Source: Verrucomicrobiia bacterium
GTDB lineage: Bacteria > Verrucomicrobiota > Verrucomicrobiia > Verrucomicrobiales > DEV007
NCBI GenBank assembly: GCA_030425385.1
Contig: JAUIAH010000011.1
Span: 62,001 to 126,000 of the forward strand
Length of the DNA: 64,000 nt
Direction of reading: 5' to 3'
A program made the position numbers and the translations under genes. Under the pieces are notes generated by a model, which saw only the letters and a list, made by a program, of their open reading frames with translations, did no database searches and was not told the DNA's origin. Position 1 is the first letter of the stretch; the number at the start of each line of letters is the position of its first letter. Of the stretch, positions 1 through 64,000 are shown one piece after another.

Positions 1-1
1 G

Positions 2-358
2 GCGCTCACAAATGGCTCGAATCGTTTCTCCATCTTTAAGCAGAACAGATTAAGATACCCGCCCTACACGAATCTTTGCCTGCGGTATTCCTGCACAAGG
101 TTCTTCAGGAGATTGCACCCCAACTTGGGACGATTTGTGGACTTGTGGCGTTCGTTGATCCCTCATCTAGCTTGCACGGTAGGCGTTCACCTCGCTGAGA
201 GCAAGCTCACGAGTATGGACATGGAGCTGCCACGTTCGGTGGCGTATACCGGGATGCTGCGACCTTCTTGCCCAGGGAGCTGCTTTGACCAGTGGGCAGG
301 TGTCCACTCTCCCAGCCGGCGAATTCTATGCGTTCGAGGTCCGTTGGCTTTCCCCTGA
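2..358 (+). other. Unassigned left edge; open frame without recognisable product
   Basis: One plus-strand frame stays open from base 2 to a stop at 356-358, with an internal ATG at 113, so it could be the 3' end of a gene that begins left of the window. The translation is rich in Arg, Pro and Cys and shows no motif I recognise. It does not resemble the cleaner coding style of the neighbouring genes. The complementary strand has only broken short frames. I see no RNA gene, insertion sequence or clear promoter in the first 370 bases. It is most likely non-coding or a decayed gene fragment. Confidence 0.2.
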
Positions 359-373
359 ACTGAACTACCCCAT

Positions 374-916
374 TTAACCGATGTCGTAGGTGAGGATGGC
401 ACTTACGGGTGCGCTGCTGTGGAGGCGGTCGCGGCCGCCAAGTCCCTGGAGTTCGATCAGAAAGCCGACGGCGACGAGGTCACCGCCTACCTTTTCGATG
501 AGTTCTAGGGCTGCCGCGGCGGTGCCTCCGGTGGCGAGGAGATCGTCGACGAGAAAGACGGTTTCTCCCTTGTGGATAGCGTCGGTGTGAATCTCGATGA
601 CGGCCTCTCCGTATTCGAGGGCGTAAGCGACTTCGTGGCATTCATGCGGGAGCTTTCCCTGCTTGCGGAGGGGGACGAAGCCCGCTCCTAGCCGATCGGC
701 GACGGCGGCTCCGAAGATGAATCCTCGGGCATCCACGCCTACGATCTTATCGATCTTCTTCCCGTCGACGAGCTCGATCAGGGCGTCAAGGGCGAGCGAG
801 AAGAGCGTTGGGTCTCCTAGGATGGGGGTGATGTCTTTGAAGAGGATGCCCTCTTTGGGGAAGTCCGGGATGTCACGGACGGCGGTATTCAGGCGAGAAA
901 CGTCTTCAGGAGTCAT
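374..916 (-). CDS. apt: Adenine phosphoribosyltransferase
   Basis: This 180-residue cytosolic enzyme converts adenine and PRPP to AMP and pyrophosphate in purine salvage. The type I phosphoribosyltransferase PRPP-binding motif is plain at residues 120-132 (FLVDDLLATGGT core). The N-terminal signature IPDFPKEGILFKDITPIL, the VDARGFIFG loop and the flexible LRKQGKLP segment are all typical of bacterial Apt. Length is normal for the family. The ATG at 914-916 starts exactly where homology to the family begins. It lies 12 bases downstream of hisB on the same strand, so the two are probably co-transcribed. Nothing is missing or unusual. Confidence 0.96.
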   Translation of the reverse strand: MTPEDVSRLNTAVRDIPDFPKEGILFKDITPILGDPTLFSLALDALIELVDGKKIDKIVGVDARGFIFGAAVADRLGAGFVPLRKQGKLPHECHEVAYALEYGEAVIEIHTDAIHKGETVFLVDDLLATGGTAAAALELIEKVGGDLVAVGFLIELQGLGGRDRLHSSAPVSAILTYDIG

Positions 917-928
917 GATACTGCGGCT

Positions 929-1525
929 TTACCATGCTTCTTTGGTAGTGGGCAACTGTCCTTCCCGCCTAGCATCTCGTCGACAAGCTTGATCGAGGGC
1001 TTTGGCCAGCCCTTTGAAGAGCGCTTCTGCCATGTGATGGGCGTCGCGTCCGTAGAGGATCTCGGCGTGCACGTTTGCTTGGAGGTGATTGCTGAATCCG
1101 CGGAAGAACTCTTCGACGAGTTGAAAGGGGAAATCGCGAATCATGCCTGAGCGGTCAGCCGCACGAAACTCGAGGAAGCTACGCCCACTCAGGTCGACCA
1201 CGACGCGCGCGAGCGTCTCGTCCATGGGCAGGTATGCACAACCATAGCGCTCGATGCCTTTCTTGTCCCCCAGAGCCTGGGCGAAGGCTTGCCCCAAGAC
1301 GATCCCCACATCTTCGACGGTGTGGTGGTAGTCCACTTCGATGTCTCCGGTGGCCTTGATCTTGAGATCGAACATGCCGTGCCGCGCGAGGAGGGTCAGC
1401 ATGTGATCGAAGAATGGCGCTCCCGTCGAAATCTCGCTGACACCCGTGCCATCAATCAGCAGAGAGAGCTGGATTTGAGTCTCCGTGGTGCGGCGTTCCA
1501 GACTAGCATTTCGGGCTTCAGACAT
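929..1525 (-). CDS. hisB: Imidazoleglycerol-phosphate dehydratase
   Basis: This 198-residue monofunctional dehydratase converts imidazole glycerol phosphate to imidazole acetol phosphate in histidine biosynthesis. The two metal-binding repeats are visible: PFFDHML (residues 37-43) with HHTVEDVG (67-74), and the second copy ending in [17 protein letters not shown]. The length matches stand-alone bacterial HisB, without the fused phosphatase of enterobacteria. ATG at 1523-1525 is the natural start. No other his gene is in the window, so the pathway is dispersed. It leads a short hisB-apt transcription unit, with a promoter-like sequence immediately upstream. Confidence 0.96.
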
Positions 1526-1533
1526 TGCTGATT

Positions 1534-1561
1534 GCTATACACCCACATTCATTTGTGACAA
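1534..1561 (-). promoter_or_regulatory. Candidate sigma70-type promoter of hisB-apt
   Basis: Read on the minus strand there is TTGTCA (1556-1561), a 16-base spacer and TATAGC (1534-1539). This is one mismatch from the -35 consensus and two from the -10 consensus. Transcription would start only a few bases before the hisB ATG at 1525, giving an almost leaderless mRNA. This is motif inspection only. Confidence 0.3.
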
Positions 1562-1571
1562 TCGCGGGAAA

Positions 1572-1595
1572 ACTTTTATCAAAACTCATAAAAGT
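1572..1595. promoter_or_regulatory. 8-bp inverted repeat in divergent intergenic region
   Basis: ACTTTTAT (1572-1579) and ATAAAAGT (1588-1595) form a perfect inverted repeat separated by 8 bases. It sits between divergently oriented hisB and the 29-codon ORF at 1637. It could be an operator for either side or a weak hairpin. Only the symmetry is seen. Confidence 0.25.
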
Positions 1596-1636
1596 CTTGC
1601 TTCCGCTTCTCGGCGATGATAAACGTATCCACGACT

Positions 1637-1726
1637 ATGTTTTTCAGAAGCCACGAGCGTAAGAACCAACTGACCCAAAGAGTTCTCTTCTACGGGATGG
1701 TTCTTCTGATCCTCTGGTTGATGTAG
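1637..1726 (+). CDS. Candidate 29-residue membrane microprotein
   Basis: ATG at 1637 opens a 30-codon frame ending in TAG at 1724-1726. The product begins with a basic, polar segment (MFFRSHERKNQLTQR) and ends in a hydrophobic stretch (VLFYGMVLLILWLM), the layout of a small single-pass or tail-anchored membrane peptide. It stands alone in the gap between hisB and the lamin-tail gene. A strong 12-bp hairpin follows 29 bases after its stop, which suggests a short independent transcript. No convincing Shine-Dalgarno sequence precedes it. I do not recognise the family. It could be a chance frame, and conservation in relatives is the deciding test. Confidence 0.4.
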   Translation: MFFRSHERKNQLTQRVLFYGMVLLILWLM

Positions 1727-1755
1727 AGCAGTTGTTGTTTGTTTGTTGTTGTTTT

Positions 1756-1784
1756 GAGAAGGCCGGGCACTCCCCGGCCTTCTC
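1756..1784. terminator. Strong hairpin, probable bidirectional terminator
   Basis: GAGAAGGCCGGG (1756-1767) pairs perfectly with CCCGGCCTTCTC (1773-1784) around a 5-base loop. On the plus strand it is followed by AGGTTTT, ending the 29-codon ORF transcript. On the minus strand it lies 5 bases past the stop of the lamin-tail gene, though the tail there is A-rich. The two genes converge here, so a shared terminator fits. Confidence 0.75.
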
Positions 1785-1789
1785 AGGTT

Positions 1790-3403
1790 TTAAAGTGAGC
1801 CCGGCGTGCCGCCGTCTTTGTCTGAAGCTTTCCAGGATGCTGGATCGTTGGTGTAGCTGGCGTCGCGTTTCCGCTCCAAAGAGGGTCCCTCTCCGTCCGC
1901 AGCCTCGGGCCAGGGGGCATCGTCCCGGTAACGGACGGCGTCCACTTCGAGCATGGGGACGACTGTTTCGCCCGTTTCCGCATCGGTGTCTGGAAGATCG
2001 GGGCGCAGCAAGCGGATCCACTCGCCTTTGTTGGAGAGAACGGCTTCTTCCTCCGGGTCTGTTTGGAAGACTTTGACCGCATCGGGAATCTCGTGCCGAA
2101 CGCGAAAGGCTTTGGGATCTGCATTGGTCACGACGGCGACCTCATTCGGCTGCAGCGTGAGTTTCGGAGGGAACGTGAAGCGCCAGCCCGTCATTTGCCA
2201 GGTGTTCTCGGGGTGCATGGGACTGAAGAGTGGCACGGGGTTCTTGGAACGATTCCAGATCTCGACAAACTCTTCCTCCGTTTCGGAATCATCGCCTTCA
2301 GCTGGGTGATACATGACCTCACTGATCACGACGTGCGCTTCACGAGGTCCGGCATTGGCGGCTCCCAGGGTGACGGCACTCTGAGGTGGAAACTGCTCGC
2401 GGCCCGCGCTGTTCAGGTGACGCCCGAAGGACACTCCATTGGCTCCGGCCTTGAATTCGAAACCGTGACTGTAACCGGTTCGCTGCCCCTGGCCATCGGC
2501 GGCGAAGAGATGGATCGCCTCCCCATGAGAACTGAGCGAGAACGCTCTCGCAAAGCGTTCTGCTGGAAGAGCTTCGTTGTTAGCGGGGTTGTCGTCATTA
2601 TCCCCTTTGATGACCAGGTAACCTCCGGCGGGAATCACCGACCCTGACACAATCGCGTATTTCGTGGGTTCATCAGCGGGATCATCCGTGAGGAACCAGC
2701 CACTCACATCCACTGGCGCGTCGGTGGGATTATACAGCTCGATGGCATCAACGTCAGGGAGATCGGTATGTGTGAGGATTTCATTAATCACCACCCCACC
2801 TTCCACCGCACGGTCCCCTGCCCCAGGTGAGCCGCCCTCTGCATTGCTTGCCTGCCAATTGACAGACTGATTCGCTGAAGGGTTCGTTTCTGGCGCGAGG
2901 AGCACGAGAGAGAATCCTAAACCATCGGCACTTTCTGGCCAGGGCTTGCTATCCTTGTAGTTCACACTGACAATTTCCTCACTCTTGCCATCGAGCGTCA
3001 CCTTCTCTCCTGAATTCTTCAAGCTCCCGTCGTAAGCTCCCATGACCCGAGCGCTGCTGCCGTAACGCTTTGCAAACGCCCCTTTGTCTTTCACGAGAAC
3101 CGCGCGTTCTCCCGGTTTGAGTTGAGCAATGCCAGGAAATCGGAAGGCGATCCCCTCGTTGAATTCGCACCCGGCCAAGGAGACGACGTCTTGACTGATA
3201 TTCATGAGTTCGATGAACTCAAAAGCATCCGCGTCATCAAACCCATCAGCGACCTCTGCTTCACTAGGATCCGAAGGATGGTACATGATCTCGGAAATGA
3301 CCACGCTTCCCGGCGTCGCCTCCACCTTCGTTTCTGCGAAAAGCATGCCCGTGCATGTGAGGTGAAGAAATCCGGCGACAACGGATGGGATGAGTCGTTG
3401 CAT
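1790..3403 (-). CDS. Exported protein with three lamin-tail-like domains
   Basis: This 537-residue protein has a hydrophobic N-terminal signal (about residues 1-23, ending near LFAETK). It then carries three successive lamin-tail (LTD) beta-sandwich units. The first opens VVISEIMYHP near residue 34, the second VVINEILTHTDLPDVDAIELYNP near 200, and the third VVISEVMYHP near 360. Typical LTD features recur: FEFIELMN or FVEIWN strands, a GW..F/L turn and a late W-P-E-A/S-ADG segment. LTD proteins of bacteria are mostly secreted or surface-attached; the binding partner is unknown. The whole chain parallels the C-terminal third of the CotH protein encoded just upstream, so it looks like a partial tandem paralogue. 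No PEP-CTERM or other sorting signal is visible. Confidence 0.85.
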   Translation of the reverse strand: MQRLIPSVVAGFLHLTCTGMLFAETKVEATPGSVVISEIMYHPSDPSEAEVADGFDDADAFEFIELMNISQDVVSLAGCEFNEGIAFRFPGIAQLKPGERAVLVKDKGAFAKRYGSSARVMGAYDGSLKNSGEKVTLDGKSEEIVSVNYKDSKPWPESADGLGFSLVLLAPETNPSANQSVNWQASNAEGGSPGAGDRAVEGGVVINEILTHTDLPDVDAIELYNPTDAPVDVSGWFLTDDPADEPTKYAIVSGSVIPAGGYLVIKGDNDDNPANNEALPAERFARAFSLSSHGEAIHLFAADGQGQRTGYSHGFEFKAGANGVSFGRHLNSAGREQFPPQSAVTLGAANAGPREAHVVISEVMYHPAEGDDSETEEEFVEIWNRSKNPVPLFSPMHPENTWQMTGWRFTFPPKLTLQPNEVAVVTNADPKAFRVRHEIPDAVKVFQTDPEEEAVLSNKGEWIRLLRPDLPDTDAETGETVVPMLEVDAVRYRDDAPWPEAADGEGPSLERKRDASYTNDPASWKASDKDGGTPGSL

Positions 3404-3478
3404 GGTATGAATCGAGTTGGTTGAAAGGTGATCGAGTCGACAGATTAGGGAGGATTCCCAAGAAGAGAAACGGATTCT

Positions 3479-6400
3479 TCACTCAGTTTCGGGTGACAAC
3501 ACGGGCAGCCTTCCCGGTGTCCCCCCCTCTTTAGGCGATGCCTGCCAACTGAGAGGCTCGTCCGTCACTCCTGCCAGATGCTTGCGCTCTAACGTTCGCC
3601 CCATGCCATCAGCCTCCTCCGGCCATGGCGTACGGTCATTGTAGCGAAGCGAATCCACCGGTACCAACGGCACCCGTTCTTGCCCTTGGCGATCAATCAA
3701 CGGATCGAGGGGGCGCACCAATGTGAGGCGTTCACCCGCATTGCTGAGAGCGCCCTCAAACGGTCCCCACACGTTCACCTCTGCTCCGAGACCGTGCTCG
3801 CGGCGAAAGGTTTCAGGTTCACAGTGCACAATGAGAGCCACTTCCCCCCCCTCCAAGATCACGCCTTGTGGAAAGGCGAAACGCGCACCTTTCAACTCCC
3901 ACACATGCTCGGGATGGGCAGGATCATGTAAGGGAATCGCGCGATCCGTGCGATTCCAAATCTCTACAAATTCCGTGCTTTCGTCAGGATCCGTATCGTC
4001 AGGATGATAGTGCACTTCTGTAAAGAGCACGGGCCCTAGCAAGGGCGCCCCATTTGCCGAACCCAAGGTAGGCTTGCGAATCGCGAACACCTCTTTCCCC
4101 GCAGAGTTCACGGAGCGTCCATAGGCGATTCCCGTAGGCAAGGCATCGAAAGCCACCCCGTGGCTGTAGCCGGTCAAGATCCCCTTGGCATCTGCCGAGA
4201 AGAGATAGACTCCCTCACCGCCCAGCGAACTCAAGGAGAAGGCCTTCCCGAAATAATCTGCCCCTAGCTCTGCATTATTGTCAGAATTCGCATCATCATC
4301 TTCAAGGGCCACCCAGAAACCCTTGGCGGGAAGCACGGTACCAGGGGGGATACGCCATTTGTGAGGCTTCTTGACATCATCTGTGAGATACCATCCCCCA
4401 ATAGCGACCGGTTTCGGCTGCGTGTTATAGATCTCGACAGCGTCTGTGTCTGGCCAATCACTGTTGGTGAGGATCTCATTGATAACCACTCCCGCAAAGC
4501 GTGCGCTCGGCTCGCCTTCTCCCGGAGAACCATGCACCTCGGCGCTCGCTCGCCAGGCGCTGGCCTTCCCAAAGTTCTTCTTCCCTTTGGGATCGATCAA
4601 TGCCAGGGAAAAGCCCAACCCATCCGCACTGCTCGGCCAGGAACCGTCATCTTCATAGCGGAATCGGACAATGGGTTGGCTGTGACTGTCGAGCAAGGTA
4701 AGCCGTTCGCCACCGTTCTTCAGCCCACCGGCGTAAGGCCCTAGCACACGCGTCACTTTCGGATAACGAACGGCAAATGCGCGAGGGTTCTTGGCGAGCA
4801 CGAGGTACTTTCCTGGCTCAAGAATCGCTCCGCGATCCGGGAATTCAAACTGAATGCCATCAATGAAACGCACCTTAGCAAGATCGATCGCCTTACTCCC
4901 GATATTGAGAAACTCAAGGAACTCGAAGGCATCGGCATCCTTCACGCCCATTCGTGATTCCGCTAGGGACACGTCCGGCGGATGATACATGATTTCTGAG
5001 ATGACCAGATTCTCAGCAGACGCGCGTTCCGCTCCTGAGTCTCCGGAGAGAAATGTCAACGCACTCCAGGTCTGGCCCACGCGACTCCGAACCTTTATCA
5101 CCTCGCCAGACTCGGGAGGAGCGAATGATTTCCCGCCCACCACATGCGTCGCGGCTAGCCATGGTTGCAACAGAAACGCCGACGCCCGCGGTCGTAAGCG
5201 TTGGGTTTCGATCGCGAGCACATTCCTCCCTTTCCGCAGCCATTGGGCGTGCTCTCGAAAAGAAATCCATCGCTGGAACGATCGTTCTTCTGAGACTCGA
5301 ACCCGCGTCGGTGTCTCCTTCGCAATCTCCTGACCATTCAGCCACATTGTGTACCCGTCTTCAAATCGCAATCCAGCCTCCAGGTGGACAAGATTCTCCA
5401 GCGACCCTATCACAAAGGCGACACGAACCCTCAGACGATCGCGCTCCGCATCGATGGCGTAGGGATCTTCCGTCTCCGTCTCCCCTCCCAGAGCGCCCTC
5501 TTGCAAACGGACCAAAGGCCAATCATCCTCCTGGAAATCAGGATCTTGCCACTCCTCCATCGCATCATTGACAGAACCCAAAGAGACACGCCCCCACGAG
5601 TCCTCACCAATGAGCACGCTTTCCTGGCATTGCCCCATCATCGTCGTGCGGGAGCCTGCGTCACGCGGATCCATGCCGTTGGTGGTCATGTAAGCTTCGC
5701 CCTCTGGCACGCTCAACCAAGCCTGACCAGAGGTCACCAGGCCTTCCCAAAGACTAGGCGCGGCCACCAGAGACATCAGTGGAGCCAACTCCAAGTGTTG
5801 TTCGGGATCGCCAAAGGCAAAGCGCATGCTTTGAGGCAATTGCTCACGGAAGATGTTCGGTCGACGCTGCAGGTATTCCCTCAAGCGTGCCACCGCTGCA
5901 TACCAATCAGCCTTCGTGCGGGTCTTGCCGCCCAAGGTGTGGCGCCACCGGGCGCTCCCCCACCGCGCCGCTTGCAGGCCGATGACGGGCTCTAACTGAC
6001 GCACACGCGTTTCCAAGCGGCGCAAACAGGCACTGGCGGACAAGGCCCCGCCATCGCGACGGAGCAAGCGTTCCGCGCGATCCGCGAACGCCTCACGATA
6101 AGCGCTCACAGCCATCAATTGCTGATGAATCCATTGCGGGTTGCTATCTTCAAACGCAGCGCCACCCGGCCACGGCCCCAAACGATTGTCCGAGGCTTCG
6201 TGCGGCAAGCCCAAGCTATGCTCGCTATCATGAATGATGAAGCGGAAGCCTTCATCTCCCTCCTGAAGGCGATAGGCGAACCAGTTATTCGGATGCACAT
6301 TATTGAAATAATGTGAGATCGGGGCATCCGCGTTGCCCGTGAAGAGGATGATCATCATGTAATCGATCAGCGCGGGGACATCAAGGTAGACGGGAAGAGC

Positions 6401-7984
6401 ATGATCCCGCGCGCCCGCCAACGTGAGCCCTTGCAATTCCTGATACACCTCCATTCTTGCCTCGCCATCAGGCAAAGCCGCCAACCGATTCACACTTTCC
6501 CAAAGATGTCGCCAGGCTCGCAGATCTCCCGCACGGGAAGCGGTGTGGGTCTCCAGAATCCCGGGCCGGCCGACTTCAACCAAATCCATCCTTTCTGGAT
6601 CGCCCCCGACTTTCGCAGCGACGAAGGCTGCGTTGACTCTTTCATGCGTTTGATAGAGTCCCCAGTAGACGCCATTCAGGAAGAGGTGGACGTAGCGACC
6701 TCTCGTATGAGGCTGTCCGAGAGCGCCCTGGGTGTCGCGCGCGAAGATGTCACGCAAGAAGGTGTTGTCCACGGAACCATTCGAGGCCCAAGAATGGTTC
6801 TGGGGCGATCGCAATCCGAGCTCTCGACAGCTTGCGCGGATCCCCTCTTCGAAGAGAGGCCCCTCGAAAGCCTCGCGCCCGTAGGAGGCTCTCGCAATAA
6901 GGCGAAAGTTGTGTTTCGGAGCTTTCTTGCGACGACTGGCTCCTCCACGGATGCGAATGCCAGCATTCATTTGGAAACCAGTGCTCGGCGATTGGGGATC
7001 GATCCATTCCATCGACACAGGCCGTTCCCACGCGCGGCCCCGCCCGGTCGCGTGGGTGTAGATTCCTTCACGCCATCCTAGCAAATCCCTCACATCCATC
7101 GTCACCGCGATCGAAGGCACGTTGAGCAATCCGCTAGACAGCTCGTCATGCGTCGCCCCTACATTGGCAGCCGCCTCCATCCCATACACCATCTTTTGTC
7201 CTGCGATGAAGGGTGTGGACGGCCATCCGGGAGGAGCTTTCCGGGTGGGTGCCAGAATGTCTTGGGGAAAGAGATAGGTCGCCGTGGTCACACGACTGGG
7301 AAGACATCCCGAGCGATACGCCAAGGCACGCACGACGCTTGTCCCGGTGATCGCGATTGGATGTTCATAGACCGAGCTGGTGTCCGGGTCTGGCAGGCTG
7401 CCATCGGTAGTGTAATAGATGGTCGCCTCTGCGGAAAGTGTCAGTTCAACGGGTGCTGATTGATATCCATGCGGGTGGGAGAAAGTTGGCGGATCGGGCG
7501 CCCACCCCACCGTCGCGCCATTTCTTCTTCCTGGAGACGGCTCTTCAAGAGGGAGCCCCTCTCGACCATCCACACTCACATCCTGAGGAAGGGCCGAGAG
7601 TTTGAGCACATGTCGGTGCGCGCCCATTCGAGATCGGAGATGAATGGTCTCTCCCGCGGCACTCAGTTTGAAAGGCACATGCAGTTCTTTCGCCCCCTCT
7701 GTCGTCGCCCTACCGGAAGCGAAGAGAACGAGGCGCTCACCCGCGCGCACCTTCTGATCCGGTAGAATTACCCAGGGAGACTTGCCCGCTCGAATTTCAA
7801 AGTCGCCGAGATGGATACCTCTCTCAGCCCAGATTTCGATCCAGTCAGGCGTGTCCCCAGCACTATCCTTGAGGGTCGTCCCATTCGAAGACATGACCTC
7901 AGAAAGCCAGAGATCACCACGAGCTACGTATGGTGGCAACAGCGCCAGACCTAACACGATGTTCCAAAGCAAACGAGAAGTCAT
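3479..7984 (-). CDS. CotH-kinase/lamin-tail surface protein
   Basis: This large exported protein has about 1501 residues from the ATG at 7982-7984. That start gives a clean signal peptide (MTSRLLWNIVLGLALLPPYV). The frame extends to a TTG-less upstream ATG at 8107, but that would overlap the divergent gene and bury the signal. Domains in order: an LTD unit (about 25-130), a chitobiase-C-terminal-like unit with YYTTDGSLPDP (about 190), a CotH protein-kinase-like domain (about 280-650) with RIRGGASRRKKAPKHNF and an HDSEH metal/ATP motif near 585-589, an all-beta region, then three LTD units to the C-terminus. CotH enzymes phosphorylate surface or spore-coat proteins. It is divergent from a DUF4956/VTC pair, a known companion set. 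Substrate unknown; the neighbouring LTD protein is a reasonable guess. Confidence 0.85.
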   Translation of the reverse strand: MTSRLLWNIVLGLALLPPYVARGDLWLSEVMSSNGTTLKDSAGDTPDWIEIWAERGIHLGDFEIRAGKSPWVILPDQKVRAGERLVLFASGRATTEGAKELHVPFKLSAAGETIHLRSRMGAHRHVLKLSALPQDVSVDGREGLPLEEPSPGRRNGATVGWAPDPPTFSHPHGYQSAPVELTLSAEATIYYTTDGSLPDPDTSSVYEHPIAITGTSVVRALAYRSGCLPSRVTTATYLFPQDILAPTRKAPPGWPSTPFIAGQKMVYGMEAAANVGATHDELSSGLLNVPSIAVTMDVRDLLGWREGIYTHATGRGRAWERPVSMEWIDPQSPSTGFQMNAGIRIRGGASRRKKAPKHNFRLIARASYGREAFEGPLFEEGIRASCRELGLRSPQNHSWASNGSVDNTFLRDIFARDTQGALGQPHTRGRYVHLFLNGVYWGLYQTHERVNAAFVAAKVGGDPERMDLVEVGRPGILETHTASRAGDLRAWRHLWESVNRLAALPDGEARMEVYQELQGLTLAGARDHALPVYLDVPALIDYMMIILFTGNADAPISHYFNNVHPNNWFAYRLQEGDEGFRFIIHDSEHSLGLPHEASDNRLGPWPGGAAFEDSNPQWIHQQLMAVSAYREAFADRAERLLRRDGGALSASACLRRLETRVRQLEPVIGLQAARWGSARWRHTLGGKTRTKADWYAAVARLREYLQRRPNIFREQLPQSMRFAFGDPEQHLELAPLMSLVAAPSLWEGLVTSGQAWLSVPEGEAYMTTNGMDPRDAGSRTTMMGQCQESVLIGEDSWGRVSLGSVNDAMEEWQDPDFQEDDWPLVRLQEGALGGETETEDPYAIDAERDRLRVRVAFVIGSLENLVHLEAGLRFEDGYTMWLNGQEIAKETPTRVRVSEERSFQRWISFREHAQWLRKGRNVLAIETQRLRPRASAFLLQPWLAATHVVGGKSFAPPESGEVIKVRSRVGQTWSALTFLSGDSGAERASAENLVISEIMYHPPDVSLAESRMGVKDADAFEFLEFLNIGSKAIDLAKVRFIDGIQFEFPDRGAILEPGKYLVLAKNPRAFAVRYPKVTRVLGPYAGGLKNGGERLTLLDSHSQPIVRFRYEDDGSWPSSADGLGFSLALIDPKGKKNFGKASAWRASAEVHGSPGEGEPSARFAGVVINEILTNSDWPDTDAVEIYNTQPKPVAIGGWYLTDDVKKPHKWRIPPGTVLPAKGFWVALEDDDANSDNNAELGADYFGKAFSLSSLGGEGVYLFSADAKGILTGYSHGVAFDALPTGIAYGRSVNSAGKEVFAIRKPTLGSANGAPLLGPVLFTEVHYHPDDTDPDESTEFVEIWNRTDRAIPLHDPAHPEHVWELKGARFAFPQGVILEGGEVALIVHCEPETFRREHGLGAEVNVWGPFEGALSNAGERLTLVRPLDPLIDRQGQERVPLVPVDSLRYNDRTPWPEEADGMGRTLERKHLAGVTDEPLSWQASPKEGGTPGRLPVLSPETE

Positions 7985-8213
7985 GGCGCGATGCACGAAC
8001 ATGAACGAGACCGACTGAGAACGCACGAGAATTCTTTCCCATCCGCTGTCCGCTGCCCTCCGCTGCCCATCCATTCGCAATAGGGACTTGACGCCCTTCG
8101 CTTCCACGGCGCAGATAGCAGTTCAGAACCGGAGCATCCTTTTGGAAGACGATTCAGGAACAGAGATTCAGGAGCAACTCGACCTCACCGAAGCCGATCA
8201 GGTATCGGCGGCC

Positions 8214-8912
8214 ATGGAGGGCACGGATGCGAGCGCCGCCGCCTTTGATTGGCCTTTGTTAGGGAATTTCCTCATCCTGATGGCGGTGTGCGCGTTCGTC
8301 GCTTATCTCTTGGAATGCGTTTACAAACGCTGCGGCTATTCGCTCTCCAATCGTTCGGACTTCAGTCGCAACTTTGTCATGCTGTCCTGTGCCACGATGA
8401 TGATCGTCACCATCGTGAAATCCTCACTGGCACTCTCGTTAGGATTGGTGGGTGCTCTGTCGATCGTCCGTTTCCGTGCCGCCATCAAGGAGCCGGAAGA
8501 ACTCTGTTTCCTCTTCTTAGCCATCGGCATTGGTCTTGGCTTTGGCGCTAGTGTTGGGCTCGGTTTCCTCCGGCCAGAGCCGTATATTCCCATTGTCTCC
8601 TTCGCTTTCCTCACAGGCGTTCTCTTTCTACGCAGACGCTTCCGCAAGAAGGACACGGGAGGCGACTATCATGTGCTCGTGGCGAGCGAACAGCCTTCTC
8701 AGGTGGGGCACGATCAGATTCAGAAGGTGATCTCCTCGCACAGTCAAGACGCGGCTCTCAAGCGACTCGATGAATCGCGTGCCATCATGGAAGCGAACTA
8801 CCAGGTGCACTTCGAAAGCCCCGATCAACTGGAAAGGTGTCGTCAAGCCCTGCTCGCACTGGGCGACCCGATCTCCGTGAGCATGATGGATAACCGTGGC
8901 CTCGGAAACTAA
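8214..8912 (+). CDS. DUF4956 family membrane protein
   Basis: This integral membrane protein has 232 residues from ATG 8214; a TTG at 8088 would add 42 polar residues and overlap the divergent CotH upstream region. Four hydrophobic helices are visible (first at WPLLGNFLILMAVCAFVAYLL, then around NFVMLSCATMMIVTIVKSSLALSLGLVGALSIVRF, LFLAIGIGLGFGASVGLGF and IPIVSFAFLTGVLFL). The family signature SLGLVGALSIVRFRAAIKEP lies between helices and a soluble C-terminal domain follows. DUF4956 proteins occur next to VTC-domain polymerases and CotH kinases, exactly as here, but their biochemical role is not established. The last 17 bases overlap the VTC gene, implying translational coupling. Confidence 0.8.
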   Translation: MEGTDASAAAFDWPLLGNFLILMAVCAFVAYLLECVYKRCGYSLSNRSDFSRNFVMLSCATMMIVTIVKSSLALSLGLVGALSIVRFRAAIKEPEELCFLFLAIGIGLGFGASVGLGFLRPEPYIPIVSFAFLTGVLFLRRRFRKKDTGGDYHVLVASEQPSQVGHDQIQKVISSHSQDAALKRLDESRAIMEANYQVHFESPDQLERCRQALLALGDPISVSMMDNRGLGN

Positions 8913-9603
8913 CACTTCCGCGACCGGCGACCCCACTCATTTCCGCTACGAACGGAAATTCACGACGACCTGGCCCTATCGGGATGTCATCCGCCTGATC
9001 AAAGGCAACACCGCTCATTTCCGAGAAATCTATGAGGAGCGCTACATCAACAATATCTATCTCGATGATCTCCACTTCTCTAACTACTTCGCCAACGATG
9101 ACGGCATTCGCGACCGCCTCAAGACGCGGATCCGCTGGTATGGCAATCTGTCAGGCGAGATCAACCGTGCGGCACTTGAGATCAAGGTGAAGCGTGGATG
9201 GGCAGGCGAGAAGCCGACCTTTCGCCTGGCACCCTTTCACCTCGGACCAGCCTTCAGTTCGGCCGATGCCCAACGGCTCTTTCGGCGCTCGGACTTGCCT
9301 GGGTGGATCCACCAGCGCGTGCTTCACGAGACGCCCACCCTCATCAACCGCTACGCTCGGCGCTATTTCCTCTCGTCCGATGGCCACTGTCGGCTCACCA
9401 TCGATCGCGATCTGCGCTTTTATCGCTGTCCCTTTCCTGGCGCCTTTGTCCCGCGTTTTCATGAACCTCGCGCGACCCTGATCATCGAGATGAAGTATTC
9501 CTGTGTTGGCGATCTTGGCATCGATGCTATTTCCAATGATTTCCGATTCCGCATGTGCAAGTTCTCCAAATACGCGACCGGCGTGAACTTGCTCTACCGC
9601 TAG
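8896..9603 (+). CDS. VTC-domain polyphosphate polymerase-like protein
   Basis: This 235-residue protein starts at GTG 8896, inside the end of the DUF4956 gene. It has the triphosphate-tunnel fold seen in the catalytic subunit of eukaryotic vacuolar transporter chaperone. The tunnel strands are visible as alternating charged motifs: RYERKF (17-22), RLKTRIRWYG, ALEIKVKRG, NRYARRYF, LTIDRDLRFY and LIIEMKYS. In VTC proteins these basic and acidic residues bind polyphosphate and metal and drive synthesis from a nucleoside triphosphate. With DUF4956 and a divergent CotH kinase it forms a recurrent bacterial module. Whether the product is polyphosphate or another phosphorylated polymer cannot be told from sequence. 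Confidence 0.8.
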   Translation: MASETNTSATGDPTHFRYERKFTTTWPYRDVIRLIKGNTAHFREIYEERYINNIYLDDLHFSNYFANDDGIRDRLKTRIRWYGNLSGEINRAALEIKVKRGWAGEKPTFRLAPFHLGPAFSSADAQRLFRRSDLPGWIHQRVLHETPTLINRYARRYFLSSDGHCRLTIDRDLRFYRCPFPGAFVPRFHEPRATLIIEMKYSCVGDLGIDAISNDFRFRMCKFSKYATGVNLLYR

Positions 9604-9639
9604 ACCAGATATCCGCTTGCACTCAGTAGCGATGCAAGG

Positions 9640-10716
9640 ATGATCGCAGGCACCATGCCCAAAGTACGTTTGTCAGGCCAAGTTGAAGGTCGTGGAGATC
9701 CCGCTCGCGAAGAACGCGCACTCCTTCTCTATCTGTTGTTTGCGGGCGGATGGGATATTGCCAATGCCAATGGCGATCAAACCGTGACTCTCGGCAACGT
9801 CCAATCCAAGATCGCCCATGCAGATGCGTTCGTCTTTACCCATGGATCCACCTTGGAAGAGCTCTTCAAAGCCGTGTCCATCTTTGTCGGCTACCAAACG
9901 CTCGATGCGGATCTATCGGGAAAACCGACAGTGATCCTGAATGGCGATCGTTCCTGGGACACCTTCTTCGGGCTGCTGGAACATCTTCACGAGCTGGGTA
10001 CTATCCGCCAGGACTACCGCGATTTCCTCCATCCGGTGAAGTCACCTAACAGTGTCCTGAACAAGCTTGAGAGCGTGCGCTCTAGCGGATTACCAGATGC
10101 GGGCCGCCATCACCATGGTGAAGACACGGATGTCAGCGCAGTGCGATCTCACGAAACTCCCTTGCCGGATGGTCATCGCGGCAATGTCTGTGTCTTCTGC
10201 TCCGCTTCGATTGAGGATCCTCAATACTTGGAGGATGGATACACCCTAGGGAAATGGCTCGCCGATGCCCACTTGGGCTGTGTTTCTGGCGCAGGCAAGA
10301 CCGGCGTCATGGGCGAAGTGGTTCGAGGCGCGGTCGACGCTGGCGGCTGGACGGGAGGATCCAATGTCCCACACATCATCGAGCTGGAAGGCTTGCCCGA
10401 GGGCCTCTCCTCCTTCTGGTTGCGTCCTGACATCTACACACGCATGGAGATCATGATTGAGAAATCAGATGCCTTTGTCGCCTATCCCGGAGGTGCTGGC
10501 ACTGTCCAAGAGATCCTCGCGCTTCTCCTCATGAAACAGCACGGAGACCCCTTGATGAAAGGCAAGCCCGTGGTCATCTTCGATCGCCTGGATGCTAGAA
10601 CTGGTCAGCGCTTCTGGCGCCCCTTCATCGACTTGCTGCGTAAGAATTGCGCCCCGGACGAGTTTGTGGTCGTGAATGATTTGAAAGACGTCATTCCTGC
10701 CACGGGTCTGACATAG
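9640..10716 (+). CDS. Two-domain LOG/TIGR00730-like protein
   Basis: This 358-residue protein has a C-terminal half (about 180-350) that carries the LOG (cytokinin nucleoside monophosphate phosphoribohydrolase) Rossmann fold. It shows VCVFCSAS, GAGKTGVMG (217-225) and the signature PGGAGTVQE (283-291). The usual RK before the signature reads RM (YTRMEIM). The N-terminal half (about 1-150) resembles a degenerate second copy: it has DAFVFTHGSTLEELFKA where PGGxGTxxE would be and keeps the following strand (GKPTVILNGD). Ordinary LOG proteins are about 190-230 residues, so this is a fusion or internal duplication. LOG enzymes release free base from nucleotide 5'-monophosphates; activity here is uncertain because the motifs are altered. 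It lies 36 bases after the VTC gene. Confidence 0.75.
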   Translation: MIAGTMPKVRLSGQVEGRGDPAREERALLLYLLFAGGWDIANANGDQTVTLGNVQSKIAHADAFVFTHGSTLEELFKAVSIFVGYQTLDADLSGKPTVILNGDRSWDTFFGLLEHLHELGTIRQDYRDFLHPVKSPNSVLNKLESVRSSGLPDAGRHHHGEDTDVSAVRSHETPLPDGHRGNVCVFCSASIEDPQYLEDGYTLGKWLADAHLGCVSGAGKTGVMGEVVRGAVDAGGWTGGSNVPHIIELEGLPEGLSSFWLRPDIYTRMEIMIEKSDAFVAYPGGAGTVQEILALLLMKQHGDPLMKGKPVVIFDRLDARTGQRFWRPFIDLLRKNCAPDEFVVVNDLKDVIPATGLT

Positions 10717-10754
10717 TACTGGCACCCTTCGCCGATGCGCGCCTATAGTCGCGC

Positions 10755-13700
10755 ATGCTCCGATCCCATGGCCTGCTCTGGACGCTTTGGGCACTGCTTT
10801 TCCTAGTGCCCGCGGGCTCATCTGTGGTCGCGATCGAGCCCGGTCCCAAGGCGACGCGTTGGCATCGTGCTCTCGTCCAGCGCCCCGCTCCCGGTCCCCT
10901 CTTCGATCGCTTTCTGCAGGCTTGGTTGGAAACAGATTCTCGCCCGAATCTTGAAGCGTTTCTCACGGAACAGGCCAATGCCCAGGAAGGCGCTGCCCAC
11001 GACCTCCTGCTGGCCTATTTCCATGCTTCTGAAGGAAACGACCTTCAAGCCCTGACATCATTTCAGAAGGCGCTCCACACCCAGCCTAACAATGCCCGCG
11101 CCTGGCTGGAGAAAGCCAAGATCGAGGCACGCATGCTTCATTTCGAGGGCGCCTTGGCAGATCTGCAGCAGGCTCGCGAAGCGCACCCTTCGGCGACGCT
11201 CGCGATCGACATCGCCCAACTTGAAGGGCAATGCCACGTGCGCCTGGGCCAAACCGAAGCCGCCCTGGCATGTTGGCAGGCCTTGTTAGACCAGCACCCG
11301 GAAGATCTCACTCTTCGTGAAGATCTCATTGACCTTCAGGCGAAGGAAGGGCTCTTGGAAGACGCGATCACCTCTGCCAAACAGCTCATCGCCCTCACCA
11401 AAGACCCCTACGCCCGGGTGCGCTCACATCTTCTCTTGAGCGACCTCTACGTCGAGGCAGACCAGCTCGACAACGCCGTTGCTACTGCCAGGGAAGCGCT
11501 CACTCAAACAGGCATGGGATCTTGGTTAGAGACTGAGATCCTTGCCCGATTCGATCAATGGTATCGTCACACGAGAGATCTCAATGGTCTACAAGCTCTT
11601 CTTCAAGAACTCGTCCTCACGCATCCCCAGCGCCTCGATCTCCGCCAACGTTTCGCTACTCTGCTAGCCGAGCAAGGCCAAGAAGACGACGCCATGCGTG
11701 CTTATGAAGCACTCCTCGCGCGCACGCCCGGCGAGCGGTCTTATCGGGAAGCCTACATCACTCTGTTGATCTCCTTACAAAGACACGATGCTGCCGTCCG
11801 CCAATTGCGCGGACTGATGAAGCTCTTTCCAGACGATCCCGAACTGAAGATCCGTGCGGCTTCTCTTTATCATACCCTTGGCAATCGCGAGGAAGCGCGC
11901 ACTTCTTTAGAGCGCGCCCTAGCAACGTCAGATCAGAGTGCTTACACCTTCCGTCGCGTGGCTCGACTCATGGAAGATTACGCCCTCACTGACGCGGCCT
12001 CCGTAGTCCATGACCAGTGGATCCATGCTTTTCCCAATGACCGGTCTGCTAGAGAAGCGAAAGCCACCTTTCTCCTCCGGCAGAAACAAGCGGAACCCGC
12101 CATGGCGCTCTGGCGATCGCTCGCAGACGATGCCACTGTCCAGGATTTGCTTGGGATCTCCCGCACTTTGCAAACCTTTAACGAAAGCGTCAGTGCGCTT
12201 GATATCCTCCGCAAGCGGCTACCCGCCTTTGCCGAGGAGCCCCGTTTCTTGAATGCCTTGTGTCAGCTTGCCATGGCTGCGAAACGCCCTCAAGAGGCGC
12301 TGCCATGGGCACTCCGATGCGTCCAATTGGCGCAAGCCGAGAACGCCCTCGACGCCGCCATCGACCAATGGCTCCGCCTCGCTCAGCAAGCGGGCGCGAA
12401 ACACGGTCAACGCGATGCACTGATGTCCATGGGCGATCGCTCTCTCAATGAGACCTGCCTCCTTGCACGATTGTTCGAGGACATCGGAGACAGCGCCGGC
12501 GCGCACGCTCTCCTCGAAGCGTTGGCCCCCAGCACCGCGAGTGAGAAGGCACGTTTGCTAGGGCAACGGATCCGACTCTTGACGAAACGCCAAGATTGGT
12601 TGGGCGCGGCGACGCTGGCCGAATCGGCCGTGACGAAGATGGACTCCCCTCGGGCCACCGACGTCAAGAACCTAGCAGAACTCTACGAGAAAGCTCACGC
12701 CTGGGATCACGCGCTCCGATGGACGCGTGAGTGGAAAGAGAGATCGCCCGCGATCGCCCACCCATGGCTTGCGGAAGCGAAGGTGCTCACCGCGCTTGGA
12801 CGCCCCTCCGAAGCGGCAACCATCCTGCGTCAGGCAGCTCTTCGCTTTCCTCAAGACGAAGTCCTACAGGCCACCTGGGCCCGACATTTGGCCAAGGAGA
12901 ACCAATGGGATGAGGCCGTACGAGCCTTCTGGAGGCTGTTTGATAAGGCGACCGAACCCTCACAGAAGCTTCAATGGATCCGAGAACTGGCCTCCGCGGC
13001 GAACCATCAAGGAACGCTAGAAGCCGTGGTTCAAAGACTCGCGAGCGAACGTGGAAACACCGTCTATGCCCTCGCGCTGGCTGAGGTCTACCGTATCTCT
13101 GGAGACGATGAGAAGCGGCGCGCGGCCTTGCGCAGAGCTTCTCAGCTGCAACCTGCAGATGCTAGCATTCTACTAGAATTGGCTCGCATCGAAGAAGCCA
13201 GCGGCAATGTCGACGCCGCCTTGGCGACTTTAGAAGAGGCGGCCAAACGAGACCCCACCGATCGCACGCGACGACAGATCGCCCATTTGCAGCTACGGAA
13301 AGGGAACGAGGACACTGGATTTGAGATCCTCCAATCGCTCGCCGGAGGCCCTACCATGGGCCCGCGCGAAGCGGAGGCTCTCGCCATGACGATGATCGGT
13401 CGGAATCACGCCACACGCGCGGTCGATTTCCTCCGCCCCTTTGTCGAGAGCCATCCCAACGACTATCGTTTGCGCTATCTTCAGGCAGTGGCGCACGAGG
13501 AGAGCGGTCACTTCACCGCCGCTGTCGACGCCTTTCTCAGTGTTCTTCAGATTCGTGACGAAACTCTGACTCCCCTGCCCAATAGCCAGGCAAGCGCATG
13601 GGAAGCCATCGCTTCCGAGGTTCCACGCGGCACCTTGGCGTTGCTTCGCCAAACTGAGACCGACACTTTCCGATCCTATCGTTATCGTCAACATGCGGCT

Positions 13701-16700
13701 ACAGGCAGCACCATCGCCCTTCCCGACGATGTCACTCATATTGCCAAGCTCACCCTTCCTCATCTATCAGCGTTGCGTTTCGCGATCAGCAAGGAAGCGC
13801 ATGCTCACCTCCTCCAGACGCTGACTCAGATGGGCTATCACTATCCCGAGCTCGTCCTCGAAAGCGCGTCTCTCGATCGCCCCGCGCTCGATTTCGGCGA
13901 CCTCCTTCGAGAGCACGACAACGAAGCGATGTTAGGGTATTGGGTCCTCCGTGGCATGCCCCATGATTGGTCATCCGAGCGTGCGATAAAGGCATTTGAG
14001 CGCTTCGAAGATCGTTATCCCTCCCTAGCCTTGCAGGTCGCCTTCTATCCCGATGCCCTGCAGCATGCGAAGACGCGTGCCGCACTCTTCAAGCGAGCAT
14101 GCGCGCTGCTGGGAGGCATCGACCATCCCACGCACGACCTGGCATTGGCAGCAGATCGCGCCTTGTCACAGCACGCGCCATGGAATGGCAATCTTGGCTA
14201 TTTCAGCGATGGGGAGGAGAGCACTCTCACCGATATCTTAATGGCATGGTATCATGATTCGAAAGAACCCGCCCCCGTCTACTTCACCTCTCTAGCGCTT
14301 TCCCTCAGAGAACGGGAAGATCTCACAGAGTTCCTTGAAGTATTCGAAATCATGATCACTCGGCAGCAGGGGCACGGGAAACTCGCATCTTCTCGCGCGA
14401 AACCGCTCGATTGGGACCGCCTGCTTTCTCCACTCTCCTTTCCTCCTCCCCTAACATCGATTCCAGAGACGACGATTGCTTGGGTGCTTGAGGCCTCTCC
14501 CTCGCCCGACCGTTTATCACAGTACCTGGACCAAGTTACGGATCCCGTCTTGCGCTGCCTGCTTGCCACGCATGCAGAGGGACGCTTGCAGGCAGCAATC
14601 ACCCGACTCCTCGAGCATGAGCCACCCCCGCTCGATGCCTACCTTCTCGCTGCCGCTCATGCCACCGAAAGGGAAGACTTTCAGAAGTCCGTGACCCTGC
14701 TAGAGCAGGCCATTCTCTTTCCGATGGAAAGGCCCCTCCGCCTGCGACTTGACGGAGCCATTGTCGGTAGTGCCTTGGCGTGCCAAGACCGAGATTCGGT
14801 CCTCGCTAAAGGAAGAGAGGCGCTTGTTAGACTTCGAAACCACGCTCATGATGCCTTGGGACGCCTGGCGCTTGAGGAAGCCATGACAGCACTCGGCATG
14901 CATGAGGAAGCGCAACAATGGGCTCGCCAAACGGACACCCAGACGAACCAAGCGCTGCCTGGTACGAGCCTCCCTACCGCGTCCACAGGACAGATCGTGG
15001 CCCTGATCAACAGGGGGCACCCTCAACGGGCCGTCCGCGTCGCCGCTCAGGAACTGACGCAACTCGCCAAGCAGTTTCTGCAACCACATCAACTCTCTTC
15101 GAGTGCCTCTGAAGCGGCCCCGATCATCGACCCCATCCACGCTCACGGACTCACCAAATCCCTTCTCACCTTGATCGATCCCGGTCCTTCACCAGGCATC
15201 GATCGCTTGAGAACCTACGCCGCGATCTGTCAGCTTCTGGGCCAAGACGACCGCGCTCAAGAGCTATATGGCAGCTTGCTAGACCAACATCCTCAAGATG
15301 ACGCGGTCCGCATTCGTCTCTTTCTCCTCATTGCTCAAGACGACCCCCAGGCAGCAGCACCTCTCCTCAAGGCACTCGCCCCTCGTTTCATTGATCCTTT
15401 GGGTGTCAGCATTCAACAGCTGTTCAGTGACACGCCCACCCTGCGCAAGCGCATTGCTCTCATTGACGCTCTTGTCCCATTCCTTGGTGCGCTTCACCAC
15501 GAGCCACAACCGATTGACACGCAGTGGGTGGTCGATCTAGCTGATCAGTTCGCGCAAAGTCACTATGAAGACGGGGTCGAATGGGCACCGATTCACCATC
15601 GCTATCTCGATCAGCCACACGAGCTAGGTGCTGAAAGGTTGCGTGCTTATACCGCCCTTTGCAAGGTGATGTTAGACATCCCGCAGATCGCCTTGGAAGG
15701 CTTCCGCCGCTGGGGTGCCGACCGATTGCGAGAAGGTGCCTCTCTCGCTGACCTCGAATCCATGGCTCTCGACGCCTTACTCAAGCACCGTTCCCGACCC
15801 GGACAAGCCTTTCATCACCACCGTGATGCTGATCAGGTGATCTTTCCAGATGCAGACTTCGTGCTCCTCGAAACGGCCTATCATCGTGGCGAATTTGCCC
15901 AGCTTCGGACGTCATGCCTTGCTGAATTGCGCCGGCAGGGGCGCGAGAGCGCGGCGCGTTCACTGCAAGCACAGATCGATCTGTTGACCTGTGAGGATGC
16001 GCAGTTCCCGGAGAATGCGGCGGCATTTCTTACCGACGCGCCTAGGCAACTCCGTCTCCGCGGGAATGAGGACCACCCTGCCGTGCGACTCATCAGCCTC
16101 TGGAATCTTCGCCAGAGCGAAGCGGATATCACACCCTTGCTCCTAGCAGAGATCGAGCAGTCACTGAAGCTTGGAGAACTCTCGCTGGCAATCGTCGAGT
16201 ATGCGCTGGCTCTCCAGGAGCGGGATCGGCCTCACGAGGTAGCGGCATGGCTCGACGCCTGCACCGCTCGTTTCCTAGGCCCCACACCCCAACGCCTCGC
16301 CTTCCTAACAACACACTACGATCATGGCCGATGGCAACGCAACACGGCGAATGGGCGCATTCATCTCTTCATGGATCTGATCGAATGGTTAGGGAAATAC
16401 GAATCTTTGGCATTTGAGGCCGCCAACCTTCATGCGGCCTATCACATCGAGAATCTCCGACCACACGCGTCTCCTTTGGAAGCATTCCTGACCTCGCATT
16501 CGAATCTGCATCCCGAGCGCCTCACGACTCTCTTCCGTCATTCGCCCTGGCTAGGCGGCCTTGAGACCTTTCGGTTCTATCGTCTCAACACCTACGATCG
16601 CGAAACGACTTTCCTCGCCAGCCTCGCTCACGCCCTCAGTGATACGCAACAGACAGCGTCGAGAGCAGCAGTCGACGCTCTCGTCCAATCAATCTCTCCT

Positions 16701-19016
16701 CCCACCTTCGGTTCCCAACTCACTCTCGCTTGTCTCGCAGACGACGAGAAGCGTATCGCTGAGATCCTTGGTGAGCACTCGGCAGCGATCCTCGCTTTGC
16801 CGCCCTCTCAGAGAGAGATGTTTGGCGTCTTCGTTAGGCAACAGTTCTCGGAACGCGCTCTTCTTTCAGCCACGGAGCAGAGCTCCTTGCTGAGAGCGCT
16901 CTATGATACGCACCCCGTTCAGGGCCTCGATTTGTTCATCGAAAGGGCTGCCGCTGGTCATTTCACGAACTACCACCTTGCCGATTTGCTTCGGCCCAGA
17001 TTCCTCACACTCTTTCGAAGTCCTCAGAAGCCAACCGAGACGCTTTCTCAAGCCCATAGACTCTTTCAAACAACCATAGAGCTCTACGAAAAGCAGCTTC
17101 AATCTCACGGAACGCCACGCCGCCCCGACCAGAGTCATCCCGCCGCCGAGATGCTGCAAACGCTCGCGGGCATCGCCAGTCATGACGATCTTCCTCTGGC
17201 GATACCGTTTATTCTGCAGTCTCTATCATCATCTGATCACGCCAAAGGGATCTCGATCACATTGCACGAATTCGCCATTCGAGACCTCGGCACCGCGCTG
17301 CGCCATCATCTCCAACTTGAAGCCGGCGACTTCTCCAATGTGGCCGACCTCCACCGTGTGCTCTCTCAGCTCTTTGGGGACGTGTCCTTCAGCCATCTTC
17401 ACGAGAGCCTTCACGCCATCCTAAAGGAGGCTCCTCGCGAGTGGCTTGCTCAGCAGTCTACGAAAGATGCTGTGGCCATGGAGATGCTGATGGCGATCGA
17501 TCTCTACGCAGAGGCGATGGAGCGACGCCAACAGGCTATGAGCTACTATGCGCGCAAGCTTGCTGACCGCACGCGCCCGTTGGGTTGGCGACTCGCCCTT
17601 GCACAGCGATTGCCACACCATCACCTGGATGATTCTCATCGACTGATAGTGGGGTCATTGTTAGCCGATGCTTGGGCCTCCGGGGCCGTCGTTCTCCCCT
17701 CCCAGACTCAGACCCTTCTCGCCGCCTTCATGAATGTGTCGAGCCGCGAGGACCAGTGGACAAGCCTCATGGAGAGACTCGCAGAGACGTGGCGAACCCA
17801 AGACAAGCGGTGGCTGCGTGCGCACCGGCTCGCCAGCATTCATAGCACTGACACCATCAATCAGCTCCTCTCTCTAGCACTAACGTCTTCTTCTGATGCC
17901 TTGCTCCAGCATCTGGCCCGCTGGCATGCGGCAGCACTCACGGACGACATTGGCACCGTGGCGCTGCTGATTGCCCATGGGAAACCGGCGCTTGCGGCCA
18001 GTCTCTTCGAGAAAGGGTGGACGGCAATGAGCGGCGACCCTGGTCGAGGGATACGCCACTACACGTCGGCGTTGGAGAAACAACTACCCACCTTCTTACA
18101 ACATCTCCCTACGCAGGATCTGCGACACTACGCGAACATCATCCTTCAGGCGTTCCCAGATGCACCCGATAAAGCGGGTTCTCTTTCTCAAACCGCTCGA
18201 TTGGATGACCTCGCTGAGACACTCGCCAAGACCTCATTTCGACGTCGTGATGTGATGGAGCGAGCCCTCAGCGTGCTCAGTCGCCAGGACCACGTCAGCG
18301 CCCAGTTGCTGCCAGTCTTCCACGAAATTCTTAGTGGACTTCATCTCGCTGCGTTGAACAGAGCCTATCATCTTCCTCAACGCGAAACAAAGTTACGCCT
18401 GTTCCGCGATCATGTGAGAATCGCTGCCCAGTATGGCGATCCGACTCCATTCCTTCATTCTCTTGAGGCGCTATCTTCGGACGAGCACGCCAACGGCGCT
18501 TATGCCTTCGAGGAAACACACACTGCTCTCATGAGGGCCTTTCACGCCGGCGTCATACCGTTTCTGCAAAGTGGTCCGGAAAACGCGGCCCTTCGTCCCT
18601 ACCTCCCCGCCGTGAGGCAGATGGGTTTTGCCAATCAGAGGGAACCCGATTGGGAGCGTTACCTGATTAGCCTGGTGATTCATTGGCAGACAGGCGAACG
18701 GGCGGCACTCGATCACCGGCTCGCTTCGTCCCCTGCCCCCTTCCAGCAAGCCCTCGCCGAAGCAATGGCTCCAGAGAACGTGTTTCCCATTCTACGCCCC
18801 TTGTTTCCCAAGACGGCATCGACTGTCGATCGGGTGCGATTCGCGCGCGATCTCTTTCCAAATGGGAATCTGCTAGAAGATCCAGTGATCTTGGAGCCAT
18901 TCGTGTCCCGCGACGAACTCCTTTCCGATGCCGACGCCCTCATCCGGGCTTTCCCGGATGGGGGGCGCACGACCGTGCTTCTCAAGAAGCTGGAAGAGAC
19001 CTCTCAGAATCGATAG
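10755..19016 (+). CDS. Giant exported TPR-repeat protein (2753 residues)
   Basis: ATG at 10755 gives an N-terminal hydrophobic signal or anchor (LLWTLWALLFLVPAGSSVVA, about 8-27). From about residue 75 to about 950 the chain is a long superhelix of tetratricopeptide-like repeats, for example the units LLAYFHASEGNDLQALTSFQKAL, AWLEKAKIEARMLHFEGAL and LASLYHTLGN-type helices. The remaining roughly 1800 residues are still almost wholly alpha-helical, rich in Leu, Ala, His and Arg, but the repeat consensus fades. No enzymatic motif was found. TPR arrays of this size usually act as periplasmic or outer-envelope scaffolds. The frame is intact over 8.2 kb without frameshift, so the length is real. 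The specific function is unknown. Confidence 0.8.
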   Translation: MLRSHGLLWTLWALLFLVPAGSSVVAIEPGPKATRWHRALVQRPAPGPLFDRFLQAWLETDSRPNLEAFLTEQANAQEGAAHDLLLAYFHASEGNDLQALTSFQKALHTQPNNARAWLEKAKIEARMLHFEGALADLQQAREAHPSATLAIDIAQLEGQCHVRLGQTEAALACWQALLDQHPEDLTLREDLIDLQAKEGLLEDAITSAKQLIALTKDPYARVRSHLLLSDLYVEADQLDNAVATAREALTQTGMGSWLETEILARFDQWYRHTRDLNGLQALLQELVLTHPQRLDLRQRFATLLAEQGQEDDAMRAYEALLARTPGERSYREAYITLLISLQRHDAAVRQLRGLMKLFPDDPELKIRAASLYHTLGNREEARTSLERALATSDQSAYTFRRVARLMEDYALTDAASVVHDQWIHAFPNDRSAREAKATFLLRQKQAEPAMALWRSLADDATVQDLLGISRTLQTFNESVSALDILRKRLPAFAEEPRFLNALCQLAMAAKRPQEALPWALRCVQLAQAENALDAAIDQWLRLAQQAGAKHGQRDALMSMGDRSLNETCLLARLFEDIGDSAGAHALLEALAPSTASEKARLLGQRIRLLTKRQDWLGAATLAESAVTKMDSPRATDVKNLAELYEKAHAWDHALRWTREWKERSPAIAHPWLAEAKVLTALGRPSEAATILRQAALRFPQDEVLQATWARHLAKENQWDEAVRAFWRLFDKATEPSQKLQWIRELASAANHQGTLEAVVQRLASERGNTVYALALAEVYRISGDDEKRRAALRRASQLQPADASILLELARIEEASGNVDAALATLEEAAKRDPTDRTRRQIAHLQLRKGNEDTGFEILQSLAGGPTMGPREAEALAMTMIGRNHATRAVDFLRPFVESHPNDYRLRYLQAVAHEESGHFTAAVDAFLSVLQIRDETLTPLPNSQASAWEAIASEVPRGTLALLRQTETDTFRSYRYRQHAATGSTIALPDDVTHIAKLTLPHLSALRFAISKEAHAHLLQTLTQMGYHYPELVLESASLDRPALDFGDLLREHDNEAMLGYWVLRGMPHDWSSERAIKAFERFEDRYPSLALQVAFYPDALQHAKTRAALFKRACALLGGIDHPTHDLALAADRALSQHAPWNGNLGYFSDGEESTLTDILMAWYHDSKEPAPVYFTSLALSLREREDLTEFLEVFEIMITRQQGHGKLASSRAKPLDWDRLLSPLSFPPPLTSIPETTIAWVLEASPSPDRLSQYLDQVTDPVLRCLLATHAEGRLQAAITRLLEHEPPPLDAYLLAAAHATEREDFQKSVTLLEQAILFPMERPLRLRLDGAIVGSALACQDRDSVLAKGREALVRLRNHAHDALGRLALEEAMTALGMHEEAQQWARQTDTQTNQALPGTSLPTASTGQIVALINRGHPQRAVRVAAQELTQLAKQFLQPHQLSSSASEAAPIIDPIHAHGLTKSLLTLIDPGPSPGIDRLRTYAAICQLLGQDDRAQELYGSLLDQHPQDDAVRIRLFLLIAQDDPQAAAPLLKALAPRFIDPLGVSIQQLFSDTPTLRKRIALIDALVPFLGALHHEPQPIDTQWVVDLADQFAQSHYEDGVEWAPIHHRYLDQPHELGAERLRAYTALCKVMLDIPQIALEGFRRWGADRLREGASLADLESMALDALLKHRSRPGQAFHHHRDADQVIFPDADFVLLETAYHRGEFAQLRTSCLAELRRQGRESAARSLQAQIDLLTCEDAQFPENAAAFLTDAPRQLRLRGNEDHPAVRLISLWNLRQSEADITPLLLAEIEQSLKLGELSLAIVEYALALQERDRPHEVAAWLDACTARFLGPTPQRLAFLTTHYDHGRWQRNTANGRIHLFMDLIEWLGKYESLAFEAANLHAAYHIENLRPHASPLEAFLTSHSNLHPERLTTLFRHSPWLGGLETFRFYRLNTYDRETTFLASLAHALSDTQQTASRAAVDALVQSISPPTFGSQLTLACLADDEKRIAEILGEHSAAILALPPSQREMFGVFVRQQFSERALLSATEQSSLLRALYDTHPVQGLDLFIERAAAGHFTNYHLADLLRPRFLTLFRSPQKPTETLSQAHRLFQTTIELYEKQLQSHGTPRRPDQSHPAAEMLQTLAGIASHDDLPLAIPFILQSLSSSDHAKGISITLHEFAIRDLGTALRHHLQLEAGDFSNVADLHRVLSQLFGDVSFSHLHESLHAILKEAPREWLAQQSTKDAVAMEMLMAIDLYAEAMERRQQAMSYYARKLADRTRPLGWRLALAQRLPHHHLDDSHRLIVGSLLADAWASGAVVLPSQTQTLLAAFMNVSSREDQWTSLMERLAETWRTQDKRWLRAHRLASIHSTDTINQLLSLALTSSSDALLQHLARWHAAALTDDIGTVALLIAHGKPALAASLFEKGWTAMSGDPGRGIRHYTSALEKQLPTFLQHLPTQDLRHYANIILQAFPDAPDKAGSLSQTARLDDLAETLAKTSFRRRDVMERALSVLSRQDHVSAQLLPVFHEILSGLHLAALNRAYHLPQRETKLRLFRDHVRIAAQYGDPTPFLHSLEALSSDEHANGAYAFEETHTALMRAFHAGVIPFLQSGPENAALRPYLPAVRQMGFANQREPDWERYLISLVIHWQTGERAALDHRLASSPAPFQQALAEAMAPENVFPILRPLFPKTASTVDRVRFARDLFPNGNLLEDPVILEPFVSRDELLSDADALIRAFPDGGRTTVLLKKLEETSQNR

Positions 19017-19020
19017 TCTG

Positions 19021-19047
19021 TTCAAATTTGATTCTTAATCGTTTGAA
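19021..19047. promoter_or_regulatory. Inverted repeat after giant TPR gene
   Basis: TTCAAA (19021-19026) and TTTGAA (19042-19047) flank a second inverted pair, GATT (19030-19033) and AATC (19037-19040). This makes an AT-rich imperfect palindrome 5 bases after the TPR stop and 25 bases before the next ATG. It could be an operator for the downstream gene or a weak terminator. Confidence 0.25.
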
Positions 19048-19071
19048 TCCTTCATAACTTCCACTTTAGTC

Positions 19072-19425
19072 ATGTCAGTCGCAGTCGGCATGGCCTCCTC
19101 ATTTCATTCACCTCTCTCCGGGCACCTCGCACGGGCGGTGTCATCCGTCCTCCTCCTCCTCGCCCTCGTGCTCAGCTACCATATCGTCCGCACCGAAGTG
19201 GAAGCGTCCTCAAATCCGACGCCAACCAAGGCGGTGCCTAGTCCTGAAGCCCTGCCGCGCGAGGCAGAAGTCGATGAGTCCGAGGCGCAACCAGGCAAGC
19301 GGCTCAAGCGCGAGGGCAGCCGGCGCGAGTGGTTGGAGAGACGCCAGAGGAGATGGTTCACCCCGCCTCAATCGCACATGGATCGTGGACTACCGAAGGC
19401 TCGTGGACGTTTCAAAGTCGCCTGA
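19072..19425 (+). CDS. Small single-pass membrane protein
   Basis: This 117-residue product of unknown family has a start at ATG 19072 (an internal ATG at 19090 is also possible). One transmembrane helix is clear at about 20-39 (LARAVSSVLLLLALVLSYHI). It is followed by a Pro/Glu-rich linker and a strongly basic segment (about 85-117, many Arg) with no recognisable domain. It lies 55 bases after the giant TPR gene and 138 bases before the membrane-anchored HTH gene, all on the same strand. The composition would suit a bitopic accessory or anchoring protein. Coding status is moderately supported by the coherent membrane helix and position. Confidence 0.5.
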   Translation: MSVAVGMASSFHSPLSGHLARAVSSVLLLLALVLSYHIVRTEVEASSNPTPTKAVPSPEALPREAEVDESEAQPGKRLKREGSRREWLERRQRRWFTPPQSHMDRGLPKARGRFKVA

Positions 19426-19462
19426 AGAGGTTATAGATTTTAGGAATTTTATTAAATCAGGG

Positions 19463-19494
19463 TTGCATTTGTGGTCAGGTTTCATATTTATCAT
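19463..19494 (+). promoter_or_regulatory. AT-rich promoter-like region before HTH gene
   Basis: The 138-base gap is unusually AT-rich for this genome. TTGCAT (19463-19468) is followed after 16 bases by TATTTA (19485-19490), overlapping TATCAT (19489-19494). It also holds an ATTAAATCA motif (19451-19459) that recurs before the polysaccharide locus. This is motif inspection only. Confidence 0.25.
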
Positions 19495-19563
19495 ATGCAA
19501 TTCACTGACTGCTACCAACTTCGCAAATCTTAGATCCCTCCTCAGCAGCTTTCCACCTGCTAC

Positions 19564-20112
19564 GTGAACGAATCCACGCCACCCGACGACACGCCCATTC
19601 CCCCCTACCGCCATCCCTCGAACTGGCAGTTTCCGACCCTACTGCGCCAGGTCCGCGAAAAGCGACGGTTCAGCCAAGAAGAAGCAGCAGCTTGCCTTCC
19701 GGGAATCTCTCTCAACCGCTATCAGGAATGGGAGCGTGGGTGTCGACCTCCCTTTGGGTGGTTCCAGACTCTGATCGTTTGGCGCCTCAATACTTCTCCA
19801 CGACCGCCACTTTCGAAGCCCGTTCGGAGCCACGCGCGCTTGCCGATCGCTCTCCCTGCGGCACTCGGGCTTTGCGTCGTCGCAGCCATCCTCGTCCACG
19901 TCGTTGCCAGCCACCGATCACTCTCTCCAGATCTTGCTTCCAGCATTGCCCGCGAAGCCAGTCGAGCCCTCGGTTATCAGGTGGACGCTGCGTCCTATCA
20001 GACGTATGCCGATGACTTAAAAGGGACGCTTTCCCAGTTCGATCAGGCGCAACGCGAGCACATCTTAGGTGGCGAAATTACCCTCATGATGGCCATCGCC
20101 TACGGCGAGTAG
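19564..20112 (+). CDS. Membrane-anchored XRE-like HTH protein
   Basis: This 182-residue protein starts at GTG 19564. Residues about 22-70 fit a Cro/CI (XRE) helix-turn-helix, with LLRQVREKRRFSQEEAAACL leading into the recognition helix and NRYQEWERG as the typical closing helix. A single transmembrane helix follows at about 93-115 (LPIALPAALGLCVVAAILV). A roughly 65-residue C-terminal segment would then be periplasmic. This RodZ-like topology suggests a DNA-binding domain tethered to the membrane, sensing or scaffolding envelope state. Neighbours are the giant TPR protein, a small membrane protein and an exported helical protein, all co-directional. Target sites are unknown. Confidence 0.7.
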   Translation: MNESTPPDDTPIPPYRHPSNWQFPTLLRQVREKRRFSQEEAAACLPGISLNRYQEWERGCRPPFGWFQTLIVWRLNTSPRPPLSKPVRSHARLPIALPAALGLCVVAAILVHVVASHRSLSPDLASSIAREASRALGYQVDAASYQTYADDLKGTLSQFDQAQREHILGGEITLMMAIAYGE

Positions 20113-20172
20113 ACCGGTTCCCTCCTTGCGACCAACGCGTGGCGGTGTCAGCGTAGCGCTAAGGATTTCTCT

Positions 20173-22164
20173 ATGCGCGTCCCCCTCATTCTTCTCTCAT
20201 TGCTGGTCTCCGCTCTCTCTCAGGAAGCGCCATCACCTCCCGCGGCGACCCCTAGCGACACGCCAAATGCCTCTCCTCTGGCGAATCCCGCAGAAGCCTT
20301 GAAAGGCCCCACAGGCCCAAATCTCTTCGGCACAGAACTCCCCTTTCTGGATCCGGGGTCGGAGATGCTCTCTTGGAATGGGAACGCCTGGAATGTCGTC
20401 AACAACCGGATGTTTGGGGCACGGTTTGAGAAGTATCTCAGCGCGCCTGCCGCGGAATCTTCGGAAGATCAGGCCTACCGCGACACGTTGAGAGAGATAC
20501 TCGACGCCCTTTCGCCCCATCAGCCTAACAAAGGCAACCTCACAAAAGCTGTGAGCCTGCTCCCCATCGCCGCGGCCTACTACCACGACGCGCGCCTCTG
20601 TGAGTCCATCTCCAATACGATCTATGGCATTTGGTTAGCTCGAAAGAATGTCGAGCAGCTGAAACGCACCAACCGAGAACTGGAACGCCAAGCCAAGCGT
20701 CAGCTATGGAACGCGAATATTTCCGCGAAGAAGAACGATCTCCGTAAGAAAGCACAACCCGTCGGCGGCAACGCCCCGCAACGCCAAAGCCAGAGCACTA
20801 CGAACGCTAACAACCCACTCGACAGTCTCAACGGTCTTCTGAACGATCAAAGCCAGAACGCCACGCGACTCGGAGGTGGTGGACCCACCGGCCAGGCCGA
20901 AGGCTTGCAAGACAACTTCGATTCTGCCTCCTGGACGACTTATTACCTCAAGAAAGTAACCGAGTATGAATCACTGGCTGCTCGCAATAAACTCACGATG
21001 TTCTCAAGCGAGCTACAGCAGAAGATCGAGTTTCAAGGGCTCATCATGCAGCTATTCATGCAGCGGCGATTTGAACACGTCGTCATTGCCACGCGGCTCT
21101 ACCGCCTGCTTTTCAAGGACGGAGACACAGCGATGAAGCTCGATGAGAACTCTGCCGTCTACAAGAGCTTCTCCCTTGGCTCGGGGATGACGCCAACCGT
21201 TTCCACCTTCGACGCCCTTGCCAACGAAGCCATTCGTGACGTCGACGAAAGCGTCCTCGCATTCGAACACTTGGTGGCCAAAGAAGAATTGGAAAGCGCG
21301 ACCAAACGGCTTTCCGAAGCATTCGCGGTTGGCGAGTACCTTCCTCGCATTCGCACACTCTCACTGGAAAAGAAAGCGCAAGTGCTAGAATTCGTGCGGC
21401 ATTCCAATCAGCTTCTATCTGCCATCGATGTGAAGAACTATCATTTGGCCCAAGAACTCGTGGATCAGATGAAAGTCATGGCCAAGGATTACGACTACGC
21501 CAAGGCGGAAGGTCTCATCCAATCCACCACGATGACGGCGGACATGATCTTGAAGAAAGCCATGCTTGCGGCCCGCAACGGCAATGATGCGGAAATGCAG
21601 AAATTGTTAGAGCAGGCTCACGCGCTGTACCCGACCAATCCCGAACTCAAGAAAGTTTCTGATCTCATCCTCAAAGGAAGCGATACCCAGAGCCAGGCTC
21701 TCAGCGACCTCGATCGCCTCATTGCCGAGGGCAACTATCGGGCCATCCAGCAGGACGAGGCCCGCTTTGTCGCCGCAGCCGGGCTATCCAACGATCCCGA
21801 TCGGCTCGAATCGCTGATGAAGGTGCGCGAGAGACTCAAAGATCTGGAGATGCGCATGGAGAAAGCGAAGGCCCTGGTCGACGCAGGCAGCCCCGAGGCC
21901 GCCTGGGAAACGCTCCACACCGGCGCACAAGATTTCGGGAGTGATCCTGAGTTTGCCCAACTCTACTCCCAACTCACCGTCAACGCCGCGAAGTTCGTCC
22001 ACATGATCGAGGAAGCATCGCGCCATTACCAAAGCGACCAGTTGGGATCCAGCCTCAGCTGGTACCTCAAAGCCCGGCAAACCTATCTCAAGAGCGGACT
22101 GGTTCAGGAAGGCATCGATCAAATCCTGGGAGAACTCCTCCCCGACGAACGTCCTGAACTCTAA
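20173..22164 (+). CDS. Exported helical/TPR-like protein of unknown function
   Basis: This 663-residue protein has a short signal peptide (MRVPLILLSLLVSALSQ). A Pro/Ser-rich linker follows, then a conserved-looking block with LSWNGNAWNVVNNRMFGARFEKYL near residue 75. The rest is mainly alpha-helical, with a Gln/Asn-rich low-complexity stretch at about 195-240. C-terminal helices pair in TPR fashion, for example MLAARNGNDAEMQKLLEQAHALYPTNPEL around 455-485 and the AKALVDAGSPEAAWETL repeat later. AGGA lies about 8 bases before ATG 20173. I do not recognise a named family. Position after the giant TPR and HTH-membrane genes suggests a shared envelope role. Confidence 0.75.
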   Translation: MRVPLILLSLLVSALSQEAPSPPAATPSDTPNASPLANPAEALKGPTGPNLFGTELPFLDPGSEMLSWNGNAWNVVNNRMFGARFEKYLSAPAAESSEDQAYRDTLREILDALSPHQPNKGNLTKAVSLLPIAAAYYHDARLCESISNTIYGIWLARKNVEQLKRTNRELERQAKRQLWNANISAKKNDLRKKAQPVGGNAPQRQSQSTTNANNPLDSLNGLLNDQSQNATRLGGGGPTGQAEGLQDNFDSASWTTYYLKKVTEYESLAARNKLTMFSSELQQKIEFQGLIMQLFMQRRFEHVVIATRLYRLLFKDGDTAMKLDENSAVYKSFSLGSGMTPTVSTFDALANEAIRDVDESVLAFEHLVAKEELESATKRLSEAFAVGEYLPRIRTLSLEKKAQVLEFVRHSNQLLSAIDVKNYHLAQELVDQMKVMAKDYDYAKAEGLIQSTTMTADMILKKAMLAARNGNDAEMQKLLEQAHALYPTNPELKKVSDLILKGSDTQSQALSDLDRLIAEGNYRAIQQDEARFVAAAGLSNDPDRLESLMKVRERLKDLEMRMEKAKALVDAGSPEAAWETLHTGAQDFGSDPEFAQLYSQLTVNAAKFVHMIEEASRHYQSDQLGSSLSWYLKARQTYLKSGLVQEGIDQILGELLPDERPEL

Positions 22165-22413
22165 GGCGAGTCCTCCGCTGACACTCCATTCTCCCCGTAG
22201 AGGGACCCGTATCCACGCGACCCTGCAAATTGGCGGCGCCGTTGCGTGTCATATCTGCAGTACTTTTGGCGAACCGATACGCTCGATACTCACGGCCACT
22301 CTCCGAGTCGCAACCCGCTCACGCCTCCCGAATACCCCTTGAAATGGATGACCGTTTAATGATAGTAATTATTAAATCACTGGAATATCTACTAGTGGTG
22401 AACATTTTAGACC
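22165..22413. other. Intergenic region before polysaccharide locus
   Basis: This 249-base gap has no supported gene. Its last 80 bases turn AT-rich. TTGAAA (22339-22344) is followed 18 bases later by TAGTAA (22363-22368), a weak promoter-like pair. A short inverted repeat overlaps this area. The locus-wide promoter for the following run of co-directional genes is most plausibly here. Confidence 0.35.
22355..22376. promoter_or_regulatory. AT-rich inverted repeat upstream of wzm
   Basis: TTTAAT (22355-22360) and ATTAAA (22371-22376) form a 6-bp inverted repeat 38 bases before the proposed wzm start. The right arm continues into ATTAAATCA, the same 9-mer seen before the HTH gene. It is a possible operator; the symmetry alone is weak evidence. 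Confidence 0.25.
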
Positions 22414-23343
22414 TTGCATGGTCACTCGCCACAATCGAGCCGAGCGACCAATGGCGGCAGCGTTCGCGCGCCGCTCCCCTTTCCCCCTGTGCTCGCACCA
22501 CCTTCAGAAATCGTCATTCAGCCTCGCAGCAGTCGTTGGCGAGTCGATTGGCGAGAGCTGACCCACTACAAGGATCTCCTATGGCTCCTCGTGCGCCGTG
22601 ACTTTGTCGCCAAATACAAGCAGACGATCCTTGGGCCGGTCTGGTTTGTGATCCAGCCTCTGCTCACGACCGTGGTCTTCACGATCATCTTTGGCAGTAT
22701 TGCGAAGGTCCCCACGGATGGCCTTCCTCCTGTGCTCTTCTATCTCTGCGGCCTCCTTGGTTGGAATTACTTCGCGCAAACCTTTGCTTCGGTCTCCGAG
22801 ACCTTCACTTCCAATGCCAATCTCTTTGGGAAAGTGTATTTCCCCCGGCTTGTCATTCCCGCATCGGCAGCCATTGGAAACATATTCGCACTGCTATTGA
22901 ATTTCATCATCTTCATCGGTTTCTGGTGCTGGTTCCGCTTCGGAACAGATGATTTCACGGCGTCTATTCACCTCGGAGCGCTAGCCGCCTTTCCATTGAT
23001 CGTCTGTCTGTCCGCTGGCACCGCCCTCGCATTTGGTTTGTGGATGGCCGTTCTCACAGCCAAGTATCGTGACCTTTCCCATCTCACTAGTTTCCTCGTT
23101 CAACTATGGCTCTACGCCACCCCTGTCATTTATCCCTTATCGCAGGTCGGCAACTCATGGAAATGGCTGGCAGCTCTCAATCCGATGACGTGTGTGTGTG
23201 AAGGTCTGCGCATGGCACTCCTAGGCACCGGCCAACTGACTCCCACCCTCGTGAGTATTTCCAGCGGCATCACTATCCTCTTCCTCCTTTCCGCCTTGGT
23301 TGCCTTCAACCATACAGAGAGAAATTTCATCGATACGGTCTAA
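22414..23343 (+). CDS. wzm: ABC polysaccharide exporter permease (Wzm/TagG type)
   Basis: This 309-residue inner-membrane permease exports a finished polysaccharide or teichoic-type polymer together with the next gene's ATPase. It has the family N-terminal amphipathic element (LTHYKDLLWLLVRRDFVAKYKQTILGPVWFVIQPL) and then six hydrophobic helices, ending with the typical NHTERNFIDTV tail. Conserved segments include YFPRLVIPASA, YRDLSHL and YATPVIYPLSQV. The longest frame uses TTG at 22414; a GTG at 22489 would give a tighter N-terminus and is equally likely. It is the first gene of the run, 6 bases before wzt. Confidence 0.9.
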   Translation: MHGHSPQSSRATNGGSVRAPLPFPPVLAPPSEIVIQPRSSRWRVDWRELTHYKDLLWLLVRRDFVAKYKQTILGPVWFVIQPLLTTVVFTIIFGSIAKVPTDGLPPVLFYLCGLLGWNYFAQTFASVSETFTSNANLFGKVYFPRLVIPASAAIGNIFALLLNFIIFIGFWCWFRFGTDDFTASIHLGALAAFPLIVCLSAGTALAFGLWMAVLTAKYRDLSHLTSFLVQLWLYATPVIYPLSQVGNSWKWLAALNPMTCVCEGLRMALLGTGQLTPTLVSISSGITILFLLSALVAFNHTERNFIDTV

Positions 23344-23349
23344 GAGGCC

Positions 23350-24654
23350 ATGAGTCGACCCCCTATCATAGAGGTCAACAATCTCGGCAAGCGCTACCAG
23401 CTTGGCGTCATCGGAGCGACCACCCTTCGCGATAGTCTATCACGGACGATCAATCGTTTTCGAGGGCGAGAAGACGCTTCTATCCAAGGCGAGTTCTGGG
23501 CGCTCAAGGATGTCTCCTTTCAAGTCGAACCAGGAGAAGTACTCGGAATCATCGGCCGTAATGGAGCAGGGAAATCAACTCTCCTAAAGGTGCTCTCACG
23601 GATCACGGAACCCACTGAAGGCAGAGCCGTCCTCCGTGGCCGAGTCGCCAGCCTGTTAGAAGTGGGAACAGGATTCCACCCTGAACTCACCGGTCGGGAA
23701 AACACGTTTCTCAATGGAGCGATCCTTGGCATGACGCACGCCGAGATCGTTGGCAAACTTGATGCTATCGTCGACTTCGCAGGCATCTCGCAGTTCCTTG
23801 ACACGCCCGTCAAACGCTACAGCTCCGGCATGCGAGTCCGGCTTGCATTCGCCGTCGCCGCCCATCTTGATCCCGAGATTCTCATTATTGACGAAGTGCT
23901 CGCCGTCGGTGACGCCACCTTTCAACAAAAGTGTTTGGGCAAGATTGGCGAAGTCGCGAGGAGTGGTCGCACCGTTCTCTTTGTAAGTCACAATATGGCA
24001 GCCATTCAGAGCTTCTGCACTCGAGTGCAAGTGATCGATGGTGGCCGACAACTCTTTGATGGTCCCCCATCTGAAGGCGTTGAACAGTATTATCGCAGCT
24101 TTTCATCAGAGGATATAAGCGGCCGATACGCGCGACTCCGCCCTATCGACCACCATGATTCTGCCTGGATTGCTACCGCACACATTTCCGCGTGCGACAA
24201 CTCATCGGCTCAAGGGGAATTTCAAGCAGGAACGCCCGTGGCAATTGAGGTCGACGTCGTCGCACGGCATCCCATTACTGGTCTTCAACTCGGAATCGGC
24301 ATTGAGAACAGCCGCGGCATTCGCGTCTGCACTCTTCATACGAAATGCGACCCTCGATTGGAGATCCGTGGGTCAGCCGGAAAGTATCACTTTCGCTGCG
24401 CACTTGATTCACCTGTCCTTGCCCCAGGAACATATCACGCTCGCATTCAATTGGAGACCGGTCAGGAATTAATGGAATTGATCGAGAGTGCCTTCAACTT
24501 TCGCATCCTGAAATCGGACTTCTTTCAGAACGGAGGCAAAGATGTCGCTGGAGTGGCTCTCGCGACTCAACAATGGACTTATCGACTCGAAGAGAATGCC
24601 TCTAGCACAGGCGCATCCCAAGCTCTCTCTCATGAACTTGCCGCTACTCACTAA
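23350..24654 (+). CDS. wzt: ABC polysaccharide exporter ATPase with Wzt C-terminal domain
   Basis: This 434-residue protein has an N-terminal ABC ATPase (about 1-245) that shows Walker A GRNGAGKST (69-77), the signature YSSGMRVRLAFA near 157, Walker B ILIIDEVLAVGD and the switch His in FVSHN. A separate C-terminal beta-sandwich (about 270-415) matches the Wzt substrate-recognition domain. In O8/O9a-type systems that domain binds the chemically capped non-reducing end of the glycan before export. GAGG precedes ATG 23350. It pairs with wzm. The presence of the C-terminal domain and nearby methyltransferases suggests export depends on a terminal modification. Confidence 0.92.
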   Translation: MSRPPIIEVNNLGKRYQLGVIGATTLRDSLSRTINRFRGREDASIQGEFWALKDVSFQVEPGEVLGIIGRNGAGKSTLLKVLSRITEPTEGRAVLRGRVASLLEVGTGFHPELTGRENTFLNGAILGMTHAEIVGKLDAIVDFAGISQFLDTPVKRYSSGMRVRLAFAVAAHLDPEILIIDEVLAVGDATFQQKCLGKIGEVARSGRTVLFVSHNMAAIQSFCTRVQVIDGGRQLFDGPPSEGVEQYYRSFSSEDISGRYARLRPIDHHDSAWIATAHISACDNSSAQGEFQAGTPVAIEVDVVARHPITGLQLGIGIENSRGIRVCTLHTKCDPRLEIRGSAGKYHFRCALDSPVLAPGTYHARIQLETGQELMELIESAFNFRILKSDFFQNGGKDVAGVALATQQWTYRLEENASSTGASQALSHELAATH

Positions 24655-25381
24655 AGAGCTACTCGCCCGCACATTGGTTGAGCCCATGCTCCGATCGGGT
24701 TTAGCCCCATTCGGGCCGTTCAATCCACTCATGGCCTGGGTTCTGAAGAATCGCGACGCGAGGCTCCCCAAGGATCACCCTCTGAAAAGCCTTGAAGACA
24801 TTCGCGAATGGGACAGCACGTTCGCATTAAGCAGAAGTTCGTTGCTTTGGCTATGGGCCAAGCTCAATCAGCTCAAGCCCATTCGAATTCTAGAGTTCGG
24901 GAGCGGACGCACGACCTTTGCACTGGCCAGCTACGCGAAACAATGCCGGGAAGCCGGACTTGCCACCCCCATTATCATTACCGTGGAAGCTGAGGGATCC
25001 TGGCTCGCGCAGACTCGTGAGATACTCGCATCTCACCATCTGGAATCCTTCATCACCTTTATTCAAGCCAATGCGATCAAGACACCCACCGATCACGGTT
25101 ACGATCTCGACGGGACGTCTCTGCGCGAGGCATTCCAAAGCAAGGATGTCGAGTTTCTTCTGATCGATGGGCCATCAGGCGGACACGGGCGCATCGGCAC
25201 CTTGCGCTCCGTCTTTGATCTACTCAGCCCTGATGCAGAGATCTTCCTTGACGACTGTGATCGTGCTGCAGAGAAGCAATCGATACGTGCTTGGGCAAAA
25301 GACTATGGATCAAAGATTCAATCCCATGGCATCATTCCCACGGTTGGTGGTCTTGGATGGCTGACACGAACCGCGAGATGA
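24632..25381 (+). CDS. SAM-dependent methyltransferase-like protein
   Basis: About 249 residues are encoded if translation begins at ATG 24632, which overlaps the wzt stop by 23 bases. The open frame reaches back to 24542, but that would overlap wzt by 113 bases. A Rossmann motif I is visible as IRILEFGSGRTTFALASYA, followed by an acidic strand end (IIITVEAEGSWLAQTREIL), VEFLLIDGPSGG and IFLDDCDR, the order of a class I methyltransferase of the Methyltransf_24 or SAM-binding type. The stop TGA overlaps the start of the next glycosyltransferase (ATGA). Placed right after wzt, it could modify the exported glycan. Acceptor unknown. Confidence 0.65.
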   Translation: MNLPLLTKELLARTLVEPMLRSGLAPFGPFNPLMAWVLKNRDARLPKDHPLKSLEDIREWDSTFALSRSSLLWLWAKLNQLKPIRILEFGSGRTTFALASYAKQCREAGLATPIIITVEAEGSWLAQTREILASHHLESFITFIQANAIKTPTDHGYDLDGTSLREAFQSKDVEFLLIDGPSGGHGRIGTLRSVFDLLSPDAEIFLDDCDRAAEKQSIRAWAKDYGSKIQSHGIIPTVGGLGWLTRTAR

Positions 25382-26373
25382 CAAAGGGACACTCACCACT
25401 CGTATCCATCCTCATTCCCAACCACAATGGGGAACCTTACCTAAAGGATGCGGTCGAATCAGCGCTCGCCCAAACACATCCTTCCATCGAAGTTATTGTT
25501 ATCGATGATGGTTCGACTGATCTTTCCACTTCAACTCTCGCTGCTTTCGGAGATCGCATACAATGGCTGCAGTTATCTCAAAGCGGCGCCTGTGTCGCTC
25601 GCAACCGCGCGCTTGAGTTGGCCAAAGGAGAGTATATTCAATATCTTGACGCGGATGATCTCCTATTCCCTACGAAGATAGAAGAGCAACTTCCTTATCT
25701 CACTTCTGGCGCAAGTGATCTCGTCTTCTGCCGAGGCACTATCTTTGGCGATGGCAAGCCTGAGCGCCCAAAGAAAGCTCCCATTCGCGAACTAGCCGAT
25801 ACGGACCCTTTCCTCTATTGCATCTATCAGCGACTAAGCACTCCAGCACCGCTTCATCGCCGCGAACTATTGGATCGCGTTGGGGGATTCCGACCAGACG
25901 TGCCATTTGCTCAAGAACTCGATCTCCATCTTCGATTGACCGCTGCTGGCGCCCGCATCGCCTTCCATGACAGTCTCCTCTATCGCGTACGCCATCATCA
26001 GTCTCCCACGCGTATCAGCCAAGGATCTCGCCCACCTGGCGCTTATCTCCAAATCCTATTGGATCTATCGCACATCCTTCTCAAGGATTCCGTCTACTCT
26101 TTGACATCAGAAAGGCGCCATGCATTGGCCAATTTAGTGGCTCAGCATGCGATCTACGCATACCGCAATGGTGCGCCTGAACAGGCGGCGACGGCCTTTC
26201 AAATGGCTCGTCAACTTGATCCCAGTTTTCACGTTCACGAGCGGAAATGGTACCTCCCCGCCGCTCGTCGCATCGGCTACCAGAATCTCGAATGGTGCCT
26301 TTCCAAGATTCGGAAATGGAATCAGAAACGACGGGCTCTCTTCCATGCCACCCATTCCCATTCGTCTTCTTAA
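25378..26373 (+). CDS. Glycosyltransferase family 2
   Basis: This GT-A glycosyltransferase has about 331 residues from ATG 25378, which overlaps the preceding stop as ATGA. The longer frame from 25291 lacks homology upstream of SPLVSILIPNHNGEPYLKDA. Visible features are the nucleotide-binding strand VIVIDDGSTD, the ARNRAL helix, the metal-binding YLDADD and a later acceptor-region HRRELLDRVGGFRPDVPFAQELDLHLRL. It probably adds one sugar in cytosolic assembly of the polysaccharide. Donor and linkage cannot be inferred. The C-terminal 60 residues are basic and may contact the membrane. Confidence 0.88.
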   Translation: MTKGHSPLVSILIPNHNGEPYLKDAVESALAQTHPSIEVIVIDDGSTDLSTSTLAAFGDRIQWLQLSQSGACVARNRALELAKGEYIQYLDADDLLFPTKIEEQLPYLTSGASDLVFCRGTIFGDGKPERPKKAPIRELADTDPFLYCIYQRLSTPAPLHRRELLDRVGGFRPDVPFAQELDLHLRLTAAGARIAFHDSLLYRVRHHQSPTRISQGSRPPGAYLQILLDLSHILLKDSVYSLTSERRHALANLVAQHAIYAYRNGAPEQAATAFQMARQLDPSFHVHERKWYLPAARRIGYQNLEWCLSKIRKWNQKRRALFHATHSHSSS

Positions 26374-26391
26374 CCACTCCCGAAGTCACCT

Positions 26392-27201
26392 ATGAACATG
26401 ATTGGCTCACTCACCAAACGCGGTATCCAAAAGCTGATCCATTCCACCGGACATGAGATCGTTTCTAGGCAGATTCAGCCATCAAGTTCTGAGGATCCCG
26501 ATCCCCTGCGTTTCGTGCATCCCGACATGGAGGCGCCCTTTCCGGATTTCTACCTGCAATGTCGCGAATACACCATGACTTCGGTGGAGAGACTCTATGC
26601 GCTCTTTCAAGCTATCCATTACATTGAGCAACGACGCATTCTCGGCTCCTTTGTCGAATGTGGCGTCTGGCGCGGAGGAAGCTCTATGATGGCCGCGTTG
26701 ACTCTTCAGGAAAGCCGCTCCACCGACCGCGATCTCTACCTCTACGATACCTACCAAGGCATGTCCGCGCCAACGGCACGCGACGAGAAAGCAGATGGCT
26801 CCGTCGATGCCTCGGCGAAGTATCAAGCACTCAAGAATGGTGAAACGGTCGACTGGTGCTACGCCCCATTCGAAGATGTTCGATCCAATCTCAGATCGAC
26901 AGGATACCCTTCCCAGAAGACCCATTTCATCAAAGGAATGGTGGAGGAGAGTCTTCAGGATCAACCACCAGAAGGCCCCATCGCCATCCTCCGTCTCGAC
27001 ACCGATTTCTACGAATCCACCAAATGCGAACTCGAACACCTATACCCTCGGCTCGCGACAGGAGGCATTCTTATCATCGATGACTACGGCACTTGGAAAG
27101 GATCGAAGGCGGCGGTAGATGAATATTTCGCCGACTCCACAAACCGGCCGCTCTTGAATAAGATCGATGGCACAGGACGCATCGCCATTAAAGTCGATTA
27201 A
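26392..27201 (+). CDS. TylF/MycF-family O-methyltransferase
   Basis: This 269-residue member of the macrocin-O-methyltransferase family methylates sugar hydroxyls. Motifs visible are FVECGVWRGGSSMMAAL (SAM binding, about residues 84-100), YLYDTYQGMSAPT (typical TylF DTFxGxPxP region), ILRLDTDFYESTKCELEHLYP and GGILIIDDYGTWKG, the last two containing the metal-binding Asp residues of MycF-type enzymes. ATG 26392 is the natural start. It lies 18 bases after the GT2 gene and 2 bases before another methyltransferase. A sugar of the exported polymer is the likely acceptor, possibly as a chain-terminating cap. Confidence 0.88.
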   Translation: MNMIGSLTKRGIQKLIHSTGHEIVSRQIQPSSSEDPDPLRFVHPDMEAPFPDFYLQCREYTMTSVERLYALFQAIHYIEQRRILGSFVECGVWRGGSSMMAALTLQESRSTDRDLYLYDTYQGMSAPTARDEKADGSVDASAKYQALKNGETVDWCYAPFEDVRSNLRSTGYPSQKTHFIKGMVEESLQDQPPEGPIAILRLDTDFYESTKCELEHLYPRLATGGILIIDDYGTWKGSKAAVDEYFADSTNRPLLNKIDGTGRIAIKVD

Positions 27202-27203
27202 AC

Positions 27204-28037
27204 ATGCAAACGGTGCTGCGAAAAGTCTCAACGGCATTTCAGTATGCCACCACACCGACTCGGTATCCATTCGTGTGGAGAAAGACGGTCGGTCGCGCTA
27301 TACTCGGGGCCCCCGCCTGCCTGGAGACGTCGGCCACGGAGTCCCTCAAATGGTGTTCCACCCACGCAATCTCCAATCAGGATGCTGTTAGACGGCTCAC
27401 GCAGAAGAAGGCTTCTAAGGAACTGGCCAACCGCTTTCCACAAGTATATGCCGCTGCCTCCAAAGCCGTTGCTGATTGTCCTCAGAAGATGGGCGGCCCC
27501 GCTCACACGTCCCTCCTATTCGACCTCATTGCGAATACTTCTGCATCTCAAATACTCGAAACCGGTGTGGCCTACGGCTGGTCATCACTCGCCATTCTGT
27601 TAGCCTTGAGTCAGAAACGCCAAGGTCACTTGGTCAGCACCAATCTCCACTACCGAGAGTTTGCAGAAGATGATCGCTACGTGGGCTGCGCCGTGCCAGC
27701 TCACCTCCGCGATCGCTGGACGATTATTCCGAAGGCAGACAGTGAGGCGATTCCGGAAGCCCTTGAGCATTTCCCCAACGGGGTTGATATCTGTCACTAC
27801 GATAGCAACAAATCCTATGGAGGTCGCCTTGCTAGCTACCCACTCCTATGGAGAGCACTGAATGTTGGCGGACTATTTGTTTCTGACGATATCCAGGACA
27901 ATCTCGCCTTTGCGCACTTCTGCCGCATGGTGAAAGCATCTCCGATCGTTACTCCAGCCTCCACGACGAATGGCCACGGGAAGTACGTCGGCATCTTGCG
28001 CAAAGAGAGCGACTTCATCCGGACCATTCAATTCTAA
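27204..28037 (+). CDS. Class I SAM-dependent methyltransferase-like protein
   Basis: This 277-residue protein has a SAM-binding core that begins near residue 110, with ILETGVAYGWSSLAILLAL as motif I. VSTNLHYRE, VDICHYDSNKSYGGRL and NVGGLFVSDDIQDN follow, the order seen in Methyltransf_24 proteins, where the DSxKSY segment is typical of sugar or cephalosporin-hydroxylase-like methyltransferases. The N-terminal roughly 100 residues are helical and not assigned. The gene starts 2 bases after the TylF-like gene, so the two are coupled. It is the third methyltransferase-like protein in this 3.5 kb segment. Confidence 0.75.
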   Translation: MQTVLRKVSTAFQYATTPTRYPFVWRKTVGRAILGAPACLETSATESLKWCSTHAISNQDAVRRLTQKKASKELANRFPQVYAAASKAVADCPQKMGGPAHTSLLFDLIANTSASQILETGVAYGWSSLAILLALSQKRQGHLVSTNLHYREFAEDDRYVGCAVPAHLRDRWTIIPKADSEAIPEALEHFPNGVDICHYDSNKSYGGRLASYPLLWRALNVGGLFVSDDIQDNLAFAHFCRMVKASPIVTPASTTNGHGKYVGILRKESDFIRTIQF

Positions 28038-28044
28038 CACATTG

Positions 28045-29265
28045 ATGCGAATCGCGTTTGTCACTCCCGAGTTTGTCACCGAACCGTCCTTTAGTGGTGG
28101 TCTCGCCAACTACCTGGGACGTGTCTCACGGGCTCTCGCAAGTCGAGGGCACGACATCCATATTCTTACAAGGTCCCCAGAACGAAATGCACCGATCCTA
28201 TCATGGAATGACGTCAAAGTTCACCGAGTGGTCCCTCTCTGGGATCGACGCATGCTTGTTGATCACGTAGACCCACTGATCCCGCGTTCTCACTACAACT
28301 TTTATCAAGACATCAAGGCGGCCTGGTGCCTTCATCGCTACTTTAGAAAGCTACACACCACGCAACCCTTCGATCTCGTTCAAGTCGCCAATGTCAGCGC
28401 CTGCGGCTACTTCTTCAGAAAGGAAAGAAGCGTTCCCGTTCTGACCCGACTTTCGAGCTTTCGGCCCTTATGGGACACTCTTTCGGGGGCTACGATCAAT
28501 CGCGGGCTCAAGATGCGTTGGAGATTCGAGCAGAAAGCGATTGAGGGCTCTCGGTATCACTATGCGCCCAGCGAGTTCGTCGCCCGTGAAACGCGCAAGC
28601 ATTTTAGAGTAAACCAGGTCGATGTGATTGAAACGCCATTCTTTCGAGAGGTTCCCGAGCCCAACCCCGACTACTACACCACCCACTTAAATGGGAAGGA
28701 ATATCTTCTCTACTTTGGGCAGCACAATCAAATGAAGGGCACGCATCTCATTGCAGATGCGTTGAGCAACGTACTCATTGAACACCCCAACCTTCACTGT
28801 GTCTTCGCTGGTCGTGACAGCAATCATGCCCCAGATGGCGGCAGCATGCGGGCCTATATCCGAAAGAAGAATGATCCGTATACAGATCGTATTCATTTCT
28901 CGGATCCTCTACAGCACGATCAGCTCTATCCTGTGATTGAGCGGAGCAAACTCGTACTTACCCCATCATTGGCTGACAACCTCCCTAACACCTGCTTGGA
29001 AGCCATGGGGCTTGGCAAGCCAGTCATCGCAGCGACAGGATCATGTTTCGAACAATTGATCACGGATGGGCACAATGGGTTTCTATCAAGAAACGGATGC
29101 TCTGAGAATCTCGCGGAAACCATCCTCAATGTGCTGGCACTCTCACCTATCGAGATAGCGCAGATTGGGCAGTGTGCTAAAGAAAGTATCAAACGGCTGC
29201 ATCCGGACATCGCGATTCCTCGTCTGATTGACTATTATGAGAACGTGATCAAGAACGCCCATTGA
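28045..29265 (+). CDS. Glycosyltransferase family 4 (GT-B)
   Basis: About 406 residues are encoded from ATG 28045, where MRIAFVTPEFVTEPSFSGGLANYLGRV gives the standard GT4 opening with a glycine-rich loop. The longer frame from 27970 overlaps the previous gene and is not homologous there. The C-terminal nucleotide-sugar domain shows LLYFGQHNQMKG, CVFAGRDSN and SLADNLPNTCLEAMGLGKPVIA, with the catalytic-region acidic residue placed as in EX7E (here D then E). Donor sugar unknown. It sits 7 bases after the methyltransferase. Confidence 0.88.
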   Translation: MRIAFVTPEFVTEPSFSGGLANYLGRVSRALASRGHDIHILTRSPERNAPILSWNDVKVHRVVPLWDRRMLVDHVDPLIPRSHYNFYQDIKAAWCLHRYFRKLHTTQPFDLVQVANVSACGYFFRKERSVPVLTRLSSFRPLWDTLSGATINRGLKMRWRFEQKAIEGSRYHYAPSEFVARETRKHFRVNQVDVIETPFFREVPEPNPDYYTTHLNGKEYLLYFGQHNQMKGTHLIADALSNVLIEHPNLHCVFAGRDSNHAPDGGSMRAYIRKKNDPYTDRIHFSDPLQHDQLYPVIERSKLVLTPSLADNLPNTCLEAMGLGKPVIAATGSCFEQLITDGHNGFLSRNGCSENLAETILNVLALSPIEIAQIGQCAKESIKRLHPDIAIPRLIDYYENVIKNAH

Positions 29266-29271
29266 CCGTCC

Positions 29272-30204
29272 ATGGTCGCTCCAATCCATTCTCTCACGCC
29301 GGGTAGAGCGTGGTATCTGCTGAGAAGAGACTTTGAACGCGGGTTTCGCGCCTCGTGGCACGACCATGTGACCACGCGACAAATCCTCACACGGCTTCGC
29401 AATGATCTTCCGACACTTGAGAAGACGCCGACCGATCTTCCATCCGTCCATGTGCTCACGGGACAAGAACAATGGCTCATGAGTGCCTGGATGCTCGCGA
29501 GTTGGCTCCACGCTACAGAACGCTCCTGGAGCGTTTGGATTCATGATGACGGGACACTTGATCGCCAATCCTGTGATGAACTCCACCGCCTCTTTCCTGG
29601 AATCCACATCATCGGACGGCGCGATGCAGATCTCCACATGGCCCCCGTCCTAGCAGGTCAGCCCAACGCCATAGCCTATCGCGCTCGACACCCACTTGCG
29701 CTCAAATGCTTCGATATCCCGGCGATGGCAACAGGAGATCGGTTCATCATTCTTGATAGTGATATCCTCTTCTTTCAGTATCCTCACCATATCCTCGAAT
29801 GGGCATCCAATAGCGACGACGTGTCCATTTGGTTCAATCAAGATCCTCAGGAGCCTTCTCCCCTTTCAGATGCCGAATGCCAAGAACGATTAGGCTTCCG
29901 ATTGTGGCCTCAGGTGAACAGTGGCCTTTGCCTGCTGCACCAATCCGCTATCCATTTCAATCAATTCGAGGACTGGCTTGGCCTATCCTCGATCCGAAAA
30001 GGGCTCGATTGGCGCAAGGAGCAAACTCTCCTCGCATTGGGAGCTTCGCAGCTCAATCAAGGTGGCATGCTACCGAGCACCTATGAAGTTTCATTCGAAT
30101 CTCACTCGCGGGCGGATGCGATCGCACGCCACTATATCGGCGCTGTCCGGTCCCAATTCTATGCGGAAGGTGTTCGGAGACTGCGAACGACGCTCTTGCG
30201 CTAG
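29272..30204 (+). CDS. GT-A-fold glycosyltransferase-like protein
   Basis: This 310-residue protein is not a standard GT2 or GT4. Segments typical of nucleotide-diphospho-sugar transferases are visible: WSVWIHDDGTLD, a helix with LALKCFDIP, the metal-binding FIILDSDILFF (DSD, about residue 160), VNSGLCLLHQ and the terminal RHYIGAVRSQFY. This order resembles GT8-like or related single-domain enzymes that read hexose donors. Start ATG 29272 lies 6 bases after the GT4 gene. Its placement inside the cluster supports a role in the same glycan. Family assignment is tentative. Confidence 0.7.
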   Translation: MVAPIHSLTPGRAWYLLRRDFERGFRASWHDHVTTRQILTRLRNDLPTLEKTPTDLPSVHVLTGQEQWLMSAWMLASWLHATERSWSVWIHDDGTLDRQSCDELHRLFPGIHIIGRRDADLHMAPVLAGQPNAIAYRARHPLALKCFDIPAMATGDRFIILDSDILFFQYPHHILEWASNSDDVSIWFNQDPQEPSPLSDAECQERLGFRLWPQVNSGLCLLHQSAIHFNQFEDWLGLSSIRKGLDWRKEQTLLALGASQLNQGGMLPSTYEVSFESHSRADAIARHYIGAVRSQFYAEGVRRLRTTLLR

Positions 30205-30217
30205 GCTTCTCTGAGAC

Positions 30218-31264
30218 ATGCGTATTCTCCATGCTCCAGACTACCGTGAAGGTATCAACTATCAGGAATTCCTGGGTGATGCTCTCAAGACACACGGCGT
30301 CGAAGTCGATTACCTAAGCGATTACCGGCGCGTGCTCCCTCTATCACGCGGGGTGACTCCTTTGCGCCACGATGCCCTGCATCTTCACTGGCCAGAGAAG
30401 TATTTTGCAAAGAAGGATGACCTTTGGGATGGCTTTCGACTGCGTCGTTATCCCTTCGATCTCGCTCGCACACGCTCGCATCTCCCCATCTTTCTGACGG
30501 CCCACAACTTATTCCCTCACAACCGAGGTCACGAACCGAGAGTTCAAGCGAATATGAAGGCGACCGCAAAGGCCGCAAGCGCCACCTTTGTGCACTCTGC
30601 CGATGCCAAGGATCAATTGATCCAGACGTTTGGAGTCCCCACTGATCGCGTCCACATCATTCCCTATGGCGACCACGCCGTGTCCCTAGGTGCGCCCATT
30701 TCGCGAAGCCAAGCTCGTAGACACCTCGATTTGCCTCCCTCCGAACGGATCTGCCTGATGTTTGGCACAATTAGCCCATACAAAGGGTATGAAGAAATCA
30801 TCACCTTCTGGCAAGCAAAGGCTCCTGAAGCTCGTTTGATCGTGGCTGGCCCCATCCTCGACGCCCCTTATGCGAATAAACTTCGGCAATTAAGCGCAGA
30901 TTGCGACGCGGTCACCCTTCGCATTTCCGATAAGTGGTTAAACGATGAAGATCTCCGTGATTGGCTGAGTGCTGTCGATTGCACCATCTTTAATTACCGC
31001 ACCATCTTCACATCAGGTGCGGCTGGGCTCGCCCGATCTTTCGGGGTTCCTCTTCTTATTCCCAAGCGCCTTGCAAGCGCTGACCTTCAGGAACCCCATA
31101 GCCACGTGATTCGCTTCGAGTCCCCCGAGACCGATCTTGAGGAGAAACTCACACAAGCCCTCTCAGTTAAACCTGACTATGACGCCGCAAGGCCCTGGCG
31201 CGAGGCAACAAGTTGGGAACGCGTGGCTTCCATTACCAAAGAGGTCTACGAGAAAGCTCTCTAA
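30218..31264 (+). CDS. Glycosyltransferase family 4 (GT-B), divergent
   Basis: This 348-residue protein has an N-terminal domain that opens MRILHAPDYREGINYQEFLGDAL and contains LHLHWPEKYF and LTAHNLFPH, the HN/H site typical of GT4 acceptor domains. The C-terminal domain has CLMFGTISPYKGYEEII, LIVAGPILD and a TIFNYRTIFTSGAAGLARSFGVPLLIP segment. Here the usual EX7E pattern is replaced by a T-S-G-A-A turn, as in the GT4 subgroup related to plant-type or exosortase-linked transferases. ATG 30218 is the only good start. Sugar unknown. Confidence 0.8.
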   Translation: MRILHAPDYREGINYQEFLGDALKTHGVEVDYLSDYRRVLPLSRGVTPLRHDALHLHWPEKYFAKKDDLWDGFRLRRYPFDLARTRSHLPIFLTAHNLFPHNRGHEPRVQANMKATAKAASATFVHSADAKDQLIQTFGVPTDRVHIIPYGDHAVSLGAPISRSQARRHLDLPPSERICLMFGTISPYKGYEEIITFWQAKAPEARLIVAGPILDAPYANKLRQLSADCDAVTLRISDKWLNDEDLRDWLSAVDCTIFNYRTIFTSGAAGLARSFGVPLLIPKRLASADLQEPHSHVIRFESPETDLEEKLTQALSVKPDYDAARPWREATSWERVASITKEVYEKAL

Positions 31265-31281
31265 CTTAGTCACCTAATCTA

Positions 31282-32208
31282 TTGAAGGTCAGTATTCTCA
31301 TTCCCTGCAAGAACGCGGAACGATGGATTCGGAAGGCCGTCACTTCAGCCCTCTCGCAAACGCATACCAACTGCGAAGTATTGGTATGGGACGATGGATC
31401 CAGCGATTCAAGTGCGCGCATCCTCGCGAGCTTTGGCTCCCAGATTCGAGTCATCGGAACCACTCCCATTGGCAGCAACCCTGCTAGGAATCGCTTGCTT
31501 GAGACGGCTTCAGGTCAATGGATCCAATTTCTCGATGCAGATGACTATCTTGAGCCACGCAAGATTGCCGCCCAACTCACAGAGATACATTCAAAAGGGG
31601 CTGATGTTGTGTATGGGCCAGTCAAAGAAGAGATATGGAGAGGAAATGAAGTGAAGACATGTCATGTGATCGCTCCTCAAGATCCTCAAGATCTCATTGG
31701 CACATGGCTTCGCTGGCACCTCGCGCAAACGGGTAGCGTACTTTGGAAGCGCTCAGCCATCCAACGCCTTGGCGGATGGCATCCGAAGCAGCCCTGCTGT
31801 CAAGACAATGAGATCATGTTACGCGCTCTGCAGCGTGGGCTCTCATTCACCTACTGCCCATTTCCAGGCGCCATCTATCGCCTTTGGTCTGAAGACACTC
31901 TTTGTCGACGCAACCCAACGATGGTCATTCGTGAGCGCTCACGGCTCACGGATGTGATGTTGGAATGGCTTGAGAGCACGGGCCGCTTATATGATGCGTA
32001 CCGACGCCTAGCAGCTCAGGGCGCCTTCGAAATGGCACGAACACTCGCCAAATACGACCTCGATGAAGCCGACGCCTTTCATCGAGAGCGCCACGCTCGG
32101 TATGGGCTCATGCTCAGGGGCGACGCCGCTCCCTTCTCCTACCGCGCTGTCTATCGTCTCGCCGGATTTCGGTGCGCCGAACGATTGGCGCTCGCCCTAC
32201 GCCCCTAA
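31282..32208 (+). CDS. Glycosyltransferase family 2
   Basis: This 308-residue protein begins at TTG 31282; an in-frame stop lies just upstream, so no longer start exists. GT-A motifs: VSILIPCKNAERWIRKAV, VLVWDDGSSD, NPARNRLLE, the metal-binding FLDADD and an acceptor region CCQDNEIMLRAL. It is closely similar in layout to the GT2 enzyme at 25378. It probably transfers one residue during repeat-unit or chain assembly on the cytosolic face. Confidence 0.87.
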   Translation: MKVSILIPCKNAERWIRKAVTSALSQTHTNCEVLVWDDGSSDSSARILASFGSQIRVIGTTPIGSNPARNRLLETASGQWIQFLDADDYLEPRKIAAQLTEIHSKGADVVYGPVKEEIWRGNEVKTCHVIAPQDPQDLIGTWLRWHLAQTGSVLWKRSAIQRLGGWHPKQPCCQDNEIMLRALQRGLSFTYCPFPGAIYRLWSEDTLCRRNPTMVIRERSRLTDVMLEWLESTGRLYDAYRRLAAQGAFEMARTLAKYDLDEADAFHRERHARYGLMLRGDAAPFSYRAVYRLAGFRCAERLALALRP

Positions 32209-32209
32209 C

Positions 32210-33145
32210 ATGGCCATCACGCTTCCAATCTCTGCGATTATCGCGACTCGCAATCGGACGAAAGTTCTTGAGACCACACTGAATAGCCTGGCGCGACAGT
32301 CGCACCAACCCCATACCATCCTGGTCGCCGACAGCTCTGATGACGGTTCTACCGAGGCACTGTGCCAGAGTGGCATTGTTAACCTAGAATCCACGATCCG
32401 TCACACACGCTGTCCTGAGCGAGGCGCAGCCGTACAGCGCAATGCCGTCCAGCATCTCGCAGAACAGCCATTCGTTCTCTTTCTGGATGACGACATTGTG
32501 TTCGAGCCAGAATGTGTTCGTCGCCTGTGGGGCGCTATAGACGATCCCCATATAGGGGGTGTGAGCGCCATGATCACCAACCAGTCCTATAGCGATCCTA
32601 GTATATGGACACAGTGGTGGTATCGCCTCCTCGATCCAGATGATAAACGTCCCTATCCAGGTCGTTGCCTAGGCCCCGCGATCAATCTGCTTCCGAAGAA
32701 TGATAACTCACTTCCCGTGATCGTTCCCGTAGAATGGCTCCATTCGGGTTGCACTCTTTACCGTAGCGCCCTCTTGCCTGAGCCATTCTTCCCTCTGCAT
32801 TTTAAAGGATACTCGCTTTTCGAAGACGTGACTCTGTCACTCACTGTTGGGAAAGGTGCGAAGCTCGCGAACGCGCGTACCGCTTGTATCTATCATGATA
32901 GTCAACCCGGTGACCATAAGCGCTCTCTCTTTCAAATCACGCGCATGGAGGTGCGCAATCGCCACTTTGTCACTACCAAGATTCTTCAGCGCAATGGATT
33001 CCGCGATGTCTTGGGGGTCGGTCTATGGCAAGTCTATAAACTCCTCGCTCTGGCAAAGTCACCCAGTCAGTGGTCCCAGGTTTTCCCTCTAGCCGCGGGA
33101 TCACTCGCGGGAATGAATGACATCCTCACAGAAACCTCACAATGA
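32210..33145 (+). CDS. Glycosyltransferase family 2
   Basis: About 311 residues are encoded from ATG 32210, one base after the previous stop. The frame open from 32063 overlaps the upstream gene and adds no homology. GT-A signatures: ISAIIATRNRTKVLETTLNSL, ILVADSSDDGS, a donor-binding LFLDDDIVF (DDD) and the aromatic acceptor segment SLFEDVTLSLTVGKG. ATGA overlap couples it to the next acyltransferase. Linkage and donor cannot be inferred. Confidence 0.87.
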   Translation: MAITLPISAIIATRNRTKVLETTLNSLARQSHQPHTILVADSSDDGSTEALCQSGIVNLESTIRHTRCPERGAAVQRNAVQHLAEQPFVLFLDDDIVFEPECVRRLWGAIDDPHIGGVSAMITNQSYSDPSIWTQWWYRLLDPDDKRPYPGRCLGPAINLLPKNDNSLPVIVPVEWLHSGCTLYRSALLPEPFFPLHFKGYSLFEDVTLSLTVGKGAKLANARTACIYHDSQPGDHKRSLFQITRMEVRNRHFVTTKILQRNGFRDVLGVGLWQVYKLLALAKSPSQWSQVFPLAAGSLAGMNDILTETSQ

Positions 33146-33723
33146 CCACCATCGAGGGCGTAATCCTGACCTGCCGGCGGGCCCTCCAGGGAGCGGGGTC
33201 CCGTTGGCGCAACCTTTGGTTTCGCCTTCTTGGAATGCGGATTGATGGCTATGTGTGGCTGCGGGCGATTGATGTGCCGAGGGGACATGATCGCATTCAA
33301 CTCCACCGAGACGTGGCTCTCGATCATATGGTCAGTTTGATCAGCTCCGAGAATGGTACTATTTCTATTGGCGAACGCACCTATATTAATCGTCAAACAA
33401 TCATCGATAGCAGCGAAGCAGTCTCGATCGGAAACGACTGTATGATTGGCCCCGCTTGCTACATCACGGACCATGACCATGCTTTTGACGGTGTGCGCCC
33501 TCCTGGCCAAAGCCCTCTTATCGCTTCGCCCACATCGATTGGCGATCGCGTGTGGCTTGGGACCAAGGTGACGGTTCTCAAGGGCGTGACCATCGGGGAT
33601 GGGGCAGTCATTGGGGCGGGTAGCATTGTGACGAAGGATGTCCCGGCTGGATCGCTCGCTTTAGGCGCTCCCGCCCAGATCACTCGATCGCTCACAGAGA
33701 TTTCTTTAAAAGCTGTTTCCTGA
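33142..33723 (+). CDS. Hexapeptide-repeat acyltransferase
   Basis: This 193-residue protein has a left-handed beta-helix built from hexapeptide repeats (for example TISIGERTYINRQTIID, VSIGNDCMIGP, ATSIGDRVWLGTKVTVLKGVTIGDGAVIGAGSIVTKDVP). It contains the catalytic His region ITDHDHAF (about 112-119). The WbbJ/maltose-O-acetyltransferase-like family O-acetylates sugars using acetyl-CoA. It overlaps the upstream GT2 stop by 4 bases and the next gene follows after 1 base. It probably acetylates a sugar of the polymer. Confidence 0.88.
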   Translation: MTTIEGVILTCRRALQGAGSRWRNLWFRLLGMRIDGYVWLRAIDVPRGHDRIQLHRDVALDHMVSLISSENGTISIGERTYINRQTIIDSSEAVSIGNDCMIGPACYITDHDHAFDGVRPPGQSPLIASPTSIGDRVWLGTKVTVLKGVTIGDGAVIGAGSIVTKDVPAGSLALGAPAQITRSLTEISLKAVS

Positions 33724-33724
33724 C

Positions 33725-34600
33725 ATGGACACGATATCGGCGACGCTTGTGGCCTATGATCGGCTGGAGACCACTTTAGACACGCTTTCTCGCATTGTGG
33801 CATGCGATCCCCCTCCCGCGGAAGTTCTCGTACACGTAGATGGTGACCAAGAGGCAGTCGGTACTGCCATTCGAAAGGCTTTCCCTCAAGCCCGTGTGCA
33901 TGTGAATCCACATCATGTCGGCCCTGGCGGTGGTCGCAATTGGCTGCTGCGTCAGGCAAGTGGTTCCCTTGTCGCTAGCTTCGATGACGACTCCTATCCA
34001 CATGATCCTGGCTATTTCGGGCATCTGCAGGACCTGGCCAGCAAGCATCCAGACGTCGCCATCTTTGCGGCGCACATCACGGAACCTCACCGATCGGACA
34101 GCCTAGCGCATTCGACGGAACGTTGGGTGGCTGATTTCGTTGGCTGCGGATGCGCCTATCGACGCGAATACTTTCAGGAGGGATCTGCATATGTTCCCCT
34201 TCCTGTGGCCTACGGCATGGAGGAGGCTGACCTAGCGCTTCGCATGCATGCTAGAGGCTATCGCATTCTTTATTCTCCCAAGATCCGAGTCCACCACAAC
34301 TCCCCCCTTTCCCACCATCAATTGCCACGAATTGCAAGCAAGCAGCTTACGAATACGGCGCTCCTTCCCTTTCTTCGCTATCCCTGGTATTTGATCCCAA
34401 TCGGCATGGTCCAATTTGGTCGAAAGCTTTGGGATACACTTAAGCGGAGGCGATTCATGGGTGCGTTGATAGGGATAGGAAACGTGCTTCCCTACCTCTA
34501 TCATCATCGCCATCGGCGCGAACCCCTCGCAGGCAAGGCTGTTCTCTCTTTCCTCGCGCTGCGCCGTCACGCACAACCTGTCGTCCATGGGTCTTCCTGA
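33725..34600 (+). CDS. Glycosyltransferase family 2
   Basis: This 291-residue protein starts at ATG 33725, one base after the acyltransferase stop. Motifs: ISATLVAYDRLETTLDTL, EVLVHVDGDQE, GGRNWLLRQASG, the metal-binding SFDDDSYPHDP and an acceptor block YGMEEADLALRMHARGYRI. The C-terminus carries a basic, partly hydrophobic region that may associate with the membrane. The end overlaps the polymerase-like gene by 14 bases. Confidence 0.87.
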   Translation: MDTISATLVAYDRLETTLDTLSRIVACDPPPAEVLVHVDGDQEAVGTAIRKAFPQARVHVNPHHVGPGGGRNWLLRQASGSLVASFDDDSYPHDPGYFGHLQDLASKHPDVAIFAAHITEPHRSDSLAHSTERWVADFVGCGCAYRREYFQEGSAYVPLPVAYGMEEADLALRMHARGYRILYSPKIRVHHNSPLSHHQLPRIASKQLTNTALLPFLRYPWYLIPIGMVQFGRKLWDTLKRRRFMGALIGIGNVLPYLYHHRHRREPLAGKAVLSFLALRRHAQPVVHGSS

Positions 34601-36017
34601 TAAGCCAACGGCACCCGCACCAACGGTAGCGGGTACCTTTGCCTTGGTGAGTGCTCTGGCGCTGGCAGCAGCCGCTCTCGATGCAGACACGTCCACTCCA
34701 TCCGAGATCGCTCAAACCAGCGCATGGATCGTGGGGGTGGGGTTGGTCGCAAGTCTCTTGCTCGACCTTCGAGATGGTATTCGCAACCTGATCCGAACGG
34801 ACATTGTCTTGCTGCTCTCACTCTACGGACTCATTCTATTTGAGCGATTGCAGATTGACGCTAGCTTCGACCTGCGCAACACGGCGGCGGCTGTCCTTAT
34901 CGGAATCCACTTGGTTCTCTGGGCTTTCGGCGGCATCGCTATTGGAAGACATCTTTCATGGGTGCGACCGCAGATTCCCGAGACGCAGACGCACCACATG
35001 CTTTCGATTCGTTGGCTCATCATTCTCATGGGCACAGCATTTGCTCTTGCCGTGCTGCACATTATCCTCAGCACGAAGGGCAATCTTTATCAAATCTACG
35101 AAGGTCTTCTGAGCCCCCGCTTCTCAAAGCCCTGGGCCCGTGGGCGGCTGGGTGGGTGGCACACTCTATTGAATGAGCTTTCACTGCTCTTCTATCTCAT
35201 TCCTCCCCTAACCGCATTGCTTATCCATCGGTGGAAAGAGTGCCGTTGGTCTCAGCGCGCACTCGCTATCTTCATGTGCTTCTTCGTCTTCTTTGAGGCA
35301 TTTGCTGGGGGAACGCGAAATGTCTTTCTTACCCATCTCATCTCGTTCTCGGCCGCCTACTTATTGATGTGTCCTGTCCTGACATTCAAACGATTACTCG
35401 TGATTGGCGCAGGATTCGCTGCATGCGCTTCTTTCGCCACGCATCATATGCTAGAGTTTCGCCAAGTGGGTCTGCGCCACTACCTCACCAGGTCACTCTA
35501 TCAAACCCCTGACCGGGATCGTCTCTTCGTCGACGACAACCTCAGTTCGATCAGCAAACTTTCGAACGCTTTCCCTGAACCCTATCCATATCTTGGGTGG
35601 GAGATCCCCGTGTGGGCAGCCGTGAAGCCGATTCCGCGGGCCCTATGGCCGGGAAAACCTGATGGGCTCAGCATCTCGATCGAACAGGCCCTTCACGGGA
35701 ATGATGGCTACACCATTGCGACCACCTACATCGGCGAAGCCTACATGGCCTTTGGCATCTCTGGAGTCATTGGGTTCTCGCTGCTCTTCGGCTCACTGGC
35801 ACACTCATGGACCCGCTGGGCTGGGACCCGACGCCATGATGTCCACATCGTCATCTACGCTTCTGGCTTCTTCACGGCTGCCATCACCATGCGCAGCATG
35901 ATCTGGACGACCACCGCCATGCTCCCAACCATTGCCCTCATTGTGGGATGGCATTTCTACCTCCGCCCACGCTTGGAGGGCAATGCCCCGGCTCCCAACA
36001 TCGCCAACGCTCACTAA
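34587..36017 (+). CDS. O-antigen polymerase-like membrane protein
   Basis: This 476-residue polytopic protein has about ten hydrophobic helices. A soluble loop in the middle-to-late region (about 305-380) contains HMLEFRQVGLRHYLTRSLYQTP and a WAAVKPIPRALWPGKPDG segment, typical of oligosaccharide repeat-unit polymerases (the Wzy/EpsG-like group). The segment FEAFAGGTRNVF resembles the family's conserved GG-RN motif. Such enzymes join lipid-linked repeat units at the periplasmic face. Its presence next to an ABC exporter is unusual, because polymerases normally partner Wzx flippases. Start ATG 34587. Confidence 0.75.
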   Translation: MGLPDKPTAPAPTVAGTFALVSALALAAAALDADTSTPSEIAQTSAWIVGVGLVASLLLDLRDGIRNLIRTDIVLLLSLYGLILFERLQIDASFDLRNTAAAVLIGIHLVLWAFGGIAIGRHLSWVRPQIPETQTHHMLSIRWLIILMGTAFALAVLHIILSTKGNLYQIYEGLLSPRFSKPWARGRLGGWHTLLNELSLLFYLIPPLTALLIHRWKECRWSQRALAIFMCFFVFFEAFAGGTRNVFLTHLISFSAAYLLMCPVLTFKRLLVIGAGFAACASFATHHMLEFRQVGLRHYLTRSLYQTPDRDRLFVDDNLSSISKLSNAFPEPYPYLGWEIPVWAAVKPIPRALWPGKPDGLSISIEQALHGNDGYTIATTYIGEAYMAFGISGVIGFSLLFGSLAHSWTRWAGTRRHDVHIVIYASGFFTAAITMRSMIWTTTAMLPTIALIVGWHFYLRPRLEGNAPAPNIANAH

Positions 36018-37160
36018 GTGTCTTCGATCGCCATCGCCGCGACGAATCCTTGCCATGTCTATCATTTGGCAAAGGAATTGCATCGCGTTTCCGAGCTCCA
36101 TGCCTACTACTCTGGGTATCCCGGGTGGAAGCTCCCCGAGAGCGTGGGAATGCCGCTGGTCTCCTTCCCTCTCCGCACATTGAGCACCTATGCGATGCTA
36201 CGCTACGTGCCGTCAGCCTGGCGCCCCAAAGACCATCACTTGTTTCAATGGCAGGACGAACACTTTGATCATTCCGTCGCCAAGAATCTTCGTCCCGCCG
36301 AGGTGATTCACGGGCTCCCGGGACAATGTCAGGCCACCTTCGAACGCGCCCACGCTCTCGGCATGACCACCGTACTCAACCATGCGACCGGACCCATTGA
36401 CGCCGTCCAAGATGCTCTTTCCGAAGAGTATGGTCGTCTCGGAATGGCCATGGAGAGGGAAACTCGCCTTGATCACCGCTACCGCAACCGGTTCGAACGT
36501 GAGATGGCGCTTGCGGACTATCACTGTGTCGCCTCGACGGTGGTTGCCGAACAGATGAAATCCATTGGCATATCCAATGATCGTCTCTGGGTGGTGCCAT
36601 ACGGAGCAGACGAGTCGGTCTTCTATTCCACGGTACGCAACCATCACAAGGGTCCCTTTCGAATCGTCTTCGCTGGTCAACTCACGTTACGCAAAGGCGT
36701 GCGCTTTCTTCTCGAAGCCCTCACGCAGGCCGCGATGCCTTCCTGGGAGATGCACTTCTACGGACCTTCTTCTCACGAGACGCGCACCTGTCTCACACAG
36801 TATCAAGGGGCTACGCCCCTGACCTTTCACGGTGCGGTCTCCCAAGACAAGCTGGCACACGCCTTTCGCCAGGCGGACCTGCTGGTGCTGCCCTCTCTTG
36901 AGGAGGGCTTCGGTCTAGTCGTGGTCCAAGCTCTTTGTTGCGGCCTCCCGTGCGTGGTGAGTCATCAAACCGGGGCGAAGGACTTGATTCGCCATCGGGT
37001 GAATGGATCCATCGTTCCCGTCGCAGATCCCGAACGCCTCGCGCAAGAGATCCTCTGGTGGAGTCACCATCGCATGCGCGTGGAAGAACGGCACCCCTGG
37101 AGCGCTGCGGCAGCAAGACTCTTACACTATCATCGATCACTCAAGCCCATCGCTGCATGA
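36018..37160 (+). CDS. Glycosyltransferase family 4 (GT-B)
   Basis: This 380-residue protein starts at GTG 36018, directly after the polymerase stop. The C-terminal donor domain shows IVFAGQLTLRKGVRFLLEAL, MHFYGPSS and LVLPSLEEGFGLVVVQALCCGLPCVV. The EX7E motif reads E-x7-Q, a conservative change of the second acidic residue. The N-terminal half contains VIHGLPGQCQATFERA and NHATGPI. It ends with an ATGA overlap into another GT4. Sugar specificity unknown. Confidence 0.87.
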   Translation: MSSIAIAATNPCHVYHLAKELHRVSELHAYYSGYPGWKLPESVGMPLVSFPLRTLSTYAMLRYVPSAWRPKDHHLFQWQDEHFDHSVAKNLRPAEVIHGLPGQCQATFERAHALGMTTVLNHATGPIDAVQDALSEEYGRLGMAMERETRLDHRYRNRFEREMALADYHCVASTVVAEQMKSIGISNDRLWVVPYGADESVFYSTVRNHHKGPFRIVFAGQLTLRKGVRFLLEALTQAAMPSWEMHFYGPSSHETRTCLTQYQGATPLTFHGAVSQDKLAHAFRQADLLVLPSLEEGFGLVVVQALCCGLPCVVSHQTGAKDLIRHRVNGSIVPVADPERLAQEILWWSHHRMRVEERHPWSAAAARLLHYHRSLKPIAA

Positions 37161-38266
37161 AGATTGCCATTCTCAGCGTGGTGCCGTCGCCCTATCAAAG
37201 AGACCTGTTTCGGGCACTCTCGGATCAGCCTGGCATTCAGCTTGAGGTCTATTACTTAGAGGCCGCCGCTCCGGATTCCCCGTGGCCAGAAGCTCCCTTG
37301 GCAGCTTGGGAGCACATTCTTCCTGGAAAAACGCTAGGCCGTTATCGTGTCCGCTGCCATTTCAATTGGAATCTCCCTTCCTTCAATGATGTTGATCTGG
37401 TGATCGTGAATGCAGCGCTCACTGGCGTCACCACTCAAACGGTGATGAGACGCCTCATCGATCGAGGGATTCCATGGATCTTCTGGGGCGAACGCCTTCG
37501 CGATCGATCGGGCTTCTCGGGGTCTGTCCAATCACACCTGGTTCGCCCATTGCGGGAAGCCTCCGCCATCGCTGCGGTCGGCCAAGAAGCAGCAACGGAC
37601 TTTCGTCGCCGCCTACCAGGTGGCCCTCCCATTACGAACATGCCCTATCATTGCGCCATCAGCGCCTTTCAAATGGCGGAGCGGCCACCAGCGAGACATC
37701 GCCCCATTCGATTTCTCTTCTGCGGACAAATGATTCCCCGTAAAGGAATCGACCTACTCTTGGAAGCCTTTCTAAGGATCCAAGCCGTTCACTCGAATAC
37801 AAGACTCATCCTGGCAGGGAGAGAAGACAACATTCGAGAACGCCTCGCCCCTCTGCCGTGCGCCTGTCGCGAAGCGATCGACCTCACGGGATTTGTTGCC
37901 CCGGATGCCCTTCCGGCGCTCTTTGCCGAAGCCGATGTCTTCGTGCTCCCTAGCCGTCACGATGGGTGGGGAGTGGTCATCAATCAGGCTTTGGCTGCTG
38001 GTTTACCTATCATTGCCAGCAACGCCGTCGGTGCTGCCGCAGAGCTAATCACCGACGGAAAGGAAGGGTTCATCATTCCAACGGAGGACGTCGACGCTCT
38101 CTTTCACGCCATGGACGCACTCGTAAGGAAGGATGAAGTCAGGCGAACTCAGGGACTGGCAGCTGCCCGACTGGGCACAACTCTCCACCATGTGGCGGGC
38201 GCTCGGAAATGGGTGGCATTGATAGATCGGACCCTTGGCTCACGGCACGTGGCTCTCGCATCCTAA
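37157..38266 (+). CDS. Glycosyltransferase family 4 (GT-B)
   Basis: About 369 residues are encoded from ATG 37157, which overlaps the preceding stop as ATGA. The longer frame from 36935 lies inside the upstream gene. It opens MKIAILSVVPSPYQRDLFRAL, followed by an acceptor domain with IPWIFWGERL. The donor domain has FLFCGQMIPRKGIDLLLEAF, LILAGRED and VLPSRHDGWGVVINQALAAGLPIIAS, again with Gln at the second EX7E position as in its neighbour, so the two may be related duplicates. Confidence 0.87.
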   Translation: MKIAILSVVPSPYQRDLFRALSDQPGIQLEVYYLEAAAPDSPWPEAPLAAWEHILPGKTLGRYRVRCHFNWNLPSFNDVDLVIVNAALTGVTTQTVMRRLIDRGIPWIFWGERLRDRSGFSGSVQSHLVRPLREASAIAAVGQEAATDFRRRLPGGPPITNMPYHCAISAFQMAERPPARHRPIRFLFCGQMIPRKGIDLLLEAFLRIQAVHSNTRLILAGREDNIRERLAPLPCACREAIDLTGFVAPDALPALFAEADVFVLPSRHDGWGVVINQALAAGLPIIASNAVGAAAELITDGKEGFIIPTEDVDALFHAMDALVRKDEVRRTQGLAAARLGTTLHHVAGARKWVALIDRTLGSRHVALAS

Positions 38267-38283
38267 ACCCTCTCATTATCCCC

Positions 38284-39429
38284 ATGCGCATCCTCCTTGT
38301 CAGCACCAGCTCCGGTTCTCAAGGCGGTGGCGAGATCTTTCTTCACTATCTCGGCAAAGCGCTCCAACAGATGGGGCATGAGGTAGGGCTCTGGGTTTCC
38401 CATCACTCGCGCATGGAGCCTCTCTGTCAGCGGATGGCGAACGACGGTGTCGAGATCCTTCGAGTGCCCTATCAGAACACTTACGACCTCCCCGGCCGCA
38501 GCCTCCAGGCCTTCTGGCATTGGGGCCATCGTGACCTCGCGATCGAGTCCTGGCGCGCTTGGAAGCCTGACATCATTCATCTCAACAAGCAGAACCTTGA
38601 AGATGGTCTCGATCTCGTCCGCGCGCTTCACGGAATCAACGTCCCCGCCATCGGCACCATTCACATCACTCAATCGGCAGAGTTCTTACAAGCTTCCAAT
38701 GCTCGCCTTCGGGACACCCTTTCACGCTGGGCGCTGCGCAGATCGCCGATTCCCTGGATCACCGTTTCCGACTTGCGGCGCCAAGATCTCATCGATTTCC
38801 TATCACCTTCCTCAGCAGCGATTGATACCATCTACAATGGCATTCCCCACGAGAGTCCAGCACAAGCACGGCGTGATTGCCGACGCGCCCTGGGACTTTC
38901 CCCGGAAGACTTGTTAGTCACCATGGTGGGACGCCTGACCGCTCAAAAGTCACCCGAGGTCTTCCTCGACCAGGCCGCCCACATGCTACCCCTCAATGCC
39001 AACGTCCATTTCCTTTGGATCGGCTCGGGTGACGCGGAGAAGGCTTTCGACGCCCGGCGCAAACAACTGGATTCAACTCGCATCCACCGCCTCCCCTGGC
39101 AAGATGACATTCCTTCGTGGCTGAGCGCCTCCGACATCTACGTTCACACCGCCGCTTATGAAGGGCTCCCCCTTGCATTGCTAGAAGCCATGGGACAACG
39201 GCTCCCTTGCATCACTTCTCCTAACATTCTTCAGGAAGCGGCCCCTTTGCAAGCGTTACGCTCCTATCAAGATGGCTGGAAGGATCTACTAGAGCATGCC
39301 GACACGCGCGCCGACTATGCACACTCCTGCTATCGACTCTTCCACCAACACTTCACGGCAGACCAGATGGCTCGCCGCTACGAGACCGCCTACGAGTCCC
39401 AGCTTACGAGGCAACGAGCCATCGCCTAA
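38284..39429 (+). CDS. Glycosyltransferase family 4 (GT-B)
   Basis: About 381 residues are encoded from ATG 38284, where MRILLVSTSSGSQGGGEIFLHYL gives the GT4 glycine-rich loop. The frame open from 38209 overlaps the previous gene. The donor domain shows VTMVGRLTAQKSPEVFLDQA, FLWIGSGDAE and YVHTAAYEGLPLALLEAMGQRLPCI with an intact EX7E. A 66-base gap follows, the largest inside the locus, so a weak internal promoter is possible there but not evident. Confidence 0.88.
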   Translation: MRILLVSTSSGSQGGGEIFLHYLGKALQQMGHEVGLWVSHHSRMEPLCQRMANDGVEILRVPYQNTYDLPGRSLQAFWHWGHRDLAIESWRAWKPDIIHLNKQNLEDGLDLVRALHGINVPAIGTIHITQSAEFLQASNARLRDTLSRWALRRSPIPWITVSDLRRQDLIDFLSPSSAAIDTIYNGIPHESPAQARRDCRRALGLSPEDLLVTMVGRLTAQKSPEVFLDQAAHMLPLNANVHFLWIGSGDAEKAFDARRKQLDSTRIHRLPWQDDIPSWLSASDIYVHTAAYEGLPLALLEAMGQRLPCITSPNILQEAAPLQALRSYQDGWKDLLEHADTRADYAHSCYRLFHQHFTADQMARRYETAYESQLTRQRAIA

Positions 39430-39495
39430 CATTGCCTTTCCCGAGCACTGGTGAACGAATCCACCAGGATTCCCTAGCGAATCGCCCTAACCACG

Positions 39496-40521
39496 ATGCA
39501 CCTCTCCTTTGTCATTCCACCAGAACCTCTTCGAATTGGTGGTCTTGATAAAGCAATCTTCACGCTCAAAGACGCGTTGGAAAGCGATGGTAGCATGCGC
39601 GTGACGTGTGATGAACGCCAGATTCATCCCAAGGCAGACATTGCCCATTTCCATGGCCTCTGGATGCCTCAGCATCTGCGAGCCTATCATCATTGCCAAC
39701 GCCATGCCATTCCCTACGTGGTCTCTCCTCATGGCATGCTCGAGCCGTGGGCTTTCCGCTCGAAACAATGGAAGAAACGTCCCTACCTCCGCTGGGTCGA
39801 TGCACCCAACCTACGAGGTTCCCAATCCATCTTTGTCACCAGCCCCATCGAAAAGCGAAACATGCGCGCCCTCACACAATGCGAGCAGATTGCAGAGCTA
39901 CCGCTTGGGATGGCCGATCAGATTGGTCTCCATCGTGATGAGGCACGCGATCATTTCGGACTCGAAGAAGACGACCGCATTCTCCTTTACCTCTCACGCA
40001 TTGATCCCAAGAAGGGGCTAGACCTCCTCATCGAGGCCCTTGAAGACACGCCTTACGGTCGTTGGCAACTCTGGATTGTGGGCGATGGCCCTGCCAAATG
40101 GGTCGACGATTTGAAAGCCTACGCCGCGGCCAAACGCCGGCGTCTGCCTCCTATCCATTGGTTCGGCGCCCAGTGGGACGATGCGAAATGGCCCTACCTC
40201 GCAGCAGCAGATCTCTTCTGTCTACCCACCCACTCAGAGAACTTCGGTCTCGCCGTGCTGGAATCCCTATGGGTAGGCACTCCCGTCCTCACCACTCCGC
40301 AAACACCATGGGCCGATCACGCGCAGATCCCTGGCATCACCATCGGTGAGAATGATGTAGGCACTCTCAAAACTTCCCTAACAAACGCCTTCACTGATCA
40401 CCGCTGGTCCTCGGAACAGCGTCAACAGCTCCAATCATGGAGCCAACAACACTATCATTGGAACCAACTCCGACAGCGCTACCACCAGGCCTACGAGACC
40501 ATTCTCAGGTCCGCCAAGTAA
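39496..40521 (+). CDS. Glycosyltransferase family 4 (GT-B)
   Basis: This 341-residue protein starts at ATG 39496. It contains DIAHFHGLWMPQHLRAY and VVSPHGMLEPWAF, a signature of GT4 enzymes of colanic-acid or capsule type in which the HGM segment contacts the acceptor. The donor domain has LLYLSRIDPKKGLDLLIEAL, WIVGDGPAK and CLPTHSENFGLAVLESLWVGTPVLT with intact EX7E. Its 3' end overlaps the proposed start of the acyltransferase by 85 bases, though that start is uncertain. Confidence 0.89.
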   Translation: MHLSFVIPPEPLRIGGLDKAIFTLKDALESDGSMRVTCDERQIHPKADIAHFHGLWMPQHLRAYHHCQRHAIPYVVSPHGMLEPWAFRSKQWKKRPYLRWVDAPNLRGSQSIFVTSPIEKRNMRALTQCEQIAELPLGMADQIGLHRDEARDHFGLEEDDRILLYLSRIDPKKGLDLLIEALEDTPYGRWQLWIVGDGPAKWVDDLKAYAAAKRRRLPPIHWFGAQWDDAKWPYLAAADLFCLPTHSENFGLAVLESLWVGTPVLTTPQTPWADHAQIPGITIGENDVGTLKTSLTNAFTDHRWSSEQRQQLQSWSQQHYHWNQLRQRYHQAYETILRSAK

Positions 40522-41069
40522 GTCCGATCGATCTCTCGACCTACGACAACCGGAGCTTCGACCGCGGAGCCTCCCGGTTTAAAGAGGGTCTTTGGTTCAT
40601 CGTGAGGACGCTATTCTTCCTCAACGCGGTGCCTCTACCTTCTGCTCTCCGAGCCTGGCTCCTCAGGCTCTTTGGCGCGCACGTTGGCAAGGGAGTCGTC
40701 ATCCGATCACGCGTCCACATCACGTTCCCTTGGCGCCTGAGCATCGGCGACCACTGCTGGATCGGTGAAGAGGCCTGTTTGCATAACCTCGCGCCCATCT
40801 GCATCCGCGAACATGTGTGCCTCTCACAACGTGCCTTCCTGTGCACGGGGTCTCACCACTTTGCCAGGAAAGGCTTCGACTTGAAGACGGGCCCCATCAC
40901 CATCGATTCCCATTCTTGGATCACCGCCCAAGTATTTGTCGGCCCTGACGTTCACCTCGGTCCACACGCCATGGTGACGCCCGGATCCGTCGTCACGCAT
41001 TCCCTGCCAGCCAAAGCCATCCTTTCGGGGAATCCCGCCACGGTGCAAGAACCTCTGGACGTCACCTAG
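40437..41069 (+). CDS. WcaF-like hexapeptide acetyltransferase
   Basis: Up to 210 residues are encoded from ATG 40437; homology begins only near residue 30 (VSPIDLSTYDNRSFDRGAS), so the true start may be the TTG at 40458 or a non-standard codon nearer 40515. The family pattern is clear: VPLPSALRAWLLRLFGAHVGKGVVIRSRVHITFPWRLSIGDHCWIGEEACLHNLAPICIR in order, then LCTGSHHFARKGFDL with the catalytic His. The beta-helix continues to VVTHSLPAKAILSGNPA. Relatives O-acetylate fucose in colanic acid. It is the second acetyltransferase in the locus. Confidence 0.85.
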   Translation: MEPTTLSLEPTPTALPPGLRDHSQVRQVSPIDLSTYDNRSFDRGASRFKEGLWFIVRTLFFLNAVPLPSALRAWLLRLFGAHVGKGVVIRSRVHITFPWRLSIGDHCWIGEEACLHNLAPICIREHVCLSQRAFLCTGSHHFARKGFDLKTGPITIDSHSWITAQVFVGPDVHLGPHAMVTPGSVVTHSLPAKAILSGNPATVQEPLDVT

Positions 41070-41075
41070 CAATCG

Positions 41076-42758
41076 ATGAATCGCGCCTGGAGGAGCCCCT
41101 CCGCGAGCATCCTTCTCGCAACCGCTTTCGCCATCCTGCTAGGTGGCCCGTCCGATGCCATCCACGCTCTGGCTCTCCTCAGTCTCTGCGGATTCCTAGC
41201 ACTGCTCCACCCCACAGCCAAGACACGCTCCCGAGCCTTCGAAGCAATCAGCGCACTCGCCCTCTTGTTAGGGGCGGCCGCCTTTCTTCCCTACAAATGG
41301 TTCCCCGAGTCCCCCTGGCGCGAGGCATTGACCCAAGACCTCAATCATGCCCTTCCACCTGTCCTCACACCGCAACCCTGGATCACCCTCGAGCGCTTCA
41401 TCACCGCCGCCGGGGCATTCGCTTGGTTGCATCATCTCCGTCGTTGCCCCTGGACCAATCGTGATCGGCGCCTAGCCCTTCACGGGCTCATGACCCTCTT
41501 CACGCTCCTCGCCCTTCTCGGCCTGATCTTGCAGTGGAAACAGATGCCATGGCCCTGGGGAGAAGCCCCCGATCAATACACGCCCTTCGCCAATCGCAAT
41601 CAGTTCGCCACACTGTGTGCTCTCAGTCTCACCCTTCACACCGCTGCGCTCCTCGGTACGCGCTGGACCAAGCACCATCTCCGACGCCTCCTCTTTCTTA
41701 ACATTGGCACCATCACCACTGCCGTCGCGCTTCTCGTCATCGGATCGCGAGCCGGCATTCTCCTCGCCATTCTCGGCGTCACCACTCTCCTCACGCACCG
41801 CGCCTGGACGAAACGCACCGTCCGCCCCCTAGCCATTGCCATCTCCTTTGGATTCTTCACTCTGGCCGCGCTCTTTCTCACAGAGCCACGCATCCTCGAA
41901 AGACTCACCTTTTCACATGAGACCATCGAGGCCTTTCAGAACGGACGTCTAGCGCTCTATCGGGACACCCTCACACTCATCGAACACGCTCCAATACTGG
42001 GACAGGGACTCGGCAACTTCGCTGGCACCTTTCCCTTCGTCCGACAAGTTTCTCTTTCAGAATACGGCATCCGCCATCCAGATTCTGATCTCCTCTGGTG
42101 GTGGGCAGAGCTTGGCCCCGCAAGCCTTCTTCTCTTCATCGCAGGGATCCTCCTCACCATCAGCCACATCCGGAAGCGGCACCAGCAGCCCCACTCGGCA
42201 CATGCACGGCCCTATGACCGCGCGCTCCACCGCGGCGCCATCGCCGCCCTCGCATTGGTGGCCCTACACGCCTGTGTCGATGTGCCCCTCCATCGCTTAG
42301 GCACCGTGTGGCCCGCCCTACTCCTCCTAGCACTTGTCACCTCACCCAAGCCCTCTCGCACGCTCCCCCATCCGAGGCGCAACCTATACCCCGCCGCCGC
42401 CGCAGCTCTCGCGATCCTCATCGTCACCCTCACTCCCAAAGACCCTACTCAAAGAGCCCCCCTCTCCTGGCAGCACCACTTCACCCGCGCCCAGGAACTG
42501 TTACACGCAGGTCGCCTCCATCAGGCGGAGACCCATTTCCAAATCGCCCGCTTTCTCGAGCCGCACTCACCCCTGATCCCACTGGCAGAAGCCAATCACT
42601 GGCGAGCCATAGGAGATCCCACGCGCACGCTTCACGCCTGGCAAGAGGTCCTCCGCCGCGACCCCGCCCAAGCCCCGATCTACCGCGACCGCTTCACCAA
42701 GCAAGCCAAACGCCAAGCCCTCCCCATCCCCCTCGCGACGCTCTCCGAAGACTCCTAG
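41076..42758 (+). CDS. O-antigen ligase-like protein with TPR tail
   Basis: This 560-residue protein is polytopic over about residues 8-450. It has Wzy_C/WaaL-type markers: NRNQFATLCALSL, VIGSRAGILLAILGVTTLLT, ILGQGLGNFAGTF and a large periplasmic-loop segment RHPDSDLLWWWAELGPASLLLF, the position of the ligase HxxxDxL-type motif. The last 100 or so residues are soluble and TPR-like (FTRAQELLHAGRLHQAETHFQIARFLEPHSP). Such enzymes transfer undecaprenol-linked glycan to lipid A core or protein, or polymerise repeat units. It is the last gene of the locus. Whether it is a ligase or a second polymerase cannot be settled from sequence. Confidence 0.8.
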   Translation: MNRAWRSPSASILLATAFAILLGGPSDAIHALALLSLCGFLALLHPTAKTRSRAFEAISALALLLGAAAFLPYKWFPESPWREALTQDLNHALPPVLTPQPWITLERFITAAGAFAWLHHLRRCPWTNRDRRLALHGLMTLFTLLALLGLILQWKQMPWPWGEAPDQYTPFANRNQFATLCALSLTLHTAALLGTRWTKHHLRRLLFLNIGTITTAVALLVIGSRAGILLAILGVTTLLTHRAWTKRTVRPLAIAISFGFFTLAALFLTEPRILERLTFSHETIEAFQNGRLALYRDTLTLIEHAPILGQGLGNFAGTFPFVRQVSLSEYGIRHPDSDLLWWWAELGPASLLLFIAGILLTISHIRKRHQQPHSAHARPYDRALHRGAIAALALVALHACVDVPLHRLGTVWPALLLLALVTSPKPSRTLPHPRRNLYPAAAAALAILIVTLTPKDPTQRAPLSWQHHFTRAQELLHAGRLHQAETHFQIARFLEPHSPLIPLAEANHWRAIGDPTRTLHAWQEVLRRDPAQAPIYRDRFTKQAKRQALPIPLATLSEDS

Positions 42759-43107
42759 ATCTCTCTCAAAAACCGCTTCCCGCTCCGCAAAGAAACCGCG
42801 CGCATGCCCGCCATGCCCGCGGTTTCGCGCGTACAGGCCTCGTCGATAGCCCGCAGCCAGAATTCCCACAATTGGGGCGCCAATCTAGAATGAGTGCTTG
42901 TCTCGGGCGCTCGTGACTTGCGCGCTCCCAAATCAGGCACATAGAAGATTGGGCGAACGCCATCGGATGGCTCCGAGCGGTGTTCCATCCACCCAGCGAC
43001 TTCTCGCCAGGTTCTACCACCAGCATCTTTCCTTAAAAAAACATGGCCAACGGTGCCATCAATCCCTCACAAACGATTCAACACCAATCACAAACTAACC
43101 AAGACAC
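42759..43107. other. Intergenic region after polysaccharide locus
   Basis: This 349-base gap holds a GC-rich hairpin with tandem 9-base repeats near its left end. Past about 43030 the composition becomes A/C-rich leading into the lsrF-like gene. Short minus-strand frames (for example 42755-42988) cover it but their Arg/Cys-rich products look like antisense readings of structured DNA, not proteins. A promoter for the next gene is expected here but no clear -35/-10 pair was found. Confidence 0.4.
42792..42826. terminator. Hairpin with tandem repeat in loop, possible terminator
   Basis: GAAACCGCG (42792-42800) pairs with CGCGGTTTC (42818-42826). The 17-base loop region contains CATGCCCGC at 42803-42811, repeated immediately at 42812-42820. 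It lies 33 bases after the stop of the last polysaccharide gene. There is no U-run, so a Rho-independent terminator is only one possibility; a REP-like element is another. Confidence 0.35.
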
Positions 43108-43986
43108 ATGGCAGACCTAGACGACATCAGAGACGGCGATAACTTCGGCCTCAATTCACCAGCCGATACGAGCAAGTTCTACCTCAAGGGCATGAACAGC
43201 ATGAGCTGGGGGGTGAAGAATCGCATGGCGCGGATCTTCAACCGCACATCCGGCCGCACGGTGATGCTGGCCTTTGATCACGGCTTCCTCATGGGCCCCA
43301 CTTCCGGACTGGAACGGATCGATCTCAACATCGCACCGCTTGCGGAGCACGCTGATTGCCTCATGGGCTGTCGCGGCACCATCCGGACGATGATCCCGCC
43401 GGAGAATACACAGCCCGTTTGTTTGCGCGCCGATACGGGCACGACGATCCTCACGGAGATGAACCATAACGTCTTGCTCGGCGAAGACGAAATGATCAGC
43501 ATGAACGCGTCAGCTCTTGCCGCCATGATTGCGATTGGCGACGACGCCACCGAGGCGAAGACGATTGCGAACTTCAGTCGCCTCGTCGACATTGGCAATC
43601 GATACGACATTCCCGTGATGTGTGTGACCGCCGTGGGCAAGGACATGGCCCGCGACGCGCGCTACTTCGGCCTCGCCTCTCGGGTGGGCGCTGAGAACGG
43701 TGCTAGCATTGTCAAAACGTATTACACCGAAGGCTTTGAGAACGTGGTCGCGGCAACGCCCGTGCCTGTCGTGATCGCAGGCGGCAAGAAACTTCCCGAA
43801 ATCGAGGCACTTGAGATGGCTCACAAAGCAATCGAATGCGGTGCCGCTGGCGTCGACATGGGGCGAAATGTGTTCCAATCGGAAGCGCCGATCGCGATGA
43901 TCAAGGCGGTGAGCGGCGTCGTGCATGACGGCCTCAAACCTGCCGAAGCCCTGGAGTTGTTTGAGACTCTGAAGAACGAAGCTTAG
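43108..43986 (+). CDS. lsrF: LsrF-type class I aldolase/thiolase
   Basis: This 292-residue protein resembles enterobacterial LsrF throughout, the AI-2 pathway thiolase that acts on 3-hydroxy-5-phosphonooxypentane-2,4-dione. Shared landmarks in order: MADLDDI start, GRTVMLAFDHGF, GPTSGLERIDLNIAPL, VTAVGKDMARDARYF, IVKTYY with the Schiff-base-type Lys at residue 203, PVVIAGGKKLPEIEALEM and GVDMGRNVFQS. No other lsr gene (transporter, kinase, regulator, LsrG) is in the window, so the physiological substrate may differ. The gene is 12 bases before the DUF1080/cytochrome gene and probably shares its transcript. Confidence 0.85.
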   Translation: MADLDDIRDGDNFGLNSPADTSKFYLKGMNSMSWGVKNRMARIFNRTSGRTVMLAFDHGFLMGPTSGLERIDLNIAPLAEHADCLMGCRGTIRTMIPPENTQPVCLRADTGTTILTEMNHNVLLGEDEMISMNASALAAMIAIGDDATEAKTIANFSRLVDIGNRYDIPVMCVTAVGKDMARDARYFGLASRVGAENGASIVKTYYTEGFENVVAATPVPVVIAGGKKLPEIEALEMAHKAIECGAAGVDMGRNVFQSEAPIAMIKAVSGVVHDGLKPAEALELFETLKNEA

Positions 43987-43998
43987 TCTGGAAAGATC

Positions 43999-46900
43999 AT
44001 GTTGCGATTCATCGTGCTCGCCCTTGTCGCCACACTCCCATGCATCCAGGCGGATGAAGGAGCGTTTCAATCTCTCTTCAACGGGAAAGATCTGACTGGT
44101 TGGGACGGCAACCCTGATCTCTGGTCGGTCGAAGACGGGGTCATCACAGGCAAGACCAATAACCCCGAACAACTCAAGGCGAACCAGTTTCTAATCTGGC
44201 GGGGCGGCACGGTGAAGAACTTCGAGCTGCGTGCACAGGTGAAAGTGACAGGAAAGAACAATTCCGGTATCCAGTATCGCAGCAAAGCCTTGCCAGAGAA
44301 TGGCAAGTGGTCGGTAGGAGGCTATCAGTGTGATATCCACCCAAACGCGCCCTACAACGCCATGATCTACGAGGAGCGTGGTCGAGGGATCACAGCTCAG
44401 AATGGCCAGGGCGTCGTCGCCGATCCTGAGGGCAAACACTGGCTCACGGATCGACGTGAGCCGGTGAAAGCCAACTCATCCGATTGGCATGAGTATCACA
44501 TTGTGGCGAAGGGCAACCACATCAGTCATCACCTTGACGGCAAGCTCACCGCCGAGTTTCACGACTTCGATGAGAAAGCGCGTTCGCTTGAAGGGCTCAT
44601 CGCCTTTCAACTCCATCGGGGACCAGCCATGACGGTGCAGATCAAGGACGTGATGCTCAAGAACCTGCCGGATGGTGGGGTGATCGCTTTCAAGGACTTC
44701 GCCATCCCAAGCGATGCGCAGGTGATCGAGAAGAAGAAGCCCGCGCCTCCGAGAGAAACGCAACCGGCCCCTCAACGACGACGAAAGCGCGCACAGGTCG
44801 GACCAGCCGTTGGCGAGAACAAGGCCACGCCTGTCGCCCGCATCACCAAGCCAGAAGGCTTCGAGGTCGAACTGATCTATTCCGTGCCCGGTGTCGAACA
44901 AGGCTCCTGGGTCAATCTGTGTAGCGACGACCAGGGGCGTGTCTATGCTAGTGATCAGTATGGTGGTCTCTACCGGTTCACCCCTCCGGCTTCAGGCGAG
45001 GAACTTGAGCCTAGCGATATCCAAAAGCTCGATCTCGATGTTCGCGCCGTCAACGGCATGCTGTTCGCCTTCGATGCGCTCTATGTGGGCGTCAATGACT
45101 ACGAACGGAAGATGGAGAGCGGCCTTTATCGCATCACAGATAGTGACGGCGATGATGAACTCGATAAGGTCGAGAAACTGCGCGGCATGGAAGCGCGTGG
45201 GGATCACGGCGTGCACGCCATCGTGCTCACCCCGGATGAGAAGGGACTCTATCTCATTTGCGGCAACAACGCGGACCTGACCGAATCCGCAGCCACCTCA
45301 CCGGTGAAGCCGTTCTGGGGCGACGATCACCTCTTACCGCGTATGCCAGACGGCCGGGGACACAACCGCGATCGGATGGCGCCCGGCGGCATCATCTATC
45401 GGGTGGATCCAGATGGAGAGAACTTCGAGGTCTTCGCGAATGGATTCCGCAACATCTTCGATGCCGGGCTCAATCACAATGGCGACCTCTTCACCTACGA
45501 CGCTGACATGGAGTATGACTTCAATACGCCTTGGTATCGGCCGACACGCATCAACCATGTGCTCAGCGGGGGCGAATACGGCTGGCGACACGGTGCGGGC
45601 AAGTATCCCGAATTCTACATCGATAACATGCCCTCCACCTTCAACATCGGTCCGGGCTCACCGACGGGGACCACCTTTGGCTATGGTGCCAAATTTCCTG
45701 CCGACTATCAAAACGCTTTCTACGTCCTCGATTGGAGCTGGGGCAAGATCTACGCAATCCACCTCACCCCGCATGGGGCGAGCTACACCGCGACGAAGGA
45801 AGAATTCATCACCGGCGGCCCGTTACCAGTCACAGACGCCATCATTCATCCAGACGGCTCGATGATCTTCGCTATCGGTGGGCGACGCGTGCAATCGGGC
45901 GTGTATCGCGTGACCTACACGGGCGACGAAAGCACAGAACCGGCCACGCCACAGCCCGACCAACTTCCCCTGCATGAATTACGCAAATCAATGGAAGAAC
46001 TCCATGGCCGCCACGACCCCCGCGCCTACTTCACCGTCGCGGGAGGACTTGGCCATAGTGATCGGCTCATCCGCGCCGCCGCACGCACTGCGCTGGAGCA
46101 TCAGCCGGTCGACGAATGGAAGGCGTATGCGCTAGCAGAAACCAACGTGCACGCCCAACTTGAGGCCCTGCTAGCCCTCACACGTGTCGAAGGCGCCAAG
46201 AAAGACCCCGCCACGCGAGACGCGATTCTGAAGGCACTCCTGCAGCATGACTACGGCATGCTCACACCGGAGCAGCGCCTCAGCTACGGTCGTCTCCTGC
46301 AAATCGTGCTCGTCCGCTTTGGAAATCCTGACAAACGCACACTCAACGCCATCGCCGCCAAACTCGACGCCGCCTACCCCGCTGATTCCTTTGAAGAGAA
46401 TTGGCTCCTAACCGAAACCCTGGTCTACCTGCAGCATCCAAACACTGCGGCCAAAGCCATGGACCTCATCGAGGCTGCTCCGAGTCAAGAACCGCAAATG
46501 CAGTATGCCCGCAGCCTTCGTTTCCTCAAGACAGGCTGGACGAGCGCTCTGCGCAAGCGTCAGCTCGAGTGGTTTCTCAAGGCGGCCAACTACAACGGCG
46601 GTGCCAGTTTCGCGAAATTCAACGAGTTCATCCGCAATGATTCGCTGGCCACCTTCACCGACGCGGAGAAAGCCGAGCATGCCGAGCTGATCGCCAAGAA
46701 GCCGGAGAAGAAGAGCGCGATCGAGCTCTCTGGAGAGATCTTCGCCGGGCGCACCCCGACGCTGTGGAAACTAGAAGATCTCAGTGAAGCTGCCCAAAGC
46801 GGGATGGCAAATCGCGACTTTGAACGCGGTAAGAAGATGTTCTCGGCCGCGGCCTGCTATGCCTGTCACCGCTTTGGCAATGCCGGAGGCATGACGGGTC

Positions 46901-47259
46901 CGGACTTGACCGGTGCAGGAGGGCGCTACAGCCCCCACGATCTGCTCGACCAGATCATCAATCCTAGCAAAGAGATCAACGAACAATTCGCGCCCATCGT
47001 CGTGACTAAGAAAGACGGCGAAACGCTCACCGGCGTGGTGGTGAACCTCAGTGGAGACAACGTGACCATCAACACCGACCTCAGTGATCCTAACCAACGA
47101 GTCAACGTCGATCGGAAGACAGTGGAAAGCATCGAGCCTAGCAAAGTCTCGATGATGCCGCCAAACCTCCTCATGATGCTGACGAAAGAAGAGATTCTCG
47201 ATCTCCTCGCCTACACCCTGAGCATGGGAGACAAGAAGGATCCGATGTTCACCCAGTAA
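43999..47259 (+). CDS. DUF1080 / propeller / HEAT / PVC-type cytochrome c fusion
   Basis: This 1086-residue exported protein has a signal peptide (about 1-18, MLRFIVLALVATLPCIQA). Domains in order: DUF1080 (3-keto-disaccharide hydrolase or glucanase-like sandwich, about 20-225, with FQSLFNGKDLTGWDG and GIQYRSK), a basic Pro-rich linker (about 240-280), a glucose/sorbosone-dehydrogenase-like beta-propeller (about 285-640, with GHNRDRMAPGGIIYRVDPDG), a helical HEAT-like region and a C-terminal c-type cytochrome of the Planctomycetes/Verrucomicrobia heme-binding type with C953-Y-A-C956-H957. This suggests periplasmic oxidation or cleavage of sugars with electron transfer. Genes of this kind are a hallmark of PVC bacteria. 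Confidence 0.9.
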   Translation: MLRFIVLALVATLPCIQADEGAFQSLFNGKDLTGWDGNPDLWSVEDGVITGKTNNPEQLKANQFLIWRGGTVKNFELRAQVKVTGKNNSGIQYRSKALPENGKWSVGGYQCDIHPNAPYNAMIYEERGRGITAQNGQGVVADPEGKHWLTDRREPVKANSSDWHEYHIVAKGNHISHHLDGKLTAEFHDFDEKARSLEGLIAFQLHRGPAMTVQIKDVMLKNLPDGGVIAFKDFAIPSDAQVIEKKKPAPPRETQPAPQRRRKRAQVGPAVGENKATPVARITKPEGFEVELIYSVPGVEQGSWVNLCSDDQGRVYASDQYGGLYRFTPPASGEELEPSDIQKLDLDVRAVNGMLFAFDALYVGVNDYERKMESGLYRITDSDGDDELDKVEKLRGMEARGDHGVHAIVLTPDEKGLYLICGNNADLTESAATSPVKPFWGDDHLLPRMPDGRGHNRDRMAPGGIIYRVDPDGENFEVFANGFRNIFDAGLNHNGDLFTYDADMEYDFNTPWYRPTRINHVLSGGEYGWRHGAGKYPEFYIDNMPSTFNIGPGSPTGTTFGYGAKFPADYQNAFYVLDWSWGKIYAIHLTPHGASYTATKEEFITGGPLPVTDAIIHPDGSMIFAIGGRRVQSGVYRVTYTGDESTEPATPQPDQLPLHELRKSMEELHGRHDPRAYFTVAGGLGHSDRLIRAAARTALEHQPVDEWKAYALAETNVHAQLEALLALTRVEGAKKDPATRDAILKALLQHDYGMLTPEQRLSYGRLLQIVLVRFGNPDKRTLNAIAAKLDAAYPADSFEENWLLTETLVYLQHPNTAAKAMDLIEAAPSQEPQMQYARSLRFLKTGWTSALRKRQLEWFLKAANYNGGASFAKFNEFIRNDSLATFTDAEKAEHAELIAKKPEKKSAIELSGEIFAGRTPTLWKLEDLSEAAQSGMANRDFERGKKMFSAAACYACHRFGNAGGMTGPDLTGAGGRYSPHDLLDQIINPSKEINEQFAPIVVTKKDGETLTGVVVNLSGDNVTINTDLSDPNQRVNVDRKTVESIEPSKVSMMPPNLLMMLTKEEILDLLAYTLSMGDKKDPMFTQ

Positions 47260-47353
47260 GGCAACTCATCGCGATGGGTCGACGGGCGTCGTCGAGAAGA
47301 CTCCCGTCAAGTCGTGACATGGAGGCTCGCCAACGCGGCGCGTTCCCTGCACC

Positions 47354-47764
47354 ATGGCGGGTGCTATGAAATCGCTCACCTGGATCAAAGCTGTCTTCTG
47401 GACCTCCGCTCTCTACGACCTCCTTCTTGGTCTCGCATTCCTCTTCGCTGCCGACGCCCTCTTCGAGCGCGCTGGTGTGCCTGTGCCGAATCACCCGGGA
47501 TACATTCAGTTTCCCGCCCTCATCCTTGTTCTCTTTGGGATCATGTTTGCCAGGATCGCCCAAGATCCCATTGGGCAACGGGACTGCATGCTCTATGGCA
47601 TTGGTCTCAAACTCGCGTACTCCGGCGTGGTGCTCTTCCACCAGTTCACCGGCGGCGTGCCCTCCATGTGGCTCCCGTTCGCCTACATCGACATCCTCTT
47701 TCTCATCGGATTCCTCGCCGCATGGACGGGGACCCGCACCCAGCCGTCGACGGCCGGATCCTAA
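47354..47764 (+). CDS. Small four-helix membrane protein
   Basis: This 136-residue protein starts at ATG 47354, or ATG 47366 (MKSLTWIKAVFWTSALYDL). Four hydrophobic helices are visible (about 10-35, 48-68, 82-100 and 106-127) with short polar loops. I do not recognise a named function; similar small proteins are usually annotated as uncharacterised membrane proteins. It stands alone between the cytochrome fusion and the defence island, 94 and 122 bases from its neighbours. Confidence 0.65.
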   Translation: MAGAMKSLTWIKAVFWTSALYDLLLGLAFLFAADALFERAGVPVPNHPGYIQFPALILVLFGIMFARIAQDPIGQRDCMLYGIGLKLAYSGVVLFHQFTGGVPSMWLPFAYIDILFLIGFLAAWTGTRTQPSTAGS

Positions 47765-47839
47765 CATTCCACAGATTGAGATGGTCAGAATATCCTCGTC
47801 GTGCAGCCCACTTATCCATCACCGTCTCCATTGATAAAT

Positions 47840-47853
47840 CGCTCGTATGAGCG
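47840..47853. promoter_or_regulatory. Palindrome upstream of defence island
   Basis: CGCTC (47840-47844) and GAGCG (47849-47853) form a perfect inverted repeat around GTAT, immediately followed by another GCTC so that GAGCGCTC (47849-47856) is itself palindromic. It lies 34 bases before the DUF499 ATG, where a repressor or antitoxin operator would be expected. Function is inferred from position only. Confidence 0.3.
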
Positions 47854-47886
47854 CTCACCGCATGTGGTAGTTCTTCGTATCTCACT

Positions 47887-50800
47887 ATGAAATCCATCAA
47901 AGATCTTTGCTCGCCTAGAAAGAGCACCTTCGACCAGAGCCGACGAGATGTCGTTCTCGACATCATGGATCTCATCGAGAACAAGATCGTCCCAGAGACA
48001 TTCTTTGCCGAAAACTATGTCACTCACGGCATGAAAGACCTCTTGGTGAGCGGGGCTCGCAGATTGGCGGGCAAGAGCGACCAGAGTACTTTTGTCCTGA
48101 GTCAGGCGATGGGGGGAGGGAAAACGCACAACATGATCACTCTGGGGCTACTCGCGAAGCATCCAGAGTTTAGGAAGGAAGTATTACCGGACACCCAGCA
48201 CACTAACTTGGGAGCGGCCCGGGTCATCGGCTTCACAGGACGCGAGAGTGATGCTCCCCTAGGAATCTGGGGTTCACTAGCGGAACAACTCGGGAAGAAA
48301 GACCTCTTCAAAGACTACTACAGTCCGCTCCAGGCACCGGGCACCACAGCATGGATCAATCTACTCAAAGGCGAGCCTTTACTGATCCTGCTTGATGAAT
48401 TGCCTCCCTACTTCAACGCAGCCAAATCCAAGTCCATTGGAAACAGCGACCTATCCGAAGTAAGTGGCACAGCCCTTGCCAATCTTCTCACGGCTGTCTC
48501 TAAAGAAGAGCTGTCCAATGTCTGCGTCGTCATTGCTGATCTCAAAGCCACATATGGAGAGGGCAGTGCTCAGTTAAACAAAGCTCTCGACAACTTTCAG
48601 AATGAGGTCGGTCGATCGGCTATGACCTTGGAGCCAGTCGGGCTCAACACCAACGAACTCTATCACATTCTTCGCACGCGAATCTTTGAGACCCTACCTG
48701 CGAGAACTGACATCGAACAGACTGCTCAGGCCTATTCGCAAGCGGTTAAGGACGCGAAGCAGATGGACATTACCCACGCCTCGCCTGAAGAATTCGCCAA
48801 GCAGCTGACGGATTCGTATCCATTCCATTTCTCCATTAAAGACCTCTACGCACGCTTCCGAGAAAATCCGGGCTTTCAGCAAACGCGTGGCCTGATCCGG
48901 TTGATGCGTGTGCTCGTGGCGCGTCTTTGGGAAAGTGGACAGGCTGGAAATCTTGGCCTAATTCACCCCTATGACATTGATCTCAATGACGAAGCCACCA
49001 AGTCCGAGATCAGAGCGATCAATGCGAAACTTGAAAACGCCATCTCCCATGACATTGCGAGTGGCGGGGTGAGTGTTGCCGAGAATCTTGACAAGAACAG
49101 ACCCGGCAATTCGAGCGACGCGCAGGACGCTGCCAAGCTTCTGTTAGTGTCATCTCTAGCAAACGTGCCTGGAGCAACACTTGGCCTCAACGCCTCTGAA
49201 GTCGTTTCGTATCTCTGTCGTCCAGGTCGAGATGTCTCACGTCTTCTCAAAGACGTGCTTGGCGTGCTTAAGACCAAGGCGTGGTACCTTCACGCCAATC
49301 GAGAGGGGAAACTCTTTTTTAAGAACACCGAGAATCTGATCGCCAAGGTGCATACGACGGCGGAGAGCTACTCGCGTGAGGTTTCTGTCAAAGAACTTCG
49401 AGCATTCCTGGAAAGCACCTTCGAACCAAAGCTAAAGCACTGCTATCAAGAAGTCGCCGCCCTGACTGCCATCGATGAAATCAAACTAGCAGCTGATAAA
49501 GTCACCTTGCTCATCAGCGAACCATCTCCGGCTTCAGGCGGCCTCTCTGATGACTTGCGTGACTTCTGGGAAGATACGCCCTTCAAGAATCGCATTGCTT
49601 TCCTCACTGGTGATAGGCTCACCATGTCGACCCTCGTGGAGAACGCTGCTGAGTTGAAAGCAGTAGCATCCGTTCTTGAAGAGATGGCAGCCGAGAAGAT
49701 CCCTGACAGTGACCCACAATTTGTCAGTGCTCAAGAGATGCACGATGCGATTCGGCTCCGCCTGTTAAGCGCAGCGCGGGAGAGTTTCACGCGCCTCCAC
49801 TATCCAGGCGGAGACAACGCTCTGCTCATCGCAGACTTCCTGATGAACTTCTCTGACAACAACTACAACGGCGAAAAGCAGATTCAAGAGGCTCTAGCAG
49901 GAAAACAGAAATTCACCGAAGACATCGATAGTTCCACGTTTCGAAAGAAATGTGAGCAGCGCTTGTTCACCCAGCAAGTCATGCCCTATGCCGAGATCAA
50001 GAAACGCGCAGCCATGAATCCCAAGTGGCAATGGCATCACGCATCCGCCTTGGACAATCTCAAGAATCGCATGATCCTAGAAGATCAGTGGCGTGAAGAT
50101 GGTGGCTACATCGACAAAGGCCCCTTTCCAGCACCCTCTACGGAGGTGCGGGTGCAGGTGCTCAGGCAGGATGAAGACACCGGCGTCGCCACACTAAGGA
50201 TCACGCCGGTTCATGGAGACATCGTTCATTACGAGATCGGTTCTAGCCCAGTCACCACCGCTAGCGCCAAAGTCGATGACCTCCAAGCCTTTGACACCTC
50301 GGAACTTCGCCTCTCCTTCCTCGCCGTCGATTCTTCAGGTGCTCATGAAACGGGGAAACCTAGTCAATGGACGAACAAGATTATTCTCAAGTCGCGCACT
50401 TTTCAACAGGGAGACGACAAGATGTGTGAGCTTCAGAGCGCTCCCAAGATTCCCATCCTCTATACCACCGATGGCTCCGATCCACGCACTAGCGGAGGCA
50501 CCTACGATGCCCCCTTCCTCGTTCCTCAGGGTACCGTCTGCATCCTTGCCGTGGCTCAGAAGAATCAAGTGTCCTCCGAGGTCCAACGCATTGATATCGA
50601 CTGGAGCAAGAAAGAAGGCGTCTCTGTCGATCCATCATTGCCAGTCCTTTGGAAGCGCTCTCACAAGCTCTCGTCGACGCAGGAAACCTACCAATTCCTG
50701 GGTCTCCTGAAAAAATTCGGAGCGTCAGCGCCAGGTTGCGGGCTGACTGTAGGTGAGAAGCGCTGGATTGACGTCAAAACAGAAGCTAGCGTCGCCCTCA

Positions 50801-50997
50801 GCACGGAGCATTTAGAGTCGATTCTTGAGTGCGTGCGTGGCATCCTTGGAGAAGGCCAGGTTGAGTTGCACGCACCCAAGCTGCGCTTTCCTACCGGCCA
50901 ACATCTTCTTGATTGGGTGGCTGATGTTCATACTGAGATCAAGCCGGGCGAATTAGAACAACAACCATCGGATACGGACGATCATGGAAACCACTAG
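47887..50997 (+). CDS. DUF499 anti-phage-associated ATPase
   Basis: This 1036-residue P-loop ATPase is of the DUF499/COG1483 type. Walker A is QAMGGGKTHN (73-82) and Walker B LLILLDE (165-171). The ATPase module covers about 40-430, followed by a long helical region. The C-terminus adds a small chitobiase-C-terminal-like beta unit with YTTDGSDP (859-866), then an unassigned tail. DUF499 ATPases recur with DUF1156 methyltransferases, DUF3780 proteins and PLD/SNF2 helicases in anti-phage islands, as here. The ATPase likely loads or remodels the complex on DNA. ATG 47887 is the natural start. The stop overlaps the DUF3780 gene by 14 bases, so expression is coupled. Confidence 0.92.
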   Translation: MKSIKDLCSPRKSTFDQSRRDVVLDIMDLIENKIVPETFFAENYVTHGMKDLLVSGARRLAGKSDQSTFVLSQAMGGGKTHNMITLGLLAKHPEFRKEVLPDTQHTNLGAARVIGFTGRESDAPLGIWGSLAEQLGKKDLFKDYYSPLQAPGTTAWINLLKGEPLLILLDELPPYFNAAKSKSIGNSDLSEVSGTALANLLTAVSKEELSNVCVVIADLKATYGEGSAQLNKALDNFQNEVGRSAMTLEPVGLNTNELYHILRTRIFETLPARTDIEQTAQAYSQAVKDAKQMDITHASPEEFAKQLTDSYPFHFSIKDLYARFRENPGFQQTRGLIRLMRVLVARLWESGQAGNLGLIHPYDIDLNDEATKSEIRAINAKLENAISHDIASGGVSVAENLDKNRPGNSSDAQDAAKLLLVSSLANVPGATLGLNASEVVSYLCRPGRDVSRLLKDVLGVLKTKAWYLHANREGKLFFKNTENLIAKVHTTAESYSREVSVKELRAFLESTFEPKLKHCYQEVAALTAIDEIKLAADKVTLLISEPSPASGGLSDDLRDFWEDTPFKNRIAFLTGDRLTMSTLVENAAELKAVASVLEEMAAEKIPDSDPQFVSAQEMHDAIRLRLLSAARESFTRLHYPGGDNALLIADFLMNFSDNNYNGEKQIQEALAGKQKFTEDIDSSTFRKKCEQRLFTQQVMPYAEIKKRAAMNPKWQWHHASALDNLKNRMILEDQWREDGGYIDKGPFPAPSTEVRVQVLRQDEDTGVATLRITPVHGDIVHYEIGSSPVTTASAKVDDLQAFDTSELRLSFLAVDSSGAHETGKPSQWTNKIILKSRTFQQGDDKMCELQSAPKIPILYTTDGSDPRTSGGTYDAPFLVPQGTVCILAVAQKNQVSSEVQRIDIDWSKKEGVSVDPSLPVLWKRSHKLSSTQETYQFLGLLKKFGASAPGCGLTVGEKRWIDVKTEASVALSTEHLESILECVRGILGEGQVELHAPKLRFPTGQHLLDWVADVHTEIKPGELEQQPSDTDDHGNH

Positions 50998-51634
50998 CCC
51001 AAGCCCCAAACGCACATCCGCTAGATACAAATTCAAAAAACGCCCTAAGCCATCCACGAAAGGGTTTGGATTCACGCCAGATCTTGGCGAACACCACTTC
51101 ACGGTGACGATGCCAAAGGCCGGCGATGACAAGGTCTATATCAGTGAACACTTGCATTGGGACGATTCTGTCGCGTCTCAGGAACTCTCCACGGCGCTTG
51201 GTCACGAAGAGAACAAGATGCGCGTCATCCTCCTCAAGTCCAAGTGGGACGCCATCGCCGATGCCGTGCGGGTCGAATTCAACACCCGCCTCAAGCCCAA
51301 TGGCTTGCCCTCCGGGAAGTGGCTCAAGACTCAGACACATGTGTCCAGACTGCTAGGGAAAGAACTCGTGCTTCTCGCGTGGGCCATCGAGGACGCGGAC
51401 CCTGGGAGCATCCCAACGGCCATCCGCAACTGGCAGGGGCTTGCACCCGAGGAGCGCTGGTGGCTGTTCACCATGACTAATGCCGCTACCGGCCACGCGA
51501 TCACCGGCCGAAACAAAGGCTGGAGAAAAGCCGTTCGGTTCGCCCTCACTGAGAATCCAGTCACCGGTACGGATGCCACCCCTCGTGAAAGCCTGTTCAG
51601 TCTTGTTCAGGATCGTGAGGATAGCCCGCTCTAG
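50984..51634 (+). CDS. DUF3780 anti-phage-associated protein
   Basis: This 216-residue protein matches DUF3780. After a basic, disordered leader (1-27) come GFGFTPDLGEHHFTVTMP, EFNTRLKPNGLPSGKW, LGKELVLLAWAIEDAD, NWQGLAPEERWWLFTMTNAATG (about 149-170) and GWRKAVRFALTENPV. These blocks are the family signature. DUF3780 is known only from DUF499/DUF1156 defence loci; its biochemical role is unknown. It starts inside the DUF499 gene and ends 7 bases before the TIGR04255-like gene. Confidence 0.9.
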   Translation: METTSPSPKRTSARYKFKKRPKPSTKGFGFTPDLGEHHFTVTMPKAGDDKVYISEHLHWDDSVASQELSTALGHEENKMRVILLKSKWDAIADAVRVEFNTRLKPNGLPSGKWLKTQTHVSRLLGKELVLLAWAIEDADPGSIPTAIRNWQGLAPEERWWLFTMTNAATGHAITGRNKGWRKAVRFALTENPVTGTDATPRESLFSLVQDREDSPL

Positions 51635-51641
51635 CATTACC

Positions 51642-52370
51642 ATGGAGAGACTTCCTGTCAAAATATCACCGTGCCCCATTCACCAGGCCTTGTTTGAGAT
51701 CCGATTCACTTCGGAGGTGTCTGGTGAGATTCCCGGATTGATCTACAGCCAGATTCGAGAACGCTACACCAAGCAACCGCCACCCATGGTGACCAATATC
51801 CCAAGGGAAATCCGCGATCGCGACCCCAATCTACGCTTCGTTCCAACCACACATTACTCTGACGGCAAATTCATTCTAGGGGTGGGAGATCATGTGCTCA
51901 ATCTCTCAAGTCCCGTGTCTGCCTACCCTGGATGGGAGGACTTTGGCTCGGAGATCAGTCACATGCTTACCTTGTTAAACAACGAAAGAATCATCTCTGA
52001 AGTCGAACGAATCGGTCTTCGTTACATCAACTTCTTTCCAGGAGCCAACATGTGGGCCCACATTCGGGCGAAGGTCTCGCTTGATGACAATCCAATGCCC
52101 TCAGACGACCTCTTCCTGCGGACAAAGACGGTCGATGGCCTTCTCGAATGCAACACGCAAATTGCGCACCCCGCATACGCCAAGACCGGCCAAACCGTTC
52201 AGGCAGGCTCCACCATTGACCTCGACGCTTCAACGCAAGAGGTGCACGACACTTCGCCGCAGGCCATGGTCGTCCTCACCGATCAGTTGCACGCGCTGGA
52301 GAAACGCGTCTTCTTTGGTCTCCTCTCGCCAGATTTCCTTGCCACGGTGAATCCCGTATACGACAGTTAA
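51642..52370 (+). CDS. TIGR04255-like protein
   Basis: About 242 residues are encoded from ATG 51642; the frame open from 51480 lies within DUF3780 and lacks homology. It carries marks of the sporadically distributed TIGR04255 family: ISPCPIHQALFEIRF near the N-terminus, a mid-chain variable region, ERIGLRYINFF (about 120-130) and a C-terminal beta-rich half ending FFGLLSPDFLATVNPVYDS. The family's function is unknown. Members tend to occur in accessory regions. Spacing of 7 bases upstream and 3 bases downstream ties it to both the defence island and the next two small genes. Confidence 0.75.
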   Translation: MERLPVKISPCPIHQALFEIRFTSEVSGEIPGLIYSQIRERYTKQPPPMVTNIPREIRDRDPNLRFVPTTHYSDGKFILGVGDHVLNLSSPVSAYPGWEDFGSEISHMLTLLNNERIISEVERIGLRYINFFPGANMWAHIRAKVSLDDNPMPSDDLFLRTKTVDGLLECNTQIAHPAYAKTGQTVQAGSTIDLDASTQEVHDTSPQAMVVLTDQLHALEKRVFFGLLSPDFLATVNPVYDS

Positions 52371-52373
52371 CGG

Positions 52374-52838
52374 GTGGAGACGCTATTGCCCTATCAGAAC
52401 GAGGAAGTCCGGACAAATCTCTTAGGCACCTCGGAATGGTATGCCACCATTCCGGGCGAGTATTCACCCGAGGCTCAGCGCATTCAGGAAGAAGAGTGGG
52501 TGCTTACGACCAAGCTTGGCCCACTTGGGGCTCAACGCGTGCGCGATTTCCAAACCTATCCAAGTTACTGGGGTGACGGCACTCATCGCTCTTACTCGCC
52601 AGGAGCCCTGCGTCGTGTGATCCGTTTCCTCAAAGGGCACTCGTTCCCGCTCGACCAGGTTCCTAGTATCTTCTTCACGCACGAAGGAGGCTTTGAACTC
52701 GAGTGGGAAAGTGAGAGTGGGCAACCCATTCAGGTCGAGTTTGCCCCCGACCGCATCGAGGTCTTCCATGCCGAAAAAGGAATCGAGAGAGAGTTGGCCA
52801 TTGCCCAATGGGAGCAGCTCCTCACATTACTTGACTAA
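52374..52838 (+). CDS. Unrecognised small protein in defence island
   Basis: This 154-residue acidic protein starts at GTG 52374, 3 bases after the TIGR04255-like stop. I do not recognise a family. Predicted layout: a Trp/Tyr-rich first half (EWYATIPGEYSPEAQRI, then TYPSYWGDGTHRSYSPGAL), and a second half of probable antiparallel beta strands (SIFFTHEGGFELEWESE, QPIQVEFAPDRIEVFHAEKG) closing in a helix. No signal peptide, membrane segment or nuclease motif is seen. It is packed between two co-oriented genes in the operon, so it is surely coding. It could be a partner of the TIGR04255-like protein. Confidence 0.65.
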   Translation: METLLPYQNEEVRTNLLGTSEWYATIPGEYSPEAQRIQEEEWVLTTKLGPLGAQRVRDFQTYPSYWGDGTHRSYSPGALRRVIRFLKGHSFPLDQVPSIFFTHEGGFELEWESESGQPIQVEFAPDRIEVFHAEKGIERELAIAQWEQLLTLLD

Positions 52839-52841
52839 CAT

Positions 52842-53258
52842 TTGCGTGTGGCGGAAGAACTGGACCCAGGCAATCCCCTTCCGACATCGGAAGACATTCT
52901 TCGGGCCGTCACTTCGGACATCTATGATGGGACTCGATTGAGTTCTCAAGTGTTCAAGGGAGCCGGAACCTCTGTCAGTCGCGAGGCGATGTACTCTGTT
53001 CGGAAGCATTGGGAAATCTTTCGCCGACCAGGAGGCGTTGAGAAACCTCCAAGACGTAGGCTTCTAAGAATTGGCCAGGTCAACATCGAACGGCTCCAGG
53101 CCATCGCCTTGAGCCATGACGTTCCGCTAGAGTTGTCTGTCACCTACGAACCGCTTCCATGGAACGACGCTCACGCGGTCATCCCCCAGAAGATCAGCCG
53201 AGGTCTAGCCAATAAGCTCAAAGAGACCCTGACATTACACGAAGAACCTTCCCGGTGA
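52842..53258 (+). CDS. Unrecognised small protein in defence island
   Basis: About 138 residues are encoded from TTG 52842 (GTG 52848 is the alternative), 3 bases after the previous stop and 18 bases before the DUF1156 methyltransferase. No family recognised. The N-terminal half is acidic and helical (LPTSEDILRAVTSDIYDGTRL), the middle is basic (PRRRLLRIGQVNIERLQAIALSHD), and the C-terminus is helical (KISRGLANKLKETLTL). The basic centre could contact nucleic acid, but this is a guess. Tight spacing argues that it belongs with the two genes before it. Confidence 0.6.
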   Translation: MRVAEELDPGNPLPTSEDILRAVTSDIYDGTRLSSQVFKGAGTSVSREAMYSVRKHWEIFRRPGGVEKPPRRRLLRIGQVNIERLQAIALSHDVPLELSVTYEPLPWNDAHAVIPQKISRGLANKLKETLTLHEEPSR

Positions 53259-53276
53259 GTTTGGCAATTTCTCGTC

Positions 53277-56200
53277 ATGCCTCAATCTGATCTGACTTTC
53301 ATCGAATCCCAGTTCCCTGTCTCTCGCCTCTCCAAGGAGTCTTACAAAGAACGCAAGGCGAACTACTCCCAAACCCTCACCGGGCTCGGCAAATGGTGGG
53401 GACGCAAACCGCTCGTGCTCGTGCGCGCCACCATTCTTGGTCTGCTCATGCCTGCCTCGGACGATCCGGAGCGTGATCGCGAAATCTTCCTCAAAATCAT
53501 GACCATGGATGCCGATGGCCTGCTCGCGCGCTTCAAAGGCATTGCCCCGAAGAAGGTCTATAGCGAACTGGCCACGGACGCCGAGCGCGAGGCCTGGGAC
53601 AAGGCGGAGGCCGATTGGCGGGGTGAGTCTGACAAAGACAAGAAGCGCGACTATGCCGCCCTGTTCAAGGAGACCAAAGAACGCATCACCCGCGACGCCT
53701 TCCTTCGCTTGCCCTATGAAGAGCAGCTCGCCTTCTGCGACCGGCCCGAGCAAATCGATGGCCCCTCTGCCGAAGCCTGGAAAGAGATCAATGCCCATCT
53801 CGGCACCCAGGCCACGGACCTGCCCAGCCTGGTCCAGGAACTTGGGAAGAAGCGCTTTGGCAGGGTGCCACGTGTTGGCGATGCCTTCTGCGGTGGTGGT
53901 TCGGTGCCTTTCGAAGCTGCCCGCCTCGGCTGCGAAGCTTACGGCTCCGATCTTAACCCCGTCGCCGCCTTGCTCACCTGGGCCGCGCTCAACATCGTCG
54001 GCGGCGGTGAGAAAGTCGCGGCCGAGGTGCGCCAGGCGCAGCAAGAGATCTACGACGCGGTCGACCGGCAAGTCACCGCCTGGGGCATTGAGCACAAGAC
54101 TGAAGATCTCGCCCCCGGTGCGTGGGACCAATTGGTCGACCGGCTCGAAAAGGACGAGATCACACCCGCCGACATCGCGGAGACATGCTGGCGCGCCGAC
54201 GCCTACCTCTACTGCGTCGAGGTCACCTGCCCGGAAACCGGCTGGCGCGTGCCGCTATCACCTCACTGGATCGTTGCTGAGAAACTGAAATGCGTCGCGG
54301 TGCTGGCCCCTGACCACGGCAACAAGCGCTACACTATCGAGATCCACAGCGGCGTCGACGCCGCCACCATGAAGGCGGCCAAGAGCGGCACCATCCGCAA
54401 GGGCTACGTCATCCACCCCATTCTCGAGGAGCAGGGCAAAGACCCCGCCTCCATCGAGCAAATCCGTCTCCTTGGCCGCGGGAAAGATCCTGACAAGAAC
54501 GCCCTCTACCATGACTCCGGCCTGCGCCTCTGGGAGAATGAAGACCTCGTCCCGCGCTCCACCGATGTCTTTGGCGAACGGCTTTACTGTGTGCGCTGGG
54601 TGGAAACCTATCGGAACAAGAAGGGCGATCTTCGAACGAGGAAACACTACCGCACCATCACCGAGGCCGACCAAGAGCGCGAAGCGCAAGCGTTAGCCTT
54701 GGTGAAACAGCGCTTCGATGAATGGCAGGAGAATGGATTCCTGCCTAGCATGAAGATCGAGCCGGGTGCCAAGACCGATGAACCCATCCGAACGCGCGGC
54801 TGGACACACTGGCATCATTTGTTCAATCCTCGTCAGCTATTACTCCATGGCCTGTTGTTGCGTCAGGCTCAGAGCGACAATCTGCCTGACGAAAGCCTGA
54901 TGCTGATTCTTCTCGGGGTCGCTCGTTCATGCGACTTCAATTCCAAGCTGTCCCGTTGGGCGCACCAGTCCGGTTACGAACACACCAATAACGTCTTCTC
55001 GAACCAGGCCCTAAACACGCTCTTCAATTCTGGCGGAAGACCGCTGCTCCTGATTGGCAAGTCGTTCTTCCTAAACCTGGAAACGGAAGCGGTCCCAGGG
55101 CCCAGCGAAGTAAGACCACTAGATGCCCGAGAAATCACGGCCGGATCGGACCTCTGGTTGACCGATCCGCCCTATGCTGATGCGGTAAATTACCATGAAC
55201 TCTCGGAGTTCTTTCTCGCCTGGTACGGCGTCGCGTTTGCCAAGCTCTTTCCCGATTGGCAATCGAGGTCTCGGCGCGCATTGGCCGTGACTGGTTCCGA
55301 TGACGGCTTCCGAAGGAGTATGGTCGATTGCTACAGAAATCTCGCCGAGCACATGCCTGATAACGGCTTGCAGGTCGTGATGTTCACCCACCAAGACGCT
55401 GGCGTTTGGGCCGACCTCGCCTTGATCCTTTGGGCCTCTGGCTTGCGCGTTACCGGAGCCTGGTGCATCGTCACCGAGACTGACACTTCAATAAAAGATG
55501 GCAACTACGTCCAGGGAACCGTTCTCCTCGTCCTCCGCAAGCAGACTACTAACGAAGATGCCTTCCTTGACGAGATCTACCCGGAAGTCGAGGCCGAGGT
55601 CGTACGCCAGCTCGATGCCATGCACGAGTTGGACGATACCCACGCTGGTAACCCAGACTTCGGCGACACGGATTACCAGCTTGCCGCCTACGCCGCTGCC
55701 TTGCGCATTCTGACAAAATACAAATCGATTCAAGACATCGACATCGCCTACGAGCTGTCCAAACCGCGCAAGAAAGGCAAGGCGGAGAAATCGCCTATTG
55801 AAGCCGTCATCGACCAAGCAGTGAAGATCGCCTGCGACCACCTCGTGCCACGCGACTTTGACACCTTTGTGTGGAAGACCCTCACCCCCGCCGAACGCTT
55901 CTACCTCAAGGGGCTCGACCTGGAAACCCACGGAGAGTTCCGCACCGGCGCTTACCAGGAACTGGCCCGGGGCTTTGGCCTGCGCGAATACACGCCTTTG
56001 CTCGGCAATGCCAAAGCCAACGAGGTCCGTCTCAAGACGCCCACCCAGTTTGGCAAGAAACAGTTAGGCGGTGAAGCCGATCCCTTCGCCAGTTCGCGGA
56101 CAAGACACCTTCTCTTCGCCATCCGCGAAACCACCAAGGCAGAAGGCAACACCGCACCGGGCAAGAGTTGGCTGCGCAGCGAAATCCCCACCTACTGGAA

Positions 56201-56327
56201 CGACCGCAAGACTCTGTTAGAAATCCTCCGCTACCTCCAGCGCCTCGAAATCACCCTGCCCAACTGGAAAGAAGACGCCAAGTCCGCCCGGCTCCTCCTC
56301 GGTGCCATCGAGAACGATCACCAGTAG
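53277..56327 (+). CDS. DUF1156 DNA adenine methyltransferase
   Basis: This 1016-residue methyltransferase is of the COG1743/DUF1156 type. The N-terminal DUF1156 signature reads KANYSQTLTGLGKWWGRKPL (28-47). SAM motif I is GDAFCGGGSV (201-210) followed by GSDLNP (223-228). The catalytic motif DPPYADAVNY lies at 630-639, separated by a long insertion. The Zn-ribbon region reads VTCPETGWRVPL near 318, with only one of the expected paired cysteines. The protein probably modifies adenines in a host recognition sequence and marks self DNA. ATG 53277 is the natural start. It belongs with the DUF499 ATPase and PLD/SNF2 helicase. The strong GC-rich codon bias produces long antisense frames here, which are artefacts. 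Confidence 0.92.
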   Translation: MPQSDLTFIESQFPVSRLSKESYKERKANYSQTLTGLGKWWGRKPLVLVRATILGLLMPASDDPERDREIFLKIMTMDADGLLARFKGIAPKKVYSELATDAEREAWDKAEADWRGESDKDKKRDYAALFKETKERITRDAFLRLPYEEQLAFCDRPEQIDGPSAEAWKEINAHLGTQATDLPSLVQELGKKRFGRVPRVGDAFCGGGSVPFEAARLGCEAYGSDLNPVAALLTWAALNIVGGGEKVAAEVRQAQQEIYDAVDRQVTAWGIEHKTEDLAPGAWDQLVDRLEKDEITPADIAETCWRADAYLYCVEVTCPETGWRVPLSPHWIVAEKLKCVAVLAPDHGNKRYTIEIHSGVDAATMKAAKSGTIRKGYVIHPILEEQGKDPASIEQIRLLGRGKDPDKNALYHDSGLRLWENEDLVPRSTDVFGERLYCVRWVETYRNKKGDLRTRKHYRTITEADQEREAQALALVKQRFDEWQENGFLPSMKIEPGAKTDEPIRTRGWTHWHHLFNPRQLLLHGLLLRQAQSDNLPDESLMLILLGVARSCDFNSKLSRWAHQSGYEHTNNVFSNQALNTLFNSGGRPLLLIGKSFFLNLETEAVPGPSEVRPLDAREITAGSDLWLTDPPYADAVNYHELSEFFLAWYGVAFAKLFPDWQSRSRRALAVTGSDDGFRRSMVDCYRNLAEHMPDNGLQVVMFTHQDAGVWADLALILWASGLRVTGAWCIVTETDTSIKDGNYVQGTVLLVLRKQTTNEDAFLDEIYPEVEAEVVRQLDAMHELDDTHAGNPDFGDTDYQLAAYAAALRILTKYKSIQDIDIAYELSKPRKKGKAEKSPIEAVIDQAVKIACDHLVPRDFDTFVWKTLTPAERFYLKGLDLETHGEFRTGAYQELARGFGLREYTPLLGNAKANEVRLKTPTQFGKKQLGGEADPFASSRTRHLLFAIRETTKAEGNTAPGKSWLRSEIPTYWNDRKTLLEILRYLQRLEITLPNWKEDAKSARLLLGAIENDHQ

Positions 56328-56390
56328 TTTGCCATCGGCATTCTGGCGTGATTTCATTGATTTCTGGCGCGTTTCCGCTACCCTTTGAGG

Positions 56391-56630
56391 ATGAAGACGA
56401 TGGCCTTGACCCAATTCCGCGATTCCGTCAGCGAGTGCGTGCGCGCTGCGGAAGAGCAGGGCGAGCGTATTGCTATCACCCGCCACGGCGAAATTGTCGC
56501 TTACCTCGTCCCGGTGAAGGAGCGCGTATTAGATCCCGCGGAGCACCCGATGTTTGGCTCGTTACGAGACGATCCGCGCAGTGTCGACGAGATCCTGGCC
56601 GAACTCCGGAAGCCAAGGCATGCTGTTTGA
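56391..56630 (+). CDS. Phd/YefM-type antitoxin
   Basis: About 79 residues are encoded from ATG 56391 (ATG 56400 also possible). It has the Phd/YefM fold signature: MALTQFRDSVSECVRAAEEQGERIAITRHGEIVAYLVPV, which is the DNA-binding, operator-recognising N-terminal domain. A short Pro/Asp-rich C-terminal tail follows that in relatives wraps the toxin. The stop overlaps the PIN toxin start by 11 bases. It lies 63 bases after the methyltransferase, inside the defence island. It should repress its own operon and neutralise the toxin. Confidence 0.9.
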   Translation: MKTMALTQFRDSVSECVRAAEEQGERIAITRHGEIVAYLVPVKERVLDPAEHPMFGSLRDDPRSVDEILAELRKPRHAV

Positions 56631-57000
56631 CACGGACATCTTTATTTGGATCCAGAAGGGCCAGCCCGCAGTAGCTGAAGTGATGCGAGAAGCTGGCGCG
56701 ACAAGACACGCCTCACTCATCACCTACATGGAATTTCTCCACGGTTCGAACAACAAGCGAACCTTGAAGCTGAACCGAGATTTCTTTCAAGCAGTGGGTA
56801 TCCAACTGCTCCCTATTACCGCAGAAATCTCCTACCGTGCGGCCCACTACGTTGAGCAGTTCTGCCTATCCCACCAGATGCATGCCAATGATGCCTTGAT
56901 CGCCGCCACCGCCGTCGACCATGGCATGCCTCTGGTAACTGGGAACGGGAAGCACTATCGCCATCTGAAAGAACTGGACCTTCACGTGATCAAGCTCTGA
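56620..57000 (+). CDS. PIN-domain (VapC-like) toxin
   Basis: About 126 residues are encoded from ATG 56620; a longer frame from 56554 overlaps the antitoxin. PIN-domain acidic residues are in place: D4 and D6 (MLFDTD), E38 (TYMEFL), D91 (HANDALIAA) and the closing TGNGKHY (N109). VapC-type toxins cleave tRNA or rRNA in a metal-dependent way. The pair with the upstream Phd antitoxin is complete and looks functional. It is followed 11 bases later by the helicase gene, so the TA pair is embedded in the defence operon. Confidence 0.9.
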   Translation: MLFDTDIFIWIQKGQPAVAEVMREAGATRHASLITYMEFLHGSNNKRTLKLNRDFFQAVGIQLLPITAEISYRAAHYVEQFCLSHQMHANDALIAATAVDHGMPLVTGNGKHYRHLKELDLHVIKL

Positions 57001-57011
57001 TCGCTCAGCCA

Positions 57012-59726
57012 ATGATTCGCCGTCACAGCTCACGCCGCCAATCGCTTGGCCACTCCTTCCTCGCTGATAAACTAACAAAGGCCCGGAGTTACGACCGCAT
57101 CGCGGGTTTCTTCTCCTCTTCCATTCTCGAAGTGGCTGGAGAACAGATAGAAGCCATGGAGGGCGTCGTACGCATTGTCTGCAATTCACAGTTAGAGCCC
57201 GACGATATCAAATCGGCACGTGCGGCCAACCTGGCCATGCAGCGCGAATGGAACCGCTCCATTCCAGAAGAACTGGCGGAATCCGGCAAAGAGCGCTTTG
57301 CCAAACTCTATCATTTGCTGATTGAGAAGAAGCTCATCGTCAAGGTGCTGCCGGACCACCGCTTCGGTCTCATCCATGGGAAGGCGGGCGTCATCACTCT
57401 AACAGACGGCAAGCAGACAAGCTTCCTGGGGAGCGTCAATGAGTCCAAGACGGCCTGGAAGCTCAACCACGAACTGATGTGGGAAGATGATTCGCCCGAA
57501 GCCGTGGCCTGGGTGCAAGAAGAGTTCGACGCGCTCTGGCAGTGTCACGAAGCCTTCCCTCTGGCAGAAGCCGTGATTCAAGAAATCGATCGCCTCGCCA
57601 AACGCAAGCTGATCAATTCGGTCAATCAGTGGCGTGAACTCGACGAGCCGGATCCAGCCTCACCGATCATCGAGACACCCGTGTACCGTCAGGAATACGG
57701 CCTCTGGACGCATCAGAAGTATTTCGTCAAGACCGCCTTCGACGCCCACCGCACCCCCGACGGCGCGCGGTATGTGCTGGCTGATATGGTCGGTCTCGGC
57801 AAGACAATCCAGTTAGCCATGGCCGCTTTGCTCATGAGTCTTTACGGGGATAAGCCGGTCTTGATCATTGCCCCGAAACCACTCTTGTGGCAGTGGCAGG
57901 ATGAGATGAAATCTCTACTTGGCATGCCCTCTGCCGTGTGGGACGGGCGCCGCTGGGTGGATGAGCATGAGATCGCCTATCCTGCCACGGGGCCCAGTGG
58001 CATCTCGAAATGCCCGCGCCGCGTGGGCCTCGTATCTCAAGGGCTCTTCACCGCCAAGAGCGAATCCGCAACCTTGCTAGAGAACCTTGAGTATGAGTGC
58101 GTCATTCTCGATGAAGCGCATCGCGCTCGACGGGAGAACCGAGCCCGCGATCGCGAGGCGGACCCCGCCCAGCCAAACAACCTTCTCGCCTTTCTTCATC
58201 GCATCTCCTCGCACAGCAAGAGCCTGTTGTTAGCCACGGCGACTCCGGTGCAGCTCTTTCCCGTCGAAGCCTGGGATTTGCTCGCGGCCCTGGGCAATGG
58301 GAACGAACACGTTCTTGGCAATGATTACTCCGAATGGCGGCGGCCAGAACGGTGCCTGCCAGTGGTCACTGAGGACGAACCCTTGCCCGAGGATGACATC
58401 GCCTTCTGGAATTGGGTGCGCAACCCGCTACCATCCGCTGAGGAAGCGAGAACCTTTGCGATCATCCGCGAGGCATTGGAGAAAGCACCTCAAGAGCACA
58501 TCGCCAAAGGGACAGACTGGAACAAGCTCAGTGCGCCAGACCGCCGCCGCGTGATGGACCTACACCCAAGCTTTGGCCAACATCACAATCCCTTCATCCG
58601 CCACATCGTTAGACGCACGCGCGACTTCTTGGAGAACGAGATCGATCCCTCGACCAATGAGCCCTATCTCACTCCCATTCACGTGAAATTGCTAGGCGAA
58701 GAGCCCAGCGACACCATTCCACTCACAACGTATTTGCAAGAAGCCTATCACAAAGCCGAAGACTTCTGTGAACTTGTGGGCAAACGCGCCAAGAGTGCCG
58801 GCTTTCTGAAGACGCTGCTCCTGCGCCGCGTGGGAAGCTCCATCATCGCGGGGATGAAGACGGCTCAGGCCATGTTGGAAGATTGGGAGGAGATCGAAGA
58901 CGAAGATGATTCCGATGAAGGCCAGCCGCATCGCGAGGAGTTCCGCTCGCTCTCTCCTGCCGAGAGAGCCTTGCTCACGGAGTTCGTGCAGATTCTTGAG
59001 GCGAACCAAAGTGACGATCCGAAATACCACGCCGTGACGGATTTACTCATGAAAGGCCATGCCAAATCTGGCGAGGAAAGCTGGCTGGCCATGGGGTGTA
59101 TCATCTTTTCGCAGTATTACGACTCGGTGATCTGGCTAGCAGAACGCTTATCCAAGGAACTCATTCCGGGAACGCCCATTGCGGTTTATGCCGGAGCAGG
59201 AAAGTCTGGCATCATGCATGGCGGCGCGTTTCGCAGAGAAGACCGCGACGTTCTAAAGCAGAAAGTGAGATCAGGTAGCATCCGCCTTCTCATCGGCACG
59301 GATGCTGCCAGCGAAGGCCTGAACCTCCAGCGACTCGGGACTCTCATCAATTTGGACCTGCCCTGGAATCCCACGCGTTTAGAACAACGCAAGGGCCGCA
59401 TTCAGCGCATCGGCCAGAAGCGGGATACCGTCTATGTCTACAACATGCGTTACCGGGGCTCCGTGGAAGACCGAGTCCACGCCCTGCTTTCCAAACGCCT
59501 CGAAGACATCTTTAACATGTTCGGCCAAGTCCCCGACACCTTGGAAGACGTCTGGATTTCTCTAGCAATCGGCGAAGAGGAACAAGCCAAGCGCCGCCTC
59601 GGCGAGACACCTAAGAAGCACCCCTTCGTCGCGAAGTACAATCAGATTGCCGAGATCCACTGGGAATCCTGTAGTGAGGTCCTCAATCGCGTGGACATCC
59701 AAGCAACTCTCGCCCGGGGTTGGTGA
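57012..59726 (+). CDS. PLD-nuclease/SNF2-family helicase fusion
   Basis: This 904-residue protein has an N-terminal phospholipase-D-like domain (about 10-180) with one HxK site: H122-G-K124 followed by GSVNES (140-145). An SNF2-type superfamily 2 helicase follows, with motif I GLGKT (261-265), motif II DEAH (367-370), an ATATPVQL motif III, and the C-terminal RecA domain with GTDAASEGLNLQ and QRKGRIQRIGQ (near 791-801). The PLD half is a probable nuclease, and single-HxK PLD proteins act as dimers. It is the effector-like partner of the DUF1156 methyltransferase and DUF499 ATPase. ATG 57012 lies 11 bases after the PIN toxin. Confidence 0.93.
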   Translation: MIRRHSSRRQSLGHSFLADKLTKARSYDRIAGFFSSSILEVAGEQIEAMEGVVRIVCNSQLEPDDIKSARAANLAMQREWNRSIPEELAESGKERFAKLYHLLIEKKLIVKVLPDHRFGLIHGKAGVITLTDGKQTSFLGSVNESKTAWKLNHELMWEDDSPEAVAWVQEEFDALWQCHEAFPLAEAVIQEIDRLAKRKLINSVNQWRELDEPDPASPIIETPVYRQEYGLWTHQKYFVKTAFDAHRTPDGARYVLADMVGLGKTIQLAMAALLMSLYGDKPVLIIAPKPLLWQWQDEMKSLLGMPSAVWDGRRWVDEHEIAYPATGPSGISKCPRRVGLVSQGLFTAKSESATLLENLEYECVILDEAHRARRENRARDREADPAQPNNLLAFLHRISSHSKSLLLATATPVQLFPVEAWDLLAALGNGNEHVLGNDYSEWRRPERCLPVVTEDEPLPEDDIAFWNWVRNPLPSAEEARTFAIIREALEKAPQEHIAKGTDWNKLSAPDRRRVMDLHPSFGQHHNPFIRHIVRRTRDFLENEIDPSTNEPYLTPIHVKLLGEEPSDTIPLTTYLQEAYHKAEDFCELVGKRAKSAGFLKTLLLRRVGSSIIAGMKTAQAMLEDWEEIEDEDDSDEGQPHREEFRSLSPAERALLTEFVQILEANQSDDPKYHAVTDLLMKGHAKSGEESWLAMGCIIFSQYYDSVIWLAERLSKELIPGTPIAVYAGAGKSGIMHGGAFRREDRDVLKQKVRSGSIRLLIGTDAASEGLNLQRLGTLINLDLPWNPTRLEQRKGRIQRIGQKRDTVYVYNMRYRGSVEDRVHALLSKRLEDIFNMFGQVPDTLEDVWISLAIGEEEQAKRRLGETPKKHPFVAKYNQIAEIHWESCSEVLNRVDIQATLARGW

Positions 59727-59846
59727 CGCAACCGCTCGCACCACTGTTGTCAGGATGGACCCACCAAAGCGGGCTAGTCGGACTCCTTTCCGTAAGTTTG
59801 ACGCTTTCGGCTTTTCCGATGCGGCCTTCCTCGGTAGGTGAAGGGC

Positions 59847-60605
59847 ATGCAGGCGAAACCTTTGGCAGGTCACGTGGCCCTGGTGACTGGAAGCAGCACC
59901 GGATTGGGCAAAGCGATCCTCTTCCGATTGGCCGCGGCGGGCGCCAAGGTCGTGATGAACTACGCGCACGATCGCTCACGCGCTCAAGCCGCCTTCGCAG
60001 ACTTGCAGGAGGCGGGCGGCGAGGGCCTTCTCATTCGGGCGAGCGCGATCGACCAGGGTGAAATCGATGCGATGATCGCGGAAGCGACGGCAAAGCTGGG
60101 GCCTGTAGACATCGTGGTGCCGAATGCGACGCCAGATCAGCCCTTGAAGCCGATCGAGGAGTATGAGTGGGATTTCTACCAGCAGATGCTCGATTTCTTT
60201 GTGAAGAGTCCTTATCTCTTGGCGCGGGCGACCTTGCCCGGGATGAAGGCGCAGCAATGGGGACGCATCGTGAACATTGGCAGCGAAGTGTTTCCTGCCG
60301 CGGTCGGGAATTTCAGTGCCTATGTCGCGGCGAAGGGCGGGCAAATCGGTTGGACGCGGAGCATGGCAACGGAGCTGGCTCCTAGCGGGATCACGGTGAA
60401 CGTGGTCAATCCGGGATGGATTCCAACGGAGCGGCACGCGGACGATCCCCAAGAAGATAAGGATGCCTATGTGGCGACCACGCCAATGGGACGCTGGGGA
60501 CGCGCCGAGGAAGTAGGCGACGCCGTTCTCTACTTCGCTTCGCCAGAAGCGGGGTTTGTCTCAGGACAGACACTCAATGTGAACGGGGCGCGCACGCCCT
60601 GGTAA
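59847..60605 (+). CDS. SDR-family NAD(P)-dependent oxidoreductase
   Basis: About 252 residues are encoded from ATG 59847, preceded by AGGTGAAGG; GTG 59838 is the longer option. Classical short-chain dehydrogenase features: the dinucleotide motif TGSSTGLGKAI (near residues 14-24), NIGSEV with the catalytic Ser, YVAAKG with Tyr and Lys of the YxxxK pair, and NPGWIPTE after the active site, ending with the usual SGQTLNVNGA C-terminal segment. The substrate is probably a sugar or hydroxy acid, given the sugar-oxidoreductase neighbour. It lies 120 bases after the defence island and probably starts an unrelated transcription unit. Confidence 0.9.
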   Translation: MQAKPLAGHVALVTGSSTGLGKAILFRLAAAGAKVVMNYAHDRSRAQAAFADLQEAGGEGLLIRASAIDQGEIDAMIAEATAKLGPVDIVVPNATPDQPLKPIEEYEWDFYQQMLDFFVKSPYLLARATLPGMKAQQWGRIVNIGSEVFPAAVGNFSAYVAAKGGQIGWTRSMATELAPSGITVNVVNPGWIPTERHADDPQEDKDAYVATTPMGRWGRAEEVGDAVLYFASPEAGFVSGQTLNVNGARTPW

Positions 60606-60658
60606 AACGACCAATCATTCCTAGAAATCGACCCTACTTTAACTCAATCCGATCATTC

Positions 60659-61936
60659 ATGAAACGACGTGACCTTCTCAAGAAAGCGAGCGCCCTGGCG
60701 GCGCCGATGGTGGTTCCTGGCGCTGTGTTAGGCAAAGACGGCGGCACCGCTCCGAGCAACCGAATCCACATGGGACTCATTGGCCATGGGTTGATCATGG
60801 GTGGGCACCGCGGCTATCATTTGCAGCGCAAAGACGTGCAGGTGCTGGCTGTGTGTGACGTCTATGAAGATCGCCGTGAGAAGGCGAAGGAGGAAGTGGA
60901 GAAGCGTTACGCGGATCGGGAAGGCATGGGCAGTTACAAAGGGTGCGATGCCTATCATGAATACGAAAAGATCATGGACCGCGATGACATCGATGCCGTG
61001 GTGGTGGGAACACCCGATCACTGGCACGCGCCCATTTCTGTGGCTGCGATGCGGAGCGGGAAGGATGTGTATGTGGAGAAACCCATGACCTTGACGATCG
61101 AGGAGGGCAAGGTAATGCGAGAGGTATCTCAGCGCTACGGACGCATCCTCCAAGTGGGTTCGCAGCAGCGCTCAGAGCGTGCCTTTCGCCAAGCGTGTGA
61201 GATTGTCAGGAACGGTTGGATTGGCAAGGTGCACACAATCTACGCACGCTTGGGCTCGTTCGCACCGCCGCATCACCCGCCAGCGGAACCGATTCCAAAG
61301 GGTTTCGATTATGACCGTTGGTTAGGGCCCACACCCTGGTTTCCTTACAATGAGGAGCGCGTGAAGGGCAATTACGGCGGCGGTTGGCGTCGTTTCTGGG
61401 AATACGGGTCCCGCAAGAATGGCGACTGGGGTGCGCATCATTTCGACATTATCCAATGGGCTCTGGGCAAGGATGACTCCGGCCCAGTGAAGTTCATTCC
61501 CAAAGGCTTCGAGGGCACGGAGTATCAAACGCACCTTTACGCGGATGGCACGAAAGTGCTGCGCGATCATGACACGCCGAACGGACACATGATCCACTTC
61601 ATTGGAGACGAAGGCACGGTATCCGTCTCGCGTGGCGGGCGCATTGACTCCACTCCCAAATCTCTGGCCAGCAAGGACGCTGGACCCAATGACATCCATC
61701 TCTACGAGTCACGCGATCACCGTGGGAACTGGCTCGACGGCATCCGCACGCGTAAACCGACCATCTGCCATGTGGGCATTGGACATCGCACCTCGTGCAT
61801 CTGCCATTGCAGTGGCATCGCCGAGCGCTTGGGACGCCCCATTGAGTGGGATCCCGAGAAGGAAGTGATCGTCGGTGATGACGACGCGGCCCGGTGGATG
61901 GATCGCCCTCGTCGCGCCCCTTTCACTCAGCTCTAA
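60659..61936 (+). CDS. Gfo/Idh/MocA-family oxidoreductase, Tat-exported
   Basis: This 425-residue protein has a twin-arginine signal (MKRRDLLKKASALAAPMVVPGAVL), so it is probably exported folded with its cofactor. The Rossmann motif GLIGHGLIMGG is near residue 38 and the EKPMT dinucleotide/substrate motif near 140. The C-terminal beta-sheet half is typical of the family (for example RFWEYGSRKNGDWGAHHFDIIQWAL). Such secreted Gfo/Idh/MocA enzymes are abundant in Verrucomicrobia and Planctomycetes and act on sugars with bound NAD(P). It precedes an exported HEAT protein by 28 bases. Confidence 0.92.
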   Translation: MKRRDLLKKASALAAPMVVPGAVLGKDGGTAPSNRIHMGLIGHGLIMGGHRGYHLQRKDVQVLAVCDVYEDRREKAKEEVEKRYADREGMGSYKGCDAYHEYEKIMDRDDIDAVVVGTPDHWHAPISVAAMRSGKDVYVEKPMTLTIEEGKVMREVSQRYGRILQVGSQQRSERAFRQACEIVRNGWIGKVHTIYARLGSFAPPHHPPAEPIPKGFDYDRWLGPTPWFPYNEERVKGNYGGGWRRFWEYGSRKNGDWGAHHFDIIQWALGKDDSGPVKFIPKGFEGTEYQTHLYADGTKVLRDHDTPNGHMIHFIGDEGTVSVSRGGRIDSTPKSLASKDAGPNDIHLYESRDHRGNWLDGIRTRKPTICHVGIGHRTSCICHCSGIAERLGRPIEWDPEKEVIVGDDDAARWMDRPRRAPFTQL

Positions 61937-61964
61937 CAAAACGAAATCCTTACGAACTTTTGTG

Positions 61965-63998
61965 ATGAAACGGTTGACTTACTCACTGACACTCTCTCTA
62001 GCCACAGCCAGCCTGGCCTTGGCCGACCATCATGGAGACAAAGACGTCTCTCTGGCAGAACAGCTAGACAAACACCTAGCAGGCATCGCGCAATCCGATG
62101 AAGCCAAACGCTACGAACCGCGCATGGCCCTGCAAGCGATGACATCGGCGGCCAGCACTCCTGGAGCGAAACAACGTGATGCCTATGTGAAACTGCTCTT
62201 AGAGCGGCTGGCGAGCGGCGACACGGCACAAGCCGGGAAAGCCTGGATCCTCGCCCAATTGGAGAACGTGGGAGGCGCGGAATCGGTGCCCGCGCTCAAG
62301 AAGATGATGGGCTCCCCCTTTCATCACCTCCGCGAGCGTGCTCGTCGTGCCCTAGAACAGAATCCCTCCAAAGAAGCGGGCGAAGCCCTGCGTGCCTTGG
62401 CCAAAGATGAGCAGGACCGCCGTCTCAAGCGTGCCTTGATTCATTCTCTGGGACAACGTCAGGACACCGAAGCAGTGGGCATGATCAGCGAATGGTTAGA
62501 CTCAAAGGACACCGAACTCCGTCACGCCGCGATCGACGCCCTTGGTAAGATCGCATCGGACGCCGCGGTGATGGCATTGATGAAGAGTATCGGGGACAAG
62601 CAAGCGGTCGCCGATGCTCTCCTTGAGGCCGCAAGCCAGAATCACGCGCAGGCCGCCTCCATTCTGCAAACCTTGCAGCGTCCTGAAATGCCCGCTTCCG
62701 TGCAAGCAGCAGCTCTCAGAGAAGCCGTCGCGTTGAACCCAGGCGAAACGGATGACCAGGTGCTGCTCGCCCTGCAATCGCCTGCCGCGCCTGTCCGTCA
62801 GGCTGCTATCAATGCTTGCCGTCAGTTGAACGATGCGAGTGTGCTCACCAACGTCTTAGCCGTGAAACTGCCAGAGTTAGCTGCGGAAGAACAGCAGATG
62901 GCGTTGGCTGTGCTCGGGGACTCGGGTGATACCACGGTGGTCACCCAACTGGCACCGCTCCTCCATCACGACCGCGTGGAGCCAGTATCGATTATTACGG
63001 TGCTAGGGAAGCTTGGCGGTCTAGATGCGGCCCACCACCTGATGGATCTGATCGCGACGAGCACGGACGACGATCTGAAAGAAGTCGCTCGCGACGCTTT
63101 GGCAATGATGCCAGGAACCGCCGTGCAAGCCTCCCTGATGACCGCCAGTCAGAAAGGTGACATCGACCGGCGTCGCGATGCGTTGGCAGCACTCGGAAGT
63201 CGTGGGGACCGGGACGTGGTGCCCTTTCTATTCTCACAGATCAATCAAGGCCCCAAAGCGATTCGCCACGCCAGCCTGGATGCGTTGGGTCAACTCGCAA
63301 CCGACGATGATCTTCCCAAACTCCTCAGCCTGGCGAAGGATGGCGATGAGCGCGTGACGAAAGCGATTCAATTGGCCTGCCGTCGCGCCCAAGACCCTGA
63401 CAAAGCAGCTGGCACACTCGTCAATGCGATGAACGGCCTGAGCGTCGACGTGAAGAAGGCACTGATCCCCTCCCTTCGGGTCCTCGGTGGTGAACACGCT
63501 CTGGCTAGCGTACGCGGTTTCCTCCAGGACAAGGACCTCGGGGATACTGCTCTGAAAGCGCTCACCAGTTGGTCGGGCCCTGAGGGTGCCGCGGCTCTGC
63601 TAGAGCTCGCCAGCTCGACGGACATTGCCGCCAATCAACAGGTCCTGGCATTGCGCGGGATCGGTCGTTTGATCAGCGATCGCGAAAGTGGCATGAATCG
63701 AGACGAGCGCACGCAATTGGCCCTCAAAGCGATGGCCTTGGCCAAGCGCCCAAGTGAGAAACGCCTGTTCCTGCCGGTATTAGGACAACTAGGAACGCCG
63801 GAGGCACTCAAAGCCCTCAGCGAGCTACATCAGGACAAGGAGCTCGGCGAAGAAGCCGTGCTCGCCACCCTCACAGCCGTCAAGGGAATGCGCGGCCGTC
63901 GAGCGGCCCGTTTGCGTCAAGACCTCCTTAAGGACATCATCCGTGCCGACGTCTCGGAAGCGGTCACCAAGGAAGCAACGGAACTCCTAGAGCGCTAG
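61965..63998 (+). CDS. Exported HEAT-repeat protein
   Basis: About 677 residues are encoded from ATG 61965, which yields a signal peptide (MKRLTYSLTLSLATASLALA) and a His/Asp cleavage region. The longer frame from 61875 lies inside the upstream gene. The rest is an array of HEAT/armadillo-like helical pairs, for example the units around LRHAAIDALGKIASDAAVMALMKSI and IRHASLDALGQLATDDDLPKLL. No catalytic motif is visible. Such proteins are protein-protein scaffolds and are typical beside exported oxidoreductases in PVC bacteria. The gene is complete, with its TAG at 63996-63998 just inside the window. Confidence 0.85.
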   Translation: MKRLTYSLTLSLATASLALADHHGDKDVSLAEQLDKHLAGIAQSDEAKRYEPRMALQAMTSAASTPGAKQRDAYVKLLLERLASGDTAQAGKAWILAQLENVGGAESVPALKKMMGSPFHHLRERARRALEQNPSKEAGEALRALAKDEQDRRLKRALIHSLGQRQDTEAVGMISEWLDSKDTELRHAAIDALGKIASDAAVMALMKSIGDKQAVADALLEAASQNHAQAASILQTLQRPEMPASVQAAALREAVALNPGETDDQVLLALQSPAAPVRQAAINACRQLNDASVLTNVLAVKLPELAAEEQQMALAVLGDSGDTTVVTQLAPLLHHDRVEPVSIITVLGKLGGLDAAHHLMDLIATSTDDDLKEVARDALAMMPGTAVQASLMTASQKGDIDRRRDALAALGSRGDRDVVPFLFSQINQGPKAIRHASLDALGQLATDDDLPKLLSLAKDGDERVTKAIQLACRRAQDPDKAAGTLVNAMNGLSVDVKKALIPSLRVLGGEHALASVRGFLQDKDLGDTALKALTSWSGPEGAAALLELASSTDIAANQQVLALRGIGRLISDRESGMNRDERTQLALKAMALAKRPSEKRLFLPVLGQLGTPEALKALSELHQDKELGEEAVLATLTAVKGMRGRRAARLRQDLLKDIIRADVSEAVTKEATELLER

Positions 63999-64000
63999 CA

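Follow-up and report, generated by a model that had tools for sequence, protein, structure and literature searches.

A CotH-kinase, DUF4956 and VTC gene block in a Verrucomicrobiia genome and its recurrence in other bacterial phyla

Genes for a CotH-type kinase, a DUF4956 membrane protein and a VTC-type polyphosphate polymerase lie side by side in a genome of the Verrucomicrobiia. Do they form one functional unit and, if so, what would it do? The window analysed here is the whole stretch of 64,000 nucleotides, which is part of an 8.0-Mb draft genome (working label G000) with profile matches to 62 CotH, two VTC, two DUF4956, one PPK1 and one CYTH proteins. A sequence-only reading had grouped the three families at 3479-9603, with the CotH gene divergent from the other two. 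The open reading frames (ORFs) and Pfam families are as claimed, and the grouping is confirmed as an observation. The divergence is equally real by ORF positions and strands. The features of the locus are:

1790-3403, minus strand: LTD-only, secreted-looking protein with three LTD domains, the kinase part absent (Pfam, congener comparison)
3479-8107, minus strand: surface protein with CotH-kinase and LTD domains, the longest ORF opening with GTG at 8107 (ORF and Pfam)
3512-5011, minus strand: three C-terminal LTD domains of the CotH protein, at 3512-4036, 4076-4495 and 4520-5011 (Pfam/HMM)
5858-6961, minus strand: CotH kinase domain, with the equivalents of PKA D166/N171/D184 kept in GNADA, PNNW and HDSE (profile/alignment)
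7274-7450, minus strand: Fn3-associated/CHB_HEX_C domain of the CotH protein (Pfam, converted from residues 220-278)
7631-7915, minus strand: weaker N-terminal LTD-like domain of the CotH protein (custom HMM only)
8003-8087, no strand: short intergenic gap separating the starts of the divergent CotH and DUF4956 genes (ORF positions and promoter scan)
8088-8912, plus strand: DUF4956 membrane protein (PF16316, E 5.3e-13)
8896-9603, plus strand: VTC-type polyphosphate polymerase domain (PF09359, E 3.5e-22, 79.5 bits, curated cut-off 23)

The DUF4956 and VTC ORFs overlap by 17 nt, as they do in three congeners (4/4 genomes). A promoter scan of 8003-8087 gave no convincing sigma-70 match and nothing above chance. 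Elsewhere in the window, a LOG-like gene with an additional N-terminal stretch (9640-10716) is followed by a gene for a 2753-aa TPR protein (10755-19016). Co-directional surface-polysaccharide genes occupy 22414-42758 and encode an ABC-2/Wzt transporter, many glycosyltransferases and an O-antigen-ligase-type Wzy_C protein. A candidate anti-phage set, with a DUF499 ATPase, a DUF1156 methyltransferase and a PLD-helicase by PADLOC models, lies at 47887-59726.

Loss of the tunnel residues from the VTC protein would have spoken against a polymerase. They are kept: K21, R78, R80, K97, R155, R166, E198, S224 and K225 are invariant in a 45-sequence alignment. In a profile alignment R78 and R80 align with Vtc4 R264 and R266; K21, K97, R155, R166, S224 and K225 also align with Vtc4, and E198 would correspond to Vtc4 E426. 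Vtc4 R264, R266 and E426 are the residues that, in the passages available, were mutated in PMC9911596. Yeast VTC subunits are the nearest structures to the model (Z 18.5, rmsd 2.6, 205 aligned residues), whereas the best CYTH enzyme reaches Z 13.6, a ranking that rejects a generic CYTH phosphatase. The window VTC protein is thus probably a phosphate-polymer-making enzyme, as predicted from its sequence and model. It shares with the eukaryotic VTC complex (Vtc4/Vtc3/Vtc1) the TTM polymerase fold, the tunnel residues and a membrane partner. It differs in that no SPX domain was found in the window protein and in that its DUF4956 partner resembles ACT/MgtC proteins over the portion covered by the structure search.

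The DUF4956 protein is modelled with about four transmembrane helices followed by an ACT-like domain (residues about 192-270), and its membrane part carries a highly conserved stretch, ...GLVGALSIVRFRAAIKEPEE. R128, R130 and K134 make up an invariant motif. Its sequence profile matched no PDB chain. In a Foldseek search, which tested mainly the ACT part, the MgtC C-terminal domain was the second match; by this search the model is MgtC/ACT-like and does not resemble a solved VTC channel. Translocation of polyphosphate would be a putative function of this protein.

The CotH ORF matches PF08757 (E 6.3e-24, 85.5 bits) and, in three stretches, PF00932 (LTD). Its likely start is at about 7984-8002, judged from the signal-peptide-like beginning MTSRLLWNIVLGLALL..., and the claim of an exported CotH kinase is borne out to the extent that the protein looks exported and its kinase triad is intact. 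Four LTD units had been proposed on this chain. Three are found by Pfam; the fourth (7631-7915) is weaker and was detected with an HMM built from the neighbouring LTD protein, and the orthologue at L034 has four by Pfam. The kinase profile matches the Bacillus spore-coat kinase structure 5JD9 (E 9.9e-37). The domain aligns with this kinase (5JD9/5JDA) at full length, with the catalytic Asp, Asn and Asp all present. In contrast to Bacillus CotH, the window protein is an exported-looking LTD protein of 1542 aa with a His at the position of the adenine-sandwiching Trp. For B. cereus CotH, the available passages of PMC12189002 name the D166/N171/D184 equivalents and an adenine sandwich of Tyr142 and Trp245. 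In our alignment the window protein has His for Trp245 and no aromatic residue for Tyr142; the Trp is kept in 47 of the 61 other CotHs of the window genome.

The neighbouring LTD-only protein was considered as a natural substrate of the kinase. This is weakened by two congeners, which have a whole second CotH-LTD gene, full-length, at its position. The window protein shares 65-68% identity with the last ~500 aa encoded by that gene. Its kinase part (the protein now spans 1790-3403) was most simply lost in the window genome, judging from this comparison. As the counterpart of the C-terminal end of such a second gene, the LTD-only protein need not be a CotH substrate.

Does the grouping recur? 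A single scan with the VTC alignment yielded 65 loci from many phyla, annotated with HMMs built for this analysis. Class A comprises the 48 loci nearest in score (L043-L090), a boundary set by score order; in a VTC tree L060 and L090 fall outside the class A side with weak support. Within 5 kb of the VTC gene, 31 of the 48 have both CotH and DUF4956, three CotH only, four DUF4956 only and ten neither. CotH fragments of fewer than 100 model positions were dropped from these counts, so that L045 is scored as CotH-less though the N-terminal part of a CotH can be seen where its contig breaks off. In the 28 class A loci whose sequence extends at least 5 kb to either side, both partners are present in 21, CotH only in none, DUF4956 only in two and neither in five (L073, L077, L078, L079 and L089, from Phaeodactylibacter and other Bacteroidota). 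The trio therefore recurs in congeners and in other phyla, in agreement with the claim that these families co-occur in bacteria as a conserved module. The genes usually run DUF4956-CotH-VTC or CotH-DUF4956-VTC, all in one orientation (32 same-strand cases in class A); a divergent CotH sets the window genus apart. In the remaining 17 loci (class B), VTC-DUF4956 mostly stands without CotH.

The window genome itself has a second, class B-like VTC-DUF4956 pair (C73, about 104141-106900; L002 5054-7856). An HlyD-type protein follows it, a polyketide-synthase-like gene lies beside it, and dnaA, assigned by sequence reading, is nearby. The VTC type of this pair is found across the family, mostly without CotH, and some VTC is present in 31 of 74 genomes. 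A second, window-type VTC is present in all four genomes of the genus.

Several modules carry extra genes or domains. Nine Bacteroidota modules labelled Saprospiraceae or Chitinophagales have an additional gene, in one case a contig-edge fragment, with a CYTH domain (for example L064:6640-7542), an assignment made by Pfam on L064 alone (E 4e-8). The eight visible N-termini of these proteins show a signal-like hydrophobic stretch followed by ESEYK or ENEYK, which we take to be the ExExK motif. The window block has no CYTH gene. Two Chloroflexota DUF4956 proteins have an N-terminal signal-like stretch and a 3-keto-disaccharide-hydrolase/lectin-type domain. The module CotHs of L039, L048 and L083, all three scanned outside the window genus, carry beta-helix domains, in place of which the window CotH has LTDs. 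By their sequences, the signal-bearing CYTH genes and lectin-like DUF4956 fusions point outside the membrane.

The CotH partners have diverse relationships. The presence of 62 CotH matches in one 8-Mb genome, nearly all in ORFs of 400-2500 aa, is an unusually large expansion. A tree built from 106 CotH domains places the window protein among the LTD-type CotHs of its own genome (8 rows, support 100), with the other module CotHs in separate groups. By this placement, the window CotH is a paralogue from the 62-member local expansion and not the usual CotH of the module. A single origin of the VTC-linked CotHs is rejected (p-AU 2e-19 with 38 class A CotHs, the window and congener CotHs included, forced into one clade), in a quick tree where long branches meet and with the tested group named after the first tree was seen. 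On this phylogeny, VTC-DUF4956 took different CotH partners across lineages, the partner having been replaced. Another CotH of module type in this genome (C47, L119), placed by the tree with those of L055, L058 and L059, was rejected as VTC-linked: neither genomic VTC lies on that contig, and its neighbours are, by sequence reading, a histidine kinase/regulator-like pair and others.

The catalytic Asp column also varies. The 61 other CotHs of the window genome have Asp (55), Glu (4) or a gap (2), and those of the window genus have Asp in 5/5. Among 40 CotHs from VTC loci of both classes, 19 have Asp, 19 His, one Thr and one Asn. The His-type CotHs (L050, L060, L062-L066, L068-L071, L074, L080-L083, L086, L088 and L090) form one large branch with records from Bacteroidota, a Peptococcaceae, a Calditrichota and an Uhrbacteria, within which the column reads Asp in L048 and Thr in L046. 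In L050 an Asp directly precedes the His, at a place where the alignment is not beyond doubt.

We tentatively favour, at close to an even chance, the explanation that the block is one unit in which polyphosphate is made inside, passed outward by DUF4956 and used outside with CotH. Such a unit would build or modify the cell surface by phosphate chemistry. VTC would polymerise the gamma-phosphate of ATP into polyphosphate at the cytoplasmic face. DUF4956 would be its membrane partner and would pass the chain through the inner membrane by way of a conserved basic membrane motif, and its ACT-like domain may sense a ligand. The exported CotH-LTD protein would act outside on or with polyphosphate, and could phosphorylate or decorate LTD or glycan surface material. 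Since CotH partners come from several clades, we read this as a need for some CotH; re-recruitment of a CotH is expected if one is needed. The sequence-only reading had proposed that DUF4956 and VTC make or translocate polyphosphate and that CotH phosphorylates or anchors surface proteins. Its recurrent module, tunnel residues and exported-looking CotH stand, and the polymerase activity, polyphosphate export and surface action of CotH are what we infer. Several observations count against the favoured explanation. With PPK1 also in the genome, polyphosphate synthesis does not in itself require VTC. VTC occurs without partners in 5/28 loci and DUF4956 without a recognised CotH in 2/28. The MgtC/ACT-like DUF4956 model and the missing CYTH gene of the window block also weigh against it, as does SIR_1593, the VTC gene of a streptococcal locus, for whose deletion the available passages report no aggregation defect, unlike for the DUF4956 and CotH deletions (PMC12345266).

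That locus suggests an alternative that we consider possible, although on the unlikely side: the trio would assist or regulate the export of an exopolysaccharide in the manner of the streptococcal Pel loci, with DUF4956 and CotH tuning the amount and surface retention of the polymer and polyphosphate serving as a local signal or energy store. In the parts of these papers available to us, CotH, polyphosphate-polymerase and DUF4956 genes are described in Gram-positive Pel loci (Whitfield et al. 2020, PMC7112168), and the trio is SIR_1592-1594 in the S. intermedius Pel locus, where deletion of DUF4956 or CotH alters Pel level and aggregation and no aggregation defect is reported for deletion of SIR_1593 (PMC12345266). 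C. perfringens NELoc-2 is likewise seen to list VTC-domain and CotH genes together (PMC2879425). The Pel set (cotH-PPP-DUF4956(-DUF4832)) resembles the window in having the same three families clustered, with a secreted CotH, a membrane DUF4956 with an ACT domain and a cytoplasmic polyphosphate-polymerase domain. The beta-helix domains on module CotHs, the lectin domains on DUF4956 and the polysaccharide cluster 13 kb away (22414-42758) would also fit. However, the window belongs to a Gram-negative Verrucomicrobiota, in whose genome neither PelG nor PelF was found, and its CotH is divergent, carries LTDs and belongs to a different lineage from that of most module CotHs. PelG was found in 0/20 module-bearing genomes and PelF in 1/20, by a weak match, and beside the block in the congeners there is no recurring polysaccharide gene. 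Because of the PelG and PelF counts we regard the trio as a more general device; it is more general than Pel loci. Its presence outside them counters the statement, in the available text of PMC12345266, that the syntenic arrangement is not found elsewhere. The trio in Gram-positive Pel clusters is thus already known from the passages of PMC7112168 and PMC12345266. New are the local paralogy of the window CotH, module CotHs that are not one clade, the Asp-to-His change and the CYTH gene in nine modules.

With 62 CotHs in the genome, could this one lie here by accident, the sole unit being DUF4956-VTC? A random gene of the window genome has a CotH within 5 kb with p about 0.086, so the window adjacency alone is weak evidence. 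The origin of the window CotH in the local LTD-CotH expansion rather than among the usual module CotHs, and its opposite strand against 32 same-strand class A cases, also favour chance. The congeners (G050, G051 and G052, publicly labelled Verrucomicrobiales or Verrucomicrobiaceae) argue otherwise. The order CotH2-CotH1 <-> DUF4956-VTC is identical in G051 and G052, and the contig of G050 begins inside CotH, with the CotH N-terminus visible at its edge. Identity to the window is 80-83% for VTC and 67-76% for DUF4956 in the three congeners; for CotH, which only two of them show in full, it is 54-55%. The congener ORFs flanking the block, compared with all window ORFs and a further 9 kb leftward (2 kb of it overlapping the window), had no window match except other CotH-type proteins; the flanks are all different. 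Genomes of other phyla have the trio too, and some of these contain one or two CotHs in all. Twelve chosen module genomes have 1 to 25 CotH matches each, and in two of the 12 (G075 and G083) the sole match sits at the module; these genomes were picked from module-positive loci, and a chance product over the 12 is therefore not used as evidence. Retention of the block in three congeners with changed flanks, together with the trio in other phyla, is real evidence for a unit, and we consider a chance neighbour unlikely.

It is very improbable that DUF4956-VTC serves cytoplasmic phosphate homeostasis in an MgtC-like manner, with no exported product and CotH merely co-regulated: the second-ranked MgtC match, the ACT-like sensor domain and the lack of a recognised CotH in most class B modules and 7/28 class A loci favour it. 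Against it, the pair is repeatedly linked with an exported protein, taken from several CotH clades, and with an exported CYTH enzyme.

Within the favoured explanation of a surface-directed polyphosphate unit, a more specific possibility is that exported polyphosphate is the phosphoryl donor of CotH outside, where there is no ATP. It would accommodate the varied CotHs and, in the Bacteroidota/Bacillota branch (19/40 CotHs from VTC loci), the change from Asp to His; the CYTH enzyme would clear leftover chain. We hold this to be distinctly unlikely as it stands. A search of the literature for extracellular kinases that use polyphosphate as donor gave no match, and of eight papers matching CotH with polyphosphate only PMC12345266 and PMC11677781 concern these families, by their titles and passages; neither result proves absence in print. 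The authors of PMC7821199 describe, in the passages available, the source of ATP for coat phosphorylation as unanswered. A polyphosphate-making and possibly exporting module beside an exported kinase-fold enzyme makes the question of the phosphate donor testable. If polyphosphate is indeed the donor, the module would be a polyphosphate-fuelled extracytoplasmic phosphotransfer system, with an exported CYTH enzyme of polyphosphatase type.
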